From Nocardia sp. BSTN01 (GTDB lineage Bacteria > Actinomycetota > Actinomycetes > Mycobacteriales > Mycobacteriaceae), in NCBI RefSeq assembly GCF_015354405.1, contig NZ_JADKYP010000003.1, positions 303,392 through 367,391 on the forward strand: a stretch of DNA of 64,000 nt, in the 5' to 3' direction. The notes under the pieces were generated by a model, which worked only from the letters and a program-made list of their open reading frames with translations, was not told the origin of the DNA and did not search any database. A program made the translations under genes and the position numbers. Below, in pieces: positions 1 to 64,000 of the stretch (positions are counted from its first letter, which is position 1; each line of letters begins with the position of its first letter).

Positions 1-1334
1 TCGCCCTGGCAACGGAATTGGAAGCGGCGGGCGTCAGCATCATCAACACCGACATCGGCTGGCACGAGGCGCGGGTGCCGACGATCGTCACCTCGGTGCC
101 GCGCGCCGCCTTCGTCGAGTTCACCGCGAAGATCACCGCGCGCGTGACCATTCCGGTCTGCGCCTCGAACCGGATCAACATGCCCGAGACCGCCGAGGAG
201 ATCCTCACCCGCGGCGACGCCGATCTGGTGTCGCTGGCCCGGCCGCTGCTGGCCGACCCGGAATGGGCCGCCAAGGCACGCGCCGCCCGCGACGACGAGA
301 TCAACACCTGCATCGCCTGCAACCAAGCCTGCCTGGATCATGCCTTCGTCCACAAAACCGTGTCCTGCCTGCTGAATCCGCGGGCCGGTCATGAAACCGA
401 ACTCCGGCTGCTGCCCACCCGGCGGATGCAGCGCATCGCGGTCGTGGGTGCGGGACCGGCGGGACTGTCGGCGGCGGTGAACCTGGCCGAGCGCGGCCAC
501 AAGGTGGATCTGTTCGAGGCCGACGACAAGATCGGCGGCCAGTTCGATATCGCGCGCCGGATTCCGGGCAAGGAGGAGTTCAACGAGACGATCCGGTATT
601 TCACCCGCAAACTGGAACTCGCCGGGGTGCGGGTAGTCCTGAACCGCCGGGTGAGCGCCGGCGAACTGATCGAAGGCAGCTACGACCACGTAGTGGTCGC
701 CACCGGCGTGCGCCCGCGCATCCCGAACATCCCGGGTATCGACCATCCGAAGGTGCTCACCTACGCCGAACTGGTGCGCGAGGAGAAGCCGGTCGGCAAG
801 AAGGTCGCGGTGATCGGCGCGGGCGGAATCGGTTACGACGTCAGCGAATTCCTCACCGTCGAAGGGCATCCGGCGCTGAAGCTCGACGAGTGGAAGCAGG
901 AGTGGGGTGTCACCGCCGACGATCCGGAGGCACCGGGCCAGCTGACCGCCGCGCGTCCCTCGCCCGCTCCCCGCGATGTGGTCCTGCTGCAACGGAAGTC
1001 GACGCCCTTCGGCAAGAGCCTGGGTAAGACCACCGGCTGGGTGCATCGCGCGGCGGTCAAGGCGAAGGGGGTGGAACAGATCGGCGGCGTCAACTACGAA
1101 CGCATCGACGATCGCGGACTGCACATCAGCTTCGGTGACAAGCGCGACCGGCCCACCGTCATCGACTGCGACACCGTGATCCTGTGTGCCGGACAGGAAT
1201 CGGTGCGCGATCTGGTCGAGCCGCTCCAGCAGGCGGGTGTGCGCATCCATCTGATCGGCGGCGCCGACGTGGCCGCCGAACTCGATGCCAAGCGTGCCAT
1301 CGATCAGGGCACCCGGCTGGCGGCGGCGCTGTGA
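1..1334 (+). CDS. fadH: 2,4-dienoyl-CoA reductase (FadH-type), 5' end outside window
   Basis: C-terminal part of an NADPH-dependent 2,4-dienoyl-CoA reductase, the auxiliary beta-oxidation enzyme that removes conjugated double bonds from unsaturated acyl-CoAs. The frame is open from base 3, so the N-terminal half of the flavin TIM barrel lies upstream. What remains shows the end of the barrel (LVSLARPLLADPEW), the Cys cluster that binds the 4Fe-4S centre (CIACNQACLD, then SCLLNP), an FAD/NADPH Rossmann motif (VVGAGPAGLSAAVNLAERG) and a second nucleotide-binding motif (VIGAGGIGYDVSEFL). This is the usual order in the Old Yellow Enzyme/FadH family. The TGA stop overlaps the ATG of the next gene, so the two are probably co-transcribed. 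The only doubt is the exact substrate within the family. Confidence 0.93.
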   Translation, partial: ALATELEAAGVSIINTDIGWHEARVPTIVTSVPRAAFVEFTAKITARVTIPVCASNRINMPETAEEILTRGDADLVSLARPLLADPEWAAKARAARDDEINTCIACNQACLDHAFVHKTVSCLLNPRAGHETELRLLPTRRMQRIAVVGAGPAGLSAAVNLAERGHKVDLFEADDKIGGQFDIARRIPGKEEFNETIRYFTRKLELAGVRVVLNRRVSAGELIEGSYDHVVVATGVRPRIPNIPGIDHPKVLTYAELVREEKPVGKKVAVIGAGGIGYDVSEFLTVEGHPALKLDEWKQEWGVTADDPEAPGQLTAARPSPAPRDVVLLQRKSTPFGKSLGKTTGWVHRAAVKAKGVEQIGGVNYERIDDRGLHISFGDKRDRPTVIDCDTVILCAGQESVRDLVEPLQQAGVRIHLIGGADVAAELDAKRAIDQGTRLAAAL

Positions 1335-1936
1335 TGGCGATCCTCACCCGGCTCGGTTTACCCGGCGACGAGAAAGCCTGGGCCGCATTGGGTTTCGTGG
1401 CCGAGAACCAGATGATGCGAATCGGGCGGATCTCCTGCACGCTCGGAGTCGGCACCGGCTGGGGGTTCGAGGGCATCGAGGCCGACGCGGCGACACTGGG
1501 TGTGCCGGAACTGCTGCACGATGTGGAGACCGAGTCGGCCCATCCCAACGGGGTGACGTTCGTCGATCACGTCGTCTACTGGGTGCCGGATCTGGACGAA
1601 TCCGTCGCCGCACTGAACGCCGTACTGGGAACCGGCCCGCGGCGGCGCTTCCACCCGCGCGGCCCGGAAGGCCCGGAAATGGCCTTCTACCGGGTCGACG
1701 AGGCGTTCCTGGAGGTCGTTTCCGCCCCCATCGAGCGGCCCGCGCTGGTCGGCGTCGCCTTCGGCACTCCGGATCTCGACGCCACGGTGGCCGCGGTCCG
1801 TGCGGCCGGTGGCCCGGTCGGTGATCCGAAGCCGGCGGTGCAGGGCGGACGAATCGCCGGGGTGTGGCACGGGCATATCGACTGGGGTGTCGCCTTCCTC
1901 GAGCCCAAGCCCCGCGGCGAGGCGAAGTCCGGCTAG
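1334..1936 (+). CDS. VOC/glyoxalase-like protein
   Basis: 200-residue protein of the vicinal-oxygen-chelate type. HVVYWVPDLDESVAAL (about residue 79) and VGVAFGTPDLDATVAAVRAAG (about 139) look like the paired beta-alpha-beta-beta-beta modules of the fold, and HGHIDWGVAFLEP near the C-terminus carries late conserved residues. The ATG start overlaps the previous TGA (TGATG), which fixes the start and indicates translational coupling with fadH. The role is not known; co-expression with fadH suggests a CoA-thioester or lipid-linked substrate, but that is inference. Confidence 0.8.
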   Translation: MAILTRLGLPGDEKAWAALGFVAENQMMRIGRISCTLGVGTGWGFEGIEADAATLGVPELLHDVETESAHPNGVTFVDHVVYWVPDLDESVAALNAVLGTGPRRRFHPRGPEGPEMAFYRVDEAFLEVVSAPIERPALVGVAFGTPDLDATVAAVRAAGGPVGDPKPAVQGGRIAGVWHGHIDWGVAFLEPKPRGEAKSG

Positions 1937-1947
1937 GCTCGGCGACC

Positions 1948-2739
1948 GTGAGCTTGCCTGCACCCACTGCCGACAACCGTGCCGTCGTCACCGGAGCATC
2001 CTCCGGAATCGGAACCGCTCTGGCCGAGGAGCTCGCCAAACGGGGCTATTCGGTCATCCTGGTCGCCCGGCGTGGCGATCTGCTCGCCGAGCTGGCGCAG
2101 CGACTGACCGACACCTACGGGGTGACCGCCGAGGTTCGCGCGGTGGACCTGTCCGATCGTGAACAGCGCTCCCCGCTGGTGGCCGAGTTGGCCGGTCGTG
2201 AGATCGCCATCCTGTGCAACAACGCCGGTGTCGCCACCTTCGGCGCCGTCGCCGACCTGGACGCCGACGTCGAACGCTCGGTGATGGAACTGAACGCGGT
2301 CGCGGTCCACGATCTGACCCTGGCGGTGCTGCCCGGCATGCTCGCCCGCGGCGGCGGCATCCTGATCACCGGTTCGGCGGCCGGGAACATGGCCATCCCC
2401 AACAACGCCACCTATGCCGCGACCAAGGCCTTCACCAACACCTTCTCCGAATCGCTGCGCGGCGAACTGACCGGCAGCGGCGTGCACGTCACGCTGCTCG
2501 CGCCGGGCCCGGTACGCACCGACAACCCCGATCAGGACGAGGTCGGCAGCAAGATTCCGGATTTCATCTGGGTGTCGGCCGCCTACACCGCGAAAATCTC
2601 CATCGACGCCTTGGCGCGCAACAAGATGCGCGTCGTTCCCGGCCTGATCAGCAAGGGTATGAGCGTCGCCGGCCAGTACGCGCCGCGGGCGCTCACCGCG
2701 CCGATCGTCGGCTCGTTCTACAAGAAGCTGGCGGGCTGA
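1948..2739 (+). CDS. cmrA: short-chain dehydrogenase, CmrA-type mycolate reductase
   Basis: 263-residue classical SDR. It shows the cofactor motif TGASSGIG (about residue 16), the NNAG motif (CNNAGVATFG) and the catalytic Ser...Tyr-x-x-x-Lys set (ITGSAAGNM, then TYAATKAF). The C-terminal segment YAPRALTAPIVGSFYKKLAG closely resembles the end of M. tuberculosis Rv2509 as I remember it. Rv2509 (CmrA) reduces the 3-oxo group of newly condensed mycolates. The neighbours HerA-like ATPase and orn correspond to Rv2510c and Rv2511, which supports orthology. The start is GTG at 1948, giving the short N-terminus (VSLPAPTADNRAVVTGAS) usual for this family. Loss would be expected to impair mycolic-acid maturation. 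Confidence 0.85.
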   Translation: MSLPAPTADNRAVVTGASSGIGTALAEELAKRGYSVILVARRGDLLAELAQRLTDTYGVTAEVRAVDLSDREQRSPLVAELAGREIAILCNNAGVATFGAVADLDADVERSVMELNAVAVHDLTLAVLPGMLARGGGILITGSAAGNMAIPNNATYAATKAFTNTFSESLRGELTGSGVHVTLLAPGPVRTDNPDQDEVGSKIPDFIWVSAAYTAKISIDALARNKMRVVPGLISKGMSVAGQYAPRALTAPIVGSFYKKLAG

Positions 2740-2884
2740 TCAGCAGGGTGTCAGGGCGGCGTCAGGATCGCGGCGCCGCCGGTCAAGACGGCGTATCGAG
2801 ACGGTTCCGGCGCCTGTCACCGGCGTAGTCCTGACAGTGACCCCCGCAGTCGAGGAGAAAGCGGGGCACCACAGGAGACACGCC

Positions 2885-4228
2885 GTGACGTTGCTCGAGA
2901 TCTTCCCGTCCCTGCGTTCGGGGATGGCGTCCCCGCGCCTGGACACCACCGTCTGGCCGTGCCGGACGCACTACGACGAACTGGGCCGCATCACCGTCGA
3001 CGGGGTCGCCCTCGATGATGTCGCCGACCGCTACGGCACACCGACCTATGTGATCGGTGAAACCGAGATCCACACCCGCTGCCGGTCGTACCGCGCACAC
3101 TTCCCGGATGCCGAAATCGTCTACGCCGCAAAGGCTCTGCTGACCCGCACCATCGCCGGGCTGGTCGCCGACGAGGGCCTCGGCATCGACGTGTGCTCGG
3201 CCGGCGAACTGGCGATCGCGCTGTCGGCCGGGGTGGATCCGCGGCGAATCATGCTGCACGGCAGCGGGAAACCTTTCGCCGAACTGGAATACGCGGTCGG
3301 CGCCGGTGTGGGGCGGATCGTGCTCGACTCGCTCACCGAGGTGAGTTTGCTGGGCACGGTCGTCGAGCGGCCGCAGCAAGTGCTGCTGCGCCTGACTCCC
3401 GACATCGACGTGCACGGACGTCCGGTCGTGCGCACGGGGGTCAGCGATCAGAAATTCGGCTTCGCCCCGCACGACGGGACCACCGAGGAGGCGATCCGGG
3501 CGATCATCGATCATCCCCTGCTGGATCTGCGCGGCTTCCACTGCCACCTCGGCTCGCAAATCCACGACCCCGACCATTACGGGGAAGCCGTGCGGCGGCT
3601 CATCGCGCGGATGGCCGAGGTCCGGCACGACTACGGCGTATTGCTGACTCAGCTCGATCTGGGCGGCGGCCATGCGGTGGCCTACCGCGCCGGCGACGCG
3701 GAACTGAATCTGTCCGAACTGGCCGACATCATCGACGACTCCTTGGACGCGGCGTGCGCGCGACATCGCTTCCCCCGTCCGGTGATCGCGATGGAACCGG
3801 GTCGCGGCATCGTCGCCCGCGCGGGCGTGACGATCTATCGCGTGACGGCGATCAAGCATGTCCCGGGCGGCCGGACGTTCGTGATCGTGGACGGTGGCAT
3901 GAACGACAATCCGCGGGTCGCCCTCTACGGGGCTCGCTACGACGCCGTGGTGGCGGGCCGGCACCCCACCGGTCCGACCGTCACCGCCACCGTGGCCGGA
4001 CGCTACTGCGAGGCCGGTGACATCCTCGCCACCGATATCCGCCTACCCGCCGATCTGCATGTCGGTGAGCTGCTGGCCGTGCCGTGCACCGGCGCCTACC
4101 ACCACAGCCTGGCCTCGGCCTACAACGGTGTGGGGCGGCCGCCGATCGTCGCGGTCCGTGACGGCCGGATGCGGGAGCTGGTGCGGCGCGAGACCGTGGA
4201 GGATCTATCGCTCCGCGATCGGGGCTGA
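2885..4228 (+). CDS. diaminopimelate decarboxylase-like PLP enzyme
   Basis: 447-residue fold-type III PLP enzyme of the LysA family, which decarboxylates meso-diaminopimelate to lysine. Visible motifs are the PLP lysine in VYAAKALLTR (K83), HCHLGSQIHDP, the glycine-rich phosphate-binding loop LDLGGGHAVAY, EPGRGIVARAG, the catalytic-Cys region GRYCEAGD and the C-terminal GAYHHSLASAYN. The GTG start at 2885 has a good ribosome site (AGGAGA at 2873-2878). In actinobacteria the biosynthetic lysA usually sits with argS, hom and thrC, so this isolated copy may be a paralogue used in secondary metabolism or on another diamino acid; that is inference. It is convergent with the HerA-like gene. Confidence 0.85.
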   Translation: MTLLEIFPSLRSGMASPRLDTTVWPCRTHYDELGRITVDGVALDDVADRYGTPTYVIGETEIHTRCRSYRAHFPDAEIVYAAKALLTRTIAGLVADEGLGIDVCSAGELAIALSAGVDPRRIMLHGSGKPFAELEYAVGAGVGRIVLDSLTEVSLLGTVVERPQQVLLRLTPDIDVHGRPVVRTGVSDQKFGFAPHDGTTEEAIRAIIDHPLLDLRGFHCHLGSQIHDPDHYGEAVRRLIARMAEVRHDYGVLLTQLDLGGGHAVAYRAGDAELNLSELADIIDDSLDAACARHRFPRPVIAMEPGRGIVARAGVTIYRVTAIKHVPGGRTFVIVDGGMNDNPRVALYGARYDAVVAGRHPTGPTVTATVAGRYCEAGDILATDIRLPADLHVGELLAVPCTGAYHHSLASAYNGVGRPPIVAVRDGRMRELVRRETVEDLSLRDRG

Positions 4229-4276
4229 GCGGCAACAAATCTCGGTGCGAGGTCGAGTACCGTCCGGCGTCGATGC

Positions 4277-6001
4277 TCAGCGTTTGCGGGTGCCGAAGAG
4301 GCTGCGGCTGATCTCGCGACCCGCGGCCGAGGCCGCCGAACGCAGGAAACTCTTCACCGCCGGATTGCTCATGATCCGTTCCGCCGCCGAGACGTCCGGC
4401 TCCGGCGCCCGTCCGCCGGAGCCCTGCGGCACCGGCTGCGGTTCCGGCTCGGCCGCAACGACTTTCGCGGCCAGCATCTCGTAGGCGGATTCCCGGTCGA
4501 CGGTGCGGCCGTACTTCTCGAACAGTGGGCTCGACTGCGCGCGCGAGCGGATGCCGTCCGCGCCGATGGTGTTCATCAGCGACCGCGGCGGCCGCAGCCG
4601 GGTCCAGGCCACCGGCGTCGGCGCACCCTGTTCGGACAGCACCGTGACGATCGCCTCGCCGATACCCAGTGTGGTGAGGGCGTTTTCGAGGTCGTAGGCG
4701 GCGGTCTTCGGGTAGGTGCGCACCGTTTTCGACAGCGCCTTCTGATCGTCCGGGGTGAACGCGCGCAGTGCGTGCTGGATCCGCGCCCCCAATTGCGACA
4801 GCACCGCGTTGGGCACATCGGTGGGCAATTGGGTGCAGAAGAACACGCCGACGCCCTTGGAGCGGATCAGTTTCACCGTCTGCTCGACCTGCTCCAGGAA
4901 CGCCTTGGACGCGTCGGCGAACAGCAGATGCGCCTCGTCGAAGATGAACACCAGCTCGGGTTTGTCGACATCGCCGACTTCGGGCAGGGTCTGGAACAGG
5001 TCGGCCAGCACCCACATGAGGAAGGTGGAGAACAGCACCGGCCGCGCCGCCTGCGATCCGAGTTCGAACAGCGTGATCACGCCCTGTCCGCCGGCGGTCC
5101 GCAACAGATCGGCGGGGTCGAGTTCCGGCTCACCGAAGAAGGTGTCGCCGCCGTCGGCCTCCAGATTCACCAAGGCACGCAGGATCACCCCGGCCGTCGC
5201 GGCCGACACCCCGCCGATCCCCTTCAGATCCTCCTTCCCCTCCGGACTGGTCAGATGCTGGATCACCGAACGCAGATCCTTCAGGTCCAGCAGTGCCAGT
5301 CCGCGGGTGTCGGCCCAGTGGAAGATCAGACCGAGGGTGGATTCCTGAGTCTCGTTGAGCCCCAGCACTTTAGCGAGCAGAATCGGACCGAACGAGGTGA
5401 TGGTCGCGCGAATCGGCACGCCGATTCCCTCGGTGCCGAGAGAGACGAAGTCGGTCGGGAATCCGTGCGGCGCCCAGTCGGCGTCACCGGTCTGCGCGGC
5501 CCGGGCGGCGAGCTCGTCGTTCGATTCGCCCTGCTGCGCCAGCCCCGACAGATCACCCTTCACATCGGCGAGCACCACGGGGACCCCTGCCGCGGACAAC
5601 TGTTCGGCGATGCCTTGCAGGGTCTTGGTCTTACCGGTTCCGGTGGCGCCGGCGACGAGACCGTGGCGGTTCAGCGTGCGCATCGGAATCCGTACCCGCG
5701 CGGCCGGATCGATCTCCCCGTCGACGACGACCGCGCCCAGTTCCAGCGCCGCCCCTTCGAAGGCGTAACCCGCCGCGATCTGTTGTGCGATCGAATTCGT
5801 CTCGCCGGCAAGCGGTTCCGCGTCGGCAGTCGCTGTCGGCGTAGCGGAATCGGCCGGTTTCGCAGCGGTGGCCGGTTCGGCGGCGGCTTCGGCCTCGGCC
5901 GCCTCCGCCGCGGCCGCCGCTTCGGCCGCGACCCGAGCCGCTTCCTCGGCCGCCTTGCGCGCGGCCGCCGCCTTCGCCGCTTTGTCCTCGGAACTGGTCA
6001 T
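4277..6001 (-). CDS. HerA-like/DUF853 P-loop ATPase
   Basis: 574-residue ATPase of the DUF853 (YjgR) group of HerA/VirB4-type ATPases. The first 65 or so residues are an Ala/Glu/Lys-rich, probably helical, disordered leader. Walker A is GATGTGKTKTL, a Walker-B-like segment is LVFIFDEAHLLF, and VGVFFCTQLPTDVPN matches the late conserved motif of the family. The C-terminus is basic (REISRSLFGTRKR). The ATG at 6001 is preceded on its strand by GGAGGA at good spacing. The position next to orn matches Rv2510c of M. tuberculosis. The biological role of this ATPase is not established; DNA or protein translocation is only suggested by the fold. Confidence 0.9.
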   Translation of the reverse strand: MTSSEDKAAKAAAARKAAEEAARVAAEAAAAAEAAEAEAAAEPATAAKPADSATPTATADAEPLAGETNSIAQQIAAGYAFEGAALELGAVVVDGEIDPAARVRIPMRTLNRHGLVAGATGTGKTKTLQGIAEQLSAAGVPVVLADVKGDLSGLAQQGESNDELAARAAQTGDADWAPHGFPTDFVSLGTEGIGVPIRATITSFGPILLAKVLGLNETQESTLGLIFHWADTRGLALLDLKDLRSVIQHLTSPEGKEDLKGIGGVSAATAGVILRALVNLEADGGDTFFGEPELDPADLLRTAGGQGVITLFELGSQAARPVLFSTFLMWVLADLFQTLPEVGDVDKPELVFIFDEAHLLFADASKAFLEQVEQTVKLIRSKGVGVFFCTQLPTDVPNAVLSQLGARIQHALRAFTPDDQKALSKTVRTYPKTAAYDLENALTTLGIGEAIVTVLSEQGAPTPVAWTRLRPPRSLMNTIGADGIRSRAQSSPLFEKYGRTVDRESAYEMLAAKVVAAEPEPQPVPQGSGGRAPEPDVSAAERIMSNPAVKSFLRSAASAAGREISRSLFGTRKR

Positions 6002-6171
6002 CGCCGATCCTCCGTCGCCCTGCCCACCGCTGCCGACACCACTGGAATCACGCATACACCTGGGCAAAACTGTAGCGGGAGGTTTGCCGAAAGGCGGCTG
6101 CAACGGGCCGGATGGCGCGCATCCGGTGCGGTCGGTCCGATTCGCACCGTCCGCGCACTAAGGTTGCCGGG

Positions 6172-6810
6172 GTGTCCGACAAACTGATGGTGTGGATGGA
6201 TTGCGAGATGACCGGCCTGCGCCTGGACAGCGACAAGCTGATCGAGGTGGCCGCGCTCGTAACCGATAGCGATCTCAATATCCTCGGCGACGGCGTCGAT
6301 ATCGTCATCCACGCCGACGATGACGCGTTGGCGGCGATGCCGCCGGTGGTGCAGGAAATGCACGCCAAATCCGGCCTCACCGAGGAGGTGCGCCGCTCCA
6401 CGGTCACCATGGAACAGGCGCAGCAGCAGGTTCTCGACTACGTGCGCGAGTGGGTTCCCACCCCCGGCACCGTGCCGCTCGCCGGCAATTCCATCGCTAC
6501 CGACCGCGGCTTCATCGCCCGCGACATGCCCGAACTCGACGCCCACCTGCACTACCGGATGATCGATGTGAGCTCCATCAAAGAACTGTGCCGGCGCTGG
6601 TATCCGCGCATCTACTTCGGCCAGCCGGAGAAGGGCCTGGCCCACCGCGCCCTCGCCGATATCGAGGAATCCATCCGCGAGCTGCGGTACTACCGGCGGA
6701 CCGCGTTCGTTGCCGCTCCCGGACCCTCGACCGCCGAGATCGCGGAGATCGCCGCGCAGGTCAGCGCCGGTTCCACCGGCACCCAGCCGCCCGCCACACC
6801 CGCCGATTAG
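6172..6810 (+). CDS. orn: oligoribonuclease
   Basis: 212-residue DEDDh-family 3'-5' exoribonuclease that degrades two- to five-nucleotide RNAs, including pGpG, in the cytosol. Exo I is WMDCEMTGL (Asp and Glu ligands near the N-terminus), Exo II is [14 protein letters not shown], and Exo III is [12 protein letters not shown] with the catalytic His and Asp. The C-terminal 35 residues (Ala/Pro/Ser-rich) extend beyond the usual end near residue 180. The start is taken as GTG at 6172 because it leaves only three residues before the conserved strand. The gene is divergent from the HerA-like ATPase and lies immediately upstream of tRNA-His, as in mycobacteria. Confidence 0.96.
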
Positions 6811-6863
6811 GTTTCCCGGCGGTCTTCGCGCTACCATCTACCGCGCCGGTTGTTACCGGCAAT

Positions 6864-6937
6864 GGTGACCGTAGTTCAGTTGGTAGAGCACCAGGTTGTG
6901 ATCCTGGCTGTCGCGGGTTCGAGTCCCGTCGGTCACC
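6864..6937 (+). tRNA. tRNA-His (GTG)
   Basis: Complete cloverleaf. The acceptor stem GTGACCG pairs with CGGTCAC, and an extra 5' G pairs with C73, the hallmark of tRNA-His. The D stem is GTTC/GAGC, the anticodon arm CCAGG-TTGTGAT-CCTGG gives anticodon GTG, and the T loop is TTCGAGT. CCA is not encoded. Confidence 0.97.
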
Positions 6938-6941
6938 CTGC

Positions 6942-6979
6942 AAGGGGCAGGTCCGGAAGAGATTCCGGACCTGCCCCTT
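6942..6979 (+). terminator. 17-bp hairpin terminator after tRNA-His
   Basis: Perfect inverted repeat: the left arm 6942-6958 (AAGGGGCAGGTCCGGAA) pairs with 6963-6979 around a GAGA loop. There is no long T tract, as is common in actinobacteria. It starts five bases after the tRNA. Confidence 0.85.
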
Positions 6980-7040
6980 CGTCATTGGTCCGAGTCTGTG
7001 ATCCGAGTCCTCGACCTTCTGACCGGCCCGACCGGACGAC

Positions 7041-8597
7041 TCATTCGATGAGTGTGGTGGGTTGACACGTCCGGTCGTCTGCCGGGAAGTCCCCGTCCCG
7101 GAAGTAGTCGTTGGCCGTGTCGAGAATGCAGGTGCTCAGACCGGGACGCAGCACCATGTGAATCCTGGTGTCGGCCAGGGTGATCAATCGAGACCCTGAC
7201 ATCTGCCGATGCAGTGCCACGGAGTGCGCATGAGGCGTCCGATTGTCGCCGGTGGCGGACAGGATCAGGGCGGGCACCGCGTTGTCGACCACGGTGGGCG
7301 GTTCCACCGGCGGCGGCCAGAACGCACAGGGCTGGACGTTGTTCGCCAGTGCGGCGAAGATCGGCTGACTCGGACGGGCCGCCTGGATCGCATTCCAATA
7401 CCAGGCGGGATCGGCGGGCATCGGTGCGTCCGCACACCAGATCTGCACCATGACCGAATCTTCGTCGTGCTCGTAGTACTCGATCTGCTGGTGCAGCTGC
7501 GGGGGCACCTCCGGTGCGCGCCCCTGCGCCGCGTCGGCAACGGCCCGCACCGATGCCGCCAGGGCGTCGTTCAAGCGCGCGTCCCGCAACATCGTCCACA
7601 GCAGATTCGGCAGCAGATGATCGTCGAAGCCGAAGCCCTCGACCACGATCGGCGACAGCGACGCCCGGCCGATCAGGGCCTCGACTCTCCGGCGCACCTC
7701 GGGCGCGGAGTCGCCGAGGTGATACTGCCCATCACGAAGCGCCACCCAGACGGCCCAGTCGTCGAAGGCCGCTTCCACCGCAGGACCCCAGTCCTGTTGC
7801 AGCCCGAGCCAATAGCGCTGCGGATCGATGGCACTGTCGAGCACCATGCGATCGGAGCGGCCGGGGAACAACTGCGCGTAGACCGCGCCGAGATACGTTC
7901 CGTAGGACACGCCGTAATAGCTGATGCGATCCTGACCCAGCGCCGCACGGATTACATCCATATCGCGGGCGGTGTTGCGCGTGCTGAGCTGCCGCATCCA
8001 ATTCCGGTCACCTCCCACCAGGCACTCGGCGACCAGCTGTGCCTGCAGGGCAGTTTCGGTGACGAATCCGGGTAGTCCGACACCCGCCGAGCGGATCGGG
8101 GTCGCGACCGGCCATCCGCAGCGCTGGTGCCGTCCGGAGCGGGCGACGCCACGCGGGTCGAATCCGATCAGGTCGTAGCGGCTCAGCACATCCGGTTCGA
8201 GCACATCACCGACGAGGTCGAACGCATCGAGCCCCGGCGTACCCGGCCCGCCCGAGTTGGTCAGCAGCACACCGCGACGGTGTTCTGGGTCGCTCGCCGG
8301 AATCCGCGAGACCGCGATGGGGATGCCCGGCCCCTCCGGGTCGGCGTAATCGAGTGGCACCTCGACATCCGCGCAGAGCGCGCCCTCCGCCGCCAGGGCC
8401 GCATCCTCGCACGGACGCCAGTCGAGATGTTGCTGCAGGAAGCGCGCCGGCGGATCCGCCGCTCCCGCGACCGCGATACCGGAAGCAGAGGCCATTGTCA
8501 CCGCGAGAACGGCAACGATCACCGACGTGACAACCCCGCCGACATCGCGAGGACGACGCTCAGCGGACGTCACCGCGTACCGATCTCCAACACCCAT
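7041..8597 (-). CDS. secreted alpha/beta-hydrolase, tripeptidyl aminopeptidase-like
   Basis: 518-residue exported serine hydrolase of the SlpD/SlpE-CaeA type (alpha/beta fold with a C-terminal TAP-like domain). Residues 1-50 form a signal peptide: a basic region, then a hydrophobic stretch (VVTSVIVAVLAVTMASASGIAVAGA). The oxyanion region is LLTNSGGPGTPG, the nucleophile elbow GVSYGT, the acid LSATGDNRTP and the His TRIHMVL. Several cysteines late in the protein fit disulfides typical of the secreted family. Natural substrates in this family are peptides or esters. ATG at 8597 was chosen because it places the signal sequence at the N-terminus; the frame is open further upstream without a signal peptide. 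It ends toward the tRNA-His terminator. Confidence 0.85.
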   Translation of the reverse strand: MGVGDRYAVTSAERRPRDVGGVVTSVIVAVLAVTMASASGIAVAGAADPPARFLQQHLDWRPCEDAALAAEGALCADVEVPLDYADPEGPGIPIAVSRIPASDPEHRRGVLLTNSGGPGTPGLDAFDLVGDVLEPDVLSRYDLIGFDPRGVARSGRHQRCGWPVATPIRSAGVGLPGFVTETALQAQLVAECLVGGDRNWMRQLSTRNTARDMDVIRAALGQDRISYYGVSYGTYLGAVYAQLFPGRSDRMVLDSAIDPQRYWLGLQQDWGPAVEAAFDDWAVWVALRDGQYHLGDSAPEVRRRVEALIGRASLSPIVVEGFGFDDHLLPNLLWTMLRDARLNDALAASVRAVADAAQGRAPEVPPQLHQQIEYYEHDEDSVMVQIWCADAPMPADPAWYWNAIQAARPSQPIFAALANNVQPCAFWPPPVEPPTVVDNAVPALILSATGDNRTPHAHSVALHRQMSGSRLITLADTRIHMVLRPGLSTCILDTANDYFRDGDFPADDRTCQPTTLIE

Positions 8598-8805
8598 GAG
8601 GACCTGACCCTTCAGCAAGTCGAGACCGCATCGCACCGGGAGCCACAGCCGACCACCCAGCGGAGCAGCTAACGCCCCGGAAGAGCCACGAACACAAGCG
8701 ATTTGGGGGCAACGCGGGTGTAATACACCTCGGCCCGGATATCGCGGGAGTAGATCGGCGCAAGCAAGTGTAGCGTCGGAGCACCGCATGAGACCCGAAC
8801 GACGA

Positions 8806-8835
8806 GCGGGCCTTCCGGATATCCGGAAGGCCCGC
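8806..8835. terminator. perfect 30-bp palindrome, terminator-like
   Basis: GCGGGCCTTCCGGAT is followed directly by its reverse complement (8806-8820 and 8821-8835). It lies 14 bases past the stop of the L,D-transpeptidase gene and is best read as that gene's terminator. In RNA it would form a stem of about 13 bp with a tiny loop. Confidence 0.75.
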
Positions 8836-8849
8836 GTCGTCACCGGCGG

Positions 8850-10061
8850 TCAGCGATTGGTGTCGGCGTTGCCGGCCTTCCAGTCCGCCCACGAGATGTT
8901 CCAGTCGCCGAGCCCGTCGACACCGGACAGGGTGTCACCGACGGTGTTCTTGACGATCGCGATATCGCCGCGCTTGGCGTTCTCGTAGACCCAGCGGGCA
9001 TCTTCCGGGCTCAGGTTCAGACAGCCGTGGCTGGTATTCGAATAGCCCTGCTGGCCGACCGACCACGGGGCCGAATGCATGAAGATGCCGCTGTAGGACA
9101 TGCGTGTCGCCCAGTCGACCGGGGTGCGATACCCGTTGGGGCCGGTGGCGGCGACACCGTAGGTGGACGAATCCATGATCATGTGGTCGAACTGGTCGCC
9201 GATGATGTAGATGCCGTTCTGGGTGGGCGTGGAGTCCTTGCCCAGCGAGGTCGGCATGGTTCGTATCACCTGGCCGTTGCGTTCGACGGTGACCATCTTG
9301 GTGTTGTCGTCGGCGGTGAAGACCATCGGATCCCCGATGGTGAAGCTGGAATGGATATCGGAGTCACCGATCAGCCCGCCACCCAGATCGCGGCCGTAGG
9401 TGTTCACATCCACTGTGACCCGGGTTCCCGGAGCCCAGAAATGTTCGGGGCGCCAACGCACTTCGCGATTGTTCACCCAGTAGAACGCGCCCTCCACCGC
9501 CGGTGTCGTGGTGATCTTGATCGCATCCTGCGCGGCGCGGCGATCCGGAATGTTCTCGTCGAACTGGATCGCGACCGGCTGACCGATTCCGACGACCTCG
9601 TTCTCCCCGGGCAGCAACCACGGATGCGTCTTGTTGCGCGGGGCGAGAGTGGTGAAACTCATGGCCGTCGAGGTGGTGCCACCGATCCCCACCGCCTCGG
9701 CCCGCAGCCGATACGTGCGGTTGAAGCCGAGCTGTTCGGTCAGTTGCCACGAGGTCCCGTCGGGCGCGATCTGCCCCGCCACCGGAGTGCCATCCGGTGT
9801 GAGCAATGTGACAGCGGTCAATTTCCCGTTGTCCACCTTCACCGGAATCGGATCGGCCGGCGAAACGCCGACGGCGCCGTCGGCGATCGGCGTCAGCACC
9901 TTCGGTGTGACCAGGTCGATGGCCGAATTCGACTCGATCATCGGTCCACTACCCGTTGCCCCGGAATCACTGCATCCGGTCACCGCGAGGGCGAGCATCG
10001 ACACCATGCCCAACCACCCCGCCACCACTTTCATCCGCCGCGAGCCTCGACGTCCGCCCAT
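8850..10061 (-). CDS. ldtB: L,D-transpeptidase lipoprotein (LdtMt2 type)
   Basis: 403-residue cell-wall enzyme that forms 3-3 cross-links between diaminopimelate residues of peptidoglycan. The N-terminus is a lipoprotein signal with a lipobox ending in LAVTGC, so the protein is anchored outside the membrane. Two immunoglobulin-like domains come next (the second contains TLAPRNKTHPWLLPGENEVV), then the YkuD catalytic domain with MHSAPWSVGQQGYSNT and the catalytic Cys motif SHGCLNLS. The C-terminal cap (GVDGLGDWNISWADW) is the one seen in LdtMt2. Length and position next to tRNA-Lys fit Rv2518c of M. tuberculosis. An internal ATG at 10034 is an alternative start; ATG 10061 is preferred because it gives a full basic n-region. 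Confidence 0.93.
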   Translation of the reverse strand: MGGRRGSRRMKVVAGWLGMVSMLALAVTGCSDSGATGSGPMIESNSAIDLVTPKVLTPIADGAVGVSPADPIPVKVDNGKLTAVTLLTPDGTPVAGQIAPDGTSWQLTEQLGFNRTYRLRAEAVGIGGTTSTAMSFTTLAPRNKTHPWLLPGENEVVGIGQPVAIQFDENIPDRRAAQDAIKITTTPAVEGAFYWVNNREVRWRPEHFWAPGTRVTVDVNTYGRDLGGGLIGDSDIHSSFTIGDPMVFTADDNTKMVTVERNGQVIRTMPTSLGKDSTPTQNGIYIIGDQFDHMIMDSSTYGVAATGPNGYRTPVDWATRMSYSGIFMHSAPWSVGQQGYSNTSHGCLNLSPEDARWVYENAKRGDIAIVKNTVGDTLSGVDGLGDWNISWADWKAGNADTNR

Positions 10062-10382
10062 GTGCAACCCCGTTTCATGCCTCGTACGCAACCGGGAAGC
10101 CCAGCCGCGCTGCTCAACCCACCGTCCATGCGGGGATCGGTCGAGACCACGCCCACCTATTCTGCCAGGTGAAAGGATCGCAACCGGGTAAACACGACGA
10201 GCCGGCCCCGCACACTCTTGCCCGATTCATCCCTTCCGGGCCGCCAACCGTTACCGCATTCACGCAAGATCACGATCCCCCCTCGAACAGCCTTTGAACA
10301 GGCGATTTCACTTTCCGCCTACCCAACTGTTATGGTTTCTCCCGCACCGGAACGGAGCCTGCAGCCCGATCCGGAGGTCCAG

Positions 10383-10458
<76 letters not shown>

Positions 10459-10460
10459 TG

Positions 10461-10500
10461 ATACAGCCTCTGACCTGACAAGACAGGTCAGAGGCTGTAT
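10461..10500 (+). terminator. 17-bp hairpin terminator after tRNA-Lys
   Basis: The arm 10461-10477 (ATACAGCCTCTGACCTG) pairs perfectly with 10484-10500 around ACAAGA. Because it lies inside the att boundary, it came with the island; the original chromosomal terminator is probably the one at 20459. Confidence 0.8.
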
Positions 10501-10539
10501 CCGTTTCACCGGACAAATCGGACCGTTCCCAAAAATATC

Positions 10540-10860
10540 CTAAAAAATCTGGGCGCCAACTGCGTTCGTCAGCTGCCCCTGCCGAAACTCAACTCCAGCA
10601 CCGTCGACGGGTCCCGTGGTCTGCTCGGGCGACGCGATGTAGGGCCGCTCCGTGACCCCGTCGCGGGAGTGACCCAACTGCTTCGCGGCTGTCTTCGAAG
10701 CCGACGCCTCGCCAAAATCAGCGTCGCGACCGCCTCCCGGAACATGTACTGCGTCACATTCTTGTACACCGTCCCCCAGGAAGCGCCTCGCGTCCGGTTG
10801 AAGTCGTGCCAAACACGAAGCACTCCGTCCCGGCCCGGAAGGTAGTCACACACACCAGCG
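10540..10860 (-). pseudogene. tyrosine-recombinase (integrase) C-terminal remnant
   Basis: Broken end of a phage- or ICE-type tyrosine recombinase. One frame (about 10853-10710) carries the Arg-II region YMFREAVATLI. The next frame (about 10720-10540) carries the conserved KQLGHSRDGVTERPYIA, which holds the LGHS motif and the presumed catalytic Tyr. The two halves need a frameshift near 10715 to join, and the N-terminal two-thirds of the enzyme is missing. Orientation and position, pointing at the tRNA that carries the att repeat, are typical of an integrase. The island is therefore probably fixed unless a helper acts in trans. Confidence 0.82.
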
Positions 10861-10983
10861 GTACGGCGTAACCTTCAGCTCGGGGGTGGTACGGCCCGCG
10901 CGTCCTCCGGCATCACCTGACCACCGGTAACAGACTCGCATCGCGTGTCGATCACCGAGATAGGAAAGCGGGGGCCGCATTTG

Positions 10984-12555
10984 ATGTCGGAACCAGACGA
11001 CTTCAACCACGCCGAGGGCTGGAATATCGCCATTCCAACCGACGACGACTCCATTACAAGACGTCGTCGCGCGCTCGCCCCGATTCAGATCCTCACGGAC
11101 CTGGAAAGAACCAAGTCCAGCCTCGATGGCGACTTCTGGGTGAACTACGACCTGTTCCGGTTAGCGCTCGCTGTGATCGATCAGGTCGCGCTTGCGATGG
11201 GGCTGTCGTCCGGGAGGACCTGGGACGAGGTCCTCGGCTACGCAACCGAACAGGCTGCCCGGCAGGCGCCGGATGCTGCCCCTGGGGAATGGGCGAAGGT
11301 TGCTGAGCGCGTGGTCGTTTCGCTCGTCACCATCGATGTGGAGGTGGTACGGCATCTCGTGCATACGGCTGAGGGGCCGGCCTGGCGGCAACAGCGCTTT
11401 CGGCTGTTGTACCTGCACCCGGACAGCACCGACGGGCTCGAACATCTGCGCGCGTCCGAACAAGCTATCAATATCTTCGTCGAGGCCCTCGATCTCGACA
11501 TCGAAGCCGCGCAGATCGCGAACGAAGCCCAGATGGCCGCCCTGATCGCACGCGGCGCGGTGGCATCGGCGGTTCAGATCGCACGCGTCGCACGCTACCG
11601 GTCGATCGAATACCAGGAGCGGATCAGGCGCATTGTCGCCGACACCCTCATCGATCCGGACACCCACGATTGGCTCGGCGATGTGCCCGCCTATCTCGAT
11701 GCCGCGCTCGACCATGTCCGGGGCCGCCTCGACGCCGAGACGGCGCTGCTCGAAACCGTGGCCGACCGACGCACCGGGATCACCGATCGGACGCAACTCG
11801 ACGCTCTGAACCGACTGCTCGAAATCCTGCGCGAATGCCGGTACCGGCACAGCGAGTTGCATCGCCATCTCATCGGAGCACGTGGCGCGCTGCGGCAGGC
11901 ATTGGACGACCGCTTCGCGCGTCCACCGCGGCGAACCCATCGCATCGACCTCGGCGCGGACCTGCTTGTGCCATTGCTGGCAGGACCGACGGAGGGAGCC
12001 GCACGTGCCGCGGACCGTCTGCTCGCCGTGGCAGGTGGACTACCTGTTCGATGGTGGCCGTCCCTGACAACTATGACCGATGAGCTGTGCACGCCGCCCC
12101 GGACACCCGAACTGGGTGCGGAATACGAACCGCCCGAGGTCGATTCGGTCGACGCTCCCGAGTGGTGGGACGCCTACGAAGTCGTCGCCGAAGCGCTGCT
12201 GAACGGCCTATCCGAGCCCACACGACTGTCGCAGCTGCTGGCCAGAATCGAACGGACCGCGGAAACCGTTGCCGCCGAATCGGACACCGACGAGGGACAG
12301 CCGCTGGATCCGAGCGTGCTGGCGGCGACCGTCGTCCACGCGGCTCATCATGCTTGGGCTCCGCATTTGGCCGGCAGATCGGCTGGTGACCGGGTGGTGG
12401 TGGCGGTCGCGACCGGAAATACATTGGATTCCACAATGTTTCGCGCCAACGATCTACTCTTGATTCCCGCTGAGTTGAGCGCCGATATAGCCGCTTCCGC
12501 ACCGAAGGCCAAGCGCCCCGACTGGATCGACGATGGGCAGGAGGAAACCGAGTGA
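10984..12555 (+). CDS. jetA: JetA-like (MksF/kleisin-position) Wadjet subunit
   Basis: 523-residue protein, first gene of a four-gene SMC operon. I see no enzymatic motif. The N-terminal third has a winged-helix look (PIQILTDLERTKSSLDGDFW, FRLALAVIDQVALAMG); the middle is helical and rich in Arg/Glu/Ala (residues 160-300), as expected of a kleisin that bridges SMC heads. The assignment rests on operon order, length and its partners: the next genes have KITE-, SMC- and Toprim-type features. ATG at 10984 is preferred; an in-frame TTG lies directly before it and a GTG at 10945. The stop overlaps the GTG of jetB (GTGA), so the subunits are translationally coupled. Sequence similarity to typed JetA families was not recognisable by eye. 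Confidence 0.68.
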   Translation: MSEPDDFNHAEGWNIAIPTDDDSITRRRRALAPIQILTDLERTKSSLDGDFWVNYDLFRLALAVIDQVALAMGLSSGRTWDEVLGYATEQAARQAPDAAPGEWAKVAERVVVSLVTIDVEVVRHLVHTAEGPAWRQQRFRLLYLHPDSTDGLEHLRASEQAINIFVEALDLDIEAAQIANEAQMAALIARGAVASAVQIARVARYRSIEYQERIRRIVADTLIDPDTHDWLGDVPAYLDAALDHVRGRLDAETALLETVADRRTGITDRTQLDALNRLLEILRECRYRHSELHRHLIGARGALRQALDDRFARPPRRTHRIDLGADLLVPLLAGPTEGAARAADRLLAVAGGLPVRWWPSLTTMTDELCTPPRTPELGAEYEPPEVDSVDAPEWWDAYEVVAEALLNGLSEPTRLSQLLARIERTAETVAAESDTDEGQPLDPSVLAATVVHAAHHAWAPHLAGRSAGDRVVVAVATGNTLDSTMFRANDLLLIPAELSADIAASAPKAKRPDWIDDGQEETE

Positions 12556-13286
12556 AGTCCCCGAGTACGCACGAGGATATCGGCCGCTTCCTGGCCTGGG
12601 CGGCCCGTCCGAAGGAGACTCCGGCTCGCAATGAGGAATTGCATCGGCTCGTGCGGAGATACTACGAAGAGCCGGACTTCGCTGCCGCCGTCGACGAGGT
12701 ATTCACCGGCGCAGGACTCGATCTCGATGTCGACGAGCGAGACGGCATCATCGCGACGGCACGCAATCACTCACCGCTGCGATTGACCGTCACCGATGTG
12801 TCGAAACGCGCACCACAACAGCATCGCGCAGTGCTCGGCGCGGTGATCCTGGCAGTGGCGCGAACCGCCTACCCGGATCCGGCCATGCTCGACGACCCCG
12901 ACCGAATCCCGGTGTTCACCACGCAATCAGTCGTCGACACCCTGGATCGGGTAGCCCAATCCCTCGCCGAGAACAGCTCGGACGACAGCGATATCGACGG
13001 CGACCTCATCGAGGCATGGCGACGGTGGACCGATTTGTCGCCCGCTCGCCCGAATGCGCGGCGGCGCTCGACAGGCGATCGTGCCGGTGTTGTCGTCAGA
13101 GTGTGCAAGATTCTCGCCGAGGCGGGCTTTCTGACCGCCAAGGGTGATGCCGATGGCGGTGTCTGGTCGACCCGACCGCGGTTTCGCTACGCGGTCGGCG
13201 CACTGTGCGCCGACTCCGAACTCTTCCGGCTGGTCAACGGCCTAGCCGACCGTGCCGACGACACCAGCGAGGGTGTCCCCGCATGA
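12552..13286 (+). CDS. jetB: JetB-like (MksE/KITE-position) Wadjet subunit
   Basis: 244-residue protein, the size usual for JetB/MksE. The N-terminal half has the repetitive helical look of a winged-helix protein: EELHRLVRRYYEEPDFAAAVDE, then LDVDERDGIIATARNHSPLRL. A central part (AVLGAVILAVARTAYPD) and a C-terminal wing-like region (RVCKILAEAGFLTAKG, then STRPRFRYAVGAL) fit the tandem winged helices of KITE proteins that contact the SMC neck. It starts at GTG overlapping the jetA stop and ends ATGA over the jetC start. The assignment is from size, position and predicted fold only. Confidence 0.68.
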   Translation: MKSPSTHEDIGRFLAWAARPKETPARNEELHRLVRRYYEEPDFAAAVDEVFTGAGLDLDVDERDGIIATARNHSPLRLTVTDVSKRAPQQHRAVLGAVILAVARTAYPDPAMLDDPDRIPVFTTQSVVDTLDRVAQSLAENSSDDSDIDGDLIEAWRRWTDLSPARPNARRRSTGDRAGVVVRVCKILAEAGFLTAKGDADGGVWSTRPRFRYAVGALCADSELFRLVNGLADRADDTSEGVPA

Positions 13287-16200
13287 CCGAATCACTCTTC
13301 GATGCGAATCAAGCCCCCGCCCAGGAACTTCCGACACCCCCACTGCGCCTGCGTCGGGTCCGGCTGCACGGTGTCGGACCCGACGGTGCGCGGTTCGATC
13401 CCCTCGATCTGGATTTCAGCACCGGTTCCGGGGCGGCCGCGCGAGTCCTGTTGTCCCTCACTAATACCGGCGGCAAATCGACGCTAATCACCTTGATCTG
13501 CAGCCTGATCGTGCCCGCTGCACGGGCGCAGGTCGGCGGGAAGATTCTCGGCGACTATGTCCTGACCGGCGACACGTCGCACGTCGTGTGCGAATGGGAA
13601 GACGCCGTCACCGGACACCGCACGGTCACCGGCACGGTGATGGAGTGGAAAGACGGCCGCCGCCAACCGCCCCACAAGATGCGCTCGACTTCCAACATGC
13701 ATCGCGCCTGGTATCTGTTCCGCACCGGGCCGAGCTTGCCGGGCATCGACGACTTGCCGTTCATCTCCGAGGGGCGTCGCATGACATACCGGCATTTCAG
13801 AGCCGCCGTCGACAACCTGATCGCGGAGTCTCCCGATACACACGGAATTCTCGTCGACAAACAACAGGACTGGACGTCGGCGCTGGAACACCACACCAGC
13901 ATCGACCCGGTACTGTTCGGCTACCAGATGCGCATGAACGATTCGGAAACCGGTGCGGAGCAACTACTTCGGTCGTTCGACTCGCCGGACAACGTCGTGC
14001 GATTCTTCGTCGCGGCTTTGAACGACCAGCATGACCTGGAAATCTTCACCGAAAAGCTCGGTGTCTACGCCATTTTGGCGGCCCAACGATCGTCCTTGGA
14101 AAGCCGAGCGAGCTTCGGTGACGCGGTCTTACCGTTGATCGAGCGGGTGGCACGGCTTGCCGAGGATCGCGAGACTACGGAAGGTCGGCTGCTGCAGTCG
14201 ATCACGCTCGGCGGGGAATTTGCAACCTCACTGCTGAACCGCGTCATCCAGGACCAACGCATACTGACCGAACTCGACACCACTGTCACCGCCACAGGTC
14301 GCGCGTTCGCCGATGCCCGCCGCGACTACAACAAGGTAAGCGATATCCGTCAACAGCTGACCCTCGAGCAGGCACGGGCCCGGGTCGTGTCCACCGCACA
14401 GACGGTCGAGAAGACAGAGGAACTCGCAACTGAGGCGGAGAATGCGACGAGCGCGTGGCGGGCGGTCAGCGATGTTCTGGCATTGCGCATCGCACGAGCA
14501 GCCGCCGAAACAGCGCGGCAAGCTTACGAAAAGGCCGACGCGGGTCTGGGGCCGCTGCGCGCCGACGTCATCAGAGCAGCCGCTGTATTGGCGGGCCGAC
14601 TCGACGCACTGATTGCTGAGTCCAAGGCAGAAGCCGACTCTGCCAAAGATCAAGCTGACATCGCGGACAAGATCAAGAAGCAGGCGGAGAAGACGGAAAC
14701 CGACGCCCGCATCTATATCTCAAAACTCACTGACGAGCGCTCTCGCGCCCGAGCGACCATCGAAGCTGCTGCCCAGATCCGTAACGCCGCTGCGGCAGCG
14801 GGCTGGCTGCGTGAGCACGAGAGCCCCAGTGAATGCCAGCGCCGCTGGCAGGAGAGCAGGGCAAAGGCTAAACATGCCGCCGAACTCGCCGCCGAACACG
14901 AGCGAGCCGCCGAGCAGAGATTCGACGAACTCGGTGTGGCCATCGGGAATATGGACCCGAGTCTGATTGACCTTCGTGCACAAGAGCAATCGGCGTCGGG
15001 GAAGTTCAGAGACTTTGTCGCCGACATCGAGGCGGTAGGTGCCGACCCCACCGTCGCAGAACTGGTCGGCGGTGCGGTAGAGGACAGTGAAACACTGACC
15101 CGCATCGCCGGACTCGCTGCCGACGCAGCCCGCTCCGCGGATGCGCGATCTACCGAACACGGCACCGCGGCCGATGCCGCATACCGCCAACTCCAGGTAC
15201 TGGATCTGACCGGTACTGCGCCGACCGGACAGGATGTGCTGGATGTACTCGGGGTGCTTTCCGCTGCCGGAATTGGATCCGTCACCGGGCTGCAATGGAT
15301 CGAGAACAATATCGTCGATGCCGACGCACGTGAACCCTTCATCGCCGCCAATCCGGAGCTCGCGGGCGGGGTCGTAATCTCCGATCAAAACAGATTCGAC
15401 GACGGTGTGCGGCTGCTTCTGGACAGCGAGCTGCACACCAGGACCCCGGTGACCGTCACTACCCCGCCGACCACTGCGAGGACCACGCCGCCGCCGATTC
15501 CGTTCCGCCACATCGTTATTCCACATCGAGCGACCTGGGACAGGCACTGGGCCGCCGAGATGCGGCAAGAACTGGAGGCCGCGGCGCAACAGCACGAGGA
15601 GCAAGCACAGCGCGCGGCCGAAGTCGCGCAACGATACCGCAGGAGTGAGGCGCAGTGCCATGAGTTCACGCGGCGCTGGGGTTCGGCCACACGCGAGGAC
15701 CTGGAAGGAACCGCGCGACGTGTTGCGGAGGCGCTGCACGCAGCGGAAACCGAACTGGCGGACCTGACCCGGGATCGAGTTGAACAGCGGACGCTGGCGG
15801 CCGCCGCCCGAGCTGAACAACGCAAGCAGACGACCGAATCCGGCAAGGCGGATGAACATGAAAAGGCCGCAGCGGATTTGGTAAAGCAGTGGGAACAAGC
15901 CGAACAAGCCGAGGCTACGATACCCAGCATCGACTCGAAGCTCACCCGTGCGAAATCCGATCGCGACGACGCCGCCGCCCGCAAGGAACAGGCCGAGGAG
16001 TCCTACGAGACCGCGATCCAGCAGGCCGCCAACCTCCGTAGTGACTGCGAATCCTTCCGCCGGGAACGAGCCGAACTAGGAGTCGACGAGTCCGGTACCG
16101 ATCCCGGCGGCAACCCCTCGATCCTTCGGACCCGATGGGAGACCCTGCGCGACGAACTGGCAAAAGCCGAATACGGCATGGTCGAAGCCGCCAGACTCGA

Positions 16201-17767
16201 AGACGCCAACAAGGCTGTCAGTCGCGCGGCGAGCCAGGCCGAGCGCCACGACGCCGACGGTCTTCGCCGGGCCGAAAGTCTGTCGGACACAATCGAAGCC
16301 AGTACCCCTACAACTCTCGCCGACGCGCAGCGACGAGCCCAAGCGGATTTCGATCGCGCCCACCGGGCCCGTCTGGAGGCCAAGGCAGCACATGAGAAAG
16401 CGCGCGCCGATCTCACCGCCGCAGAACCGCCGTCACCGGATCACCAGAACTACATCGACCTCGCGTCGACGGAGTGGTCACCAACCTGTCCGGACGACAT
16501 TCCGGGGCTACTCGAGCAGCTCGAGAGCCACAACATCGAGATGCGCACCCGGCGCGACGCGGCCGAAACCGCGCACGAGGAAGCCAAGCAACTGCACGCT
16601 GAGGTCCAGGCGGACATCAACTCGTTCACTCTCACCACCGAAATGTGGGCCGCCGAACGCATTCCGACCGTCACGGTGTTCAACGGGCCAGCCGACTCGG
16701 CCCGCGAGAAGATGCGCGCGCACATCAAAGATCATCAGCATGCAGACCGTGCCGCGCGCGACGCCCGCGACGCGATCCACGCCGCAGTCACCAAGGTTCG
16801 CGCAACAGCCACCGATCCGCGATTCGCCGCTCTGGAAACACCCGACATCATCCGGCTCCGGTCACTACAGGAAGCCGACCTCATCGCCGAGGCAGAGACA
16901 CTGGCCCGCCGAATCCGGACCGTGACCGACTCGGCTCGCGCGGACCTGGAACAGCTCGACGTGCACAGGAGCATCCTCTGTGACGATCTGCTGGCGCTGT
17001 GCCGCACCCAGCGACGCATGCTGCGTGAGGTCTCCCAATCATCGAGACTCCCCGCCGGTCTCGGCGACCTCTCGGACAATCCCGCGATTAAGATCCGATT
17101 CGAGGAGGCCCCCGCCGTCGAGGCGACGGCACGCTTGGCCAGCCGGGTCGACAGCTGGTCGACCGAACTGGCCGACAATCCGAAGAAGGCCAAATCCGCC
17201 GACGTGCGGGCGCGCTGGCTTGCGGACGCCGTACGCGACACGGTGGTCAGTCGATCCCGAGCAGGGGCATGGTCGATCGAGATTCTCAAACCCCGGATTG
17301 ACGGACACGTCGCGTACTGCCCGCCCGACCGGATACCCCACGAGTTCTCGGGCGGCCAAGTGCTCACCCTCGCGGTCCTCGTCTACTGTGCACTGTCGCG
17401 CGTGCGGTCCGCACACCGGCAGGGCGGAGCACGACCCGCCGGAACCTTGTTGCTGGACAACCCGTTCGGCGCGGCGTCGGCCGAACCGCTGATCGAGATG
17501 CAGCACCGGCTCGCCGCCCACACCGGGGTCCAACTCGTCTGCGCGACCGGCCTGCACGATCCTGCGGTCGAAGCCGCGTTTACCGGAGCCGGATCGGTGA
17601 TCGTCAAACTCCGCAATGACGGCGACCTACGACGCAATCTGTCGTTCTTGCGACTCCGGGCGACGATCGCCGACGGCATCGATGTCGTCGAACCGATTGT
17701 GCGAGAACGCGACCCGAAGTCAACCCGGAACTGGGTGGACGCCATCACCTATGAGATCCGCCGATGA
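13283..17767 (+). CDS. jetC: JetC-like SMC ATPase (MksB position)
   Basis: 1494-residue SMC/Rad50-type ATPase. The N-terminal head has a Walker A of the form LTNTGGKSTL (residues 59-68) after a strand reading LRRVRLHGVG. Residues of about 330-1240 are largely Ala/Glu/Arg/Lys heptads, the antiparallel coiled coil, broken near 620-700 by a non-coiled segment that could be the hinge. The C-terminal head has the ABC signature FSGGQ (1355-1359) and a Walker B of LLLDNPFGAAS (D1392), with Asn where most SMC and ABC proteins have the catalytic Glu. In Wadjet this subunit is the motor that extrudes loops of circular DNA. ATG at 13283 overlaps the jetB stop; the stop overlaps the jetD ATG. It is longer than the roughly 1100 residues usual for type I JetC. 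Confidence 0.78.
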   Translation: MTESLFDANQAPAQELPTPPLRLRRVRLHGVGPDGARFDPLDLDFSTGSGAAARVLLSLTNTGGKSTLITLICSLIVPAARAQVGGKILGDYVLTGDTSHVVCEWEDAVTGHRTVTGTVMEWKDGRRQPPHKMRSTSNMHRAWYLFRTGPSLPGIDDLPFISEGRRMTYRHFRAAVDNLIAESPDTHGILVDKQQDWTSALEHHTSIDPVLFGYQMRMNDSETGAEQLLRSFDSPDNVVRFFVAALNDQHDLEIFTEKLGVYAILAAQRSSLESRASFGDAVLPLIERVARLAEDRETTEGRLLQSITLGGEFATSLLNRVIQDQRILTELDTTVTATGRAFADARRDYNKVSDIRQQLTLEQARARVVSTAQTVEKTEELATEAENATSAWRAVSDVLALRIARAAAETARQAYEKADAGLGPLRADVIRAAAVLAGRLDALIAESKAEADSAKDQADIADKIKKQAEKTETDARIYISKLTDERSRARATIEAAAQIRNAAAAAGWLREHESPSECQRRWQESRAKAKHAAELAAEHERAAEQRFDELGVAIGNMDPSLIDLRAQEQSASGKFRDFVADIEAVGADPTVAELVGGAVEDSETLTRIAGLAADAARSADARSTEHGTAADAAYRQLQVLDLTGTAPTGQDVLDVLGVLSAAGIGSVTGLQWIENNIVDADAREPFIAANPELAGGVVISDQNRFDDGVRLLLDSELHTRTPVTVTTPPTTARTTPPPIPFRHIVIPHRATWDRHWAAEMRQELEAAAQQHEEQAQRAAEVAQRYRRSEAQCHEFTRRWGSATREDLEGTARRVAEALHAAETELADLTRDRVEQRTLAAAARAEQRKQTTESGKADEHEKAAADLVKQWEQAEQAEATIPSIDSKLTRAKSDRDDAAARKEQAEESYETAIQQAANLRSDCESFRRERAELGVDESGTDPGGNPSILRTRWETLRDELAKAEYGMVEAARLEDANKAVSRAASQAERHDADGLRRAESLSDTIEASTPTTLADAQRRAQADFDRAHRARLEAKAAHEKARADLTAAEPPSPDHQNYIDLASTEWSPTCPDDIPGLLEQLESHNIEMRTRRDAAETAHEEAKQLHAEVQADINSFTLTTEMWAAERIPTVTVFNGPADSAREKMRAHIKDHQHADRAARDARDAIHAAVTKVRATATDPRFAALETPDIIRLRSLQEADLIAEAETLARRIRTVTDSARADLEQLDVHRSILCDDLLALCRTQRRMLREVSQSSRLPAGLGDLSDNPAIKIRFEEAPAVEATARLASRVDSWSTELADNPKKAKSADVRARWLADAVRDTVVSRSRAGAWSIEILKPRIDGHVAYCPPDRIPHEFSGGQVLTLAVLVYCALSRVRSAHRQGGARPAGTLLLDNPFGAASAEPLIEMQHRLAAHTGVQLVCATGLHDPAVEAAFTGAGSVIVKLRNDGDLRRNLSFLRLRATIADGIDVVEPIVRERDPKSTRNWVDAITYEIRR

Positions 17768-18786
17768 GCGTCCGAGCATCCGAGATCGCTGCGCTGCGCG
17801 CCGCACTGCTCGCCCGGGGCTCCGTTCGCGTGGAACACACCGTACTGTGGCGACTGTGGTGTGCTGCCGCACCCAGACTCGTCGGCAGCCCGCAGCAAAC
17901 CGACGATCTGCACGAGTGCCTGCGAATACTGGCCGACGACAACATGATCGAACTACCTTCCCGGTCGTCGAGACGACCGTGGCCCAGCCATGTCACCGTT
18001 CCTGCCTGCCGCACCGCACCGAAATCCAAACCATGGGTGACGCACGCCTGGCGCGCGGAACTGGGCTGGGCCGCCTCGTTGCGCACGCTGTCGGACGAAC
18101 TCTTCTCCGACCTCGTCGCGATCAATACCTGGCTGGGGCACCACACGAACCAATCGGTCCCACTCGTCCCGGTGCGTTATCGATCCGCCGAAATCCTCGG
18201 CAGGGAAAAGAGACTCGACGAGCTCACCCGCACCACACTATTTGATTCGGGCAGGCTCACCCTGGATCTTCTGGCCTGCACACGCTACCCACCGCCCCTA
18301 CCCGCTGCGGTCGTAGGACGTGGCCCCGACATCCTCATCGTCGAGAACAGCGACACCTACTGGGTTCTCAACGAACTCCTGAGCAACGCCACGAACCACC
18401 CGATCGGCGCCATCGCCTGGGGCAGCGGACGTACGTTTCCCGCCCAGGTCGACTCGCTGCGCGTCGATGTCGCGGGCCGCGGGCCGGTCACCGGAACTGC
18501 CTGGTATTGGGGTGATTTCGATCCACACGGGATCGCGATCGCCGAAGCGGCGGCTCGCGCGTCAACCGCCGTCCCAATCAAACCTGCTACCGGGCTGTGG
18601 TCGGTCATGGCCGACCGTCCCATCCAAGACCGCGACACTGTCGACTGGTCCTACGTGAATGGCGATCGACTCCTCGGATACGAACTGTGGTCACAACTGG
18701 CCCATATCCGCTCGGCGCACGGGCGGATCGCACAAGAAGCCGTACTGGTCACCACGCTGGCGCAATGGGTGAAAGGACTGCGGTGA
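17764..18786 (+). CDS. jetD: JetD-like Toprim nuclease subunit
   Basis: 340-residue protein with the layout of JetD/MksG: an N-terminal DNA-binding arm (residues 1-120) and a C-terminal Toprim domain related to topoisomerase VI-A/Spo11. Toprim landmarks are the Glu in ILIVENSDTYW (E194), a glycine turn (AWGSGRTF) and the DxD in YWGDFDPHGIAIA (D251, D253). In characterised Wadjet systems this subunit cleaves small circular plasmids after loop extrusion by the SMC subunits. It starts at ATG 17764, overlapping the jetC stop, and is the last gene of the operon. The Toprim call is solid; calling the whole operon Wadjet is an inference from this subunit plus the SMC partner. Confidence 0.8.
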   Translation: MSVRASEIAALRAALLARGSVRVEHTVLWRLWCAAAPRLVGSPQQTDDLHECLRILADDNMIELPSRSSRRPWPSHVTVPACRTAPKSKPWVTHAWRAELGWAASLRTLSDELFSDLVAINTWLGHHTNQSVPLVPVRYRSAEILGREKRLDELTRTTLFDSGRLTLDLLACTRYPPPLPAAVVGRGPDILIVENSDTYWVLNELLSNATNHPIGAIAWGSGRTFPAQVDSLRVDVAGRGPVTGTAWYWGDFDPHGIAIAEAAARASTAVPIKPATGLWSVMADRPIQDRDTVDWSYVNGDRLLGYELWSQLAHIRSAHGRIAQEAVLVTTLAQWVKGLR

Positions 18787-18860
18787 CATCTCGCGCGTGG
18801 CGGCGCGTAGTGGTGGTCACGGCGGAAGACGCGAGAGGTGCGCTGTTACTGGTGTCGGCT

Positions 18861-19430
18861 TTACACGCCACGCATGAGCTCGACCGCTTCGGTCATGGAG
18901 TAGCGCGCTTCGAGAATCGTCAGCAATTCATCCACCGTCTGTCGCGGATTGCGGAACCGGGCACTGATCGTGGCCAGGGCGTGCACAGCGACCTCGGGGT
19001 TGGTTGCCACTGTGTCGGCGGCGAACGCGGCCGGCGTCAGGATCAGGATGTGCTGGGGAACCTTCGCGCGCGGAAAGTCCCTGATGTTGTCGGTGACAAT
19101 CGCCCCGGCTCCCCCGACCACCGCGGCCGCGACCACGTGCTCGTCGTCAGGGTCGGGCAAGCCGAAAGTACCCTCGTGAGGCTCCCAGTTCTCCACGAGG
19201 GCATCTTCGAACATCGAACGCATCTGCTCCACCAAGCGTGAAGCCCGCGCATCAGCACTGGCGCGATTCAAGCCGCGATCAACAAGTTTGGCCGCTTCGT
19301 GATACTCGAGTTCGTCGAGAATTGGTTCGGACCACAACGGCCGATACAGCGCCTCCACCGCCAGGGACAGCAGGAAGTCTCGCTGCAAGCTCGGCCATAG
19401 GACACAAGTATCGAGGACGGCAGTGAACAC
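18861..19430 (-). CDS. PIN-domain ribonuclease toxin (VapC-like)
   Basis: 189-residue PIN-domain protein, probably a Mg-dependent RNase toxin. Acidic residues of the active site are visible in VLDTCVLWP (Asp near residue 7), ILDELEYHE, DPDDEHVVAAAVVGG and VTDNIRDFP. It starts at a GTG at 19430, 12 bases downstream of the antitoxin stop, so the pair is an operon with the antitoxin first. The C-terminal 50 residues (VHALATISARFRNPRQTVDELL) extend past the PIN core. It is convergent with jetD, with only 74 bases between. In an island it may act as an addiction module or as a second defence layer. Confidence 0.85.
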   Translation of the reverse strand: MFTAVLDTCVLWPSLQRDFLLSLAVEALYRPLWSEPILDELEYHEAAKLVDRGLNRASADARASRLVEQMRSMFEDALVENWEPHEGTFGLPDPDDEHVVAAAVVGGAGAIVTDNIRDFPRAKVPQHILILTPAAFAADTVATNPEVAVHALATISARFRNPRQTVDELLTILEARYSMTEAVELMRGV

Positions 19431-19442
19431 GCGACGATTGTG

Positions 19443-19970
19443 TCAGCTCTTGGCTTTTCGACGCGCCGCCACCGTCCGGCGAGCATCCCGCAGACGCCGG
19501 CGCACTACTTCGGGATCCTCGGTGTCGTCGATTTCGACACCGGTCGCGGCCAGAACCTCGTACTGGGCTTCCTTACGTGCCTGTTGATAGATCAGAACAT
19601 CACGCAGTCGCAGGCGCCGCCGGGAGCTCACCCGCTCCGCGGGCAGCTCACCATTCTCGATCAGCTTGACCACGGTCGGGCGGGAGACGCCTAGGATATC
19701 GGCGGCCTGCTGGGTGGTGAGGCTCATGCTGTGCGGAGCGACCGTGACCGCCTTTCCCGCCTGCAAGGCCGCCACGACCTGCACCAACACCTCGTGTATC
19801 TCACGCGGTAGTTCGATGCGCTGTCCACCGCTCGTGCCGACCAATGCGTAGCTCGGCTCGGCTCGAGCACCCCGCCGCCGCTCATGGGCGGTCAGGAAAT
19901 CCAGTACCGGAGCCAGCTGATCCGGTTGCTGCGGCAGATAGGTCCGCTCTTCGATCGCCATCGCGGTCAT
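19443..19970 (-). CDS. excisionase-type HTH antitoxin
   Basis: 175-residue DNA-binding protein. The central region SLTTQQAADILGVSRPTVVKLIENGELP is an excisionase/MerR-type winged helix-turn-helix (about residues 81-110), followed by RRLRLRDVLIYQQARKE. The C-terminus (RRRLRDARRTVAARRKAKS) is very basic. Genes with this HTH directly upstream of a PIN protein are known toxin-antitoxin pairs, and the HTH would let the antitoxin repress its own operon. ATG at 19970 was chosen because GGAGGAG lies five bases before it; the GTG further upstream sits inside that ribosome site. Confidence 0.82.
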   Translation of the reverse strand: MTAMAIEERTYLPQQPDQLAPVLDFLTAHERRRGARAEPSYALVGTSGGQRIELPREIHEVLVQVVAALQAGKAVTVAPHSMSLTTQQAADILGVSRPTVVKLIENGELPAERVSSRRRLRLRDVLIYQQARKEAQYEVLAATGVEIDDTEDPEVVRRRLRDARRTVAARRKAKS

Positions 19971-20397
19971 TGCCACTCCTCCAGCTCAGTGGAACGAAAA
20001 ATAAGCAACCTGTTTCGAATCTTTCGCTCTTCAGCATCGCAGCCGCAGCAGGATTTGACAACACCGAGCTGGTGTGGAAGCTGACACGCGTCGACGCCAT
20101 CCGCGCTCACCAGGCGAAATACGGTGCTGACAGCGACAGGCGGTTCCGGTATCGCCGGAGTGGCGCTCGGCTACGCCAGGCCCCCGACAGATCGCGGAAC
20201 CGGGCGGTGAGCAGGGTCCTAGCACATGGAGGACCCAGACTCGACCCAGCCCGGAACTATCCCAAATTTTCAGGAACACTTCGTGCGATCGTCCGTGCGC
20301 CAGCATGCAGGGTGCAAAGGAACAACCAGCACGTTACTCGACCCCCGAACCCCACACCGTGCGCCAATATCTGCGCACCACAAGCCAATTGACTGGA
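19971..20397. other. non-coding end of the island
   Basis: No ORF here looks real. It holds the promoter side of the antitoxin operon and about 350 bases of filler before the att repeat. A short open stretch on the plus strand (TELVWKLTRVDAIRAHQ) may be a fragment of a lost gene, but I cannot assign it. Confidence 0.5.
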
Positions 20398-20441
20398 ACT
20401 CTTAATCAGCGGGTTCGGGGTTCGAGTCCCTGATGGCGCAC
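20398..20441 (+). repeat. att direct repeat, distal copy (partial tRNA-Lys)
   Basis: Second copy of the 44-bp repeat at 10413-10456: the 3' part of tRNA-Lys from the anticodon arm to the acceptor end, without the 5' half. It cannot make a functional tRNA and marks the far boundary of the island, 9,985 bp from the first copy. Confidence 0.93.
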
Positions 20442-20458
20442 TTAAATTACCAGGTCAG

Positions 20459-20483
20459 AACCGGCATCCAGGCCGGTTTTTTT
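20459..20483 (+). terminator. intrinsic terminator, probable original tRNA-Lys terminator
   Basis: AACCGGC (20459-20465) pairs with GCCGGTT (20472-20478) around ATCCAG, followed by a run of T. It is the only classical T-tract terminator I found in the window and lies 18 bases after the partial tRNA, where the tRNA-Lys terminator would have been before island insertion. Confidence 0.88.
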
Positions 20484-20491
20484 CTCGCCCC

Positions 20492-20523
20492 AGCGGCCCA
20501 GCGGCCCAGCGGCCCAGCGGCCC
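20492..20523 (+). repeat. four tandem copies of an 8-bp unit
   Basis: AGCGGCCC is repeated four times without change, with partial units on both sides. It lies just beyond the terminator, in a stretch (20484-20930) with no believable gene. Repeat number may vary between strains. Confidence 0.9.
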
Positions 20524-20934
20524 AGACCAAAAATACGCCAAGAATTCAGGGTCAAACTTTCCGTCAGCGGGCCTGGCCCAGGCCCCCACCGAGGCCAACC
20601 CGACCAGAGTCGCGCGAGTGCGCGACCCTCGTCAACATCACCGCTCCGGCGGCCTCGAGGCCCCATCACCTCGGCGATCCGATCCCCCCGGGGTTTCGAA
20701 AAGCTCAGCCGGTCAATGGTTTCGGTCCGAGTTCCCAGCCTTGCAACGCTTTCTCGGACACGTCGGGTTCAGTGATCAGGCGCGCATGGCTCCGTCGGAT
20801 CGAGGGCCGAATCGCGGCGGAGCCGACCCGGATGCCGTCGCACCCGGTTACAGGTTTCCCCCCAGAGGATCCAGACCCCGCAGCCACGGGGCAGGGCATC
20901 GAAGTGCTCGAACCGAAAACTGCACCAGCCCGAG

Positions 20935-20969
20935 TTCTATGCAAAAGACTGAAGCTGTGCATAAAATGT
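20935..20969 (+). promoter_or_regulatory. putative GntR operator upstream of the cupin operon
   Basis: Two TGCA cores (20940-20943 and 20958-20961) 18 bp apart, with flanks TATGCA and TGCATA forming a dyad. The right half TGTGCATAAAATGT differs by one base from 27985-27998. It lies about 45 bp before the cupin start codon. The three bases upstream of each core are AT-rich compared with the surrounding DNA. Likely bound by the GntR/FCD regulator encoded at 22768. Confidence 0.6.
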
Positions 20970-21013
20970 CTGTGATGGGCGCCACTGTGGGGCGCGAGAA
21001 GGGTAGGTACGGG

Positions 21014-21538
21014 ATGGTTCGCCGGATAGTAACGAGCGTCGACAGCGCAGGACGGTCGGTGATCGAGGACGACGCACAGTCGACCGCGGTGAAGTACAAA
21101 TACACGCGAGGCTTCGAAAGCTCAGTGGTCTGGACAACCGCCGCACCTCCGACCCCACGCGGCATGGAAGCCGCGGCACGCCCTGTCAGCTTCGTTCCGG
21201 GTCCGGGTGAATCGGTTGCGATGACCGTCACCTTTCCGCCCGACAGCGTGTTCACCGCCGCCGATTTCGATCCTGCAGCCGCGGCTGCGGAGAACATGGA
21301 GAACACGCCCGGACTGGCGGAACTCTTCGAACCCGACGCTCCCGGCATGCATACGACGCCTACTGTCGATTACGTCGTAATCCTCAGCGGCACTGCGGTT
21401 CTCGAGCTCGACAACGGCGTGTCGACCGAGCTGCACACCGGTGATGTCGTCGTCCAGAACGGGACCCGCCACGCCTGGCGAGTGCCGGGCGACGACCCCG
21501 CGACGATCTTCGTCGTACTCATCGGACAAGCCCGCTGA
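21014..21538 (+). CDS. cupin-domain protein
   Basis: 174-residue single-cupin protein, first gene of the catabolic region. The beta-barrel signature is VDYVVILSGTAVLELDNG followed by LHTGDVVVQNGTRHAWR (about residues 125-160), which supplies the usual His ligands for a metal. The N-terminal part (VRRIVTSVDSAGRSVIEDD) is typical of cupins found in aromatic-degradation clusters. ATG at 21014 is chosen because AAGGGTAGG precedes it; earlier ATGs lie next to the putative operator. The alcohol dehydrogenase follows within a few tens of bases, so they form an operon. The substrate is unknown; it might be an isomerase, a dioxygenase or a sensor. Confidence 0.85.
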   Translation: MVRRIVTSVDSAGRSVIEDDAQSTAVKYKYTRGFESSVVWTTAAPPTPRGMEAAARPVSFVPGPGESVAMTVTFPPDSVFTAADFDPAAAAAENMENTPGLAELFEPDAPGMHTTPTVDYVVILSGTAVLELDNGVSTELHTGDVVVQNGTRHAWRVPGDDPATIFVVLIGQAR

Positions 21539-21576
21539 ACATGCTTGCACCAAGCCATAACACGAAAGTCTCGACA

Positions 21577-22692
21577 ATGCCCGACACCATGCTTGCTGCC
21601 CGGATGCACCACGTCGCCGAGGAGATGCGCCTCGAACAGGTCCCGCGGCCGCGACCCGGACGCGGCGAGGTCACGGTCCGCGTCCATGCGGTCAACATCG
21701 TCCCCAACCTGGGCAATATTCTGAAGAATTGGACCACCTGGTTCCCCGAGGATCCGCTGCCCACCTTGCCCGCCACCTTCGGGCTCGACCCGGCCGGCGT
21801 GATCGACGAAGTCGGTGAAGACGTCATCGAATGGGAGGTCGGGGACCGAGTGTATGTCAACCCCGGCCGCTACTGTCTGTCCTGCGAGGCCTGCCGCGAC
21901 GGAGATCTCATCAACTGTTCCAGCTACGCGTTCGCCGGATATTTCGGCTTCTCCCCCACGTCGGTGCACCTACTCGATCGCTATCCGGGTGGGCTCGCCG
22001 AACACATGCTGGCCCCCGCATACGCACTGGTGCGGCTGCCCGACAATCTCGACTTCAACACAGCCGCACGCTTCGGTTACCTGGGCACCATGTACTCAGC
22101 GCTGAAGAAAGCGGGTGCGGGCCCCGGTCGCAGCATTCTCGTCAACGGAATCAGCGGCACTCTGGGAGTGAGTGCCGCGCTCCTGGCGCCGGCGATGGGA
22201 TTGACCACGCTGTACGGCACGGCTCGCAACCGGGAACTCCTCGACGCCGTCGCCGAGCTGGTGCCCGGTCGCCTGCGGACGCACTCGCTGCTCGATGGCC
22301 CGGTCGATGCCTGGATCAAAGACCAGACCAATGGACGCGGCGTCGACATCTATGTCGACGCACTGGGGCCGGGAGCCGAGCATGAAACCTTCCGAGAGGG
22401 AATGCGCTCGCTGCGCCGCGGCGGCACCTGCGTCAACATCGGCGCGATGATGGGCGACCTGCCGATCGACATTCACCGAATGATGGATCAGCAGCTCAGC
22501 ATCGTCGGCTCGGCGTGGTCGACGGCCAGGGAATGTCAGGAGCTGGCCGATATGGTCGCGGCCGGCACGTTGGATCTGTCCCCTCTCGAGCACCGCGTCT
22601 ACCCGCTGACCGAAGTGAACAGCGCGATCAACGGCATCGGGGACCGCAACGGCGGATTCAGCAACTTTATCGTCTCGCCCATCGCCCGATGA
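21577..22692 (+). CDS. zinc-type alcohol dehydrogenase (MDR family)
   Basis: 371-residue medium-chain dehydrogenase. GroES-like domain: LEQVPRPRPGRGEVTVRVHAVN, then a catalytic-zinc-like region FGLDPAGVIDEVGEDV. A structural-zinc-like cluster is CLSCEACRDGDLINC. The Rossmann part has ILVNGISGTLGVSAALLAPA. Enzymes of this shape oxidise an alcohol to an aldehyde or reduce an enone with NAD(P)H. The start is uncertain: ATG at 21541 directly follows the cupin stop, but the family usually begins near LAARMHHV, so ATG at 21577 is given. Co-transcribed with the cupin gene and ends 75 bases before gntR. Confidence 0.85.
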   Translation: MPDTMLAARMHHVAEEMRLEQVPRPRPGRGEVTVRVHAVNIVPNLGNILKNWTTWFPEDPLPTLPATFGLDPAGVIDEVGEDVIEWEVGDRVYVNPGRYCLSCEACRDGDLINCSSYAFAGYFGFSPTSVHLLDRYPGGLAEHMLAPAYALVRLPDNLDFNTAARFGYLGTMYSALKKAGAGPGRSILVNGISGTLGVSAALLAPAMGLTTLYGTARNRELLDAVAELVPGRLRTHSLLDGPVDAWIKDQTNGRGVDIYVDALGPGAEHETFREGMRSLRRGGTCVNIGAMMGDLPIDIHRMMDQQLSIVGSAWSTARECQELADMVAAGTLDLSPLEHRVYPLTEVNSAINGIGDRNGGFSNFIVSPIAR

Positions 22693-22745
22693 CGGCCCTC
22701 GACGAGGGGTTTCCCGCATGAAGTTCACAAACTGCGAGAATGGCC

Positions 22746-22763
22746 AAATTATGCATAGAATTG
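22746..22763 (+). promoter_or_regulatory. putative GntR auto-operator
   Basis: AATTATGCATAGAATT contains an ATGCAT core with AATT flanks and ends five bases before the gntR start codon. It resembles half of the dyads at 20935 and 27968. With no ribosome site between it and ATG 22768, transcription may start at or near the start codon (leaderless), with the site giving autorepression. Confidence 0.5.
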
Positions 22764-22767
22764 CTCT

Positions 22768-23448
22768 ATGACCACCGTGCCCGCGCCACCACCCCTCGTC
22801 GAGCAGACCGTCTCTCGACTGCGGCAGGCTCTGCTCTCGAACGTGCATCGTCCTGGCGACAAGCTCAAAGTCGATCATCTACGCGAACAGTACGGTTGCT
22901 CCAGCAGCCCCCTGCGCGAAGCTCTGAACCGCCTGACATACGAAGGGCTGGTCATCGCCGACGAGCGGCGTGGCTTCCGGGTTGCCCCGATCTCGGTCGA
23001 TGATTTCAACGACATCACGCGCCTTCGCCTGACTCTCGATATCCAGGCGCTCGAGGAGTCCATCGCAATCGGCGACGACGATTGGGAGGCTCGGGCAGTC
23101 GCGTCGTTCTACCGGCTGCAGAAGGTCGAGGACCGCCTGCCCGACGGCCCGACGGTCCTCAACAGCGAATGGGCGCAGTTGCACAAGGACTTTCACATGA
23201 CCCTGCTCTCGGCGAGCACCTCACCGCGGCTGTTGCAGACCTGCTCGAGTCTCTTCGATCAGGCCGAGCGGTACCGGCGATTCTCCGCCGCACATCGCGT
23301 TCAGCCGCGTTCGAAATCGGGTGAGCACGAGGCGATCCTCAACGCGACGATCGGACGCAACAGGGCCGAGGCCACTGCCTTGCTCACCGGTCACATCACC
23401 CGGACACAGCAGGACATCGCGATGATCGTGCCGTTGCTCATGGAGTGA
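22768..23448 (+). CDS. GntR-family regulator, FCD subfamily
   Basis: 226-residue repressor. The N-terminal winged helix (VEQTVSRLRQALLSNVHRPG, then LREQYGCSSSPLREALNRL and DERRGFRVAPI) is the GntR DNA-binding domain. The C-terminal FCD domain has the helical His/Asp metal or ligand-site pattern: RLRLTLDIQALEESI, WAQLHKDFHMTLL, SGEHEAILNA and LLTGHI. It probably controls the surrounding catabolic genes in response to a carboxylate intermediate. Start at ATG 22768, without a recognisable ribosome site and right after the TGCAT site. Confidence 0.93.
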   Translation: MTTVPAPPPLVEQTVSRLRQALLSNVHRPGDKLKVDHLREQYGCSSSPLREALNRLTYEGLVIADERRGFRVAPISVDDFNDITRLRLTLDIQALEESIAIGDDDWEARAVASFYRLQKVEDRLPDGPTVLNSEWAQLHKDFHMTLLSASTSPRLLQTCSSLFDQAERYRRFSAAHRVQPRSKSGEHEAILNATIGRNRAEATALLTGHITRTQQDIAMIVPLLME

Positions 23449-23470
23449 AACAGCTGCTCTGGTTGCGCGC

Positions 23471-23512
23471 GAACCGCGCAGTCCCGATGGCACCATCGGG
23501 ACTGCGCGGTTC
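23471..23512. terminator. 20-bp bidirectional hairpin terminator
   Basis: 23471-23490 (GAACCGCGCAGTCCCGATGG) pairs perfectly with 23493-23512. It separates gntR from the convergent DoxX gene and overlaps the DoxX stop codon by two bases. Confidence 0.9.
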
Positions 23513-24035
23513 ATTCGTTATCGCCACGGGCCGACCACAGCAGCGGCGGCAGCGCAGCAACGACCGCAGCCGCCAGAACGATGCCGCCGATAGCCGCGCC
23601 CCACCGCGCGGAGTTGTGCCACGGCGCGCCGAGGGTGGCATCGAGAGAGAAACGTCCCGGGCCGCTGAATCCCACGACGATCAACACTATCGCGAGCACG
23701 AACGGGTACTCACCCCCGCCGGCGGAGTTCCAGAATGCCTTCGACCGTAGCGATAGCGCCCCACCGGCGACCAGCATCGTACCGGCCCCTATCGCCGCGC
23801 CCAACTGCGTGACCAAGCCGATGCCAACCGATACCGCCGCCGCCGATTCGGCCGTCGCGGCGATCACCGCCATCGGCTTACCCGGCCGTTGGCCCAGTTT
23901 CTCGAGCAGAACGCCGGAACCCGCGAGCCCGGCACCGGAAAACCAGCCGAACAGCTTCTGCGTCGCATGCGCGGCGAACACGAAGGCCAGCATCACGCGA
24001 AGCAGCAACAATGCCAGATCGAGCGAATCAGTCAT
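23511..24035 (-). CDS. DoxX-family membrane protein
   Basis: 174-residue integral membrane protein with four hydrophobic segments: LALLLLRVMLAFVFAAHA, the region around AVSVGIGLVTQLGAAIGAG, YPFVLAIVLIVVGF and IGGIVLAAAVVAALPPLL. The motif HATQKLFGWF at the end of the first segment is typical of the DoxX/DoxD family. Roles suggested for the family include redox or thiosulfate metabolism at the membrane. It is the last gene of the minus-strand catabolic operon, 15 bases after the aldehyde dehydrogenase; its link to that pathway is unknown. Confidence 0.9.
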   Translation of the reverse strand: MTDSLDLALLLLRVMLAFVFAAHATQKLFGWFSGAGLAGSGVLLEKLGQRPGKPMAVIAATAESAAAVSVGIGLVTQLGAAIGAGTMLVAGGALSLRSKAFWNSAGGGEYPFVLAIVLIVVGFSGPGRFSLDATLGAPWHNSARWGAAIGGIVLAAAVVAALPPLLWSARGDNE

Positions 24036-24050
24036 CGAAGCACTTCCTGA

Positions 24051-25481
24051 TCAGCCGCGGACGTAACAGGTCTTAGTGGTGGTGTAGAAGTCGCGCGCAT
24101 CCCGCCCCTGTTCCCGCGGTCCGAACGAGGAGCCACGTCGTCCGCCGAACGGCACGTGATAGTCGACGCCTGCCGTCGGGAGGTTGACCATGACCATGCC
24201 GGCGGTCGATTCCCGCCGAAATCGGCCCGCAGCGGCCAGGGACTGCGTGTAAATGCCTGCGGTCAAACCGAATTCGGTGTCGTTGGCGACACTGATGGCT
24301 TCATCCAGGTCGGCGACTCTGATCACCGATGCCACCGGTCCGAACACTTCCTCGCGGTTGATGGTCTGGTGGTTGTGAGTCCCGGTCAGCAGGGCCGGTG
24401 ACAGGTAATGGCCGGGTGTTGCTCGTTCCAGCAACTCTCCGCCCGACAACTCCGCGCCCTGCGACACGGCCACCTTGATATAGCGAAGGTCCTGTGCGAG
24501 TTGGCTTTCGTCCACGACCGGCCCCATAGTCGTAGCGCGATGGCGGGCGTCGCCGACGACCACGTCGCGGAGGGCATCGCGCATGCGATCGATGAAATGA
24601 TCATGGATCGCATCCACGACGATCAGCCGCGACGACGCGGTACACCGCTGGCCCGTCGAACCGAACGCGCCTTCGACTGCCCCTGCCACTGCCGCATCCA
24701 GGTCGGCATCGCCGAGGACCACCAGTGGATTCTTGCCGCCCATCTCCAATTGCACGCGCGCACTGTGGGATTGGGCCGATGCCAGTACTCGTTCACCGGT
24801 CGTCGCCGATCCGGTGAACGACACCGCGTTGACCCGGCGGTCACCGGTCAGCACGTCACCGATTTCGCGACCGGCCCCCATCACCAGGTTCAGCACGCCT
24901 TCCGGCAGCCCGGCGTCGAGGAGGATGTTCACCAGATGCCACGCCGAGGCCGGCACCAGATCGGCCGGTTTGAAGACGACCGCATTACCGTGCGCGAGCG
25001 CCGGCGCGATCTTCCACGCGGGGATGGCGAGCGGAAAGTTCCACGGCGTGATCACGGTGACCACACCCACCGGCTCTCGTCCGATCAGGACTTCGACACC
25101 TGGGCGCACCGAATCCAGGAACTCGCCGGGATTTCGAACCGCCTCTCCCGCATGGAATATGAAGATCTGCCCGGCGCGGTGTACCTCACCCAGGCTTTCA
25201 GCCAGTGTCTTGCCCTCCTCGCGGGCAAGAATGTCGGCCAACTCGTCGGCGCGGGCGATCAGTTCATGGCCGGCCCGGTCGAGGATTTCCGCGCGGGCCG
25301 CACCGGGTAGCGCGGCCCAGCCGGGCTGTGCGGAGGTCGCCGCGGCGATCGCCTGCTCGGCCTGCTGCGCGTCGGCGCGAGCGAACTCGCCGATCACGTC
25401 TCCCAGATCCGACGGGTTGACATCGACCGACGCCGTGGATCCGGAGAGCCATTGTCCGCCAATGTAATTCCTGTGCATCAT
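24051..25481 (-). CDS. NAD(P)-dependent aldehyde dehydrogenase
   Basis: 476-residue aldehyde dehydrogenase, close to alpha-ketoglutaric and succinate/glutarate semialdehyde dehydrogenases. Landmarks are ITPWNFPLAIPAWKIAPAL (the Asn that holds the oxyanion), FKPADLVPASA, the Rossmann-like SFTGSATTGERV, the general base in QLEMGGKNPLVV, the catalytic Cys in STGQRCTASSR and EEVFGPVASV. It starts at ATG overlapping the stop of the CoA-transferase. Placed between that CoA-transferase and DoxX, it could supply glutarate from glutarate semialdehyde; this is inference from the operon. Confidence 0.92.
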   Translation of the reverse strand: MMHRNYIGGQWLSGSTASVDVNPSDLGDVIGEFARADAQQAEQAIAAATSAQPGWAALPGAARAEILDRAGHELIARADELADILAREEGKTLAESLGEVHRAGQIFIFHAGEAVRNPGEFLDSVRPGVEVLIGREPVGVVTVITPWNFPLAIPAWKIAPALAHGNAVVFKPADLVPASAWHLVNILLDAGLPEGVLNLVMGAGREIGDVLTGDRRVNAVSFTGSATTGERVLASAQSHSARVQLEMGGKNPLVVLGDADLDAAVAGAVEGAFGSTGQRCTASSRLIVVDAIHDHFIDRMRDALRDVVVGDARHRATTMGPVVDESQLAQDLRYIKVAVSQGAELSGGELLERATPGHYLSPALLTGTHNHQTINREEVFGPVASVIRVADLDEAISVANDTEFGLTAGIYTQSLAAAGRFRRESTAGMVMVNLPTAGVDYHVPFGGRRGSSFGPREQGRDARDFYTTTKTCYVRG

Positions 25482-26695
25482 GAATTCTTCTCCGCCAGAG
25501 CGCTATCGAGTTCGGTCACCGATTCACCAGAGCGGAGCCACCGCCGGACCGTCGCGGTGTCACCGCCGAGCGACGGCGGCGGTACCGGCCTGCGAACCCG
25601 GGTACGGGAGTAGCGGACCGGATGAGCGACCTGATCCGCATGGGGTGCTGGAAGTTCGACGATCGGCTCCAACCCCAATTCCGCCGCGCGCGCGAACCCC
25701 GACGCCACCGTACCGACCTGACCGGCCGGCACCGCGGCGGCGAGCAGCCGTTCCTCCCAGACCGACGCGTCGTGCTCGGCGAGCCGTTCCTCCAGAAGAG
25801 CCACGAGTTCGTCGCGATGGGCGATCCGGTCGCGATTGGTCGCGAAGCGCGGATCCGCTGCGGCAGCGCCGATTCCCAACAGTTCGGTCAGCCTCGCGAA
25901 CTGGCTGTCGTTGCCGCAGGCGATCGCGATCATTCCGTTCTTGCACCGCAGGGTTTCGTACGGTGCGATCGACGGATGCCGATTGCCCAGGGTCGACGGC
26001 GAATTCCCGGTGGCCAGGTAGCTACTGGCCTGATTGGCCAGCGAACCCAGCAAGCTCGACAACAGATTGACCTCAACATGCTGTCCACGTCCGGATCGGT
26101 CGCGCTCGCGCAGGGCGGCCAGAATACCGATCGCCGCGTCCTTGGCCGTCAACACGTCGACGAGCGCGACTCCGACCTTGCTCGGCTCGCCGCCGACCGG
26201 ACCGGTGATGCTCATCAGGCCACCGACGGCCTGTACGACGAAGTCATAGCCGGGCAGGTCCTTCCCGCGGCCACTGCCGAACCCGGTGATCGATGCGTAA
26301 ACCACTGCCGGATTCACCAGAGCGACCGTCTCGTAGTCGAGCCCGAAGGCAGCCAGGCTTCCGGTCTTGAAGTTCTCGACGAGCACGTCGGCACGCTCGG
26401 CCAGTTGGCGCGCCGCGGCGCGGTCGTCCGGGTTTGCGAAGTCGAGATCGATGCTGAACTTCGACCGGTTCGCGGCCGTGAAGTATGTACTGGTGTCGCC
26501 CACCCATGGAGGACCCCATCGCCGAGTCTCGTCGCCCTGTCCGGTGCGTTCCACCTTCACCACGGTCGCCCCCAGATCAGCAAGCCACATCGAGGTCAGC
26601 GGTCCCGCCAAGACTCTGCTGAAGTCGGCGACCAGCACACCGTCCAGCGGCAGGTGCGAGGCTTCATGTTCTGCGTAGTCCATCCGGTCGGTCAC
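25478..26695 (-). CDS. CaiB/BaiF family (class III) CoA-transferase
   Basis: 405-residue class III CoA-transferase. The N-terminus DGVLVADFSRVLAGPLTSMWL and VKVERTGQGDETRRW are the family's CoA-binding start; the catalytic Asp is expected in LPGYDFVVQAVGGLMS. Next to a glutaryl-CoA dehydrogenase-like gene, it resembles the succinyl-CoA:glutarate CoA-transferase (SUGCT) arrangement, transferring CoA to glutarate or a related diacid. The GTG start overlaps the previous stop (GTGA) and the ALDH start overlaps this stop, so all three genes are translationally coupled. Formyl-CoA or other acyl specificities cannot be excluded. Confidence 0.9.
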   Translation of the reverse strand: MTDRMDYAEHEASHLPLDGVLVADFSRVLAGPLTSMWLADLGATVVKVERTGQGDETRRWGPPWVGDTSTYFTAANRSKFSIDLDFANPDDRAAARQLAERADVLVENFKTGSLAAFGLDYETVALVNPAVVYASITGFGSGRGKDLPGYDFVVQAVGGLMSITGPVGGEPSKVGVALVDVLTAKDAAIGILAALRERDRSGRGQHVEVNLLSSLLGSLANQASSYLATGNSPSTLGNRHPSIAPYETLRCKNGMIAIACGNDSQFARLTELLGIGAAAADPRFATNRDRIAHRDELVALLEERLAEHDASVWEERLLAAAVPAGQVGTVASGFARAAELGLEPIVELPAPHADQVAHPVRYSRTRVRRPVPPPSLGGDTATVRRWLRSGESVTELDSALAEKNS

Positions 26696-27879
26696 CGGAA
26701 CGCGGCCTGGCCGGTGACGGCCCTGCCGATGACGAGTTGGTGCACCTCGGATGTGCCCTCATAGGTGAGCACCGATTCGAGGTTGTTGGCGTGCCGCATG
26801 ATCGGATAGTCGAGGGTGATCCCCGCGGCGCCGAGAATGGTGCGGCATTCCCGTGCGATCGAGATGGCCTCACGCACGTTGTTGAGCTTGCCGAGACTGA
26901 TCTGTTCCGGTGCGAGTCTTCCCTGATCCTTGAGACGACCCAACTGAAGCGCGAGGAGCATGCCCTTGCCGAGTTCGAGGGTCATGTCGGCGATTTTCGC
27001 CTGGGTCAGCTGATACGCGGCCAGCGACTTGTCGAAGAGAGTGCGCTCCTGGGCGTACCTGATCGTCGTTTCCAAACAGTCGCGCGCCGCGCCGAGCGCG
27101 CCGAAGACGATGCCGAAGCGAGCCTCGTTCAAGCACGACAGTGGACCCGACAAACCCTGTGCTGCGGGAAGAATCGCCGATTGCGGCAGGCGAACGTCGT
27201 CGAGCACCAGTTCGCTGGTCACGGACGCCCGCAGCGACAGCTTCCGCGTGATCTTCGGTGCCGCGAAACCCGGAGTGTCGGTCGGGACGACGAATCCGCG
27301 GATGCCCCGGGCGCCCTGGTCCGGATCGGTCTGCGCCCAGACCACCGCCACATCGGCCACGGACCCGTTGGTGATCCACATCTTGGTTCCGGTCAGCAGC
27401 CAGTCGTCACCGTCGCGCACCGCGCGCGTACGCATATCCGCGGGGTTCGACCCGAAGTCGGGTTCCGTCAGACCGAAACACCCGATGGCCTCACCCGCCG
27501 CCATGCGAGGCAGCCACTGCTGTTTCTGCTCCTGCGAGCCGTGCTTCCAGATGGCGAACATCGCCAGCGACCCCTGCACACTCACCAGCGAGCGCAGACC
27601 GGAGTCGACCGCCTCCAACTCGAGGCAGGCCAGCCCGTAGGCGGTCGCGGAAGCCCCGGTACAGCCATACCCCTCCAGATGCATCCCGAGAACTCCGAGT
27701 TTGCCCAGCTCCGCCGCGAGCTCGCGAGCGGGAAGATCGCCCGCCTCGTACCAGTCGCCGACTCGGGGTGCCAGACGGTCCGCGGCGAACTGCCGCACCG
27801 CGTTTCGAAGATCGAGGTCTTCCTGATCGATGAGATCGTCGACGGCGAAGAGCTCGAGGGGGGAGCGCGACTGAGTCAC
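26692..27879 (-). CDS. glutaryl-CoA dehydrogenase-like acyl-CoA dehydrogenase
   Basis: 395-residue flavoprotein, the usual length for the family. Signatures are CFGLTEPDFGSNPADM (FAD/substrate), MWITNGSVADVAVVWA and, near the C-terminus, the catalytic Glu in TYEGTSEVHQLVIGRAVTG, a form typical of glutaryl-CoA dehydrogenases rather than straight-chain enzymes. The reaction would be oxidation and decarboxylation of glutaryl-CoA to crotonyl-CoA with electrons passed to ETF. GTG at 27879 is preferred for its AGGAAAGG ribosome site; an ATG lies 18 bases upstream. First gene of a coupled minus-strand operon (this gene, CoA-transferase, ALDH, DoxX), divergent from the FAH gene. Confidence 0.9.
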   Translation of the reverse strand: MTQSRSPLELFAVDDLIDQEDLDLRNAVRQFAADRLAPRVGDWYEAGDLPARELAAELGKLGVLGMHLEGYGCTGASATAYGLACLELEAVDSGLRSLVSVQGSLAMFAIWKHGSQEQKQQWLPRMAAGEAIGCFGLTEPDFGSNPADMRTRAVRDGDDWLLTGTKMWITNGSVADVAVVWAQTDPDQGARGIRGFVVPTDTPGFAAPKITRKLSLRASVTSELVLDDVRLPQSAILPAAQGLSGPLSCLNEARFGIVFGALGAARDCLETTIRYAQERTLFDKSLAAYQLTQAKIADMTLELGKGMLLALQLGRLKDQGRLAPEQISLGKLNNVREAISIARECRTILGAAGITLDYPIMRHANNLESVLTYEGTSEVHQLVIGRAVTGQAAFR

Positions 27880-27964
27880 CGTGATCCTTTCCTGCATCAA
27901 CACAGAATTTCTCCATGTTTCTGATGTCAGCAGCGAACCACACAGACACCCACTGAGGCAAGCA

Positions 27965-27998
27965 AAAATGCACGAACCTTGTTTTGTGCATGAAATGT
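27965..27998. promoter_or_regulatory. putative GntR operator in the divergent promoter
   Basis: ATGCAC (27968-27973) and GTGCAT (27986-27991) form a dyad with the two TGCA cores 18 bp apart, the same spacing as at 20940/20958. The right half TGTGCATGAAATGT matches 20956-20969 at 13 of 14 bases. It lies between the minus-strand dehydrogenase operon and the plus-strand FAH operon and could control both. Confidence 0.62.
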
Positions 27999-28074
27999 GA
28001 CTAAGCTCGGTCCGGCAGAGACGATGGGGCTCACGCCTCCCGCCGCCAGATGTTCCCCACGACAAGGTGACCAG

Positions 28075-28932
28075 ATGAAACTCATGTCATTCCGCCATGC
28101 GGACCGCGAATCGTTCGGCGCGGTCGTCGACGACGATGTCATCGATCTGTCCGGGCCCAGCGGCTCCCCGACGCTCGCCGAGTTCATCGCCGGAGACTCC
28201 TATGCCGAGCGTGAAGCGCTTGTCGCGCAAGGGAATCCGATACCGCTCGCCGAGGTCACCTACCTTCCGGTCATTCCCCGGCCGGAGAAGATCGTCGCCT
28301 CGGTGCGCAACTACATGGACCACCATCAGGAAGCGCTCGCGTCCGGACTCAAGCGGGAGCTGTCCGACTTCCCGCCGATCTTCCTGCGCGTATGGCGCTC
28401 GCAGGTCGCGCACGAGGGCGCGATCATCCGACCTAACGTCTCCGAGACCCTGGATTGGGAAGGGGAACTAGCGGTCATCATCGGGCCCGGCGGCCGCGAT
28501 ATTCCGGTGGAATCCGCATGGGAGCACGTCGCCGGCTACAGCATCTACAACGATGCGTCGGTGCGCGAGTTCCAGTTCCATGCCAAGCAAATCGCCGCGG
28601 GCAAGAACTTCGAGTCGACCGGCGGCTTCGGGCCCTGGATGGTGACTGCCGACGAAATCGAGCCGGGCCGGGAACTGAAGCTCGAGACCCGCCTCAACGA
28701 CGAAGTGGTACAGACCGGCAATACCGGTCAGATGATCTTCGGTATTCCCCAACTGATCAACTACGCCTCCACGATCTTCACCCTGGCTCCCGGCGATGTC
28801 ATCATCACCGGCACGCCCTCGGGCGTCGGCTTCTCCCGCAAACCACAGCGCTACATGAAGCCCGGCGACGTCGTCGAGGTGGAGATCGAAGCTATCGGCA
28901 TCCTGCGCAACCCCATCGAGGCGCAGAAGTGA
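28075..28932 (+). CDS. fumarylacetoacetate hydrolase family protein
   Basis: 285-residue FAH-superfamily enzyme. The metal site is visible as LDWEGELAVIIG (two Glu) and YSIYNDASVREFQ (Asp). GFGPWMVTADEI and IITGTPSGVGFSRKP are the standard late motifs. Members hydrolyse C-C bonds or decarboxylate acylpyruvates, typically ring-cleavage products. ATG at 28075 follows AAGGTGA; the frame is open further upstream but runs into the operator. The stop overlaps the GTG of the DUF1185 gene, starting a four-gene coupled operon. Confidence 0.93.
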   Translation: MKLMSFRHADRESFGAVVDDDVIDLSGPSGSPTLAEFIAGDSYAEREALVAQGNPIPLAEVTYLPVIPRPEKIVASVRNYMDHHQEALASGLKRELSDFPPIFLRVWRSQVAHEGAIIRPNVSETLDWEGELAVIIGPGGRDIPVESAWEHVAGYSIYNDASVREFQFHAKQIAAGKNFESTGGFGPWMVTADEIEPGRELKLETRLNDEVVQTGNTGQMIFGIPQLINYASTIFTLAPGDVIITGTPSGVGFSRKPQRYMKPGDVVEVEIEAIGILRNPIEAQK

Positions 28933-29528
28933 CCTCCGCAGAAGACCCCGAACTGGTTCGGGTCCGCAAACGAGCACTCTCCATCGAAACCGTCTTCCAT
29001 GAATTCGGTCCCGCACCACAGCGCCCAGTCCGGCTCGCTACCGCATCAGCGGTTGTGGCAAACCCTTTCGCGGGGCGTTACGTCGAGGACTTGACCGGCT
29101 TCATGACCGCCTTGCGCCCGCTCGGCATGTCCCTGGCCGAAGAACTGATCGATGGCCTGGGCGGCGCGGACAATGTCGAGGCGTACGGCAAGGCCAGCAT
29201 CGTCGGAGTGAACGGCGAGCTCGAACACGGCGCCGTGTGGCATGAAGCAGGCGGCTGGGCAATGCGTGAGTCCCTCGGCAACCCCAAGGCGATCGTCCCC
29301 TCGGCAAAGGCGGTGGCCGCCACCGGGTATCGGCTGATGGTCCCATTGCACTACGTCCACGCAGCCTATGTGCGTAGTCACTACAACGTGGTCGAGGTCG
29401 GCATCCAGGACGCACCACGTCCGGACGAGATCCTGTTCGCTCTCGCCATGTGCGATGGCGGCCGCATCCACGCGCGACTGGGTGGACTGTCCAAGGACGA
29501 TGTCTCAGTCCACGACGGACAGCGCTGA
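28929..29528 (+). CDS. DUF1185 ("amino acid synthesis") family protein
   Basis: 199-residue protein matching the DUF1185/AA_synth family as I recognise it: ANPFAGRYVEDLTGFM, then AYGKASIVGVNGELEHGAVWH, KAIVPSAKAVAATGYRL and VEVGIQDAPRPDEILFALAM. No member is biochemically well understood, and the family name is not evidence for amino acid synthesis. These genes recur beside hydrolases and monooxygenases in catabolic clusters. GTG start overlapping the FAH stop (GTGA). In this operon it could act on a ring-opening product or an amide; that is a guess. Confidence 0.78.
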   Translation: MTSAEDPELVRVRKRALSIETVFHEFGPAPQRPVRLATASAVVANPFAGRYVEDLTGFMTALRPLGMSLAEELIDGLGGADNVEAYGKASIVGVNGELEHGAVWHEAGGWAMRESLGNPKAIVPSAKAVAATGYRLMVPLHYVHAAYVRSHYNVVEVGIQDAPRPDEILFALAMCDGGRIHARLGGLSKDDVSVHDGQR

Positions 29529-29562
29529 CCCACTGAACTGCCCTCGACGAAAGAGTCTGCTC

Positions 29563-30111
29563 GTGCCCTCCAACGAATCGGCCTATCGGCCTACCCTCTC
29601 TCATTTCGGCGTGTTCTGCCGCAACCTCGATGTGATGGTCGACTTCTACACCTCCGTATTCGGCATGGTCGAGACCGACCGCGGCGAGGGGCACACGATG
29701 CCGTTTACGATTGCGTTTCTCTCGGGGAATCCCGCGCAGCATCATCAGTTGGCGCTTGCCTCCGGACGCGGTCTGGATGCCCCGAGCACCGTGATGCAGC
29801 TGTCCTTCAAGGTCGCGACCATCGATGACCTCCGGGAGGCATGGTCGAGAGCCGAATCTGCCGGGGCCGGCAAACTGCGCGGCCTCAATCATGGAAACGC
29901 GCTGTCGATCTACTTCTCCGATGTCGAGGACAACACTGTCGAGGTCTATCTCGATACACCCTGGTATGTGACGCAGCCGCATGCCGATCCCCTCGACCTC
30001 AGCGTTGCCGACGCGCAGATCTGGGCGGAAACCGAACGGGTCTGCCGACTGGATCCGACCTTCGCCACCGTCGAGGAATGGCAGCGGCGGCAGTTCGGCG
30101 AACAGTCATGA
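29563..30111 (+). CDS. VOC-family (extradiol dioxygenase-like) protein
   Basis: 182-residue VOC protein with a plausible metal triad: His in LSHFGVFCRNLDVMVDFY, His in QHHQLALASG and Glu in NTVEVYLDTPWY. This is the His-His-Glu set of type I extradiol dioxygenases, though the protein is a single-domain form. Together with the downstream monooxygenase and upstream FAH hydrolase it would provide ring opening after hydroxylation. GTG at 29563 is preferred for the GAAAGAG before it; an earlier in-frame ATG overlaps the previous gene. The stop overlaps the ATG of the monooxygenase. Confidence 0.88.
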   Translation: MPSNESAYRPTLSHFGVFCRNLDVMVDFYTSVFGMVETDRGEGHTMPFTIAFLSGNPAQHHQLALASGRGLDAPSTVMQLSFKVATIDDLREAWSRAESAGAGKLRGLNHGNALSIYFSDVEDNTVEVYLDTPWYVTQPHADPLDLSVADAQIWAETERVCRLDPTFATVEEWQRRQFGEQS

Positions 30112-31742
30112 CCGAACCCGAACGCACCCGACCGGCGCAAGCCGGAAGAGATTACGACGCAGACGTTCTCATCGTGGGCATGGGACCCACCGGCGCCGCC
30201 CTGGCTGGCCTGCTCGGCCAGCACGGCATTCGTACGGCGGTATTCGACAAACTGCCGGGACTCTACCCACTACCGCGTGCGGCGGGCATGGACCACGAGG
30301 TCATGCGAATTGCGCAAGAGTTGCAGATCGCCGAGGCTTTGCAGCGGCATGTCGTGCCCTACCGTGCCAGCGAATACCACGGGGTCGACGGTCAGGTCAT
30401 CAAACGGCTGGACTCACCGCCTCCACCGCATCGACTCGGCTGGGATCCGATGTACGCCTTCGACCAGCCGGCCTTCGAGAATCTCCTGCGCGAACGGGTC
30501 GCCGCTCTGCCATCGGTCACGGTCTCGCTGGGATGTACCGTCTCCCGCATCGGACAGGACGAAGAACACGCGTGGGTCGATGTACAGCGGGCCGACACGA
30601 CAACTATCGAGCGGGTCACCGGACGCTATCTCGTCGGCTGTGACGGCGGGTCCAGTCCGGTTCGTCAAGCTCTCGGAATCACCTTGACCGACCTCGAGTT
30701 TCACGAAGACTTCCTCGTCGTCGACGCGATCGTCGGCGACGAGGCACTGTCACGGCTGCCCGCGACACAAGTCCAATATTGTGAGCCCGAGCGCCCGTCC
30801 ACGTTCGTCGTCCTTGCTGGGCACCATCGCCGCTGGGAGATCATGCTGAATCCCGGTGAGCTCGTGCCCGGAGCGGTCACCGACGCTGAGGCATGGCCAT
30901 TTCTTGAGCGCTGGATCAAGCCCGGCGACGCCGAATTGTGGCGCTCGGCCGCCTACACGTTCCACGGTCTCGTCGCCGACCAATGGCGAAGCGGCAGAAT
31001 ACTTCTCGCCGGTGATGCGGCGCACATGACGCCGCCTTTCATGGCCCAGGGAATGGCACAGGGCATGCGCGACGCGCAAAATCTGGCATGGAAACTGCGG
31101 CACGCCCTCATGGCTCCGACGGCCGTGCCGGACTTACTCGACAGCTACCAGCTCGAGCGCCGGCCGCATGTCATCGCCACCACCGGCCACACCATCGACC
31201 TCGGCCGGGTCATCTGCGAACGAGACTTCAACAAAGCCCGCGCACGAGACATCGAGCTCCGCGGCGCAGACGACACCGCAGTACCAGTCACGTACCGATC
31301 GACCTTCCTCCCACCGCTGGCCGACGGCCTGATCGCGACACACACTGCTGGCGCAGGTCAGATTCTCCCGCAGCCGCGGGTACTGGTCCCAGGAGGCGGC
31401 TCCGTCTTGCTCGACGAGCAGAGTGGATGTGGTTTCCGTGTAATCACCAGCGCGGAAGTGAACCCCGACGACATCGCCGCATTGACGAAATCGATTGCGC
31501 CACTCGATGGCTCGGTAATTCGACTACTCCCTCGCAATTCGGTCCCCACCGAAGAGCCGTGCACCGTCATCGAAGCGGACAACCTCCTGACCTCCTGGTT
31601 GACGGACCTGAACCGAACGATCGTCATCGCCCGCCCCGACCACATCGTCTACGGCACGGCAGCAAGTACCGACGAATGCCAGACGCTCATCGCCGAACTA
31701 CTCACCCACCTCGGTTCCCACATGGAGTCGCGGCACGGATAG
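30108..31742 (+). CDS. FAD-dependent aromatic monooxygenase (MhpA-like)
   Basis: 544-residue class A flavoprotein hydroxylase. FAD-binding motifs are VGMGPTGAALAGLLGQHG near the N-terminus, VGCDGGSSPVRQAL in the middle, and ILLAGDAAHMTPPFMAQGM (the GD motif) near residue 300. The C-terminal 150 residues form a thioredoxin-like extension as in MhpA and phenol hydroxylases (LPQPRVLVPGG, LNRTIVIARPDHIVYGTA). It would hydroxylate an aromatic or heteroaromatic ring with NAD(P)H and O2. ATG overlaps the VOC stop (ATGA), so it ends a coupled operon. The substrate is unknown. Confidence 0.93.
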   Translation: MTEPERTRPAQAGRDYDADVLIVGMGPTGAALAGLLGQHGIRTAVFDKLPGLYPLPRAAGMDHEVMRIAQELQIAEALQRHVVPYRASEYHGVDGQVIKRLDSPPPPHRLGWDPMYAFDQPAFENLLRERVAALPSVTVSLGCTVSRIGQDEEHAWVDVQRADTTTIERVTGRYLVGCDGGSSPVRQALGITLTDLEFHEDFLVVDAIVGDEALSRLPATQVQYCEPERPSTFVVLAGHHRRWEIMLNPGELVPGAVTDAEAWPFLERWIKPGDAELWRSAAYTFHGLVADQWRSGRILLAGDAAHMTPPFMAQGMAQGMRDAQNLAWKLRHALMAPTAVPDLLDSYQLERRPHVIATTGHTIDLGRVICERDFNKARARDIELRGADDTAVPVTYRSTFLPPLADGLIATHTAGAGQILPQPRVLVPGGGSVLLDEQSGCGFRVITSAEVNPDDIAALTKSIAPLDGSVIRLLPRNSVPTEEPCTVIEADNLLTSWLTDLNRTIVIARPDHIVYGTAASTDECQTLIAELLTHLGSHMESRHG

Positions 31743-31852
31743 GCGACAGACCGAGCTGCGGCTGACGGGGACACGATGCCCGACAGCAGCCACCGTGGTA
31801 GTCAACGGTCAGTGCCGCGCCCACGAACGGCACCGACCTTCGGCGGGAGCGA

Positions 31853-32350
31853 CTAGCGCAAGAGTCGATGCTGTTCGGGTTCAGGTGCCACCGCAGATGA
31901 AACGTAGGTGGGCCGGCCGACACGCAGGTATGTCGCGGCCAGCACGCCACTGCTGGTCATCCGGGACTCGGTGAGCCGGAAGGCGGCAGGAGCGGAGAGC
32001 CCGTCGAGCAGCCGCCTGCCCTGATTCAAAACGACCGGGTAGATCAGGAACTGATGTTCGTCGACGAGACCATGTGCCAGGACAGTCTTGACCAACTGCC
32101 CGCTGCCATGCACCTGCAACTCGTTGCCGGGGAGCTGTTCGAGGGCCACGATCTGGTCGACGACATCGGTGCCGAGCAGCGTCGGACTGTTCCTCTGCAT
32201 TGCGACGAACGACAAACCCGCAGTTGGACGGCGTTTCGATACGACGAAACCACTGAAACCACGCTTCCTTGCGGGTGCGTCTCTGCTGGTCTGGAGCTCG
32301 TCGCCCTCGCGGTGGGATGGCCGGCGGAAGTTCCGTAAAGGCCGGCACCC
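31853..32350 (-). pseudogene. DHFR/RibD-C family reductase remnant
   Basis: The C-terminal half (32215-31853) reads LPGNELQVHGSGQLVKTVL, LVDEHQFLIYPVVLNQGRRL, typical of the YyaP/RibD-C-like dihydrofolate-reductase family. The expected N-terminal half (about 90 residues with the cofactor site) is absent. Upstream, NRVPAF in another frame may be a leftover of the middle. I read it as a frameshifted, truncated gene. It sits at the start of a stretch of decayed genes. Confidence 0.68.
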
Positions 32351-32430
32351 GGTTCACCGACTGGTGCGGGCCTCAGCCGTGCACCTGGTCCCCATACGTC
32401 CACGGCTATCGCCCCCGAAAGTCGTAGGCC

Positions 32431-32520
32431 GATCAACTCGGGGCGGCAAGCCCGGACCTGCTGCGGGAGATGCTTGCCTCGTTCATCCAGACGATGATGA
32501 GCGCCGAGGAACCGGCACTC
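32431..32520 (+). pseudogene. IS256-family transposase N-terminal fragment
   Basis: Translating from 32431 gives DQLGAASPDLLREMLA followed by SFIQTMMSAE, the conserved start of IS256-type (Mutator) transposases. After SAE the sequence diverges, so only about 30 residues remain. It marks past insertion-sequence activity in the graveyard region. Confidence 0.7.
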
Positions 32521-33352
32521 GAGGATTCATTACGTGTGGACGGCCGAGGAATCCGAGTACATCCGCCACCCTCAGGACACCGCATCCATCAGATTCCGTT
32601 TGAATGGTGATCACCGAAGCCAGCCGCAGCCCGCACTCGAGACAAGCCCGGATCATCAACGCCTCGCCCTCACGCCGTCCCGTGACGTCACCGACGGACC
32701 ATGGGGGCTGGTGTGGTGTGTGAGGGTCCATAAGGAGTCCTGCGCTGGTCGCGTCGGCAATGTGTGAGGTGAAGCCTGACACTGGGCATGCACCGACACA
32801 TCGGTAGTCCTCCCGGGCAAGTACCTATTTCCAGCCCGCACACGGCGATCGCAAACCAGGCTCGCAGTGCCGGACAAGGCGCCCTTCGACAGATCCTCGT
32901 CCCGATACTCGGCGGCGAGCCTGACCCAGTCCCGCACGGTGGCCAGCATCACCGCATCCAGCAGGATCGTGAACCACGATTCCATGGCGGCGTTGTCCGC
33001 GCACGCGCCCCCCGCCCCATCGAGCCGCGTAGTCCGTTGTCTGACAAGAGTTTACAGAACTTCCGGGAGCGAAATCGGCTTGGGGGCCGCGATCCGAATA
33101 TACGATCCTGCCGACCAGCGACCGCAGCGCAATGGCATTGCGCAGCACCGAGCACGCCAGCGCAGCGATGCTGTGGGAAATCACCGCCCGGGCCGGCCTC
33201 CCGACCATCGTCGGACCGATCCGGGAGTGGCTGCTTGTGCTGCCGGGCGACACAGGCATCTTTACCGGTTACGGTGCAGGTACCACGGTTTCGGGCCGAG
33301 GCACCCTCATCTGGCCGAGTGGATCGACCGAGGGTACTGGGTCGCCGCCGAG
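32521..33352. other. no confident gene
   Basis: About 830 bases with only weak ORFs. A minus-strand stretch (DAVMLATVRDWVRLAAEYRDED, 32985-32800) and a plus-strand stretch (TIVGPIREWLLVLPGDTG, around 33190) look like fragments of real proteins but I cannot name them. Confidence 0.5.
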
Positions 33353-36300
33353 TCAGGGCTCCCCAGCCTCAGGTCGGCGTTGTTCAACGGCCCAGGCCGC
33401 GATCTGCGCCCGGGAAGTGAATCCGAGTTTGGTCAGGATGTGCTCGACATGCCCCTGCGCGGTCCGCTGCGAGATCACCAGACGGGCCGCGATTTCCCTA
33501 TTGGTCAGCCCGTCGGCCACGAGGGCGGCGACCTCGTGTTCCCTCTTGGTCAGTTGCGCCGACTGGCCGGGAGCACGGACCACCGGCTTGGGTTGTTCCC
33601 TCAATGCGTAGGCGATAGCCGCGTCGAGGTCCAGTGACGCGCCTTCGCGGTACGCTGCCTCGAACGATCGTCGGCCGAGTACCCGACGTGCCGCTCGCTG
33701 GTGTTCCTCGTGATAAACGACGAGGTCGGGGTACAGCACCGAGGAGCTGGCCGACAGTCGTACCAGTATTTCCGCGGCCCCCATCAGTACTGTGGATCGC
33801 CGGGCGTCGTCCTTATCGTGGGCAATCCACGCCATTATTTCCAGGCAGATCGCCGCCACCAGCGGGTCCTGCCTTTGTCCAGCCAATCGGATCCCCCGGC
33901 TCAGCTGTCGCAACGCACGGTCGTGATCACCTTGGCGCCACGCCCCGAACGCCATCGACCACAGGGCGTACGACTGATATACCGATTCGCGGTGTGATTC
34001 GGCGATCGCAAGCAGCTTTTCCTGGGCGTCGTGGGCGCGCTGGAATTCTCCGGCCAGTTCGTATGCCCATCCGAGCGGGAGAAGCATCGAAACCTCCATC
34101 ACGAGGTCGGCTTTCCCGCTGAACATCGTCAAGGCTGCTTCCAGACGAGCACACGCGCGCGCGTGGTCGCCGCCGAAGAGCGTACAGAGACCGTCGGCCG
34201 AGGCCGCGAATGCCTCGATAACGGGGTTATGGGTCTTGTCGGCGAGGGCTTGTGCTTCCGCGGCCAGGGCGGCTGCTCCCGACCGGTCGCCCAATATTTC
34301 GGTCAGCAGGCAATCCCAGCGCAGGGCCGTGGCCCGCAGCGCTGTCAGGTTTCCCGAACCGCTGGCGAGGGCGCGATCGAGCCAGAGTTTTCCCTCGCTG
34401 ATCTGGCCTCGGGCAAGCCAGAACGGGGTCAGGGCTGCCGTGAACGACAACGCGGTGTCGGACGGTGCGGTGTCGTGGCTCTGACAGGATTCCAACGCCT
34501 CCCGAAGATTCGCCTGTTCGCGGTCCAGGCGCGCGATCCAGTCGAGCTGCCGGGAACTGATCCATCCGTCGTAGGCGTCGCGGGCCAGGTGTAGGTACCA
34601 GTCTCGGTGCCGGCGACGCAGATCTGTGTACTCGCTGTACTGCTCGAGCTTGTCCCGGCCGTATTCGCGCACCGTTTCGAGCATTCGAAACCGCACCCCG
34701 GAACCGGACTCCTCTCGGATGAGAACGGACTTCTCTACCAGGGCGGTCAGCACGTCGAGCAGGTCCCCCGGGGCGATGTCGCACCGGCACACCTGTTCGG
34801 CGGCGTCGAGTTCAACGCTCCCTGCGAATACCGCCAGCCTGGCCCACACAAGCTGTTCGGTGGGTGTACACAGGTGGTAGCTCCAATCGATGCACCACCG
34901 CAGGGTTTGCTGCCGGGTCGGCGCGGTCCGGCTGCCGCGAGTGAGCAGCTCATAGCGGTCGGCCAGCCGCTGCAGGATCTGTTGCGGCGACATCGCCCGC
35001 AGACGCGCCGCGGCCAGTTCGATCGCCAGCGGCAACCCGTCGAGACGCCGGCAGATCGCACCTACCGTGTCCGCATTGTCCTCGGTGAGCTCGAACCCCG
35101 GCACAGACGCCGTCGCACGATCGGCAAACAGCGTGACGGCGTCGTAGCTGGACACCCCTTGAAGTGACAGCTCGTGTCCTGGGCCTGAAGCCGTCAGCGG
35201 CGGCACCTGCAGCACTGCTTCCCCGGCGATGCCGAGCGCTTCACGGCTCGTAGCGAGGATTCGCAGTCCCCCGCACGCGCGCAGTAACATCTCGGACAGG
35301 CCAGCGACCGCGTCGATGACCTGTTCGCAGTTATCGAGTACGAGCAGCAGCTCTCGCGATGCAAGGAACTCGGTCAATGCCTGGGGCACAGTCTGCCCCG
35401 GACGCGCATGCACTCCCAAAGCCCCCGCCACCATCTCGGCCACCAGGGATCCCTCACGCAGCTCCCCCAACGCAACCAGCCAAACCCCATCGGCGAACGC
35501 CCGCCGCGAACCCGCAGCGACCCGCAACGCCAACCGGGTCTTGCCCACACCACCGATTCCAGTCAACATGACCAATCGCGAGCTCGACAGCAGTGCCCGA
35601 ACCGCGGCAACCTCGGTTCGCCGGCCGACGAAGCTGGTCAGCTCCAGCGGAATATCCCCCTTCCCACCAGGCGACATGCCAGCCGCTATGGGAGGCTGGC
35701 GGTGCACCGGCAAGGGACCGGTGGTCAGCGGGACCGGCGCCGCAACAGTGCCCTCGCGCCGCTGAACATACGGTTCGGCACGCAGTGCCATCTCATCGAC
35801 CGCACACCCGCACTGAGATTGAAGCCGTTGTAGTTCCTCGCCGAACTCCGCCGCCGACGGCCGCTCGCGCGGATCCCGCGACATCGCACGCTCAACCACG
35901 GTGCACACGACATCGTCGATGCCGCTCTCGCGCAGATCCGGGACCGGCTGACTCGTGATCCGCAAGAACTGCGCCACCAGTTGCTCACCACTGCCGCGTT
36001 CGAACGCCGCATGCCCGGTCAACGCACAAAACAGCGTCGCACCCAGCCCATACACGTCCGCAGCCGGCGTAGGCGGATCCCCGGACAGCACCTCCGGCGC
36101 GGTAAACGCAGGCGACCCGGTGATCGTGCCCGTGGCAGTGGTGAAACCACCGGCAATGTGTGCGATTCCGAAATCGGCCAGTGCCGGCTCACCGTAGTCC
36201 GTGAGCAGAATGTTCGCCGGTTTGACATCTCGATGCAGGATGCCGAGCCGGTGCGCGGCGTCGAGCGCGCCAGCGATCTTCAGCCCCAGCCGCAGAACCT

Positions 36301-36679
36301 CCTCGACGGTGAGTGGACCATGGCGGCGGATTCGTGCATCGAGCGAATCCTGAGGGTGATACTGCATCACCAAATAGGGCCGACCGGCTTCGGTGACACC
36401 AACCTGCAGCACGTTCACGATATTCGGATGCCCGGTCAGCCGGCCCATTGCCCGCTGCTCACGCAGGAACCGCTGCCGATTCTCCTCGTCGAGCTCCCCG
36501 GTGAGCACCTTCACCGCAACCACACGATCCAGATCGGGCTGCCTGCACCGGAAGACCACGCCGAACCCGCCACGCCCGACCTCGTCCGCATCGACGAACC
36601 CCGCCACCCGCAGTTCCGCGGCCACCATCGGAACCACATCACGGCGTGTACCCAGCAGGTCGTCCTCAACCATCGTCAC
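33353..36679 (-). CDS. Ser/Thr kinase-ATPase-LuxR regulator (PknK-like)
   Basis: 1108-residue multidomain signalling protein. Residues 30-290 are a Hanks-type kinase: GRGGFG (35-40), VAVKV (K57), HRDVKPAN (D151, N156), DFG (169-171). Residues 345-600 are an AAA/NB-ARC-like ATPase with Walker A LTGIGGVGKTRLA (about 373-385) and LLLVLDNCEQ as Walker B. A TPR-like helical region follows (650-1020), and the last 65 residues are a LuxR HTH (LTKREHEVAALVADGLTNREIAARL). M. tuberculosis PknK has the same plan, controlling transcription through phosphorylation. The GTG at 36679 is followed two codons later by an ATG; GAGGGA upstream serves either. It is intact although its neighbours are decayed. Confidence 0.9.
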   Translation of the reverse strand: MTMVEDDLLGTRRDVVPMVAAELRVAGFVDADEVGRGGFGVVFRCRQPDLDRVVAVKVLTGELDEENRQRFLREQRAMGRLTGHPNIVNVLQVGVTEAGRPYLVMQYHPQDSLDARIRRHGPLTVEEVLRLGLKIAGALDAAHRLGILHRDVKPANILLTDYGEPALADFGIAHIAGGFTTATGTITGSPAFTAPEVLSGDPPTPAADVYGLGATLFCALTGHAAFERGSGEQLVAQFLRITSQPVPDLRESGIDDVVCTVVERAMSRDPRERPSAAEFGEELQRLQSQCGCAVDEMALRAEPYVQRREGTVAAPVPLTTGPLPVHRQPPIAAGMSPGGKGDIPLELTSFVGRRTEVAAVRALLSSSRLVMLTGIGGVGKTRLALRVAAGSRRAFADGVWLVALGELREGSLVAEMVAGALGVHARPGQTVPQALTEFLASRELLLVLDNCEQVIDAVAGLSEMLLRACGGLRILATSREALGIAGEAVLQVPPLTASGPGHELSLQGVSSYDAVTLFADRATASVPGFELTEDNADTVGAICRRLDGLPLAIELAAARLRAMSPQQILQRLADRYELLTRGSRTAPTRQQTLRWCIDWSYHLCTPTEQLVWARLAVFAGSVELDAAEQVCRCDIAPGDLLDVLTALVEKSVLIREESGSGVRFRMLETVREYGRDKLEQYSEYTDLRRRHRDWYLHLARDAYDGWISSRQLDWIARLDREQANLREALESCQSHDTAPSDTALSFTAALTPFWLARGQISEGKLWLDRALASGSGNLTALRATALRWDCLLTEILGDRSGAAALAAEAQALADKTHNPVIEAFAASADGLCTLFGGDHARACARLEAALTMFSGKADLVMEVSMLLPLGWAYELAGEFQRAHDAQEKLLAIAESHRESVYQSYALWSMAFGAWRQGDHDRALRQLSRGIRLAGQRQDPLVAAICLEIMAWIAHDKDDARRSTVLMGAAEILVRLSASSSVLYPDLVVYHEEHQRAARRVLGRRSFEAAYREGASLDLDAAIAYALREQPKPVVRAPGQSAQLTKREHEVAALVADGLTNREIAARLVISQRTAQGHVEHILTKLGFTSRAQIAAWAVEQRRPEAGEP

Positions 36680-36825
36680 TTCGATCCCTCAGATCGCGAC
36701 TATCCCCAGGGACACAGCGCCACACCGGTGACCTCACGACAGGAACACCCCAACGATACAACGATCACCTAATCCGCTCAGGCGCCGATTTGCCATTCTG
36801 AATCGCCCGGTGAGTCCGAAGACTT

Positions 36826-37035
36826 CTAATTTGGGCGGTACTGGCCAGCAACGAGTCCGGCGGCGGCGAAGATGCCGCGATGAGCCGCAGTGGCGTCGAC
36901 CGTTACGCCAGTCACCGTCTGCGGCCAGCCGGCCGCGGGCACGGACGTACGGGCGATGTCGTAGATCTGCTCGCCGACCCGTCCGACGCAGCCCCAGATG
37001 ACGTCCTCGACCTCGGCCGGGTCGATGCCCGTGCG
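36826..37035 (-). pseudogene. thiolase (acetyl-CoA acyltransferase) N-terminal fragment
   Basis: RTGIDPAEVEDVIWGCVGRV followed by GEQIYDIARTSVPAAGWP and TVTGVTVD matches the thiolase N-terminal domain. The expected catalytic Cys (in the usual CGSSQQA motif) is replaced by ATAAHRGIF, and a stop follows at once. Only about 70 of roughly 390 residues remain. Confidence 0.78.
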
Positions 37036-37169
37036 GCCGGTGCCGACACTCTGCTGGGCAGCACGGCCCCCGATGCACGGATGGGGTTCGGCCAGACCGT
37101 CACCAGCGGATCTCGCATCGAACTCGACACCGCATTCCACGGGTTCGGCCGTGCACTTACAGGATCGCC

Positions 37170-37689
37170 GCTGTTTCGACTACCCGTGCCTGCCCTGCGG
37201 CTGACGGCCGGGCCGTGGGACATCGAGGTGCTCGAAACTGCGGGGATCAGGAGTATCCCCGGCATTCGCGAGTTGATCGAGACATCGGCCTATATCGTCA
37301 GCCCCAGCTCCGATCACGTCGGGCTTCGCCTCACCGGACCAGTACGCCACCCGCACGACACCGCCGAGATCGTGTCGCACGGAGTTCCCATCGGGGCGTT
37401 GGAGATCCTGCACGCGGACGAACTCATCGTCCTGGGCCGGTACCGAAGCCTGACCGCGGGCTACCCCATCGTCGGCGTTGCCACACAGACCTGCCTGCCG
37501 CTTCTCGGGCAGGCCGGACCCGGGCGCGAGCTGCGATTCCGCTGGGTAGATCGAGACAGTGCGGTCCACCGAATCGCCGAACGGGCCGCCGAGCTGCGCG
37601 CCCTCGAGCGCGCAATCCCAGTTCGGTGGTGCCAGGTATTCCAGTGCATAACCGGCGCCGACGGGGGTTACGCGGGCGATGCCGGGTGA
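37170..37689 (+). pseudogene. 5-oxoprolinase subunit C (PxpC/KipA) C-terminal fragment
   Basis: LRLTAGPWDIEVLE, YIVSPSSDHVGLRLTGPV, EIVSHGVPIGALEI and TAGYPIVGVATQTCLPLLGQ are the C-terminal half of the biotin-dependent carboxyltransferase/PxpC family, which acts with PxpA and PxpB in oxoproline hydrolysis. The N-terminal half is missing; upstream the frame runs antisense through the thiolase remnant. No pxpA or pxpB lies nearby. Confidence 0.72.
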
Positions 37690-37926
37690 GTCGATGTTCA
37701 CCTGCAGGCCACCGAATTCGAATGTGGCATGGTGGCGGCCACTCGACACCAAACGCATGGGACTCCGTGTTAGTGCACGCATAAACGTGCATCTTCGATA
37801 GAAGACAATCTCTCTATCGAAGAACGATCCACCGATCCTCCCACCACCGAGAAAGCAGCGTCCGGCCTGTCACGCAGGGTGGAGGACAATCGCCTCTCCC
37901 GGTTCGGCCGGCGAGAGGAGACCGAT

Positions 37927-38370
37927 ATGGATCGGTGGCGGCGGGAGGCCCTGCGGTCGGCCAACAGCGGACTGCGCAACCAGGTCGAGCGGTTGCTCGA
38001 CTCCTACGAGCAACAGCACTCCCGGTTCGCGGAGATCAATCAGCAGCTGGAAAACGTTCGCGTGCAAGCCGATTCCGCCGACCGCTCGGTCACAGCGACC
38101 GTCGACGCCGGCGGCGAACTCACCGATCTGTCGCTGTCGGCCGCCGCGCTGCGCAAGCCGGCGGCGGAACTCGTCCGCACCATCGTGGAGGCGACACAGG
38201 AGGCTGCCCGCCGGGCTCGCAGGCAGAGCGAGGCGGCCGCGGCGTCGGTCGCGGCCGACCTGGACGACCAACCCGACCTCTCCGACATTCTGGATGAGTC
38301 GCCGACACTCCGGGACATCCGCGAATTCTTCCGGGGAACCGACAGGTCGGCGGGCGGAGCTGTGCCGTAG
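37927..38370 (+). CDS. YbaB/EbfC family DNA-binding protein
   Basis: 147-residue protein of the YbaB/EbfC nucleoid-associated type. A long N-terminal helix (RNQVERLLDSYEQQHSRFAE) is followed by the small beta-sheet core VQADSADRSVTATVDAGGEL and TDLSLSAAALRKPAAELVRT, then a helical tail. In Nocardia and mycobacteria many copies of this family accompany ESX or toxin genes; here it precedes a DUF6221 gene. ATG at 37927 was chosen over the upstream GTG for its GAGAGGAG ribosome site. Confidence 0.85.
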   Translation: MDRWRREALRSANSGLRNQVERLLDSYEQQHSRFAEINQQLENVRVQADSADRSVTATVDAGGELTDLSLSAAALRKPAAELVRTIVEATQEAARRARRQSEAAAASVAADLDDQPDLSDILDESPTLRDIREFFRGTDRSAGGAVP

Positions 38371-38423
38371 CCGAGTCCGGCAGACCACGGAACCGGTGAC
38401 CGGCTCGTGGCGTCCAAACAACC

Positions 38424-38648
38424 GTGGGGAGCATTATCGAGTTCATCGATGCGCGGTTGCGCGAGGACGAACATACGGCGCGGGCCGTCGACGGAGAACG
38501 GCGGGCGTGGCGGGAGGTGCTGGCCAAGCGGCTCATCGTCACGCTGGCACAGCTGCCGGACGGGGGCGGCCGGGAGGATCGGTTGTTGCGGTGCGTCGCG
38601 CTGTGCTGGGCCGACCATGCGGACTATCAACCGGAGTGGATCCTCTAG
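38424..38648 (+). CDS. DUF6221-like small protein
   Basis: 74-residue protein with the pattern of the DUF6221 family: IIEFIDARLREDEHTARAV at the start, REVLAKRLIVTLAQL in the middle and CWADHADYQPEW at the end. This family is common in actinobacteria and has no known function. GTG start at 38424; no close ribosome site seen. It follows the YbaB gene by 53 bases and may be co-transcribed. Confidence 0.78.
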   Translation: MGSIIEFIDARLREDEHTARAVDGERRAWREVLAKRLIVTLAQLPDGGGREDRLLRCVALCWADHADYQPEWIL

Positions 38649-38707
38649 TTCCGCTCGGCGGGTCCGCGGTTAGGCTCGACGGCATCCGTTCGCGATCGGG
38701 AACCGAT

Positions 38708-39067
38708 ATGGCCGACTACGCACATACCGACCACGCCAGTAAGGGCCGCGCCGAGAAGGCGCGACGGCTCGCGGCTTATCTGTGGCAGCGCGGGGTCTCC
38801 GGCGCCGAACTCGCGACCGTCCCGGCGGCCACTCGCCGGAAACTCGCGCGCGCAGCCGGCACCAACCCGCCGAGTACCGACGAGACCTGGACGCAGGTCG
38901 CTCAGCTGCTCGACGAGAAGGACGCATGGGCCACGCGCAACCCGAATCATCCTGCCGCACAACGCGATCACACGGACGAGAAGATTCTGTGGATCAAGCC
39001 GCCGGTGACGCCCTGGCTCGCCGACGAGGGAAACCCGCCGCGCACCACCCTTGACAGCAAGAAGTGA
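38708..39067 (+). CDS. conserved hypothetical protein
   Basis: 119-residue soluble, charged protein that I do not recognise. The first half (KARRLAAYLWQRGVSGAELATVP) suggests a short helical bundle; the second half (WTQVAQLLDEKDAWATRNPN) is rich in Asp and Trp. It ends with its TGA inside the palindrome at 39062-39081, so the operator of the next gene overlaps its 3' end. Codon use and frame length support a real gene. Confidence 0.65.
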   Translation: MADYAHTDHASKGRAEKARRLAAYLWQRGVSGAELATVPAATRRKLARAAGTNPPSTDETWTQVAQLLDEKDAWATRNPNHPAAQRDHTDEKILWIKPPVTPWLADEGNPPRTTLDSKK

Positions 39068-39081
39068 ACTGGAGTTCACTT
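39062..39081. promoter_or_regulatory. perfect 9-bp-arm palindrome before crotonase gene
   Basis: AAGTGAACT-GG-AGTTCACTT is a perfect dyad with 9-bp arms and a 2-bp centre. It overlaps the stop of the preceding gene and ends six bases before the GTG of the crotonase gene. Its size and symmetry fit a TetR- or GntR-type operator; it is too short and too close to the start codon for a terminator. Confidence 0.6.
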
Positions 39082-39086
39082 CTTGG

Positions 39087-40127
39087 GTGACCGACGACGC
39101 GCACCACTCCGGCACCCGCCCCGCGGCCTGGCGCGAGGACCTGACCAGCGGCGAGGACTCGCTGTTCGCCGACCGTCCGGAACCGGAGCAGGGCCCGGCC
39201 TACCGCACCCTCACCTACGAAGTGACCGGCCGCATCGCCCGCATCACGTTCGACCGTCCCGAGCACGGCAATGCCATCACCGCCGATACTCCGATCGAAC
39301 TCGCCCACGCGGTCGAACGCGCCGATCTGGATCCGCGCGTGCACGTGATGGTCGTCTCGGGGCGCGGCAAGGGATTCTGCGGCGGCTACGACCTCTCGAT
39401 CTTCGCGGAGAACGGCCTGTCCCCCACCGTGTCGGCCCAGCCCACGACCGGAACAGTGCTCGACCCGGTGGTGCAGGCGCGCAACCACAATCCTTGGGGC
39501 ACATGGGATCCCATGGTCGACTACCAGATGATGAGCCGATTCAACCGCGGCTTCTCCAGCCTGCTGCACGCGAACAAGCCGACGGTCGCCAAGCTGCACG
39601 GCTTCGCGGTCGCGGGCGGCACCGATATCGCCCTGTTCTGCGATCAGATCATCTGCGCCGACGACACCAAGATCGGCTATCCCCCCACTCGGGTATGGGG
39701 CATTCCGGCGGCCGGTATGTGGGCGCATCGGCTCGGTGACCAGCGCGCCAAGCGGTTGCTGTTCACCGGTGACTGCCTCAGCGGCAAGCAGGCCGAGGAG
39801 TGGGGCCTGGCCGTCGAGTCCTGTCCGGGGGACGAACTCGACGAACGCACCGAGCAACTGCTGGAACGGATTTCGCGCATGCCGATCAATCAGCTGATCA
39901 TGGCGAAATTGGCACTCAACAGCTCACTGCTGGCCCAGGGCGTCGCGAACTCGGGCATGGTGAGCACCGTGTTCGACGGGGTCTCCCGGCACACGCGCGA
40001 AGGGTATGCGTTCCAATTGCGTTCGGCCACAGTCGGCTTCCGGGAAGCGGTGCGTGAACGCGACGAACCGTTCGGCGACTGGAAGCGGGCGCAATTCGAC
40101 CGGTCGGATGGCGCCGAAGACAGGTGA
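39087..40127 (+). CDS. enoyl-CoA hydratase/isomerase (crotonase) family
   Basis: 346-residue crotonase, longer than the usual 260 because of a loop insert (about 115-165, holding NPWGTWDPMVDYQMM). CoA/oxyanion-hole motifs are SGRGKGFCGGYDLS and KLHGFAVAGGTDIALFCD. Typical for beta-oxidation or CoA-ester isomerisation; the exact reaction is uncertain, as the usual catalytic Glu pair is not obvious. GTG at 39087 directly follows the palindrome. The C-terminal part is convergent with the MarR gene. Confidence 0.88.
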   Translation: MTDDAHHSGTRPAAWREDLTSGEDSLFADRPEPEQGPAYRTLTYEVTGRIARITFDRPEHGNAITADTPIELAHAVERADLDPRVHVMVVSGRGKGFCGGYDLSIFAENGLSPTVSAQPTTGTVLDPVVQARNHNPWGTWDPMVDYQMMSRFNRGFSSLLHANKPTVAKLHGFAVAGGTDIALFCDQIICADDTKIGYPPTRVWGIPAAGMWAHRLGDQRAKRLLFTGDCLSGKQAEEWGLAVESCPGDELDERTEQLLERISRMPINQLIMAKLALNSSLLAQGVANSGMVSTVFDGVSRHTREGYAFQLRSATVGFREAVRERDEPFGDWKRAQFDRSDGAEDR

Positions 40128-40224
40128 ATGCCGCATCCGGGACGAAACCACCCGAGTATCGAACCGGCGGCGACGACTTCGGAGCCTCGGTACCGAAAAC
40201 TCGGACGACAATCCGGCGTTCGTC

Positions 40225-40716
40225 TCAATCCGCGTGCGCAACGTCACCGATCGCCGGCGGCATATCCGATTCGCGCTCGGCACGCGCACTCACCTTGTCC
40301 GCCAGCGATCGCACCGCCCGCGCCTCCGCGTCGGTCAACTGATCGACGAACAGCCGCCGCACCAAGTCGACATGCCGGGGCGCGGCCTGTTCGAGCGCCC
40401 GGCGACCGGAGTCGGTGAGGCAGATCAGCCGTCCGCGCGCATCGTCGGCGGCCGGGCTGCGGACCACCAGCCCCCGCTTGTCCATCCGCGCCAGATGCTT
40501 GGACAGCCGGCTCTTGTCCCAGCAGATCTGCGCGGCGAGGTCGCGGGCGCGCACGCTCCCCTCGCGCGCGTCGGACAGCGCCACCAGGATTTCGTAATCG
40601 GAGACCGACAGTCCGTCGCGGGCCAGCCCGGCGGCCATCGCGGCGTCGAGCCGCTGACGCAGCCTGATGTACGCAGACCAGGTTTGTTGCTCCTGTTCGT
40701 CCAGCCACCGCACCAT
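40225..40716 (-). CDS. MarR-family regulator
   Basis: 163-residue MarR protein. DNA-binding part: LSVSDYEILVALSDAREGSV, DLAAQICWDKSRLSKHLARM (recognition helix) and RGLVVRSPAADDARGRL (wing). Flanking helices (IRLRQRLDAAMAAGL and RRLFVDQLTDAEARAVRSL) form the dimer. It is divergent from the pirin gene with a 59-base intergenic space and probably represses it; MarR-pirin pairs occur widely. Confidence 0.93.
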   Translation of the reverse strand: MVRWLDEQEQQTWSAYIRLRQRLDAAMAAGLARDGLSVSDYEILVALSDAREGSVRARDLAAQICWDKSRLSKHLARMDKRGLVVRSPAADDARGRLICLTDSGRRALEQAAPRHVDLVRRLFVDQLTDAEARAVRSLADKVSARAERESDMPPAIGDVAHAD

Positions 40717-40734
40717 GGGAATGATCCTACCGAG

Positions 40735-40770
40735 TTATTGGTTGACATGGACACCAACCGGCCTAGGAGG
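40735..40770 (+). promoter_or_regulatory. MarR/pirin intergenic operator and pirin ribosome site
   Basis: GGTTG (40740-40744) and CAACC (40755-40759) form a dyad, nested with TTGGT/ACCAA, over a TTGACA box at 40742-40747. AGGAGG at 40765-40770 lies six bases before the pirin ATG. A site for the adjacent MarR protein is likely. Confidence 0.6.
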
Positions 40771-40775
40771 ACATC

Positions 40776-41753
40776 ATGCCCGCGATCACCGTCGACGACA
40801 TCCTGGTGCTGCCGCGACTGCCCCGCCCGGAGCAGACCATGCGACAGCGGCCGGTCCGGACCGTGACCACCGCCCACAAACAACTCGAGGGCGCCGGATT
40901 CGAGGTGCGCCGGCCGTTCCCGAGCCTCGACGTGCGCACCGCCGACCCGTTCATCCTGCTCGACCACATGGGCCCGGTCGCCTACGAGCCCTACCAGGCC
41001 AAGGGCGCCCCGTGGCATCCGCACCGCGGTTTCGAAACCGTCACGTACATGATCGACGGAACCATGGTTCACCACGATTCCAACGGCGGCGGCGGAACGA
41101 TCGCCGAGGGCGACACCCAGTGGATGACCGCCGGCTCGGGCATCCTGCACGACGAACTTCCCGCGGAGGAACTGGTGATCTCGGGTGGCGTCTTCCACGG
41201 CGTGCAACTGTGGGTCAACCTGCCGCGGTCGCTGAAGATGGCGGACCCGCGTTACCAGGATCTACGAGCGAGCGAACTGACACTGGTCACCTCCCACGAC
41301 GGCGGCGCACTCGTCCGCATCATCGCCGGCAATGTCGGCGGATACGAAGGCCCCGGCTCGACCTACACGCCCATCGCCTACGCGCACACCTCGATCAGTC
41401 CCGGCGCGCGGCTGGAAACGCCGTGGCCGCAGGAGTTCACCGCGATGGCCTATGTATTGGCCGGCAGCGGCACCATCGGCGACGAGGGCCGCACCCTCAC
41501 CGAGGGACAACTGGCGGTACTCGGCCACGGCGAGGCCGTCGCGCTGACCGCCGACGACCGCCAGGAAGGCCCCACCGGTCAATTCGAGGTATTACTGCTG
41601 GGCGGCGCGCCGATTCGGGAACCGGTCGTGCAATACGGCCCGTTCGTGATGAATTCCAAACAGGAAATCATCGACGCCGTAACCGATTTCGAGGCCGGAC
41701 GAATGGGACATATTCCGGCGGAACATATGACGGGCCGCCGCCTGGGTGAATAA
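40776..41753 (+). CDS. pirin-family bicupin
   Basis: 325-residue pirin. N-terminal cupin has the Fe-ligand region HPHRGFETVTYMIDG, MVHHDSNGG and GSGILHDE, i.e. the expected His-His-His-Glu set. The C-terminal cupin has YVLAGSGTIGDEG and LGGAPIREPVVQYGPFVMN. Bacterial pirins can have quercetinase activity or act as redox-linked regulators. ATG at 40776 with AGGAGG upstream. Divergent from its likely repressor, the MarR protein. Confidence 0.94.
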   Translation: MPAITVDDILVLPRLPRPEQTMRQRPVRTVTTAHKQLEGAGFEVRRPFPSLDVRTADPFILLDHMGPVAYEPYQAKGAPWHPHRGFETVTYMIDGTMVHHDSNGGGGTIAEGDTQWMTAGSGILHDELPAEELVISGGVFHGVQLWVNLPRSLKMADPRYQDLRASELTLVTSHDGGALVRIIAGNVGGYEGPGSTYTPIAYAHTSISPGARLETPWPQEFTAMAYVLAGSGTIGDEGRTLTEGQLAVLGHGEAVALTADDRQEGPTGQFEVLLLGGAPIREPVVQYGPFVMNSKQEIIDAVTDFEAGRMGHIPAEHMTGRRLGE

Positions 41754-41881
41754 GCGGCTCTCGGCCGTGCGGTTGACAACGGCGGTCGCCATCAGAACAG
41801 TAGACTCGGCGGTTCCGGCCCTGCCACCGCGGGGAGTGCGGCCGGTCCGCCGTATCAACCGCAGCTGACATCGAGGAATAC

Positions 41882-42196
41882 ATGAACGTTCGCAGGCTAA
41901 TCGTGACCGGCGCGGGCTTGATCACCCTCGCCGCCCCGATCGTCTCCACCGCCCCGTCCGCCCTGGCCGACGGTTTCGTCCCCACCGGTTCCGCCGGTAC
42001 CGGATCGTCCGGTATCGACGACGCCATCGGCGCCACCGGCTCGGCAGGGCTGACGCAGACGGGTTCGGCGGGAGGCACGTTCAAGAACTGTGACGAGGCC
42101 CGGGCGGCGGGTCGCGCCCCGCTGTTCCGTGGTGAGCCCGGCTATTCGCCGCACCTGGATCCCGACGGCACCGGTATGGCCTGCCCGACCGTCTGA
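41882..42196 (+). CDS. secreted excalibur-domain protein
   Basis: 104-residue exported protein. Residues 1-30 are a signal peptide ([20 protein letters not shown], cleaved after SALA). A Gly/Ser/Thr-rich linker follows, then the excalibur Ca-binding domain: [20 protein letters not shown] and [10 protein letters not shown], with the two Cys and the Asp-rich loop. The domain binds calcium outside the cell; the partner is unknown. A 15-bp terminator lies 30 bases downstream. Confidence 0.92.
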
Positions 42197-42225
42197 TCCG
42201 CGCGGTAATCGCCGCAGACGACAAA

Positions 42226-42256
42226 GAACCCGGTGTGACAGTGTCACACCGGGTTC
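42226..42256. terminator. 15-bp hairpin terminator
   Basis: GAACCCGGTGTGACA (42226-42240) pairs perfectly with 42242-42256 around a single G. It separates the excalibur gene from the convergent DUF3618 gene. Confidence 0.88.
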
Positions 42257-42272
42257 CGTCGTTTCTGCGGCG

Positions 42273-42497
42273 TCAGCGGCGGAAGATCTTGATCAGCACC
42301 AGCACGCCGACCAGAGCACCCGCGCCGATCAGGCTGTACTTCACCTTCGGCTCGTTCACCTTCGCCACCACGGCCTTCTTGGTGTTGTCGGCGATCCGCT
42401 GCGGGTCCGCCCGCACCGCGAGCTCGTCGAGTGTGCCCGCGAGCCGGTTGCGCGCGGCTTCGATCTCCCGCTCGATGTGCTCGGTATCCCTCGCCAC
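42273..42497 (-). CDS. DUF3618 membrane protein
   Basis: 74-residue protein of the DUF3618 family: [19 protein letters not shown], then [14 protein letters not shown], then one membrane segment [20 protein letters not shown] at the C-terminus. Function unknown; in M. tuberculosis Rv2520c has the same place beside bcp. GTG at 42497 is preferred because AGGAGA precedes it and it gives the family length; the frame is open to 42575. Confidence 0.88.
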
Positions 42498-42597
42498 ATT
42501 GTCTCCTGTTGTCGTTCCGGTAGGTCGCTGGCCGTCGAGTCTATCCGCCGCCGCCGATGTCGCGTCCGTTGTCACATCGGTGAGCTACCGTGCTGGC

Positions 42598-43071
42598 ATG
42601 ACCGATACCAAAAAACTCGGCCCCGGCGACTCCGCGCCGGATTTCACGCTTCCCGACGCCGACGGTAAGCCGGTGTCGCTGGCGGACTACCGCGGCCGCA
42701 AGGTGATCGTCTACTTCTACCCGGCCGCCAGTACGCCCGGCTGCACCAAGCAGGCGTGCGACTTCCGCGACAACCTGGCCGAGTTGAACGAGGCCGGCCT
42801 CGACGTCCTCGGCATTTCGCCCGACAAACCCGCGAAACTGGCGAAATTCCGGGACAACGAGAAGCTGACCTTCCCGCTGCTGTCCGATCCCGAGCGCGAA
42901 GTGCTCCAGGAATGGGGCGCGTACGGCGAGAAGACGATGTACGGAAAGCGCATCACCGGCGTCATTCGCTCCACCTTCCTGGTCGACGAGCACGGTGTGA
43001 TCCAGGTGGCGCAGTACAACGTGCGCGCGACCGGGCACGTGGCGAAGTTGCGGCGCGACCTGTCGGTGTAG
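42598..43071 (+). CDS. bcp: thioredoxin-dependent peroxiredoxin (Bcp/PrxQ)
   Basis: 157-residue peroxiredoxin that reduces hydroperoxides with thioredoxin. Core: [20 protein letters not shown]; peroxidatic Cys in [16 protein letters not shown], with a second Cys five residues on (the PrxQ pattern). [15 protein letters not shown] and [13 protein letters not shown] complete the thioredoxin fold. ATG at 42598. Divergent from the DUF3618 gene, as in M. tuberculosis (Rv2521/Rv2520c). Confidence 0.96.
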
Positions 43072-43089
43072 CGCGGACGCGACGGACGA

Positions 43090-43127
43090 GACGAGGGGTC
43101 CGGGACGATCGTCCCGGGCCCCTCGTC
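43090..43127. terminator. 17-bp hairpin terminator
   Basis: GACGAGGGGTCCGGGAC (43090-43106) pairs with 43111-43127 around GATC, with one G-U pair. It ends the bcp transcript and probably the convergent membrane-protein gene. Confidence 0.85.
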
Positions 43128-43142
43128 GGTGCTTCGCGGCGT

Positions 43143-44438
43143 TCAGTCGCGCTGCGGCATCATCGCGACCATCCACCGCAGTGTCAGCCGCCAGTGGTTG
43201 TCCCACCACTCGTTGAATTCGGCGGTGCCGAGCTGCGGCGGCGCCGACTCGCCCGGAAACAGCAGCGAGCCGTTGGGCGCGCCGACGGGTTCGGTCGGAG
43301 CGGGAATCACCGACTTCGACTGCGGCTCCGGCGAATCCGGCTGCGGCGCCTCCTTCGCCAGGCGCTTCGGCTCACTCGCCGGATCCGAACCTCGCACGCC
43401 CAGCCAGGACGCCCCGTCCGGACCCCAGCCGGCCGAGGCCGGATCGGCGTCCGACGGATCCGGCGCGGCATGCCGCGGCCCCGACGACGGCTGGTCGGCG
43501 GGACCGTCGACCGGCAATTCCGGAATCGAATCCACTGCGGGCAGACCGGGTTCCGGGCGGGCGTGGCGCGGACCCCGGCTCGGCTGCGCGTTGCGGGCGT
43601 CGGCGAGGCGGGTGGTGGCATCCGAGCGCGGATGGTCGGCGAGCTCGTGCACGCCGCCGATGGTCAGACCGCCGGCCAGCACGCTCGCCGCGGCGACCAC
43701 CGCGACCGAATTGCGTGACACCCGTGCGCGTTCCCCCGCCCCCGCGACGAAAGCCTCCGGCTGCACCACGAGCGCCGCACCGATCGCCGATCCCGCCGTG
43801 GCGACGGCACACGGGATCACCGGCGCGTTGAAGCCCGCCGACAACACTGCCGCGACTCCCGGATGCCCGGCGGCCGAACCGATCGCGACGACCGCGCTGG
43901 GCCGCACGCCCGCCGCATCCAGCTGATCCCACGCGGCCGCGATACCCAGCCGCACCGAATCCTCGGAGACGAAACCGGCGGCGGTCGCCGTGGCCGCGAC
44001 CACCCGGTCGCGATGCGGTGAAATCAACGAGAAGCCTTGATATCCCGGCGTCAGCTCGCAGATCAGCAGATGGTCGAATTCGCTCGCCCACGTCATCGCG
44101 CGGGCCAGCGCCAGATGCGCCGACTTGGCCGAGACCAGCGAGGCCTCGTACCACGGCCCGGACGCCAATCCGGTGACGACCGCCCGCCGGCCCGCCGCAT
44201 CGCGATAGGTGACCGCCGCCCCGGCGATCTCGTACTCCGCCCCGATCTCCGCGGCGAGTCCGTCCAGCAGCGATTCGATCAGTCCGGGCAGTCCGGCCGG
44301 CGCCGCGGCGCCGAGTTCGGCCATGTGGTGCGCGAGCACCCGGTCGGTCAATTTTGCGCTTCCGTCGCGCAGGGCCACCGCGTCCACGCAGTCGCGAGCG
44401 ATCGAAGCTCCGAGAGTCACCACAGGTCGAACCACCAC
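43143..44438 (-). CDS. conserved membrane protein, actin-like fold suggested
   Basis: 431-residue protein. Residues 1-225 resemble an actin/BadF-like fold in pattern (VTLGASIARDCVDAVALRDG; AAGVRPSAVVAIGSAAGHPG) as in mycobacterial DUF7159 proteins; no ATPase residues are certain. A membrane segment follows (SVAVVAAASVLAGGLTIGG), then a Pro/Ser/Asp-rich tail of about 130 residues and a short conserved end (FNEWWDNHWRLTLRWMVAM). It may sit in the inner membrane with the tail outside. GTG start at 44438; its function is unknown. Confidence 0.78.
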   Translation of the reverse strand: MVVRPVVTLGASIARDCVDAVALRDGSAKLTDRVLAHHMAELGAAAPAGLPGLIESLLDGLAAEIGAEYEIAGAAVTYRDAAGRRAVVTGLASGPWYEASLVSAKSAHLALARAMTWASEFDHLLICELTPGYQGFSLISPHRDRVVAATATAAGFVSEDSVRLGIAAAWDQLDAAGVRPSAVVAIGSAAGHPGVAAVLSAGFNAPVIPCAVATAGSAIGAALVVQPEAFVAGAGERARVSRNSVAVVAAASVLAGGLTIGGVHELADHPRSDATTRLADARNAQPSRGPRHARPEPGLPAVDSIPELPVDGPADQPSSGPRHAAPDPSDADPASAGWGPDGASWLGVRGSDPASEPKRLAKEAPQPDSPEPQSKSVIPAPTEPVGAPNGSLLFPGESAPPQLGTAEFNEWWDNHWRLTLRWMVAMMPQRD

Positions 44439-44670
44439 AGATCAAGCCTTCCGTGTGCAGGAACCGCGCCGGAGAAGCTGCGCCGAGCAGCGGTTCAACG
44501 CCGCAGCGGGAACGATCGACAATCGCCACACCCCCGCTGATGTAGATCTACTCGGTATGTGTTCGTCACCACATTCGGCGTGGATGGGTTATGAATCGGA
44601 CCGAATCGCGGGTACGGAAGTCGGCACCGTGTGTCATCCGCGTGTCGCTACCGCTAGCCTGGTGGATGTG

Positions 44671-45378
44671 GTGGAAGCGCGCACGGCACCGAGGTCGAAC
44701 CGGCGTCCTGATCCGGCGTTGGAGCTGCAGGACGACCCACAAGAGTTGATGCCGCGCCGGCGGCCCACCCAGGAACGCAGCAAGCGCAAATTCGATGCGC
44801 TGCTGCAATCGTCGCGCGAACTACTGGTCGAGGTCGGATTCGAATCGTTCACCTGCGAGGAGGTCGCCGCGCGCGCCGAGGTGCCGATCGGCACGCTGTA
44901 TCAGTTCTTCGCCAACAAATACGTGATCGTCTGCGAATTGAATCGCCAAGATCTGGTGGCCGTCTCCCAGGAACTCGCCGACTTCCACGGCGAAATTCCG
45001 TCGATGGACTGGCTGCGGCACATGAACAAGCTCGTCGACCACCTCGCGGAACTGTGGATGACCGATCCGTCGCGGCGCGAGGTGTGGCTGGCCATGCAGT
45101 CGACCCCGTCGACCCGCGCCACCGGCGCCATCCACGAGAAGGAATTCGCCGAAGCGGTCCAGCAGATGCTGCGGCCGCTGATGCCGCGCACCCCGCGCGG
45201 GCGCCGCTCGATGATGGCGCAGGTGCTGGTGCACGTGGTGTATTCGATGCTGAACTTCTCGGTACAGGACGGCCTCAGCCACGAGGCGGCCGTGGCCGAA
45301 CTCAAGCGGCTCATGGTCGCGTACCTGTTGATCGCGGAGAAGGAATCGCGCACCGGACAACGCGATACGACGGCCTGA
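44671..45378 (+). CDS. TetR-family regulator
   Basis: 235-residue TetR protein with a 45-residue N-terminal extension before the HTH. The HTH reads RELLVEVGFESFTCEEVAAR, AEVPIGTLYQFFANKYVIVC. The C-terminal half (LVDHLAELWMTDPSRREVW and VVYSMLNFSVQDG) is the ligand/dimer domain. Start is uncertain: three in-frame GTGs at 44662-44673 and an ATG at 44748 are possible; 44671 is given. It is upstream of acpS/fas but on the opposite strand; a role in lipid control is possible but unproven. Confidence 0.88.
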   Translation: MEARTAPRSNRRPDPALELQDDPQELMPRRRPTQERSKRKFDALLQSSRELLVEVGFESFTCEEVAARAEVPIGTLYQFFANKYVIVCELNRQDLVAVSQELADFHGEIPSMDWLRHMNKLVDHLAELWMTDPSRREVWLAMQSTPSTRATGAIHEKEFAEAVQQMLRPLMPRTPRGRRSMMAQVLVHVVYSMLNFSVQDGLSHEAAVAELKRLMVAYLLIAEKESRTGQRDTTA

Positions 45379-45426
45379 TCGCGCGCGACCCGTACCCGTC
45401 GCCGACCGGACTTTCCGTCGCTCCGA

Positions 45427-45479
45427 CGAAGGGCGGAACCGGCGACGTGTGAGCGAGACGTCGCCGGTTCCGGCCTTCG
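45427..45479. terminator. 22-bp hairpin terminator between tetR and acpS
   Basis: 45427-45448 pairs with 45458-45479 with a single mismatch, loop GTGAGCGAG. It serves the convergent tetR and acpS genes. Confidence 0.86.
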
Positions 45480-45522
45480 CAGGAGCGACGGGCCGACTCG
45501 GGCTACCGGAGCAGGTACCGCC

Positions 45523-45948
45523 TCAGGGGTTTTCGATCAGATCGGCCAATTCGCCCGGATCCTCGAGGACGACCATCGCGGCGGCCGTATCGCCGTCGTG
45601 CGTGATCGACAGGTGCACCCGCACCCGCGGCAGGAATTCCGCCGCCAATCCGTGCAGTTTGATGCTGGGCCGGCCCCAGGCGTCGTTCACCACTTCGATG
45701 AGCGGATACGGATTGTCACCGATCTGCGGACGGCGGGCGAACCGGGAGGTGGCCCATGCTTTGAGCACGGCCTCCTTGGCCGCCCACCGCGCCGCGAAAC
45801 TGCGGGCCGGATCGGTGCCCTTGCTCTGACAGTAACGCCGCTCACCCGCGGTGAAACTCTCCCGGAGCATGGTGGTTCCGGCCCGTTCGAGCTGTTCGGC
45901 GAAATCGGAGATGGTCACCAGATCCAGGCCGATACCGAGGATGGTCAT
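45523..45948 (-). CDS. acpS: holo-ACP synthase (4'-phosphopantetheinyl transferase)
   Basis: 141-residue AcpS-type transferase that loads phosphopantetheine onto acyl-carrier domains, here most likely that of the adjacent FAS I. Mg/CoA residues are in TILGIGLDLVTISDFA (Asp near residue 9) and FAARWAAKEAVLKAW (Glu near 58). VHLSITHDGDTAAAMVV is the C-terminal strand pair. It lies 86 bases after fas on the same strand, as in mycobacteria; a short hairpin (46002-46024) lies between them. Confidence 0.95.
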   Translation of the reverse strand: MTILGIGLDLVTISDFAEQLERAGTTMLRESFTAGERRYCQSKGTDPARSFAARWAAKEAVLKAWATSRFARRPQIGDNPYPLIEVVNDAWGRPSIKLHGLAAEFLPRVRVHLSITHDGDTAAAMVVLEDPGELADLIENP

Positions 45949-46034
45949 GAATCCGCAGCCTACGGATTCACCGAGCCATCATCGGTATCGGCGGATCGTT
46001 ACCCGGGAGTTGTTACTTCCCGGGCCCGATCTCC

Positions 46035-49000
46035 CTACTTCTCGGCCTCCCGGTTACCGGCCAGTTCGCCTGTGCCGCAGGAACCGTGGGCCAGATACAG
46101 CCCCTCGGCGCCCAGGCGGGCCTCCGCCGAGAGCAGCACGTCGGCCTCGAGCTGACGGATCTGCTTGGCGGGAGTGCCGTCGCCACCGAGACGGCGGTCG
46201 GCGGGCCGCTCGTAGAGCGGTTCACCACCGCACATGGCCTCGACCAGACGCTGACGGCCGGCGAGCCGCCGTTCCTCGGCGCGGCGCAGGTAGTCGTCGC
46301 GCCGCTGCGGATCGAGCGCCGCGACGAAGGCCTGCGGATGCACGACCGCCAGCAGGCCCGACACGTGCCCGAACCCGAGCGAGGTCACCAGACCGGCCTT
46401 GAGCGCGAACCGATCCCCGAACCGCAGCGGCTGCCGCGGCCACACCAGATGCGGATACTCGGCCATCTTCTCGTCGACGCAATCGAGGCTGCGGTTCGGC
46501 GGAATCACACCCTGCTCCAGCACCTGGCACAGCCCGATCAGCTGGAACGCGGCCGCACCGCCCTTGGCGTGACCGGTCAGCGACTTCTGCGAAATCACGA
46601 ACATCGGTGCGCCTTCGGAACGCCCCAGCGCGCCGGCCAGCCGCTCGTGCAGCTCCGATTCGTTGGGATCGTTGGCTGCGGTGGAGGTGTCGTGCTTGGA
46701 GATCACCGCGATCTCGTCCGGGGTCACCCCGAGCTTGCGCAGGTCGGCGGCCAGCCGCGATTCCGCACCGCCGCGGCCCGCGCCCAGCGCGCCCAGTCCG
46801 GGCGCCGGAATCGAGGTGTGCACGCCGTCGGCGAAGGACTGCGCGAACGCGACCACACCGAGCACCGGCAGGCCGAACTCCGCGGCGATGTCACCGCGGG
46901 CCAGCAGAACCGTTCCACCACCCTGGGATTCGACGAATCCGCCGCGACGCCGGTCGTTGGCCCGGGAGAAGTAGCGGTCGCTGATGCCCTTGGCGCTCAT
47001 GGCCGCCGAATCCGCGGTCGCCGACATGTCACCGAAGCCGACGATGCCCTCGATGCCGAGATCGTCGTAACCACCGGCGACCACGACCTCGGCCTTGCCG
47101 AGACGGATCTTGTCGACACCCTCCTCGACCGACACCGCCGCGGTCGCACACGCCGCGACCGGGTGGATCATGCCGCCGTAGCTGCCGACGTAGGACTGAA
47201 CCACATGCGCCAGTGCGACGTTCGGCAACGCCTCCTGCAGGATGTCGTTGGCCCGCGGCTCACCGAGTAGGTTGTCGATGTAGAGCGAGCGCATCGAGGA
47301 CATGCCGCCCATACCGGTGCCCTGGGTGTTGGTCACCATCGCCGGGTGCACCCAGCTCATCAGCTCGGCGGGGCTGAAGCCGCTGGACAGGAACGCGTCC
47401 ACGGTGCAGACGATGTTCCACAGCGCCACCCGGTCCACCGAACTCGCCATATCCGGCGAGATGCCCCAGCGGGTCGGGTCCCAGCCCTCGGGGATCTGAC
47501 CGCCGACGGTGCGCGACAGCTTCGCCTTGCGCGGCACCCGAATCTCGGTGCCCGCCTGGCGAATCACCTGCCAGTCGCTCGAATCGGCGACGGGGCTGAT
47601 CACGGTGTGCTCGGGGTCGGCGGCGTAGAACGCGCGGGCCTCGGCCTCACTGTTGACCACGAAGCTCAGATCTCGGTCGAGGAAGACCGAGGTGAGCAGC
47701 GGCGCGGCGTTGTCGATCATGGAGCCGTCGTCGCCGTAGCGGCGGATACCGCAGCGCTGCACCACGGCGTCGTGGTAACGCTCGGCCAGCTCCGATTCCT
47801 CGACGTATTCGCCGCTTTCGACGTCGTACCAGCCCGGCTTCGGGTCGTTCTCCCAGGTCACCAGACCGGTGGTCCACGCCAGTTCCAGGACGCCGGCCGC
47901 GGACAGTTCGTCGGCGACCTCCATCTCGAAGCGCGTGCGCGCGGAACCGCAGGGTCCGAGTTCACCGGCGCCGATGATTACGACCATATCGGCGAGATCG
48001 GCGGTGACGGCGCCCCATTCGGGAGTCGGCAGCGCCGAGGTGAGCGTCGGCGGCACCGGCAGCGCGGGGACCGTCGCGCGCTCGTCGTCGGCTACCGCCT
48101 CCGGCTCCCGCTCGACATCGTCGGCCAGCGCGGACAGGTCCAGCTTCGCCCCGGCCAGACCGCCGGTGAGGTCGATCTGCTGCGGACCGGTGGCGGTGAC
48201 GGCGCGAGCCCGCGACGTGCACCACTTGAGCAGTTCGTCGGCCATCTCCTGCGTGGACCAGGTGTGCACGCCGGCCTTCTCCACGGCCGCGACCAGCGGA
48301 TCGTTATGACCCATCAGGCCGGTGCCGCGCACCCAGCCGATCATCGCGTGCACCATGGTGACCCGCTGCGCCCACGACTTCTCCACCCGCCACTTGGCGA
48401 TCACCGCGTCCAGCGCGGCCTTCGACTCGCCGTAGGCGCCGTCGCCGCCGAACATGCCGCGGTTGGGCGAACCCGGAAGCACCACATGCAGTTTCGCGTC
48501 CACGTCGTGGTCGGCGCCGAGGGCGGACAGACCGCCGATCAGGCGCTCCACCGACCACAGCAGGACCCGCATCTCCATTTCGGCGCGCGCCCCGGCATCG
48601 GCCAGATCGCCGGCCACCCGCGGGGCGGCGAACGGCAGCAGCAGCGTCGGGGTCATCGCGGGCTTCACGAGCACCTTCGCGCCACCGGCGTTGTCGGTCT
48701 GCTCGTTGCCGACCCAGTCGATCAGAGCGTCGATATCGGAGTAGGAGGCCATATTCGCCGGCACCACCCACAGCGCGGCTCCCGCGCGAGCGTGCTCGCG
48801 GTAGAGCTGCTTGTAGAAGGCGAGGCGGTCGTCGTCGAGCTTGGACGTGGTGAGGATGACGGTCGCACCCCCGGCGAGCAGCCGGCCCGCGATCGAGGCC
48901 GCGATGGACCCCTTGCTCGCGCCCGTGATCACCGCGGTGTCGGAGGACCAGACACCCTCGTCGGTGCTCAGGGCCGCCTCGGCGATCCGCTCATAGGTAC

Positions 49001-52000
49001 GTGCCAGCACCGAACGCGCCTCGCCCATAGCGAGTTTGCGCCACCACTGCGCCTGTTCCGCAACGGCTTTACCAGCTCCGACGAAGCTGTCGACCGTGTC
49101 CTCGCCCGAGCCACCCAGCCACAGAGTGGCCAGATCCTCGCGGGCGGTGGCCCAGCGGTCGTCGATCAGCACGGCCTTGCGCGCGTCGAAGGCCGGAGCC
49201 ACCAAACGCGGCCAGTCCGAACCCAATTCGGCCGAGACCAGGTCGACCAGCGATTCGTCGCTCGTCTCCGGCGCCGACACCTGATCGGTGAGGCCCAGTT
49301 GCTCGAGCACCACCCGGGCGGCGGTCGCCAGCACACCGTCGCGGCCGGTGATCTGCTCGGTGAATTCACCGAGCGCGGCCGCGTCGACCGTGGCGCCACC
49401 GCCACCACCGGCGGTTGGCAGCGCGACGCTGATTCCGCGACGCGCGGCCACGGCCTGCACGGCAGCGTCGATCGCGGCATCCACCGAAGCGCCGTCGCTC
49501 AACGCCCCGGAGACCAGGCCACCGAGATCCCCGCCGCGCACGCTGGCGCCCTCGCGGGTGCCCAGCGACACCTCGGCGGTGACGTGGTGGGCCCAGCCGT
49601 CGCCGAGCTGCCACACCTTCTTGACCCGATCGGTGATCGCCGCCGGGCGCTTACCCGAGGGACCGAACACCTTGCGCAGGTGGTCGCCGATGGCGTCGGA
49701 CAGCACCGAGCCGAACGGCTTGTAGGTGCGGGCCAGCCGGTCGACGGTGGCCGACAGCGCGCCCATATCGGCATCGGCGGCGCCGTCGATCGCGCCCAGC
49801 GACAGCTCGGAACCGAGGTCGACCAGCAGCTGGTTGCGTCGCGAGGACACACCGTCGCACAGCGCCTCGATGGTGTCCACGGGACCGATCTGGTCCAGCC
49901 GCAGCTTGGTCCACAGCGCGATCAGCACGCGGGTCGCGTCGGCGGCGGTGAAGGTGATGTCGTCGGGGCGGGGACCACCGGAGGCGGCGACCGGAGCCGG
50001 CGCCGGGGCGGCCGCGGCGGCCGTCGCGGCCGGAACCGCGTCGGCCACAGTCTCTTCCGGCTCGTCCACCGGCGCCGGATCGGTATCGGTGGAGTACACC
50101 ACGCCGGCCTCGCGCTCGATGTTGAGCACCTCGACCTTGGTGGCGGCGTACTGCGGCAGCTTCAGGGTGTTGCCCGCCAGATTCGCCACGGTCGGCGTCG
50201 CCGCCAGGCCGATCTCGACGAACCGCTCCACGCCGAGGCCACCGCGTCCGGTGTCGGTGAACAGCAGATCCTGGGTCTCGATCCAGCGCACCGGGCTGGC
50301 GAACTGCCAGGCCAGCAGCTCGATCAGCACCACCCGGCACAGTTCCTCCGGACGCGCGGCCCACGACTCGAAGTCGTCGAGCACCGAGTTCAGCGGCTCC
50401 GACGGCACATAGCCGGCGATCTCGGCGATGAAATCGCGCTCCAGCGAGAACGGCCGCGGCACCAGGTTCGGAATGTAGCGTCCGGCAAGGACTTCCGGAT
50501 GCAGATTCTCCGGCAGCAGGTCCTCGAGCTTGTTGCGGAACTCCGGCACACCCTTGCGCAGCACCGTCGAGTGGAACGGCACGTCGATACCCGGCACCAG
50601 CACGAAGGCGCGCTTGCCGCCGAATTCGGCACGGCGACGCTCGATTTCGGCTTCCAGCTCCTCGAGCCCGGCGACCGTACCCGCGATCGCGTACTGCGAA
50701 CCGCGCAGGTTCAGGTTCACCACCTCGAGGAATTCCCCGGCGCGCTCGCCGACACCGGCGACGAAGTCGATCACCTCGGCGTCGGGCAGCCCGATCTGCG
50801 ACGGACGGATGGCGGCCATCCGATAGTCACTGCGGCCCTGCGCATCCCGGGGCACCAGCTCGTGCATGGCCGAGCCGCGCTGGAACACGACCTCGAGCAC
50901 GGCTTCCAGCGGAAGCACACCGGCCACCGCGGCCAGCGCGTTGTACTCACCGACGGAGTGACCCGCCAGCATCGCGCCCTCGACGAACGCACCGGCCTCA
51001 CGCAGTTCGGCGACCTGGGCCACACCGAGGGTGGCCATCGCGACCTGCGTGAACTGGGTCAGATGCAGAACACCCTGCGGGTGGCGGTATTCCACGCCGC
51101 GGGCCTTCAGATAGGTCGGGTTGTCGCGCACCACGGCGAGGATCGAGAAGCCCAGGGCTTCCCGGGTGTGCTTGTCGGCGCGATCCCACACCTGCTTGGC
51201 CGCCTTCGACCGCGACCGGGCGTCCAGTCCCATCCCCTTGGTCTGGATGCCCTGACCGGGGAAGGCGTAGACGGTCTTGGGGGCCGCGAGCCGGGCGGTC
51301 GCGGTCATCACCAGGTCACCGCCGGTCCGGCAGGACACCTCGACGATCTCGCAGCCGCGGTCGACGGCGATCCGCTCGACGCGCACATCGATCTGCGCAC
51401 CCGGCCGGACCATGCCGAGGAAACGGGTGGTCCAAGCGGTGACAGTGCGTGCGGGCAGCGGAGATTCGGGATCCACCGCCGAGACCGCGTGCTGGGCCGC
51501 GGCCGACAGCCACATGCCGTGCACGATCGGGCTGCCCAGGCCCGCGAGTTTGGCGGCGGCATCGCTGGTGTGGATCGGGTTGTGGTCGCCGGAGACTTCG
51601 GCGAAGGCGGCCATGGCCCGCGGCGCGGTGAGCGTGACGTCGCGACGGCGGCGGCGCGGGGTTTCGGTCGCCTCCTCGGACACGGTCCCGGCCGCGCGGG
51701 GCGGATCGGTGAGCTCGCCGGAGCCGTTGCGACCACGAATCGCGAAGCGTTCCACCAGCGTTGCGACGGTCGGGGTCTCCAGACCGTGATCGCGCATGAC
51801 GCCGACGGTGACCCGTACCTCGACGACGCGGCCCAGGTCGGTGTCGATCACCGACGCGGATTCCGCGCGCACGCTGAGCACGGCCGGATCGCTGGGCAGT
51901 TCGCGCACCAGGTCGACCTGGTGGTCCAGGTGCACCAGATCCAGCATGCCCTCGATAACACTGCTGACGCTTCCGTTTTCGCCCTCGGCACGGCTCGCGC

Positions 52001-55000
52001 CGAGCACGGCGAAGACAGCCGGCCAGCAGGCACCGACGAGCACGTCGGGTACCCGGCGGCCGATGGTGCTGAGGCCCTCCGGCAGACCCGAGCCGGTCAC
52101 ACCGGCGTGGTCGGCGACCATATCGGGCGTCCACGCCAGATTCACATGCGCGACATGAGTTCCGTTGGCGGACTTGATCTCCGGCAGCGCCTGCCCGGCG
52201 GCCACGGCCAGCAGGGCCGACATCGCGGTCTCGGCGTCGGCTTCGGTCACCACCGGGGCGCCACCGTTGTAGACCGAGCCCGGCACGGTGATGCGGATCC
52301 GAACCTCGTTCGCGGGCGACAGCGGGACCGTCAGTTCGACGTAGGCGTTGTCGGCGTCCGGTCCGGTCGCGGGAACCAGTGTGGCGCCGGTCGGCCGGTG
52401 CAGCGCGCCCTGGGTGTCGACGGTCCACTCGTGCAGCTCGCCGAGCCGGTGCACCGGGTTGGTGGTGGTGCGTCCGGCCCACTGCACGTCGGGCGCGGCC
52501 AACACGATATCGATGGCGCCCGAACCGATGTCGGCCCGGCGGCGGCCGTCGACGGCGGCGGGGGTGACGCCGCCGCGGATCAGCGTATAGGCGGTGTCCT
52601 GTTCGAAACGGTCGAGCAGTTCACCGACCGGCTCGTCGACGCGGGTGATGCCGGCGACCGACACCGTTCCGGGGATCACGCACACCTGGTCGGCGGTGTA
52701 GCGCGGGTCGTGGGCCTGCCACAGCGAGTCCGAGCGCCACCAGCGGCGCACATCGGCATCGACGACCGGCACGAAGTTGACCGGCTTGCCGGGGGTCTTG
52801 CACAGCGAGACGAAGAACGGCGCATCGGCCGGGTGCAGGACGGTCTCGGCGGCGGCCGGGTACTGCTCCTTCAGCGTGCAGATCACGTGGACCGGGCGCT
52901 CGAAGATGCTGTCGTCGTCGAACAGGGTCGGGATGCGGCCGCGGTCGGCGGGGTTGAGGCGGCCCTCGACGCGGCGCACCATCTCGGCGAACCGATCCCG
53001 CCAGGTGATGTCGGCCCACACCGAGCGAGTGGCGTCGGCGATGGCGTCACCGAGGTCGGTGCCGCAGTCGAAGCCGTCGCGACCGGCGCGCGGATGTTCC
53101 GGCAGCAGTGCGGCCAGTTCCACATAGCGTTCCAGCCAGCGCAGGTAGGTCATGGTCGCGACGTCGCCGAAGTACGGCTTGGCGGTGTGATCGAGCGCCT
53201 CGATGATCTCGTCGCGGCGCGCGGCCACGGCCTCGGCGTCGCCCGCGACCTCGTCGAGCAGGCGGCCGGTGCGCGAGGCGGAGTTGTCGATCTCGTGGAT
53301 GTCGGCGCCCAATTGGCTACGGCCGGAAGCCATTCCACCGGTCGCGGTCCCGGCGGCGACCCAGTCGGGGGTACCGGGGGTGTCGACCAGCAGCTGCTTG
53401 ACCTCGGGTGCGGTGGTGGCCTCCAGGGTGGCCATGGCCGCGGTGCCGACCAGCACGCCGTCCAGCGGCATCTTCGGGTAGCCATGGGAGACCGACCATT
53501 CGCCGGTCAGGTATTCGGTGGCCCGCTCCGGGGTGCCGATGCCGCCGCCGACGCAGACCACGACATTCTCGCGGTTGCGCAGTTCGGCGTAGGTCTCGAG
53601 CAGCAGGTCGTCGAGGTCCTCCCAGGAGTGGTGACCACCCGCGCGGCCGCCCTCGATGTGCATGATCACCGGGTAGTCCGGCACCTCGTCGGCGATGCGC
53701 AGCACCGCGCGGATCTGCGCGACGGTGCCGGGCTTGAACGCGACGTGAGCGATACCGGCCTCGGTCAGCTCGGCGATCAGCGCCACGGCCTCGTCGAGTT
53801 CGGGGATGCCGGCGGTCACGACCACACCGTCGAACGGGGCGCCGGCCGTGCGCGAGCGCTGCACCAGTCGCTTACCGCCCAGCTGCAACTTCCACAGGTA
53901 CGGGTCGAGGAACAGCGAGTTGAACTGCACGGCCCGGCCCGGCTGCAGCAGGGTCTTCAGCTCGGCGACCCGATCGGCGAAGATCTGCTCGGTCACCTGA
54001 CCGCCACCGGCCAGCTCGGCCCAGTGGCCCGCATTCGCCGCGGCGGCAACGATTTTCGCGTCGACCGTGGTCGGGGTCATACCGGCCAGCAGGATCGGCG
54101 ACCGGCCGGTCAGGCGGGTGAACGAGGTTTCGACCACGATGCGGCCGTTGGGAAGTCGAATCGGCTTGGGCGCGAAGGCTTCCCACGCCGGTGCGACCTG
54201 CGGGGCCGCGCCGGGGGTGAAGAGGCTGCGCTGTCCGGGGCGGGTGGCGGCCGCGACGATGCCGACGCCCGTACCCTTGAGCGAGCCCTGGGTCAGACGG
54301 CTCAGCAGATCACCGGGGCCGATATCCAGAATCCATTGGGCCCCACCGGAAACGGTGTCGTCGACCGCCTGCACCCAGTCCACCGGGTCGACCAGAATGC
54401 TGCGGGCCAGCTGCGCGGCGAGGTCGGTGTCGATCTCACACTGTGCGGCCCACGTCGACACCAGCTCGACGGTCTCGGTCAGCGCGGGGTGATGGAACGC
54501 GACCTCTACCTGGACGTCCTCGAAGACCGGGGCGAACACCGCGCCACCGCGCTTCTTGGCGTCACGATCGCGGCTCTGTTCGGCGTTGATCTCGGCGCAG
54601 CGCTGCCGCACCCGTTCCAGCTGCGCCACGGCGCCGGACAGGACCGCGCGCCGGCGGCCGTTACGAATCGACACCACCGCGGCGACATTCGGATCCACGC
54701 CCTCCGACACCTCGGCCACGACCGCGCGCAGCTCGTCGGGGTCGACATTGGACACCGCGACCATCGGCGATTTGTCGCCGACCGGAATGAGACCGCGCCG
54801 GCGTGCGACCAGTGTGGCCGCCGCGCCGATCAATTGGGCCAGCGCGAGCAGTTCCGCGTCGCGCGCACCGTGCGCGGTCGCGGCCTCGGCGGCGAGCAGT
54901 CCCTGGGAATGGCCGACGATGCCGGTCGGCGCGTGCTCGGCCGGATCCAGCCCCTGCATCCGCAGTGCCCGCAGCGCGGCGACCTGTGCGAGGAAGACAC

Positions 55001-55385
55001 CCGGCATCGACACCGCGGCGGAGCGCAGCGCCTGCGCGGACGGCGCCGCCGACTCCTCCCCTTCCTCACCGTCGGCGAGCTCGTCCTCGAGCATCCACGC
55101 GATGGGGTCGAAGCCGACGGGCCGGACCACCAGCAGCTGTGCCGCCACCGGTTCCAGCCGCGCATCGGCCTCGCGCACGAGCGCGGTCAGCTCGGGCTCG
55201 AGCGCGCTGTCGCGGCCGATCTCCTCGAGCTCCCGCAGCCACTGCGCACCCTGGCCCCCGAAGGCCAGCGCGTACTTCTCACCACTGAGCAGGCGATCCA
55301 GCAGCGACGACTTGATACCCGTATCCGAAACTCCCTCAACGACCTTCGCGTTCGTTCCGGTCCCGGTGCGTTCGTTGATCGTCAA
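46035..55385 (-). CDS. fas: type I fatty acid synthase
   Basis: 3116-residue single-chain FAS I making the C16-C26 acyl-CoAs that feed mycolate and phospholipid synthesis. Domains in order: acetyltransferase (FGGQGAQW at 42; GHSQG with S160), enoyl reductase (AELAGGGQVTEQIF, about 465), dehydratase (GDHNPIHTSDAAAKLAG, about 1270), malonyl/palmitoyl transferase (AGHSVGEYNALAA, about 1475), ACP with the phosphopantetheine Ser in CDGVSSRRNQLL (about 1845), ketoreductase (ITGASKGSIAASIAGRLL, about 2160) and ketosynthase (Cys in VAACATAAVSVEEG, about 2745; His in SKHDTSTAANDP; GHAKGGAAAFQ). The start is TTG at 55385 with GAAGGAAG upstream. No domain is missing. Confidence 0.97.
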   Translation of the reverse strand: MTINERTGTGTNAKVVEGVSDTGIKSSLLDRLLSGEKYALAFGGQGAQWLRELEEIGRDSALEPELTALVREADARLEPVAAQLLVVRPVGFDPIAWMLEDELADGEEGEESAAPSAQALRSAAVSMPGVFLAQVAALRALRMQGLDPAEHAPTGIVGHSQGLLAAEAATAHGARDAELLALAQLIGAAATLVARRRGLIPVGDKSPMVAVSNVDPDELRAVVAEVSEGVDPNVAAVVSIRNGRRRAVLSGAVAQLERVRQRCAEINAEQSRDRDAKKRGGAVFAPVFEDVQVEVAFHHPALTETVELVSTWAAQCEIDTDLAAQLARSILVDPVDWVQAVDDTVSGGAQWILDIGPGDLLSRLTQGSLKGTGVGIVAAATRPGQRSLFTPGAAPQVAPAWEAFAPKPIRLPNGRIVVETSFTRLTGRSPILLAGMTPTTVDAKIVAAAANAGHWAELAGGGQVTEQIFADRVAELKTLLQPGRAVQFNSLFLDPYLWKLQLGGKRLVQRSRTAGAPFDGVVVTAGIPELDEAVALIAELTEAGIAHVAFKPGTVAQIRAVLRIADEVPDYPVIMHIEGGRAGGHHSWEDLDDLLLETYAELRNRENVVVCVGGGIGTPERATEYLTGEWSVSHGYPKMPLDGVLVGTAAMATLEATTAPEVKQLLVDTPGTPDWVAAGTATGGMASGRSQLGADIHEIDNSASRTGRLLDEVAGDAEAVAARRDEIIEALDHTAKPYFGDVATMTYLRWLERYVELAALLPEHPRAGRDGFDCGTDLGDAIADATRSVWADITWRDRFAEMVRRVEGRLNPADRGRIPTLFDDDSIFERPVHVICTLKEQYPAAAETVLHPADAPFFVSLCKTPGKPVNFVPVVDADVRRWWRSDSLWQAHDPRYTADQVCVIPGTVSVAGITRVDEPVGELLDRFEQDTAYTLIRGGVTPAAVDGRRRADIGSGAIDIVLAAPDVQWAGRTTTNPVHRLGELHEWTVDTQGALHRPTGATLVPATGPDADNAYVELTVPLSPANEVRIRITVPGSVYNGGAPVVTEADAETAMSALLAVAAGQALPEIKSANGTHVAHVNLAWTPDMVADHAGVTGSGLPEGLSTIGRRVPDVLVGACWPAVFAVLGASRAEGENGSVSSVIEGMLDLVHLDHQVDLVRELPSDPAVLSVRAESASVIDTDLGRVVEVRVTVGVMRDHGLETPTVATLVERFAIRGRNGSGELTDPPRAAGTVSEEATETPRRRRRDVTLTAPRAMAAFAEVSGDHNPIHTSDAAAKLAGLGSPIVHGMWLSAAAQHAVSAVDPESPLPARTVTAWTTRFLGMVRPGAQIDVRVERIAVDRGCEIVEVSCRTGGDLVMTATARLAAPKTVYAFPGQGIQTKGMGLDARSRSKAAKQVWDRADKHTREALGFSILAVVRDNPTYLKARGVEYRHPQGVLHLTQFTQVAMATLGVAQVAELREAGAFVEGAMLAGHSVGEYNALAAVAGVLPLEAVLEVVFQRGSAMHELVPRDAQGRSDYRMAAIRPSQIGLPDAEVIDFVAGVGERAGEFLEVVNLNLRGSQYAIAGTVAGLEELEAEIERRRAEFGGKRAFVLVPGIDVPFHSTVLRKGVPEFRNKLEDLLPENLHPEVLAGRYIPNLVPRPFSLERDFIAEIAGYVPSEPLNSVLDDFESWAARPEELCRVVLIELLAWQFASPVRWIETQDLLFTDTGRGGLGVERFVEIGLAATPTVANLAGNTLKLPQYAATKVEVLNIEREAGVVYSTDTDPAPVDEPEETVADAVPAATAAAAAPAPAPVAASGGPRPDDITFTAADATRVLIALWTKLRLDQIGPVDTIEALCDGVSSRRNQLLVDLGSELSLGAIDGAADADMGALSATVDRLARTYKPFGSVLSDAIGDHLRKVFGPSGKRPAAITDRVKKVWQLGDGWAHHVTAEVSLGTREGASVRGGDLGGLVSGALSDGASVDAAIDAAVQAVAARRGISVALPTAGGGGGATVDAAALGEFTEQITGRDGVLATAARVVLEQLGLTDQVSAPETSDESLVDLVSAELGSDWPRLVAPAFDARKAVLIDDRWATAREDLATLWLGGSGEDTVDSFVGAGKAVAEQAQWWRKLAMGEARSVLARTYERIAEAALSTDEGVWSSDTAVITGASKGSIAASIAGRLLAGGATVILTTSKLDDDRLAFYKQLYREHARAGAALWVVPANMASYSDIDALIDWVGNEQTDNAGGAKVLVKPAMTPTLLLPFAAPRVAGDLADAGARAEMEMRVLLWSVERLIGGLSALGADHDVDAKLHVVLPGSPNRGMFGGDGAYGESKAALDAVIAKWRVEKSWAQRVTMVHAMIGWVRGTGLMGHNDPLVAAVEKAGVHTWSTQEMADELLKWCTSRARAVTATGPQQIDLTGGLAGAKLDLSALADDVEREPEAVADDERATVPALPVPPTLTSALPTPEWGAVTADLADMVVIIGAGELGPCGSARTRFEMEVADELSAAGVLELAWTTGLVTWENDPKPGWYDVESGEYVEESELAERYHDAVVQRCGIRRYGDDGSMIDNAAPLLTSVFLDRDLSFVVNSEAEARAFYAADPEHTVISPVADSSDWQVIRQAGTEIRVPRKAKLSRTVGGQIPEGWDPTRWGISPDMASSVDRVALWNIVCTVDAFLSSGFSPAELMSWVHPAMVTNTQGTGMGGMSSMRSLYIDNLLGEPRANDILQEALPNVALAHVVQSYVGSYGGMIHPVAACATAAVSVEEGVDKIRLGKAEVVVAGGYDDLGIEGIVGFGDMSATADSAAMSAKGISDRYFSRANDRRRGGFVESQGGGTVLLARGDIAAEFGLPVLGVVAFAQSFADGVHTSIPAPGLGALGAGRGGAESRLAADLRKLGVTPDEIAVISKHDTSTAANDPNESELHERLAGALGRSEGAPMFVISQKSLTGHAKGGAAAFQLIGLCQVLEQGVIPPNRSLDCVDEKMAEYPHLVWPRQPLRFGDRFALKAGLVTSLGFGHVSGLLAVVHPQAFVAALDPQRRDDYLRRAEERRLAGRQRLVEAMCGGEPLYERPADRRLGGDGTPAKQIRQLEADVLLSAEARLGAEGLYLAHGSCGTGELAGNREAEK

Positions 55386-55455
55386 GACGTATCGACTTCC
55401 TTCTCGTGGCGGCCCGCCCCGCGGGGCCCGCTCTTGCGTGCACAGGCGTCCCTCA

Positions 55456-55512
55456 CCCCTGAGGACCTGACGAAGCCTCAGGTTCGCACAAAATCATGAG
55501 GAAAGCCTCACG
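55456..55512 (-). promoter_or_regulatory. paired dyads upstream of fas
   Basis: CCTGAGG (55458-55464) and CCTCAGG (55476-55482) form a dyad with 11-bp spacing; TGAGG-AAAG-CCTCA (55497-55510) is a second dyad with the same half-site. They lie 73-125 bp before the fas start codon and may be operators for a fas regulator. In M. tuberculosis the TetR protein FasR regulates fas; whether these are its sites is not known. Confidence 0.5.
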
Positions 55513-55572
55513 TTCTCCGACCCCCGCAACCCTACCGTCGAGTATTTCGGTACGTACGTACAAGAATGGCCC

Positions 55573-55597
55573 CAAACATGACCCTCCCTCATGTTTG
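55573..55597. promoter_or_regulatory. 9-bp-arm inverted repeat in fas/tRNA-Leu gap
   Basis: CAAACATGA (55573-55581) and TCATGTTTG (55589-55597) around CCCTCCC. It could be a distal operator of fas or a hairpin. The rest of 55513-55766 shows only a possible -10 box (TATAAT, 55670-55675) without a clear -35. Confidence 0.5.
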
Positions 55598-55766
55598 AAC
55601 CCCCAGGTGGCAGGGTTACTCGGAAGTCGGAAAGTTGAGGGCTCCTCATATTGGGAGTTGCCAAATCGTTATAATCCCAGTTCGTGTTACCCGTGGGTAC
55701 ACGACACCCCGCACGGCTTCGCGATCCGCCGCCGGGCCGGTAGAGTTTGGACGGTCGTACCATCAC

Positions 55767-55851
<85 letters not shown>

Positions 55852-56192
55852 TGCCTGGAGATCTGCCAAGTTCACGCTCGGCAGCTGTGACACCTCGCCC
55901 TGTTCATCGGCGACCTACTCACCGGCTGCCACAGCCACGCCTCCGCTTCGCCCGCACACGCAACCGAGAACGATGACCCTCACCGTCTCGACCCCGTGGC
56001 AGGCACCAACCGTTGTTGTGGTTAGTGCAGTTGAAGGCCCAACGGCGGCGGCGGGCCTACGCATAGGTTTTGGAATGACCGCCGCCGTTGGGGCTTTGCA
56101 GGACGGCTCGAGGCCGTCAGAGGGCAGGGTTCAGCCCCGAGTAGCTCGGGGCTGAACCCTGTCGTGGTGTTCGACGGTGAATACCGTCGGCA
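55852..56192. other. non-coding gap with two hairpins
   Basis: No gene. Two strong inverted repeats: about 56034-56052 with 56079-56097 (CCAACGGCGGCGG/CCGCCGCCGTTGG, long loop) and the terminator at 56125. The gap separates tRNA-Leu from the minus-strand phage-like genes. I see no repeat of the tRNA-Leu 3' end elsewhere in the window. Confidence 0.7.
56125..56161 (-). terminator. 17-bp hairpin terminator after the tail genes
   Basis: CAGGGTTCAGCCCCGAG (56125-56141) pairs perfectly with 56145-56161, loop TAG. It ends the minus-strand run of phage and immunity-like genes. Confidence 0.87.
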
Positions 56193-56779
56193 TCAGGCGG
56201 CCCTGATGCCGTCGTGCAGGTAGCGGTACGCCTTCACACCGGCGTCGTCCTGGAAGGCCTCGACGGTGACGGTGAAGCCGGCCAGGGCGTTCGACACGAA
56301 CTTCTTCTCGGTGACCGAGCTGATCTCGGCGTTCGGCAGCACGATGCGCAGCTTCTTGTCCCCGGTGACCATGTCGAAGATCCACGAGCGACGCGGCAAA
56401 GGCGTACCGGTCTCCTTGACCTGGTACAGCGCACCGGAGGTGGAGGTGGCAGCGGTCGGAACGACGTTGTCCGCGCCGAAGACCTCGCTCAGCACGTCCT
56501 TGTCCCACACCGCGTACAGGGTCAGACCGAAACGCACCGAGTGCTCGGTCTGCAGCTGCGCGATGATATCGGCGTTCCAGTCCTAACGGACTCGATCTTG
56601 CGCTCACCCATCGATTCGATGCCGTCCTCGGACACATAACCCAGCGCCTTGAACGCAGGATCGATAGTCCCGGCCGCACCAGTCGGCAGCGCGGTAGCCA
56701 GCGGAGCCACCAGAACACCGCCGGTAACCGCGAGGTTCGGGGTGCCGGCGCCAATGTACTTGCTGGAAGGCAGAGCCAT
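56193..56779 (-). pseudogene. siphophage major tail tube protein, frameshifted
   Basis: The first part (from ATG 56779, with AAGGGAGAT before it) reads MALPSSKYIGAGTPNLAVTG ... GYVSEDGIESMGERKIESV. The second part, in another frame, continues DWNADIIAQLQTEHSVRFGL and VWDKDVLSEVFGADN to the stop. Loss of one base near 56585 (a GTTAGG that should probably read GTTAAGG) breaks a single gene of about 195 codons typical of mycobacteriophage-type tail tube proteins. Whether it is decay or a sequencing error cannot be told here. Confidence 0.75.
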
Positions 56780-56853
56780 TTTAGTTATCTCCCTTGGGAT
56801 TTGCGCAGGCCCTAGGGATTGGATATTCAGTTGTAACTGCCACGAACACGCAG

Positions 56854-57291
56854 TCAGGCGAGAACAGTGCCCCGCACAATCAAATCGGTGACGATCGTGT
56901 ACTGCGGAGCGGCAGTCACCGGATCGGTATCGTTCTCTTCGCCGGCATCCTCGACGTGGTCGCACCAGACGGTGCCGATGTCGCCCGGCGCCGCAGCATT
57001 CACGATGTCGTGCACCTTGGCCGCTAGTTCCGCGGCACCACCGGCATCATCGGTACATTCGAACACCACCCGAGGCCGATCCAGAATCAGGTAAGCACCA
57101 CGGCGCCCCTCCCGATCCTCCATACCCAACCGCGCCTTACGATCATTGCGGGCAGCCCGCACCATCCGCGCGGGCCGCGGATCAGGGACTCTGACCATCA
57201 CCTGGGCGGCATCAGAAACCGCCTGTAGTCTCAGTTTCAGAAAACCGGTCAGAGCCGTCTCGATATCAGCAAAGGCTACCCGTTCAGGCAT
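56854..57291 (-). CDS. phage tail terminator-like protein
   Basis: 145-residue protein directly upstream of the tail tube gene, the place of the tail terminator in siphophages. VAFADIETALTGFLKLRLQA at the start, VRVPDPRPARMVRAARND, and YTIVTDLIVRGTVLA at the end fit this family of small beta-alpha proteins, which cap the tail tube and join it to the head. ATG at 57291 with AGGAGAAAGG upstream. No head, portal, terminase or integrase gene is visible in the window, so this is a prophage remnant or part of a tail-like particle. Confidence 0.65.
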   Translation of the reverse strand: MPERVAFADIETALTGFLKLRLQAVSDAAQVMVRVPDPRPARMVRAARNDRKARLGMEDREGRRGAYLILDRPRVVFECTDDAGGAAELAAKVHDIVNAAAPGDIGTVWCDHVEDAGEENDTDPVTAAPQYTIVTDLIVRGTVLA

Positions 57292-57318
57292 CAGTAAAAC
57301 ACCTTTCTCCTAGTCCTA

Positions 57319-57726
57319 TCACTCCGGCGCTCGATCCTCCCTGAACAGAACTCCCGTAATCGAGCTCGCATATTCTTCTCGACAAGTCCTCGGCAGAGGA
57401 ACCTCTGTGAGTTTTCCGTCGTAAATCATCCAGAGACCGAAGCAGTCATCGCCCTCATCATGAATGAGCACCTGAACCGTTTCTGGACGCGGCCACGGCA
57501 ACGATTCAAGATACGCCAGCAGCCCGCCCCAATTATTTCTATAGAACTGATTTATCCACATGTAGCATTCATCAGATCCGAACTCAAATCCCGCACCTGA
57601 GAATATCGCATCGTCGATCTCGATAAAAGGTTGCGGCCATGCACGGGAAGGATCGGAGGTCGTAAGCGGAGCCATCACATCCTCAGCTCGCCGTGCCAGT
57701 ACGATAACTTCAGCAAACCTACTCAT
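57319..57726 (-). CDS. hypothetical protein, possible immunity protein
   Basis: 135-residue acidic protein, not assigned. Aromatic and acidic patches (FIEIDDAIFSGAGFEFGSDE, YMWINQFYRNNWGGLLAYLE and VLIHDEGDDCFGLWMIYDG) resemble immunity proteins of polymorphic toxins in general look. Lower GC than the backbone. ATG at 57726 is preferred over a TTG at 57738. Ends just upstream of the tail terminator gene on the same strand. Confidence 0.6.
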   Translation of the reverse strand: MSRFAEVIVLARRAEDVMAPLTTSDPSRAWPQPFIEIDDAIFSGAGFEFGSDECYMWINQFYRNNWGGLLAYLESLPWPRPETVQVLIHDEGDDCFGLWMIYDGKLTEVPLPRTCREEYASSITGVLFREDRAPE

Positions 57727-57940
57727 CACCAATCCCAATCAGTCGTCTCCGCACCGCGCTCGGCATACAGCCGACGGCTCGACTTCGGCGGGGTCCAGTG
57801 TCCGCAGTTCGGCGGAGTAGGCCCGATCCGGCTCGGAAATCCTTCGAGGAGAGTCGACGACAACCATTTACGGCAGCTACCTTTCGTGCATTTCCCCGGC
57901 ATGAGCTTCTCGAACCTTCCGAGGTTCTTCGTGTCCGGAG

Positions 57941-58426
57941 CTATATTCGTCCCACAAGAGACGCCTCACCAGGCACTAACCACGATCCCCCCAGGATTCC
58001 AGAGCGACAACCAGCAGACACCTCCGCAGCAGCAATCATTCTTCCCACCTCAGGCGGGGTTGATATCTTAAAATCGTTATACACAATGTCCATCGGAGAA
58101 ATGGCATGGTCGTTGCCATCACCACCTTTTACTATTAGAACGTAATTTGGACCACGCTCATCGTTTATCAGATCCCAGCGTGACTCGTATTCAATAAGGA
58201 TAACCTGCGACACATAGGCTGCTAGAGCCACGTGAAGTCAAATCCATTGATCGGGAGTTAACTCCTCAAAATTTTGCACAGAGACGAAATGATCGAGTAT
58301 AGCAAGAAAAGATAGCGGGTCGGTGTCCATGTCGATATGACTGGCATCCAACGAATCCTGCAGGAACTTTAATTCCTCACGTCTATCCTCTTCCCAGATT
58401 GCGACTTTCTCATCCTTATTTTCCAT
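57941..58426 (-). pseudogene. hypothetical gene interrupted by an in-frame TGA
   Basis: Reading one frame from ATG 58426 gives 62 residues ending FEELTPDQWI, then TGA (58238-58240), then LHVALAAYVSQVILIEYESRWD and DERGPNYVLIVKGGDGNDHAI to a stop at 57941. The two parts are in the same frame and join smoothly if TGA was TGG (Trp). The region DQWI-W-LH...YVSQVILIEY..RWDL...GPNY looks like one conserved protein. Function unknown; the setting suggests an immunity-like gene lost by a nonsense mutation. Confidence 0.65.
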
Positions 58427-58457
58427 GCGCCCTCTGCTTGCCGTAGATTCTATTCAA

Positions 58458-58986
58458 CTACATAGGAGGTAAATGCTCCATACTATAGCTCCCGCGCGGA
58501 GTGGGGCTGCACAGTTCTGGACTTGGTCCAGCGCCGAGTAACTGCCATAATGGACGATAGGTTCGGTCACTTCGACGCTTTGCAGCGTCAGCCGCAACCT
58601 CGTCTTTGATTCGGCCAGTCAAGCCGACCAATGGTGCATTTTCTTCTACATCCCGATAGTTCCAGCAACGGTATTGCATTGACCGCATTGCGGTATCGAA
58701 TGCCAATCCGACCGACTCAGGAATTTCTTCGAGCAAGTCGATAAGCATTTCCAAATCGGACTGAATTTCCCTCGCCCGAAGTAGGTCGTTGTGCGTAGGT
58801 TTCCCATGGCGAGTAACCACTCGGTCATTAGGCGCCACCAGGAGTTTCTATCGCAACCTCCAGACCGACCACTGTTCCGGCAGCTCTGAATGTTGCACCT
58901 ATTTCAAGCCAGCCCGATGGCGCAATACCCCGCAAATTCTCAACGACTTCACCGATAAACTCTTGCTGCCGCAGTATGTCAGCCAC
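58458..58986 (-). pseudogene. immunity-like gene broken by a frameshift
   Basis: GTG 58986 (ribosome site GGAG seven bases upstream) opens 52 residues: VADILRQQEFIGEVVENLRG ... LEVAIETPGGA, ending TAA at 58828. The following ORF in another frame (58838 to 58458) continues NDRVVTRHGKPTHNDLLRAR ... YRPLWQLLG. Joining them needs a one-base shift near 58835. The first part resembles the repeat unit of the gene at 61408 (QQE, VEN, WLEI, V.IET). The best reading is one gene of about 175 codons, now frameshifted. Confidence 0.6.
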
Positions 58987-59073
58987 TTATCATCTCCTCA
59001 TGCGTTCGGAATTCCATTCCGATTTTCGGTCCAGCAGCTTTCGGTCAGCACGCCCTCTATTCACGAGTTTTCT

Positions 59074-60297
59074 TCAGGATTGGTATTTGGTACTGGAGAC
59101 GCAGCAGTCGTCGCACCAGAAACAGTAGAGTGTGCCGTCAAACGCCAGGTTGCCGAAGGGCGTGAGGTTGCCCCCGATCGAGGCGAGGAAAGGCATGTAG
59201 TTGCCGCATTCGGGGCAGCGTGGATGCCGGTCGACAGTGATCCAGTTGGGGAGCCCGCCGACTTGATGTTGATTGCTTTCGTCGGTCGACTCGTCGCTGA
59301 TACCGGTCTGGTTGGGGTGGTGTTCCAACACGAGTGAGCGTTCCCCGCCGGGCACCATGGCGGTGCTGTCAGTGGCGGGCGCGGACGGACCGTAATAGAC
59401 GTGCGTGCCTTCAGGTGTGATGCGCAGGGTGGTCGATTCCAATGAGTAGCAGCCGCAGGTGTACCAGAAGAAGGAGGGGTCGTTTTTCAATGCGAAAGGG
59501 AGTGAGTCTGAGGCGAGTTTGAGTACCTGCTCGGCCGGTGTCCCACATGCGAGACACACCGGTACCTCGCCGTGGAACAGGCCGCCGACGGTGTGCGGGC
59601 TTTGCTGTCGGTCGGCGATGAAACCCATGCAGGCGGGCCAGAATCCGGAAGGCTGACCGGTGCCCGGTAGTGTGCCGGCCAGTTGCATCAATAGGGTCCA
59701 GTCACTGGGTTCGTCGACGGTGTCGCGGGCGCTTCGCACGAGTTCGCGAGCGTGGTCCGTGCGGATCAATGCGAGAGCTTCCAACTTCGGGAGGGTATGG
59801 GTCTGTTCCCAGAGTTCGAGGAAGGCATCGGCCAATTCGTCCGGCCCGCCGGACAACAGGGCACGGACCATCAGTGGCTCGAGTCGATTCCCATAGGGGC
59901 GCAGGAGCTGTGGATGGAACAGCCCGATGCAGTAGACGACACTGCGAGCTGGTGATTCGCTGGGTTCGGAGGCCGTCAGATAGTCGGTGATGAAGGCGTC
60001 GAGGAGGTCATCCGGGAGCCAGGGAACGAGCCACGACGCGGCCCCCGTCAGGGCCTGCGAACGTCGCAGGCGCTCAGCGGCGCGGGTCTTCTCGGCCGTC
60101 ATTCCGGGGATCAGGGCGAGGTACTGGGCCACATAGTCGGCTCCGGCCTCGTTCTCGGTTTCGGCGAGGTAGCGTGCCGCGACCTCCGCCCCGAGGTGCG
60201 GCCGTACATTCAGCAGGTCGAAGATACGCTGACGCTTGACACGGCCGGGTAGAGAATCCTCCTCGAGTACGGATTCAATGGCACTCATCTCACTCAT
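59074..60297 (-). CDS. hypothetical protein with C-terminal Cys-rich domain
   Basis: 407-residue protein. Residues 1-210 are helical and HEAT-repeat-like (LPKLEALALIRTDHARELVR, LLMQLAGTLPG). The C-terminal half has three Cys motifs, CLACG, CPECGNYMPFLA and CFWCDDC, plus a recurring pattern GGLPNWITVDRHPRCPECG, similar to the end of DUF1963-type proteins, which occur as immunity proteins. Zn binding is likely. The ATG at 60297 has AGGAAAC upstream. It heads the minus-strand set of small genes. Confidence 0.65.
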   Translation of the reverse strand: MSEMSAIESVLEEDSLPGRVKRQRIFDLLNVRPHLGAEVAARYLAETENEAGADYVAQYLALIPGMTAEKTRAAERLRRSQALTGAASWLVPWLPDDLLDAFITDYLTASEPSESPARSVVYCIGLFHPQLLRPYGNRLEPLMVRALLSGGPDELADAFLELWEQTHTLPKLEALALIRTDHARELVRSARDTVDEPSDWTLLMQLAGTLPGTGQPSGFWPACMGFIADRQQSPHTVGGLFHGEVPVCLACGTPAEQVLKLASDSLPFALKNDPSFFWYTCGCYSLESTTLRITPEGTHVYYGPSAPATDSTAMVPGGERSLVLEHHPNQTGISDESTDESNQHQVGGLPNWITVDRHPRCPECGNYMPFLASIGGNLTPFGNLAFDGTLYCFWCDDCCVSSTKYQS

Positions 60298-60543
60298 TCC
60301 GTTTCCTAACCTGCTCTATTCCACGCATTGAAAAGCATGGGTCTCGCCCCCGTAGAGATGCGCAGCACGTGGCCACCCAGGTTCTTGTCTATCGGCTGCC
60401 GCTCATCGAGCGGAACGGGAGATCTGCTCACCAGGCTCAGCCTTCTTCATCACAATGCATGCACTCAATCTGGGTTCATGAGGTCAAAGCAATGCTCGCC
60501 GCCATCGGCCGAGGGGGGTTGTGTATCGAACAGCCTCGGAAAG

Positions 60544-60972
60544 TCAGACGTACAGCGCATCCGTCGCCGGTTCAGCGGCCCGAACCCGCTGGGCGAAGCC
60601 GTCATAGAAGAACGGGATGTTGTCCCCCGGATCACCCTCGATCCGCCCGCGGACCCGCTCCCACGTGATCATAGCGATGCGGAAATCCGGCCCTTCGACG
60701 ACCAGGATCGGCTGCTCGCGCGGGTCGAACCATTCGTATCGCCCGCCGTGGGCCCGCCGGCCGACCTCGAGGACGTAACACCCGACGCACTCGGCGAGGG
60801 TCTGCACCTCCGTGTCGGTCATATCCGCTGCATACGAGGAAATTTCGGCAAGCAGATCCTCCACGATCGCGAGGCTGGCTTCCGAGTAGTCGAGTACCTG
60901 CCCATCACGAGCCTTACTCAGGGCCACCGCCCGCTCAGCAGCGCTCACGATATCCGTGTTCACATCAACCAT
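60544..60972 (-). CDS. hypothetical protein, possible immunity family
   Basis: 142-residue soluble protein. ASLAIVEDLLAEISSYAADM, CVGCYVLEVGRRAHGGRYEW and NIPFFYDGFAQRV form a pattern seen in small actinobacterial proteins found beside toxin or type VII genes. Not assignable to a named family with confidence. ATG at 60972; a GTG at 60963 is an alternative. The first 30 codons of the open frame further upstream look non-coding. Confidence 0.6.
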   Translation of the reverse strand: MVDVNTDIVSAAERAVALSKARDGQVLDYSEASLAIVEDLLAEISSYAADMTDTEVQTLAECVGCYVLEVGRRAHGGRYEWFDPREQPILVVEGPDFRIAMITWERVRGRIEGDPGDNIPFFYDGFAQRVRAAEPATDALYV

Positions 60973-61407
60973 CCCACCCGACTCCGAACGCGCCCGACAG
61001 ACAGCGCAACCGGCTGACACTACTACCTTGCTGGTTCGCAGGTGGTCGGAGCGGGGCTCCACACCGCCGCACGATCGTCGGATGCACAGTGGACGAACCG
61101 AGATAGACCTGGCATATGCGCTGCATTCGGCATGGGCGGACGTTCGAAAGAGCGTCGGCGTCAGGCGCAGACCACATCAGCCCGGTTGGCGCCATCTGAG
61201 GATGCGACAACACCGCCATCTTCATCTACCGCCGCGAGTCACAGGAAAGCTTTCTCGTATGGTGCTTCGTTGGCCATGACCCGATCATGAACGGCATCGG
61301 GTCAAGCAGGTTCATGACACTCCGTGACCCAACCGACTAGCGCCCCGCAGCAGATTAGTGCGTTTTCAGGACGCTCGTGGTGAGATCGGGTCGCGAGAAA
61401 GGCAAGC
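60973..61407. other. intergenic region with a hairpin
   Basis: No believable ORF. TGACCCGAT (61277-61285) pairs with ATCGGGTCA (61296-61304) around CATGAACGGC. The promoter of the gene at 61408 must lie here; AGAAAGG before its ATG is a fair ribosome site. Confidence 0.6.
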
Positions 61408-62622
61408 ATGTCAACTGATCCGTCGTCGTCGAATGTCTCTGTCAGGCAACAGGAGTTGGTGCACCAGATCGTCGAGAACGTCCGCAGCAAGATGGTCGTG
61501 AACACTGTTGCGCTGGAGTGGACTCTGATCGACCTGACTTGGACCTTGATAGGCGACGATGGCGACCTGGAGATCGGTGTCGAGACCGCCGATGGCCCGT
61601 TCCCCGGATGGCTGGATCAGCGGATCGGCTTCCCGCCCGAGTTGATACAGCTGCGCGATCTCACGCATGCCCACGAAGAAGGGACCTGGTTCACGCTGCA
61701 CCTGACCATCCCTTCCGAAGGCGAGGTCACAACGCATTTCGGTTACGTTCGGCCACAGGAGGATTCGGATGTCGAACCCGCGGCGCGGTCGCGAAGCCGG
61801 CAGCCAGAAATCAGCGAAGCTGATCACCGGAGTGCTGTTGCGAAATATCAACAGGAGCGCATCCAGAGGATCGCTGATGCGGTGGTCTACGTCCTCGACG
61901 CGAATCGCGAGCGTCTGGACTGGACGCAGATCGAGCTGACCTGGACCGTGCAGGATGGCCGGGCACTCGAGGTCGAGATCGGCATCACCACCACCGACGG
62001 TCCGTTTCTGAGCTGGCTGGACCTGCGGGTCGGTGTCCCGCACGCGCTTCGGGACCTCTGGCATGACGCATCGGTATCCGATCGCGGGGCTTGGTCTACA
62101 CTGCACCTGGTCATCCAGGCCGGGGGCGAGGTCACCACGCACTTCGGGTACGGACCGGTGGAGTCGAGCCGATATCTCTACACTGCCGCGGACCCGAAAC
62201 CACACACGTACCCCCCCGAGACCCGTCCGAAGTGGATACAAGACCTGCTACCGGAAAACGCGGAACGCTATCGCCCCCTCGACTGGGGCCCGTTCGCTTC
62301 CGGGTGGAGTAGCGCGGCAGAAGATTTCACTCCGGATGAGCCCGGCATGCGGTACTTCAAGGTCACCAACCCGAGTGCTGCGGGTGATGAAGGGTATGAG
62401 ATCTTCAGTGAGGTAGACGACGAAGGTTTCGAGTGTCGGAAGGTCCAGAAGTTCCGAGACGGCCGCACAGAATGTGTCGGTGGGTTCGTTCAGACCGATC
62501 GCACGTGGCTCGACGATGACCTCGTCGATCTCGCAACGCTGTCGGCGAATCCGAATGTCAGTGCAGCCGAGATCACTGCGTCGCAGTTCCAGACAGAGTG
62601 GCTCGCCGGCGGCGGCTGGTAA
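61408..62622 (+). CDS. composite immunity-like protein: two tandem repeats plus DUF6881-like domain
   Basis: 404-residue protein of three modules. Repeat 1 (14-113) and repeat 2 (148-248) align along their length: QQELVHQIVENV with QQERIQRIADAV, LEWTLIDLTWT with LDWTQIELTWT, ETADGPFPGWLDQRIG with TTTDGPFLSWLDLRVG, and GEVTTHFGY in both. Residues 314-400 resemble DUF6881: MRYFKVT, EIFSEVDDEGFECRKVQKFR, AAEITASQFQTEW. DUF6881 and the repeat type (YezG/DUF600-like in general look) belong to the immunity-protein world, so this may protect against several toxins. No toxin gene lies nearby. ATG at 61408. Confidence 0.7.
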   Translation: MSTDPSSSNVSVRQQELVHQIVENVRSKMVVNTVALEWTLIDLTWTLIGDDGDLEIGVETADGPFPGWLDQRIGFPPELIQLRDLTHAHEEGTWFTLHLTIPSEGEVTTHFGYVRPQEDSDVEPAARSRSRQPEISEADHRSAVAKYQQERIQRIADAVVYVLDANRERLDWTQIELTWTVQDGRALEVEIGITTTDGPFLSWLDLRVGVPHALRDLWHDASVSDRGAWSTLHLVIQAGGEVTTHFGYGPVESSRYLYTAADPKPHTYPPETRPKWIQDLLPENAERYRPLDWGPFASGWSSAAEDFTPDEPGMRYFKVTNPSAAGDEGYEIFSEVDDEGFECRKVQKFRDGRTECVGGFVQTDRTWLDDDLVDLATLSANPNVSAAEITASQFQTEWLAGGGW

Positions 62623-63423
62623 CCAGCTACTCGGCTCATTCGTGAGCCTGGATCCGACATTCGGCATGAGCGCGCACTCCCGGTGACCGTACGGCCCTCT
62701 GCCGGTTGATCTTTCGGTACCACGCGTGGCCGATTCGGTCAGCGCGGCATGCGCATGAGCGTGAACGGTGCTTCGCTGAAGTCAGGGCGCGTGTTCTGCG
62801 GAGTATGAGTCGCGTGCCACGACGTCGGTCCCGTCCGCGTGGAGGTCCACGACGACAGGATCGATTCGGTTTGCGGCCCGCACCCCGGCCTTGGAGCTTT
62901 TCTTTCCGCCGGGTGCGACTGCGGCCACGGCGTGAGAATCCGCGGACCGGCATAAGTGACGGCAACGGTGTGTTCCCACAGGGCAGACCTGCTGCCGTCG
63001 AGCGTCACTGCTGTCCACTCGTCTGCCAATGTGCGGATCTGCGTGGCGCCCAAGGTAGGACCGGTTGGATCGCAAGCACCGAGCCGACCACCAGACGCGG
63101 ACCCCTGCCCGACGCCCCCTCGTTGGACACGAACGGATCCACATGTATCTCCCGGCCGATACCGTGCCCGCCGTGCCTTTGGTGGCGATGCCAGATGTGT
63201 TCTGGGATAAGCGCTCATGCCAAAGGATCTACCCGGCAGCTCGGGTCACGATTGGAAGGTGCGCGTGCTGGGCTGGCCGGCCTGCACGCTGCGACGAGCA
63301 AGCTGCCCGCGACCAGCCGCAGCTGCTCTCGCGGGTCGGGACAGCAGCCCCCGGCGCTGTAGTGTTCGCTACTGAGAGAACCAGCGCGTGGAGCGGCTGG
63401 GACGGGAAAGATGGGGAGTCCCA
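62623..63423. other. gene-poor stretch
   Basis: Apart from the map fragment (62925-63068) I see no supported gene. Several overlapping ORFs exist on both strands, with no recognisable motif or ribosome site. Confidence 0.55.
62925..63068 (-). pseudogene. methionine aminopeptidase C-terminal fragment
   Basis: [37 protein letters not shown]-like sequence and GPRILTPW correspond to the last 45 residues or so of type I methionine aminopeptidase, including the metal-ligand Glu in WEHT. Upstream the frame loses all similarity. A small map-derived scar; the functional copy must be elsewhere. Confidence 0.75.
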
Positions 63424-63924
63424 GTGGACTTGAGCAAGAACCACGACGCGAGCAACAGCGCTGGCTACGAGGCGTATCCCACCGAGTGCGACAGCTCGCC
63501 GGCAGCGCTCCCGGCCTACGTAACGCCGTCACACGACCATCAGCCGGACGGTGGGGTCCTGGAGCATCCCACCAGGATGCCCGGACCAGTGAGAGGGGCG
63601 CGGATCATCTCCTGGCTGTTCGGCGGTCTCGGCGTCGCGCTGTCGGTGCTCGCAGGCACCATGGATAAACCTGAGTTGTGCGGCGCGCTGATCGCGGGCT
63701 ACCTTCCTGCCTTCTTCCTGGCCATCTTCGCCTTCGGCTTCACCGTGAACGGGAACGGCCTGCGCGTGGCCGCGATTGTTGTCGCGAGCTTCGGAATCCT
63801 GTGGGGCCTCGGCAGCACGCCACAGGGACATCCGCCGGGCCCCCTCGGCTTCGGTGCGAGCCTGGCAATCGTCATCCTCTTGTCTCGGCCCAGTGCCGAA
63901 GCCTGGTTCAAACGGCCCCATTAA
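63424..63924 (+). CDS. small four-segment membrane protein
   Basis: 166-residue protein. About 60 polar residues rich in Pro, Ser and His, then four hydrophobic segments: IISWLFGGLGVALSVLAG, ALIAGYLPAFFLAIFAFGF, LRVAAIVVASFGILWGLG and LGFGASLAIVILLS. GTG at 63424 with GGGGAG five bases upstream. Not assigned to a family; an inner-membrane protein of unknown role, similar in size to DUF4190-type proteins. Confidence 0.7.
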   Translation: MDLSKNHDASNSAGYEAYPTECDSSPAALPAYVTPSHDHQPDGGVLEHPTRMPGPVRGARIISWLFGGLGVALSVLAGTMDKPELCGALIAGYLPAFFLAIFAFGFTVNGNGLRVAAIVVASFGILWGLGSTPQGHPPGPLGFGASLAIVILLSRPSAEAWFKRPH

Positions 63925-64000
63925 GCCGCACACCCGTGACACTTAACATCCGAAAATCGGCATCACAGCGCGTTTGGCAATCACGCCGAACGAGTGGGAC

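Follow-up and report, generated by a model that had tools for sequence, protein, structure and literature searches.

We propose that positions 10984-18786 of the 64,000-nucleotide stretch of Nocardia sp. BSTN01 DNA analysed here (the window) very probably hold a complete, divergent Wadjet type III operon, jetABCD, the SMC subunit of which carries Asn at the position of the usual Walker B Glu, a change found in every type III copy that we could read. Wadjet is described as a plasmid-cutting extruder that occurs in three types (PMC12647877). The likeliest role of the window operon, by analogy with types I and II, would be the restriction of small circular DNA through extrusion and JetD cleavage. 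In such a mechanism a JetABC dimer, made up of the SMC JetC, the kleisin JetA and the KITE JetB, would load onto DNA, small circular DNA would be reeled in by the ATPase cycle of JetC, and the Toprim nuclease JetD would then be activated and cut the circle. The operon is presumably expressed, and its anti-plasmid activity, motor and cleavage steps would follow those of types I and II, with the difference that a type III JetC would have to hydrolyse ATP without the usual Walker B Glu. The operon would have arrived as cargo of a genomic island targeted to a tRNA-Lys gene, a direction of transfer that we infer, and the island would afterwards have lost most of its integrase.

Four ORFs on the same strand, each consecutive pair overlapping by 4 bp, occupy 10984-18786 in the ORF listing of the window. 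The type III kleisin gene jetA, of the MukF/JetA kind (10984-12555, plus strand), encodes 523 aa with the ATG at 10984 as start codon (the mechanical ORF begins at 10945), and is followed by the MukE/JetB-like KITE gene jetB (12552-13286, plus strand; 244 aa, GTG start). The type III SMC ATPase gene jetC (13283-17767, plus strand; mechanical ORF from 13205, upstream) encodes 1494 aa, and the Toprim nuclease gene jetD (17764-18786, plus strand) encodes 340 aa with E194, D251 and D253 and the motif GDFDPHG at residues 250-256. The coordinates, protein lengths, overlaps and JetD motif given by the first-pass annotation, a reading of the letters and ORFs, are all correct, and its Wadjet-like (JetABCD) identification is borne out by the strong PADLOC type III profile matches of JetA, JetC and JetD, which score 260-516 bits over nearly their whole length. 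JetA aligns by residues 20-505 to JetA3 (PDLC00567, E 4.5e-94), residues 23-1469 of JetC align to positions 4-1454 of the 1484 in JetC3 (PDLC00588, E 8.4e-155), and JetD matches JetD3 (PDLC00594) at E 1.1e-77, against 5.5e-5 for its best JetD1 match and 0.06 for JetD2. JetC has no match listed to JetC1 among the PADLOC profiles and none to TIGR02680, while JetD reaches only 13.6 bits on TIGR02679, far below the type II cut-off of 196, and 22.9 bits on Pfam JetD_C, barely above the cut-off of 22. Neither JetC nor JetD matches a solved structure in a sequence search at E 1, and none of 49 sequences (JetA and its relatives) matches Pfam.

The suggestion that the operon may be a new subtype is not supported, because JetA, JetC and JetD score strongly on type III profiles over nearly their full length and so fall within a described type. 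The accompanying claim that neither JetA nor JetB matches a typed family fails for JetA (JetA3, E 4.5e-94) and stands in part for JetB, which reaches the type III profile, JetB3, only at E 0.0022. The SMC was also rightly said to exceed type I JetC in length (1494 aa against a 1123-position profile), but this is no novelty, since a long SMC is a type III trait: the protein fits the 1484 positions of the type III profile, and Wadjet-III, like Wadjet-II, is described as being without a hinge channel and tending to longer coiled coils, with a few Wadjet-III exceptions (PMC12647877). A subtype outside types I-III is thus improbable. In its favour, PADLOC hardly matches JetB, and a tree of JetC heads puts the window in a starred 7-row clade that has an SH-aLRT support of 99 and a stem 1.53 changes per column long. 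That quick tree, however, carried long-branch warnings and was built without type I or II rows; iterative profiles started from the window proteins find JetA-D in loci belonging to several phyla, and Bacillota and Pseudomonadota loci have the DNP Walker B as well.

The guesses that JetA is a kleisin and JetB a KITE both agree with the predicted structures, clearly for JetB and less so for JetA. In Foldseek searches the best match of the JetB model is MukE and that of the JetA model MukF; the two top structural matches of the JetB model are Wadjet JetB chains, and unrelated helices come close behind MukF for JetA. At E 0.01 no single PADLOC JetB3 model matches more than 8 of the 52 JetB proteins (the window and 51 relatives), and by this count the PADLOC profiles used give poor coverage of JetB in the relatives of the window. 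As the PADLOC definition of Wadjet requires all four genes (PMC9252829), type III systems of this kind are therefore probably under-counted.

Relatives were sought in one genome per species (84,980 species), giving 95 places with a JetC relative, of which the best 80 were used and represent 69 distinct loci. Jet profiles iterated from the window proteins and searched on the plus strand at E 1e-4 matched JetC in all 69 loci, JetD in 60, JetB in 58 and JetA in 57. The four-gene arrangement is not chance, because all four genes lie on the same strand in 49 of the 69 loci and always in the order A-B-C-D (49/49). At least one gene has no match in the other 20; some of these end at a contig edge (for example L017-L019), and in five (L024, L027, L048, L049 and L077) the JetD match is absent on the plus strand though the DNA continues beyond jetC. 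The closest relative with the operon, among the best 80 of the 95 places, is Nocardia stercoris, and in the quick JetC head tree (54 rows, after omission of four near-duplicate rows, of 12 rows that covered too few columns of the head and of every row found by profile) the long-stemmed window clade comprises N. stercoris, two Amycolatopsis, Paractinoplanes, Frankia and Mycolicibacterium. Within the genus the distribution of jetD is patchy, as judged from profile matches, because the JetD profile matches 14 of 149 genomes, the window's own included, 10 of them above 140 bits and four at only 19.7-23.2 bits. Six plasmid records match the window JetC, none of them across 80% of its length. A phage origin was considered and dropped, as no JetC match was found in phages at E 1e-5 and none of the 43 pattern matches in a scan of viral contigs was confirmed as a relative.

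The operon lies in a region that has the sequence features of a tRNA-integrated genomic island, namely a tRNA gene, a duplicated 3' end and an empty site in a relative. The insertion target, a tRNA-Lys gene with anticodon ctt (10383-10458, plus strand), was found with ARAGORN, and the 3' part of the gene forms the left copy (10413-10456, plus strand) of an att-like 44-bp direct repeat which is 100% identical to the right copy (20398-20441, plus strand) found by repeat search. Measured from repeat start to repeat start the island spans 9,985 bp. The relative G002 holds an empty site, its sequence matching the window up to 10456 and then, in adjoining sequence, 20398-20459. On the minus strand at 10572-10841 lies a tyrosine integrase remnant, the last ~90 of 505-510 residues, which was identified by tblastn against 10457-10983 through its intact integrase relatives, two ORFs of 505 and 510 aa with Phage_integrase (PF00589) in other genomes of the genus (L166, 46% identity, E 5.8e-17; L164, 44%, E 1.0e-15). 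The two frames of the remnant match nothing in Pfam and reach only E 0.083 in PHROGs, and a complete integrase gene was named nowhere in the island, which otherwise carries jetABCD and the genes of a PIN and an HTH protein. The PIN-domain protein (18861-19430, minus strand; PIN_3, E 3.3e-11) is toxin-like by domain, although its 110.5 bits on NF046100 lie under the cut-off of 170, while the HTH/excisionase-type DNA-binding protein (19443-19976, minus strand; HTH_17, E 2.3e-12) is above the cut-off of TIGR01764, matches the excisionase phrog_2907 at E 8.4e-9 and is antitoxin-like by position. By domain content only, the two genes may form a toxin-antitoxin-like pair. Here, in Nocardia, a compact tRNA island is seen to carry a type III Wadjet as its main cargo.

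The four proteins of N. stercoris (loci L013/L008) share 89% (JetA), 87% (JetB), 82% (JetC) and 88% (JetD) amino-acid identity with those of the window. The complete tRNA-Lys gene of that genome lies at 246767-246840 of contig C34, and its 3' end recurs at 201803-201837 (35 bp, 100% identity) and 176689-176732 (44 bp, 93%). By position, the same tRNA hosts the operon in both species, because jetD of N. stercoris (207590-208612) sits between tRNA-Lys and the nearer copy of its 3' end. The stretch from tRNA-Lys to copy is 45 kb in N. stercoris, against an island of 10 kb in the window. The N. stercoris ORF adjoining tRNA-Lys (L160:17294-18691) resembles two proteins annotated as site-specific integrases (26%), has no Pfam match and shows no likeness by BLASTP to the integrase remnant of the window; a tblastx comparison of the left end of the island with L160 gave scattered short pieces, which we read as chance.

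The ATPase and nuclease motifs are otherwise well kept. The Walker A motif of JetC (NTGGKS, residues 61-66, 13463-13480, plus strand) contains K65, which is Lys in 78 of the 79 rows with a letter there among 103 rows, and over the same 103 rows the signature Ser is kept in 84 of 86 and the Walker B Asp in 85 of 85 readable rows; E194, D251, D253 and E325 of JetD are present in 58 of 58. The residue after the Walker B Asp is normally the catalytic Glu. In the window Walker B (LLLDNP, residues 1389-1394, 17447-17464, plus strand) it is Asn1393, and Asn follows the Asp in all 85 readable type III JetC rows, against D-E at 6 of 6 type I and 8 of 8 type II loci. By sample, which partly overlap, Asn was read in 65 of 65 rows of the pattern-based scan (64 loci and the window), in 20 of 20 profile-found rows and in 8 of 8 plasmid loci (Actinomycetota, Pseudomonadota and Bacillota), and it is likewise present in every one of the 64 rows that exceed 1300 aa, plasmids contributing six. 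The first of these counts is biased, because the pattern used in the scan contained LDNP; 11 of the 65 rows do not fit that pattern, yet read D-N. Clustered at 70% identity, the 20 profile-found rows collapse to 9 groups, the largest with 11 rows, and some of their genomes are also in the first set, while the plasmid tblastn named 10 records, of which 8 were read (H1 and H9 found by the N-terminal head match alone) and two Streptomyces records (H6/H13, H8/H12) left out. Rows with no letter at the site were not counted, 5 of 70 in the pattern-based scan and 13 of 33 among the profile-found rows, the latter being fragments. The type III residues were read by alignment, a loose pattern being misplaced in L029, L062, L063, L064, L066, L069 and L070, and those of types I and II by pattern, in loci of a single order; additional, spurious matches in L111 and in the plasmid locus L140 were discarded.

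Type III JetC has likewise lost the D-loop Asp, the position of which was judged by eye against the type II register: Asn stands there in 32, Ser in 31 and Thr in 2 of 65 rows. Other acids are retained, E222 in 64 of 64 and E104 in 63 of 64 of the rows longer than 1300 aa. E104 may have a structural role, since the profile alignment sets it opposite a type II E, and E222 would for that reason be the better candidate for a replacement base. No description of the Walker B Asn in type III Wadjet was found in a literature search mostly without subscription papers and preprints, and because of this coverage the Asn may already be known to others.

What these changes mean for the motor can be weighed against the extrusion and cleavage proposed above. 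In the original Wadjet study several types were reportedly tested in B. subtilis. Only one experiment on a native type III operon came to our notice: deleting that of Cupriavidus necator H16 changed neither electroporation nor the stability of one plasmid and so gave no plasmid phenotype (PMC12645576). Taken together with the Walker B Asn, this null result makes a type III JetC that is poor in hydrolysis, or works differently, a possibility to be reckoned with. The importance of the missing Glu is supported, by analogy, by MksB, a type II SMC whose ATPase is impaired by the E1042Q mutation (PMC10123090), and by Lamassu LmuB, whose Walker B generally carries Gln for Glu and which may hydrolyse little (PMC10586767). 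We hold it tentatively, as the less favoured view, that type III SMCs, with Glu replaced by Asn throughout and the D-loop Asp also gone, take their general base from elsewhere, the invariant E222 being a candidate, or act as an ATP-binding clamp and not as a processive extruder, in which case type III would be mechanistically distinct from types I and II. Somewhat less probable again is the narrower form of this idea, in which JetC is a hydrolysis-poor ATP switch whose binding of ATP clamps DNA and licenses JetD without processive extrusion: the uniform Asn of type III, set beside the Glu of types I and II, the MksB and LmuB comparisons and the C. necator deletion all favour it, but the kleisin and KITE partners typical of loop-extruding SMCs are retained (PMC10586767), another invariant acid, E222 or E104, could serve as the base, and few plasmids were tested in the C. 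necator study. That the locus is decayed or silent and without function, as the reduction of the island integrase to a mere remnant might suggest, is very improbable, given four open frames with 4-bp overlaps, 82-89% amino-acid identity of the four proteins to N. stercoris and intact JetD catalytic residues.

As a type III Wadjet the locus is divergent but otherwise ordinary, and its importance, which lies in the tRNA-island cargo, the gap in JetB coverage and the Walker B change, is modest. The Walker B Asn is the point in it most worth following, as an active-site change in every type III copy read would allow one to ask cleanly whether every Wadjet SMC is an extruder that hydrolyses ATP.

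Among known systems, Wadjet type I (JetABCD of E. coli and Pseudomonas) shares with the window its four-subunit logic and the fold of JetB, but its JetC profile has 1123 positions and D-E in Walker B, against 1494 aa and D-N in the window. Wadjet type II (TIGR02680) shares the logic of an SMC plus JetD, and the window JetD weakly touches TIGR02679, whereas the type II Walker B is D-E and the window JetC has no TIGR02680 match. The genome of the window, 7.79 Mb in 206 contigs, has two type II JetC genes elsewhere, on contigs C121 and C163 (TIGR02680, 1065.8 and 763 bits, cut-off 462.85), and no match to PDLC00512, the one type I JetC profile tried. MukBEF provides, in MukE and MukF, the proteins that Foldseek matches best to JetB and JetA, and is without the JetD/MksG nuclease (PMC7617805). 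In a Pontibacillus plasmid locus JetD comes first, behind a MerR-type gene, in contrast to the A-B-C-D order of the window. The closest likeness is to Wadjet type III as defined in PADLOC, with which the window shares nearly full-length JetA, JetC and JetD matches, the long SMC of 1484 profile positions and the DNP Walker B, and from which it differs in a JetB that is recognised weakly.

In the tRNA-Lys region of Nocardia stercoris (G006:C34:176689-246840, comprising loci L160, L153 and L159), the complete tRNA-Lys gene is accompanied by two copies of its 3′ end, at distances of 45 kb and 70 kb, which suggests that two islands lie in tandem at this gene. Genes for an N6 DNA methylase and a Ser/Thr kinase lie in the nearer segment. 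Within the island of our window, a gene pair encoding a PIN-domain protein and an HTH/excisionase-like protein (18861-19976) is convergent with jetD. The window also contains two very long overlapping open reading frames on opposite strands (46035-55499; 3116 and 2717 aa), of which probably only one is a real gene.

The genome that carries the window has three Wadjet SMC genes in all, as two type II jetC genes matching TIGR02680 are found at G000:C121:99384-103337 (L117) and G000:C163:178641-182711. Among genomes of genus g27 that have type III JetC matches (L083-L092, L100-L108 and L110), the profile match is interrupted near position 592 within a single frame in 10 of 11, and this break suggests an insertion at that point. 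Type III JetC homologues also occur on an IncFIB Salmonella plasmid, whose record shows the gene as split, and in an E. coli entry of 4.9 Mb that is catalogued as a plasmid (L136, L142).

On a Pontibacillus plasmid (L137, 2065-11052) JetD precedes the other jet genes: a MerR-type gene is followed by JetD, two smaller genes and a jetC-like gene, and in Neobacillus (L080, 3236-10336) the JetD match likewise lies upstream of JetC. The JetA and JetB roles there are assigned by position only.
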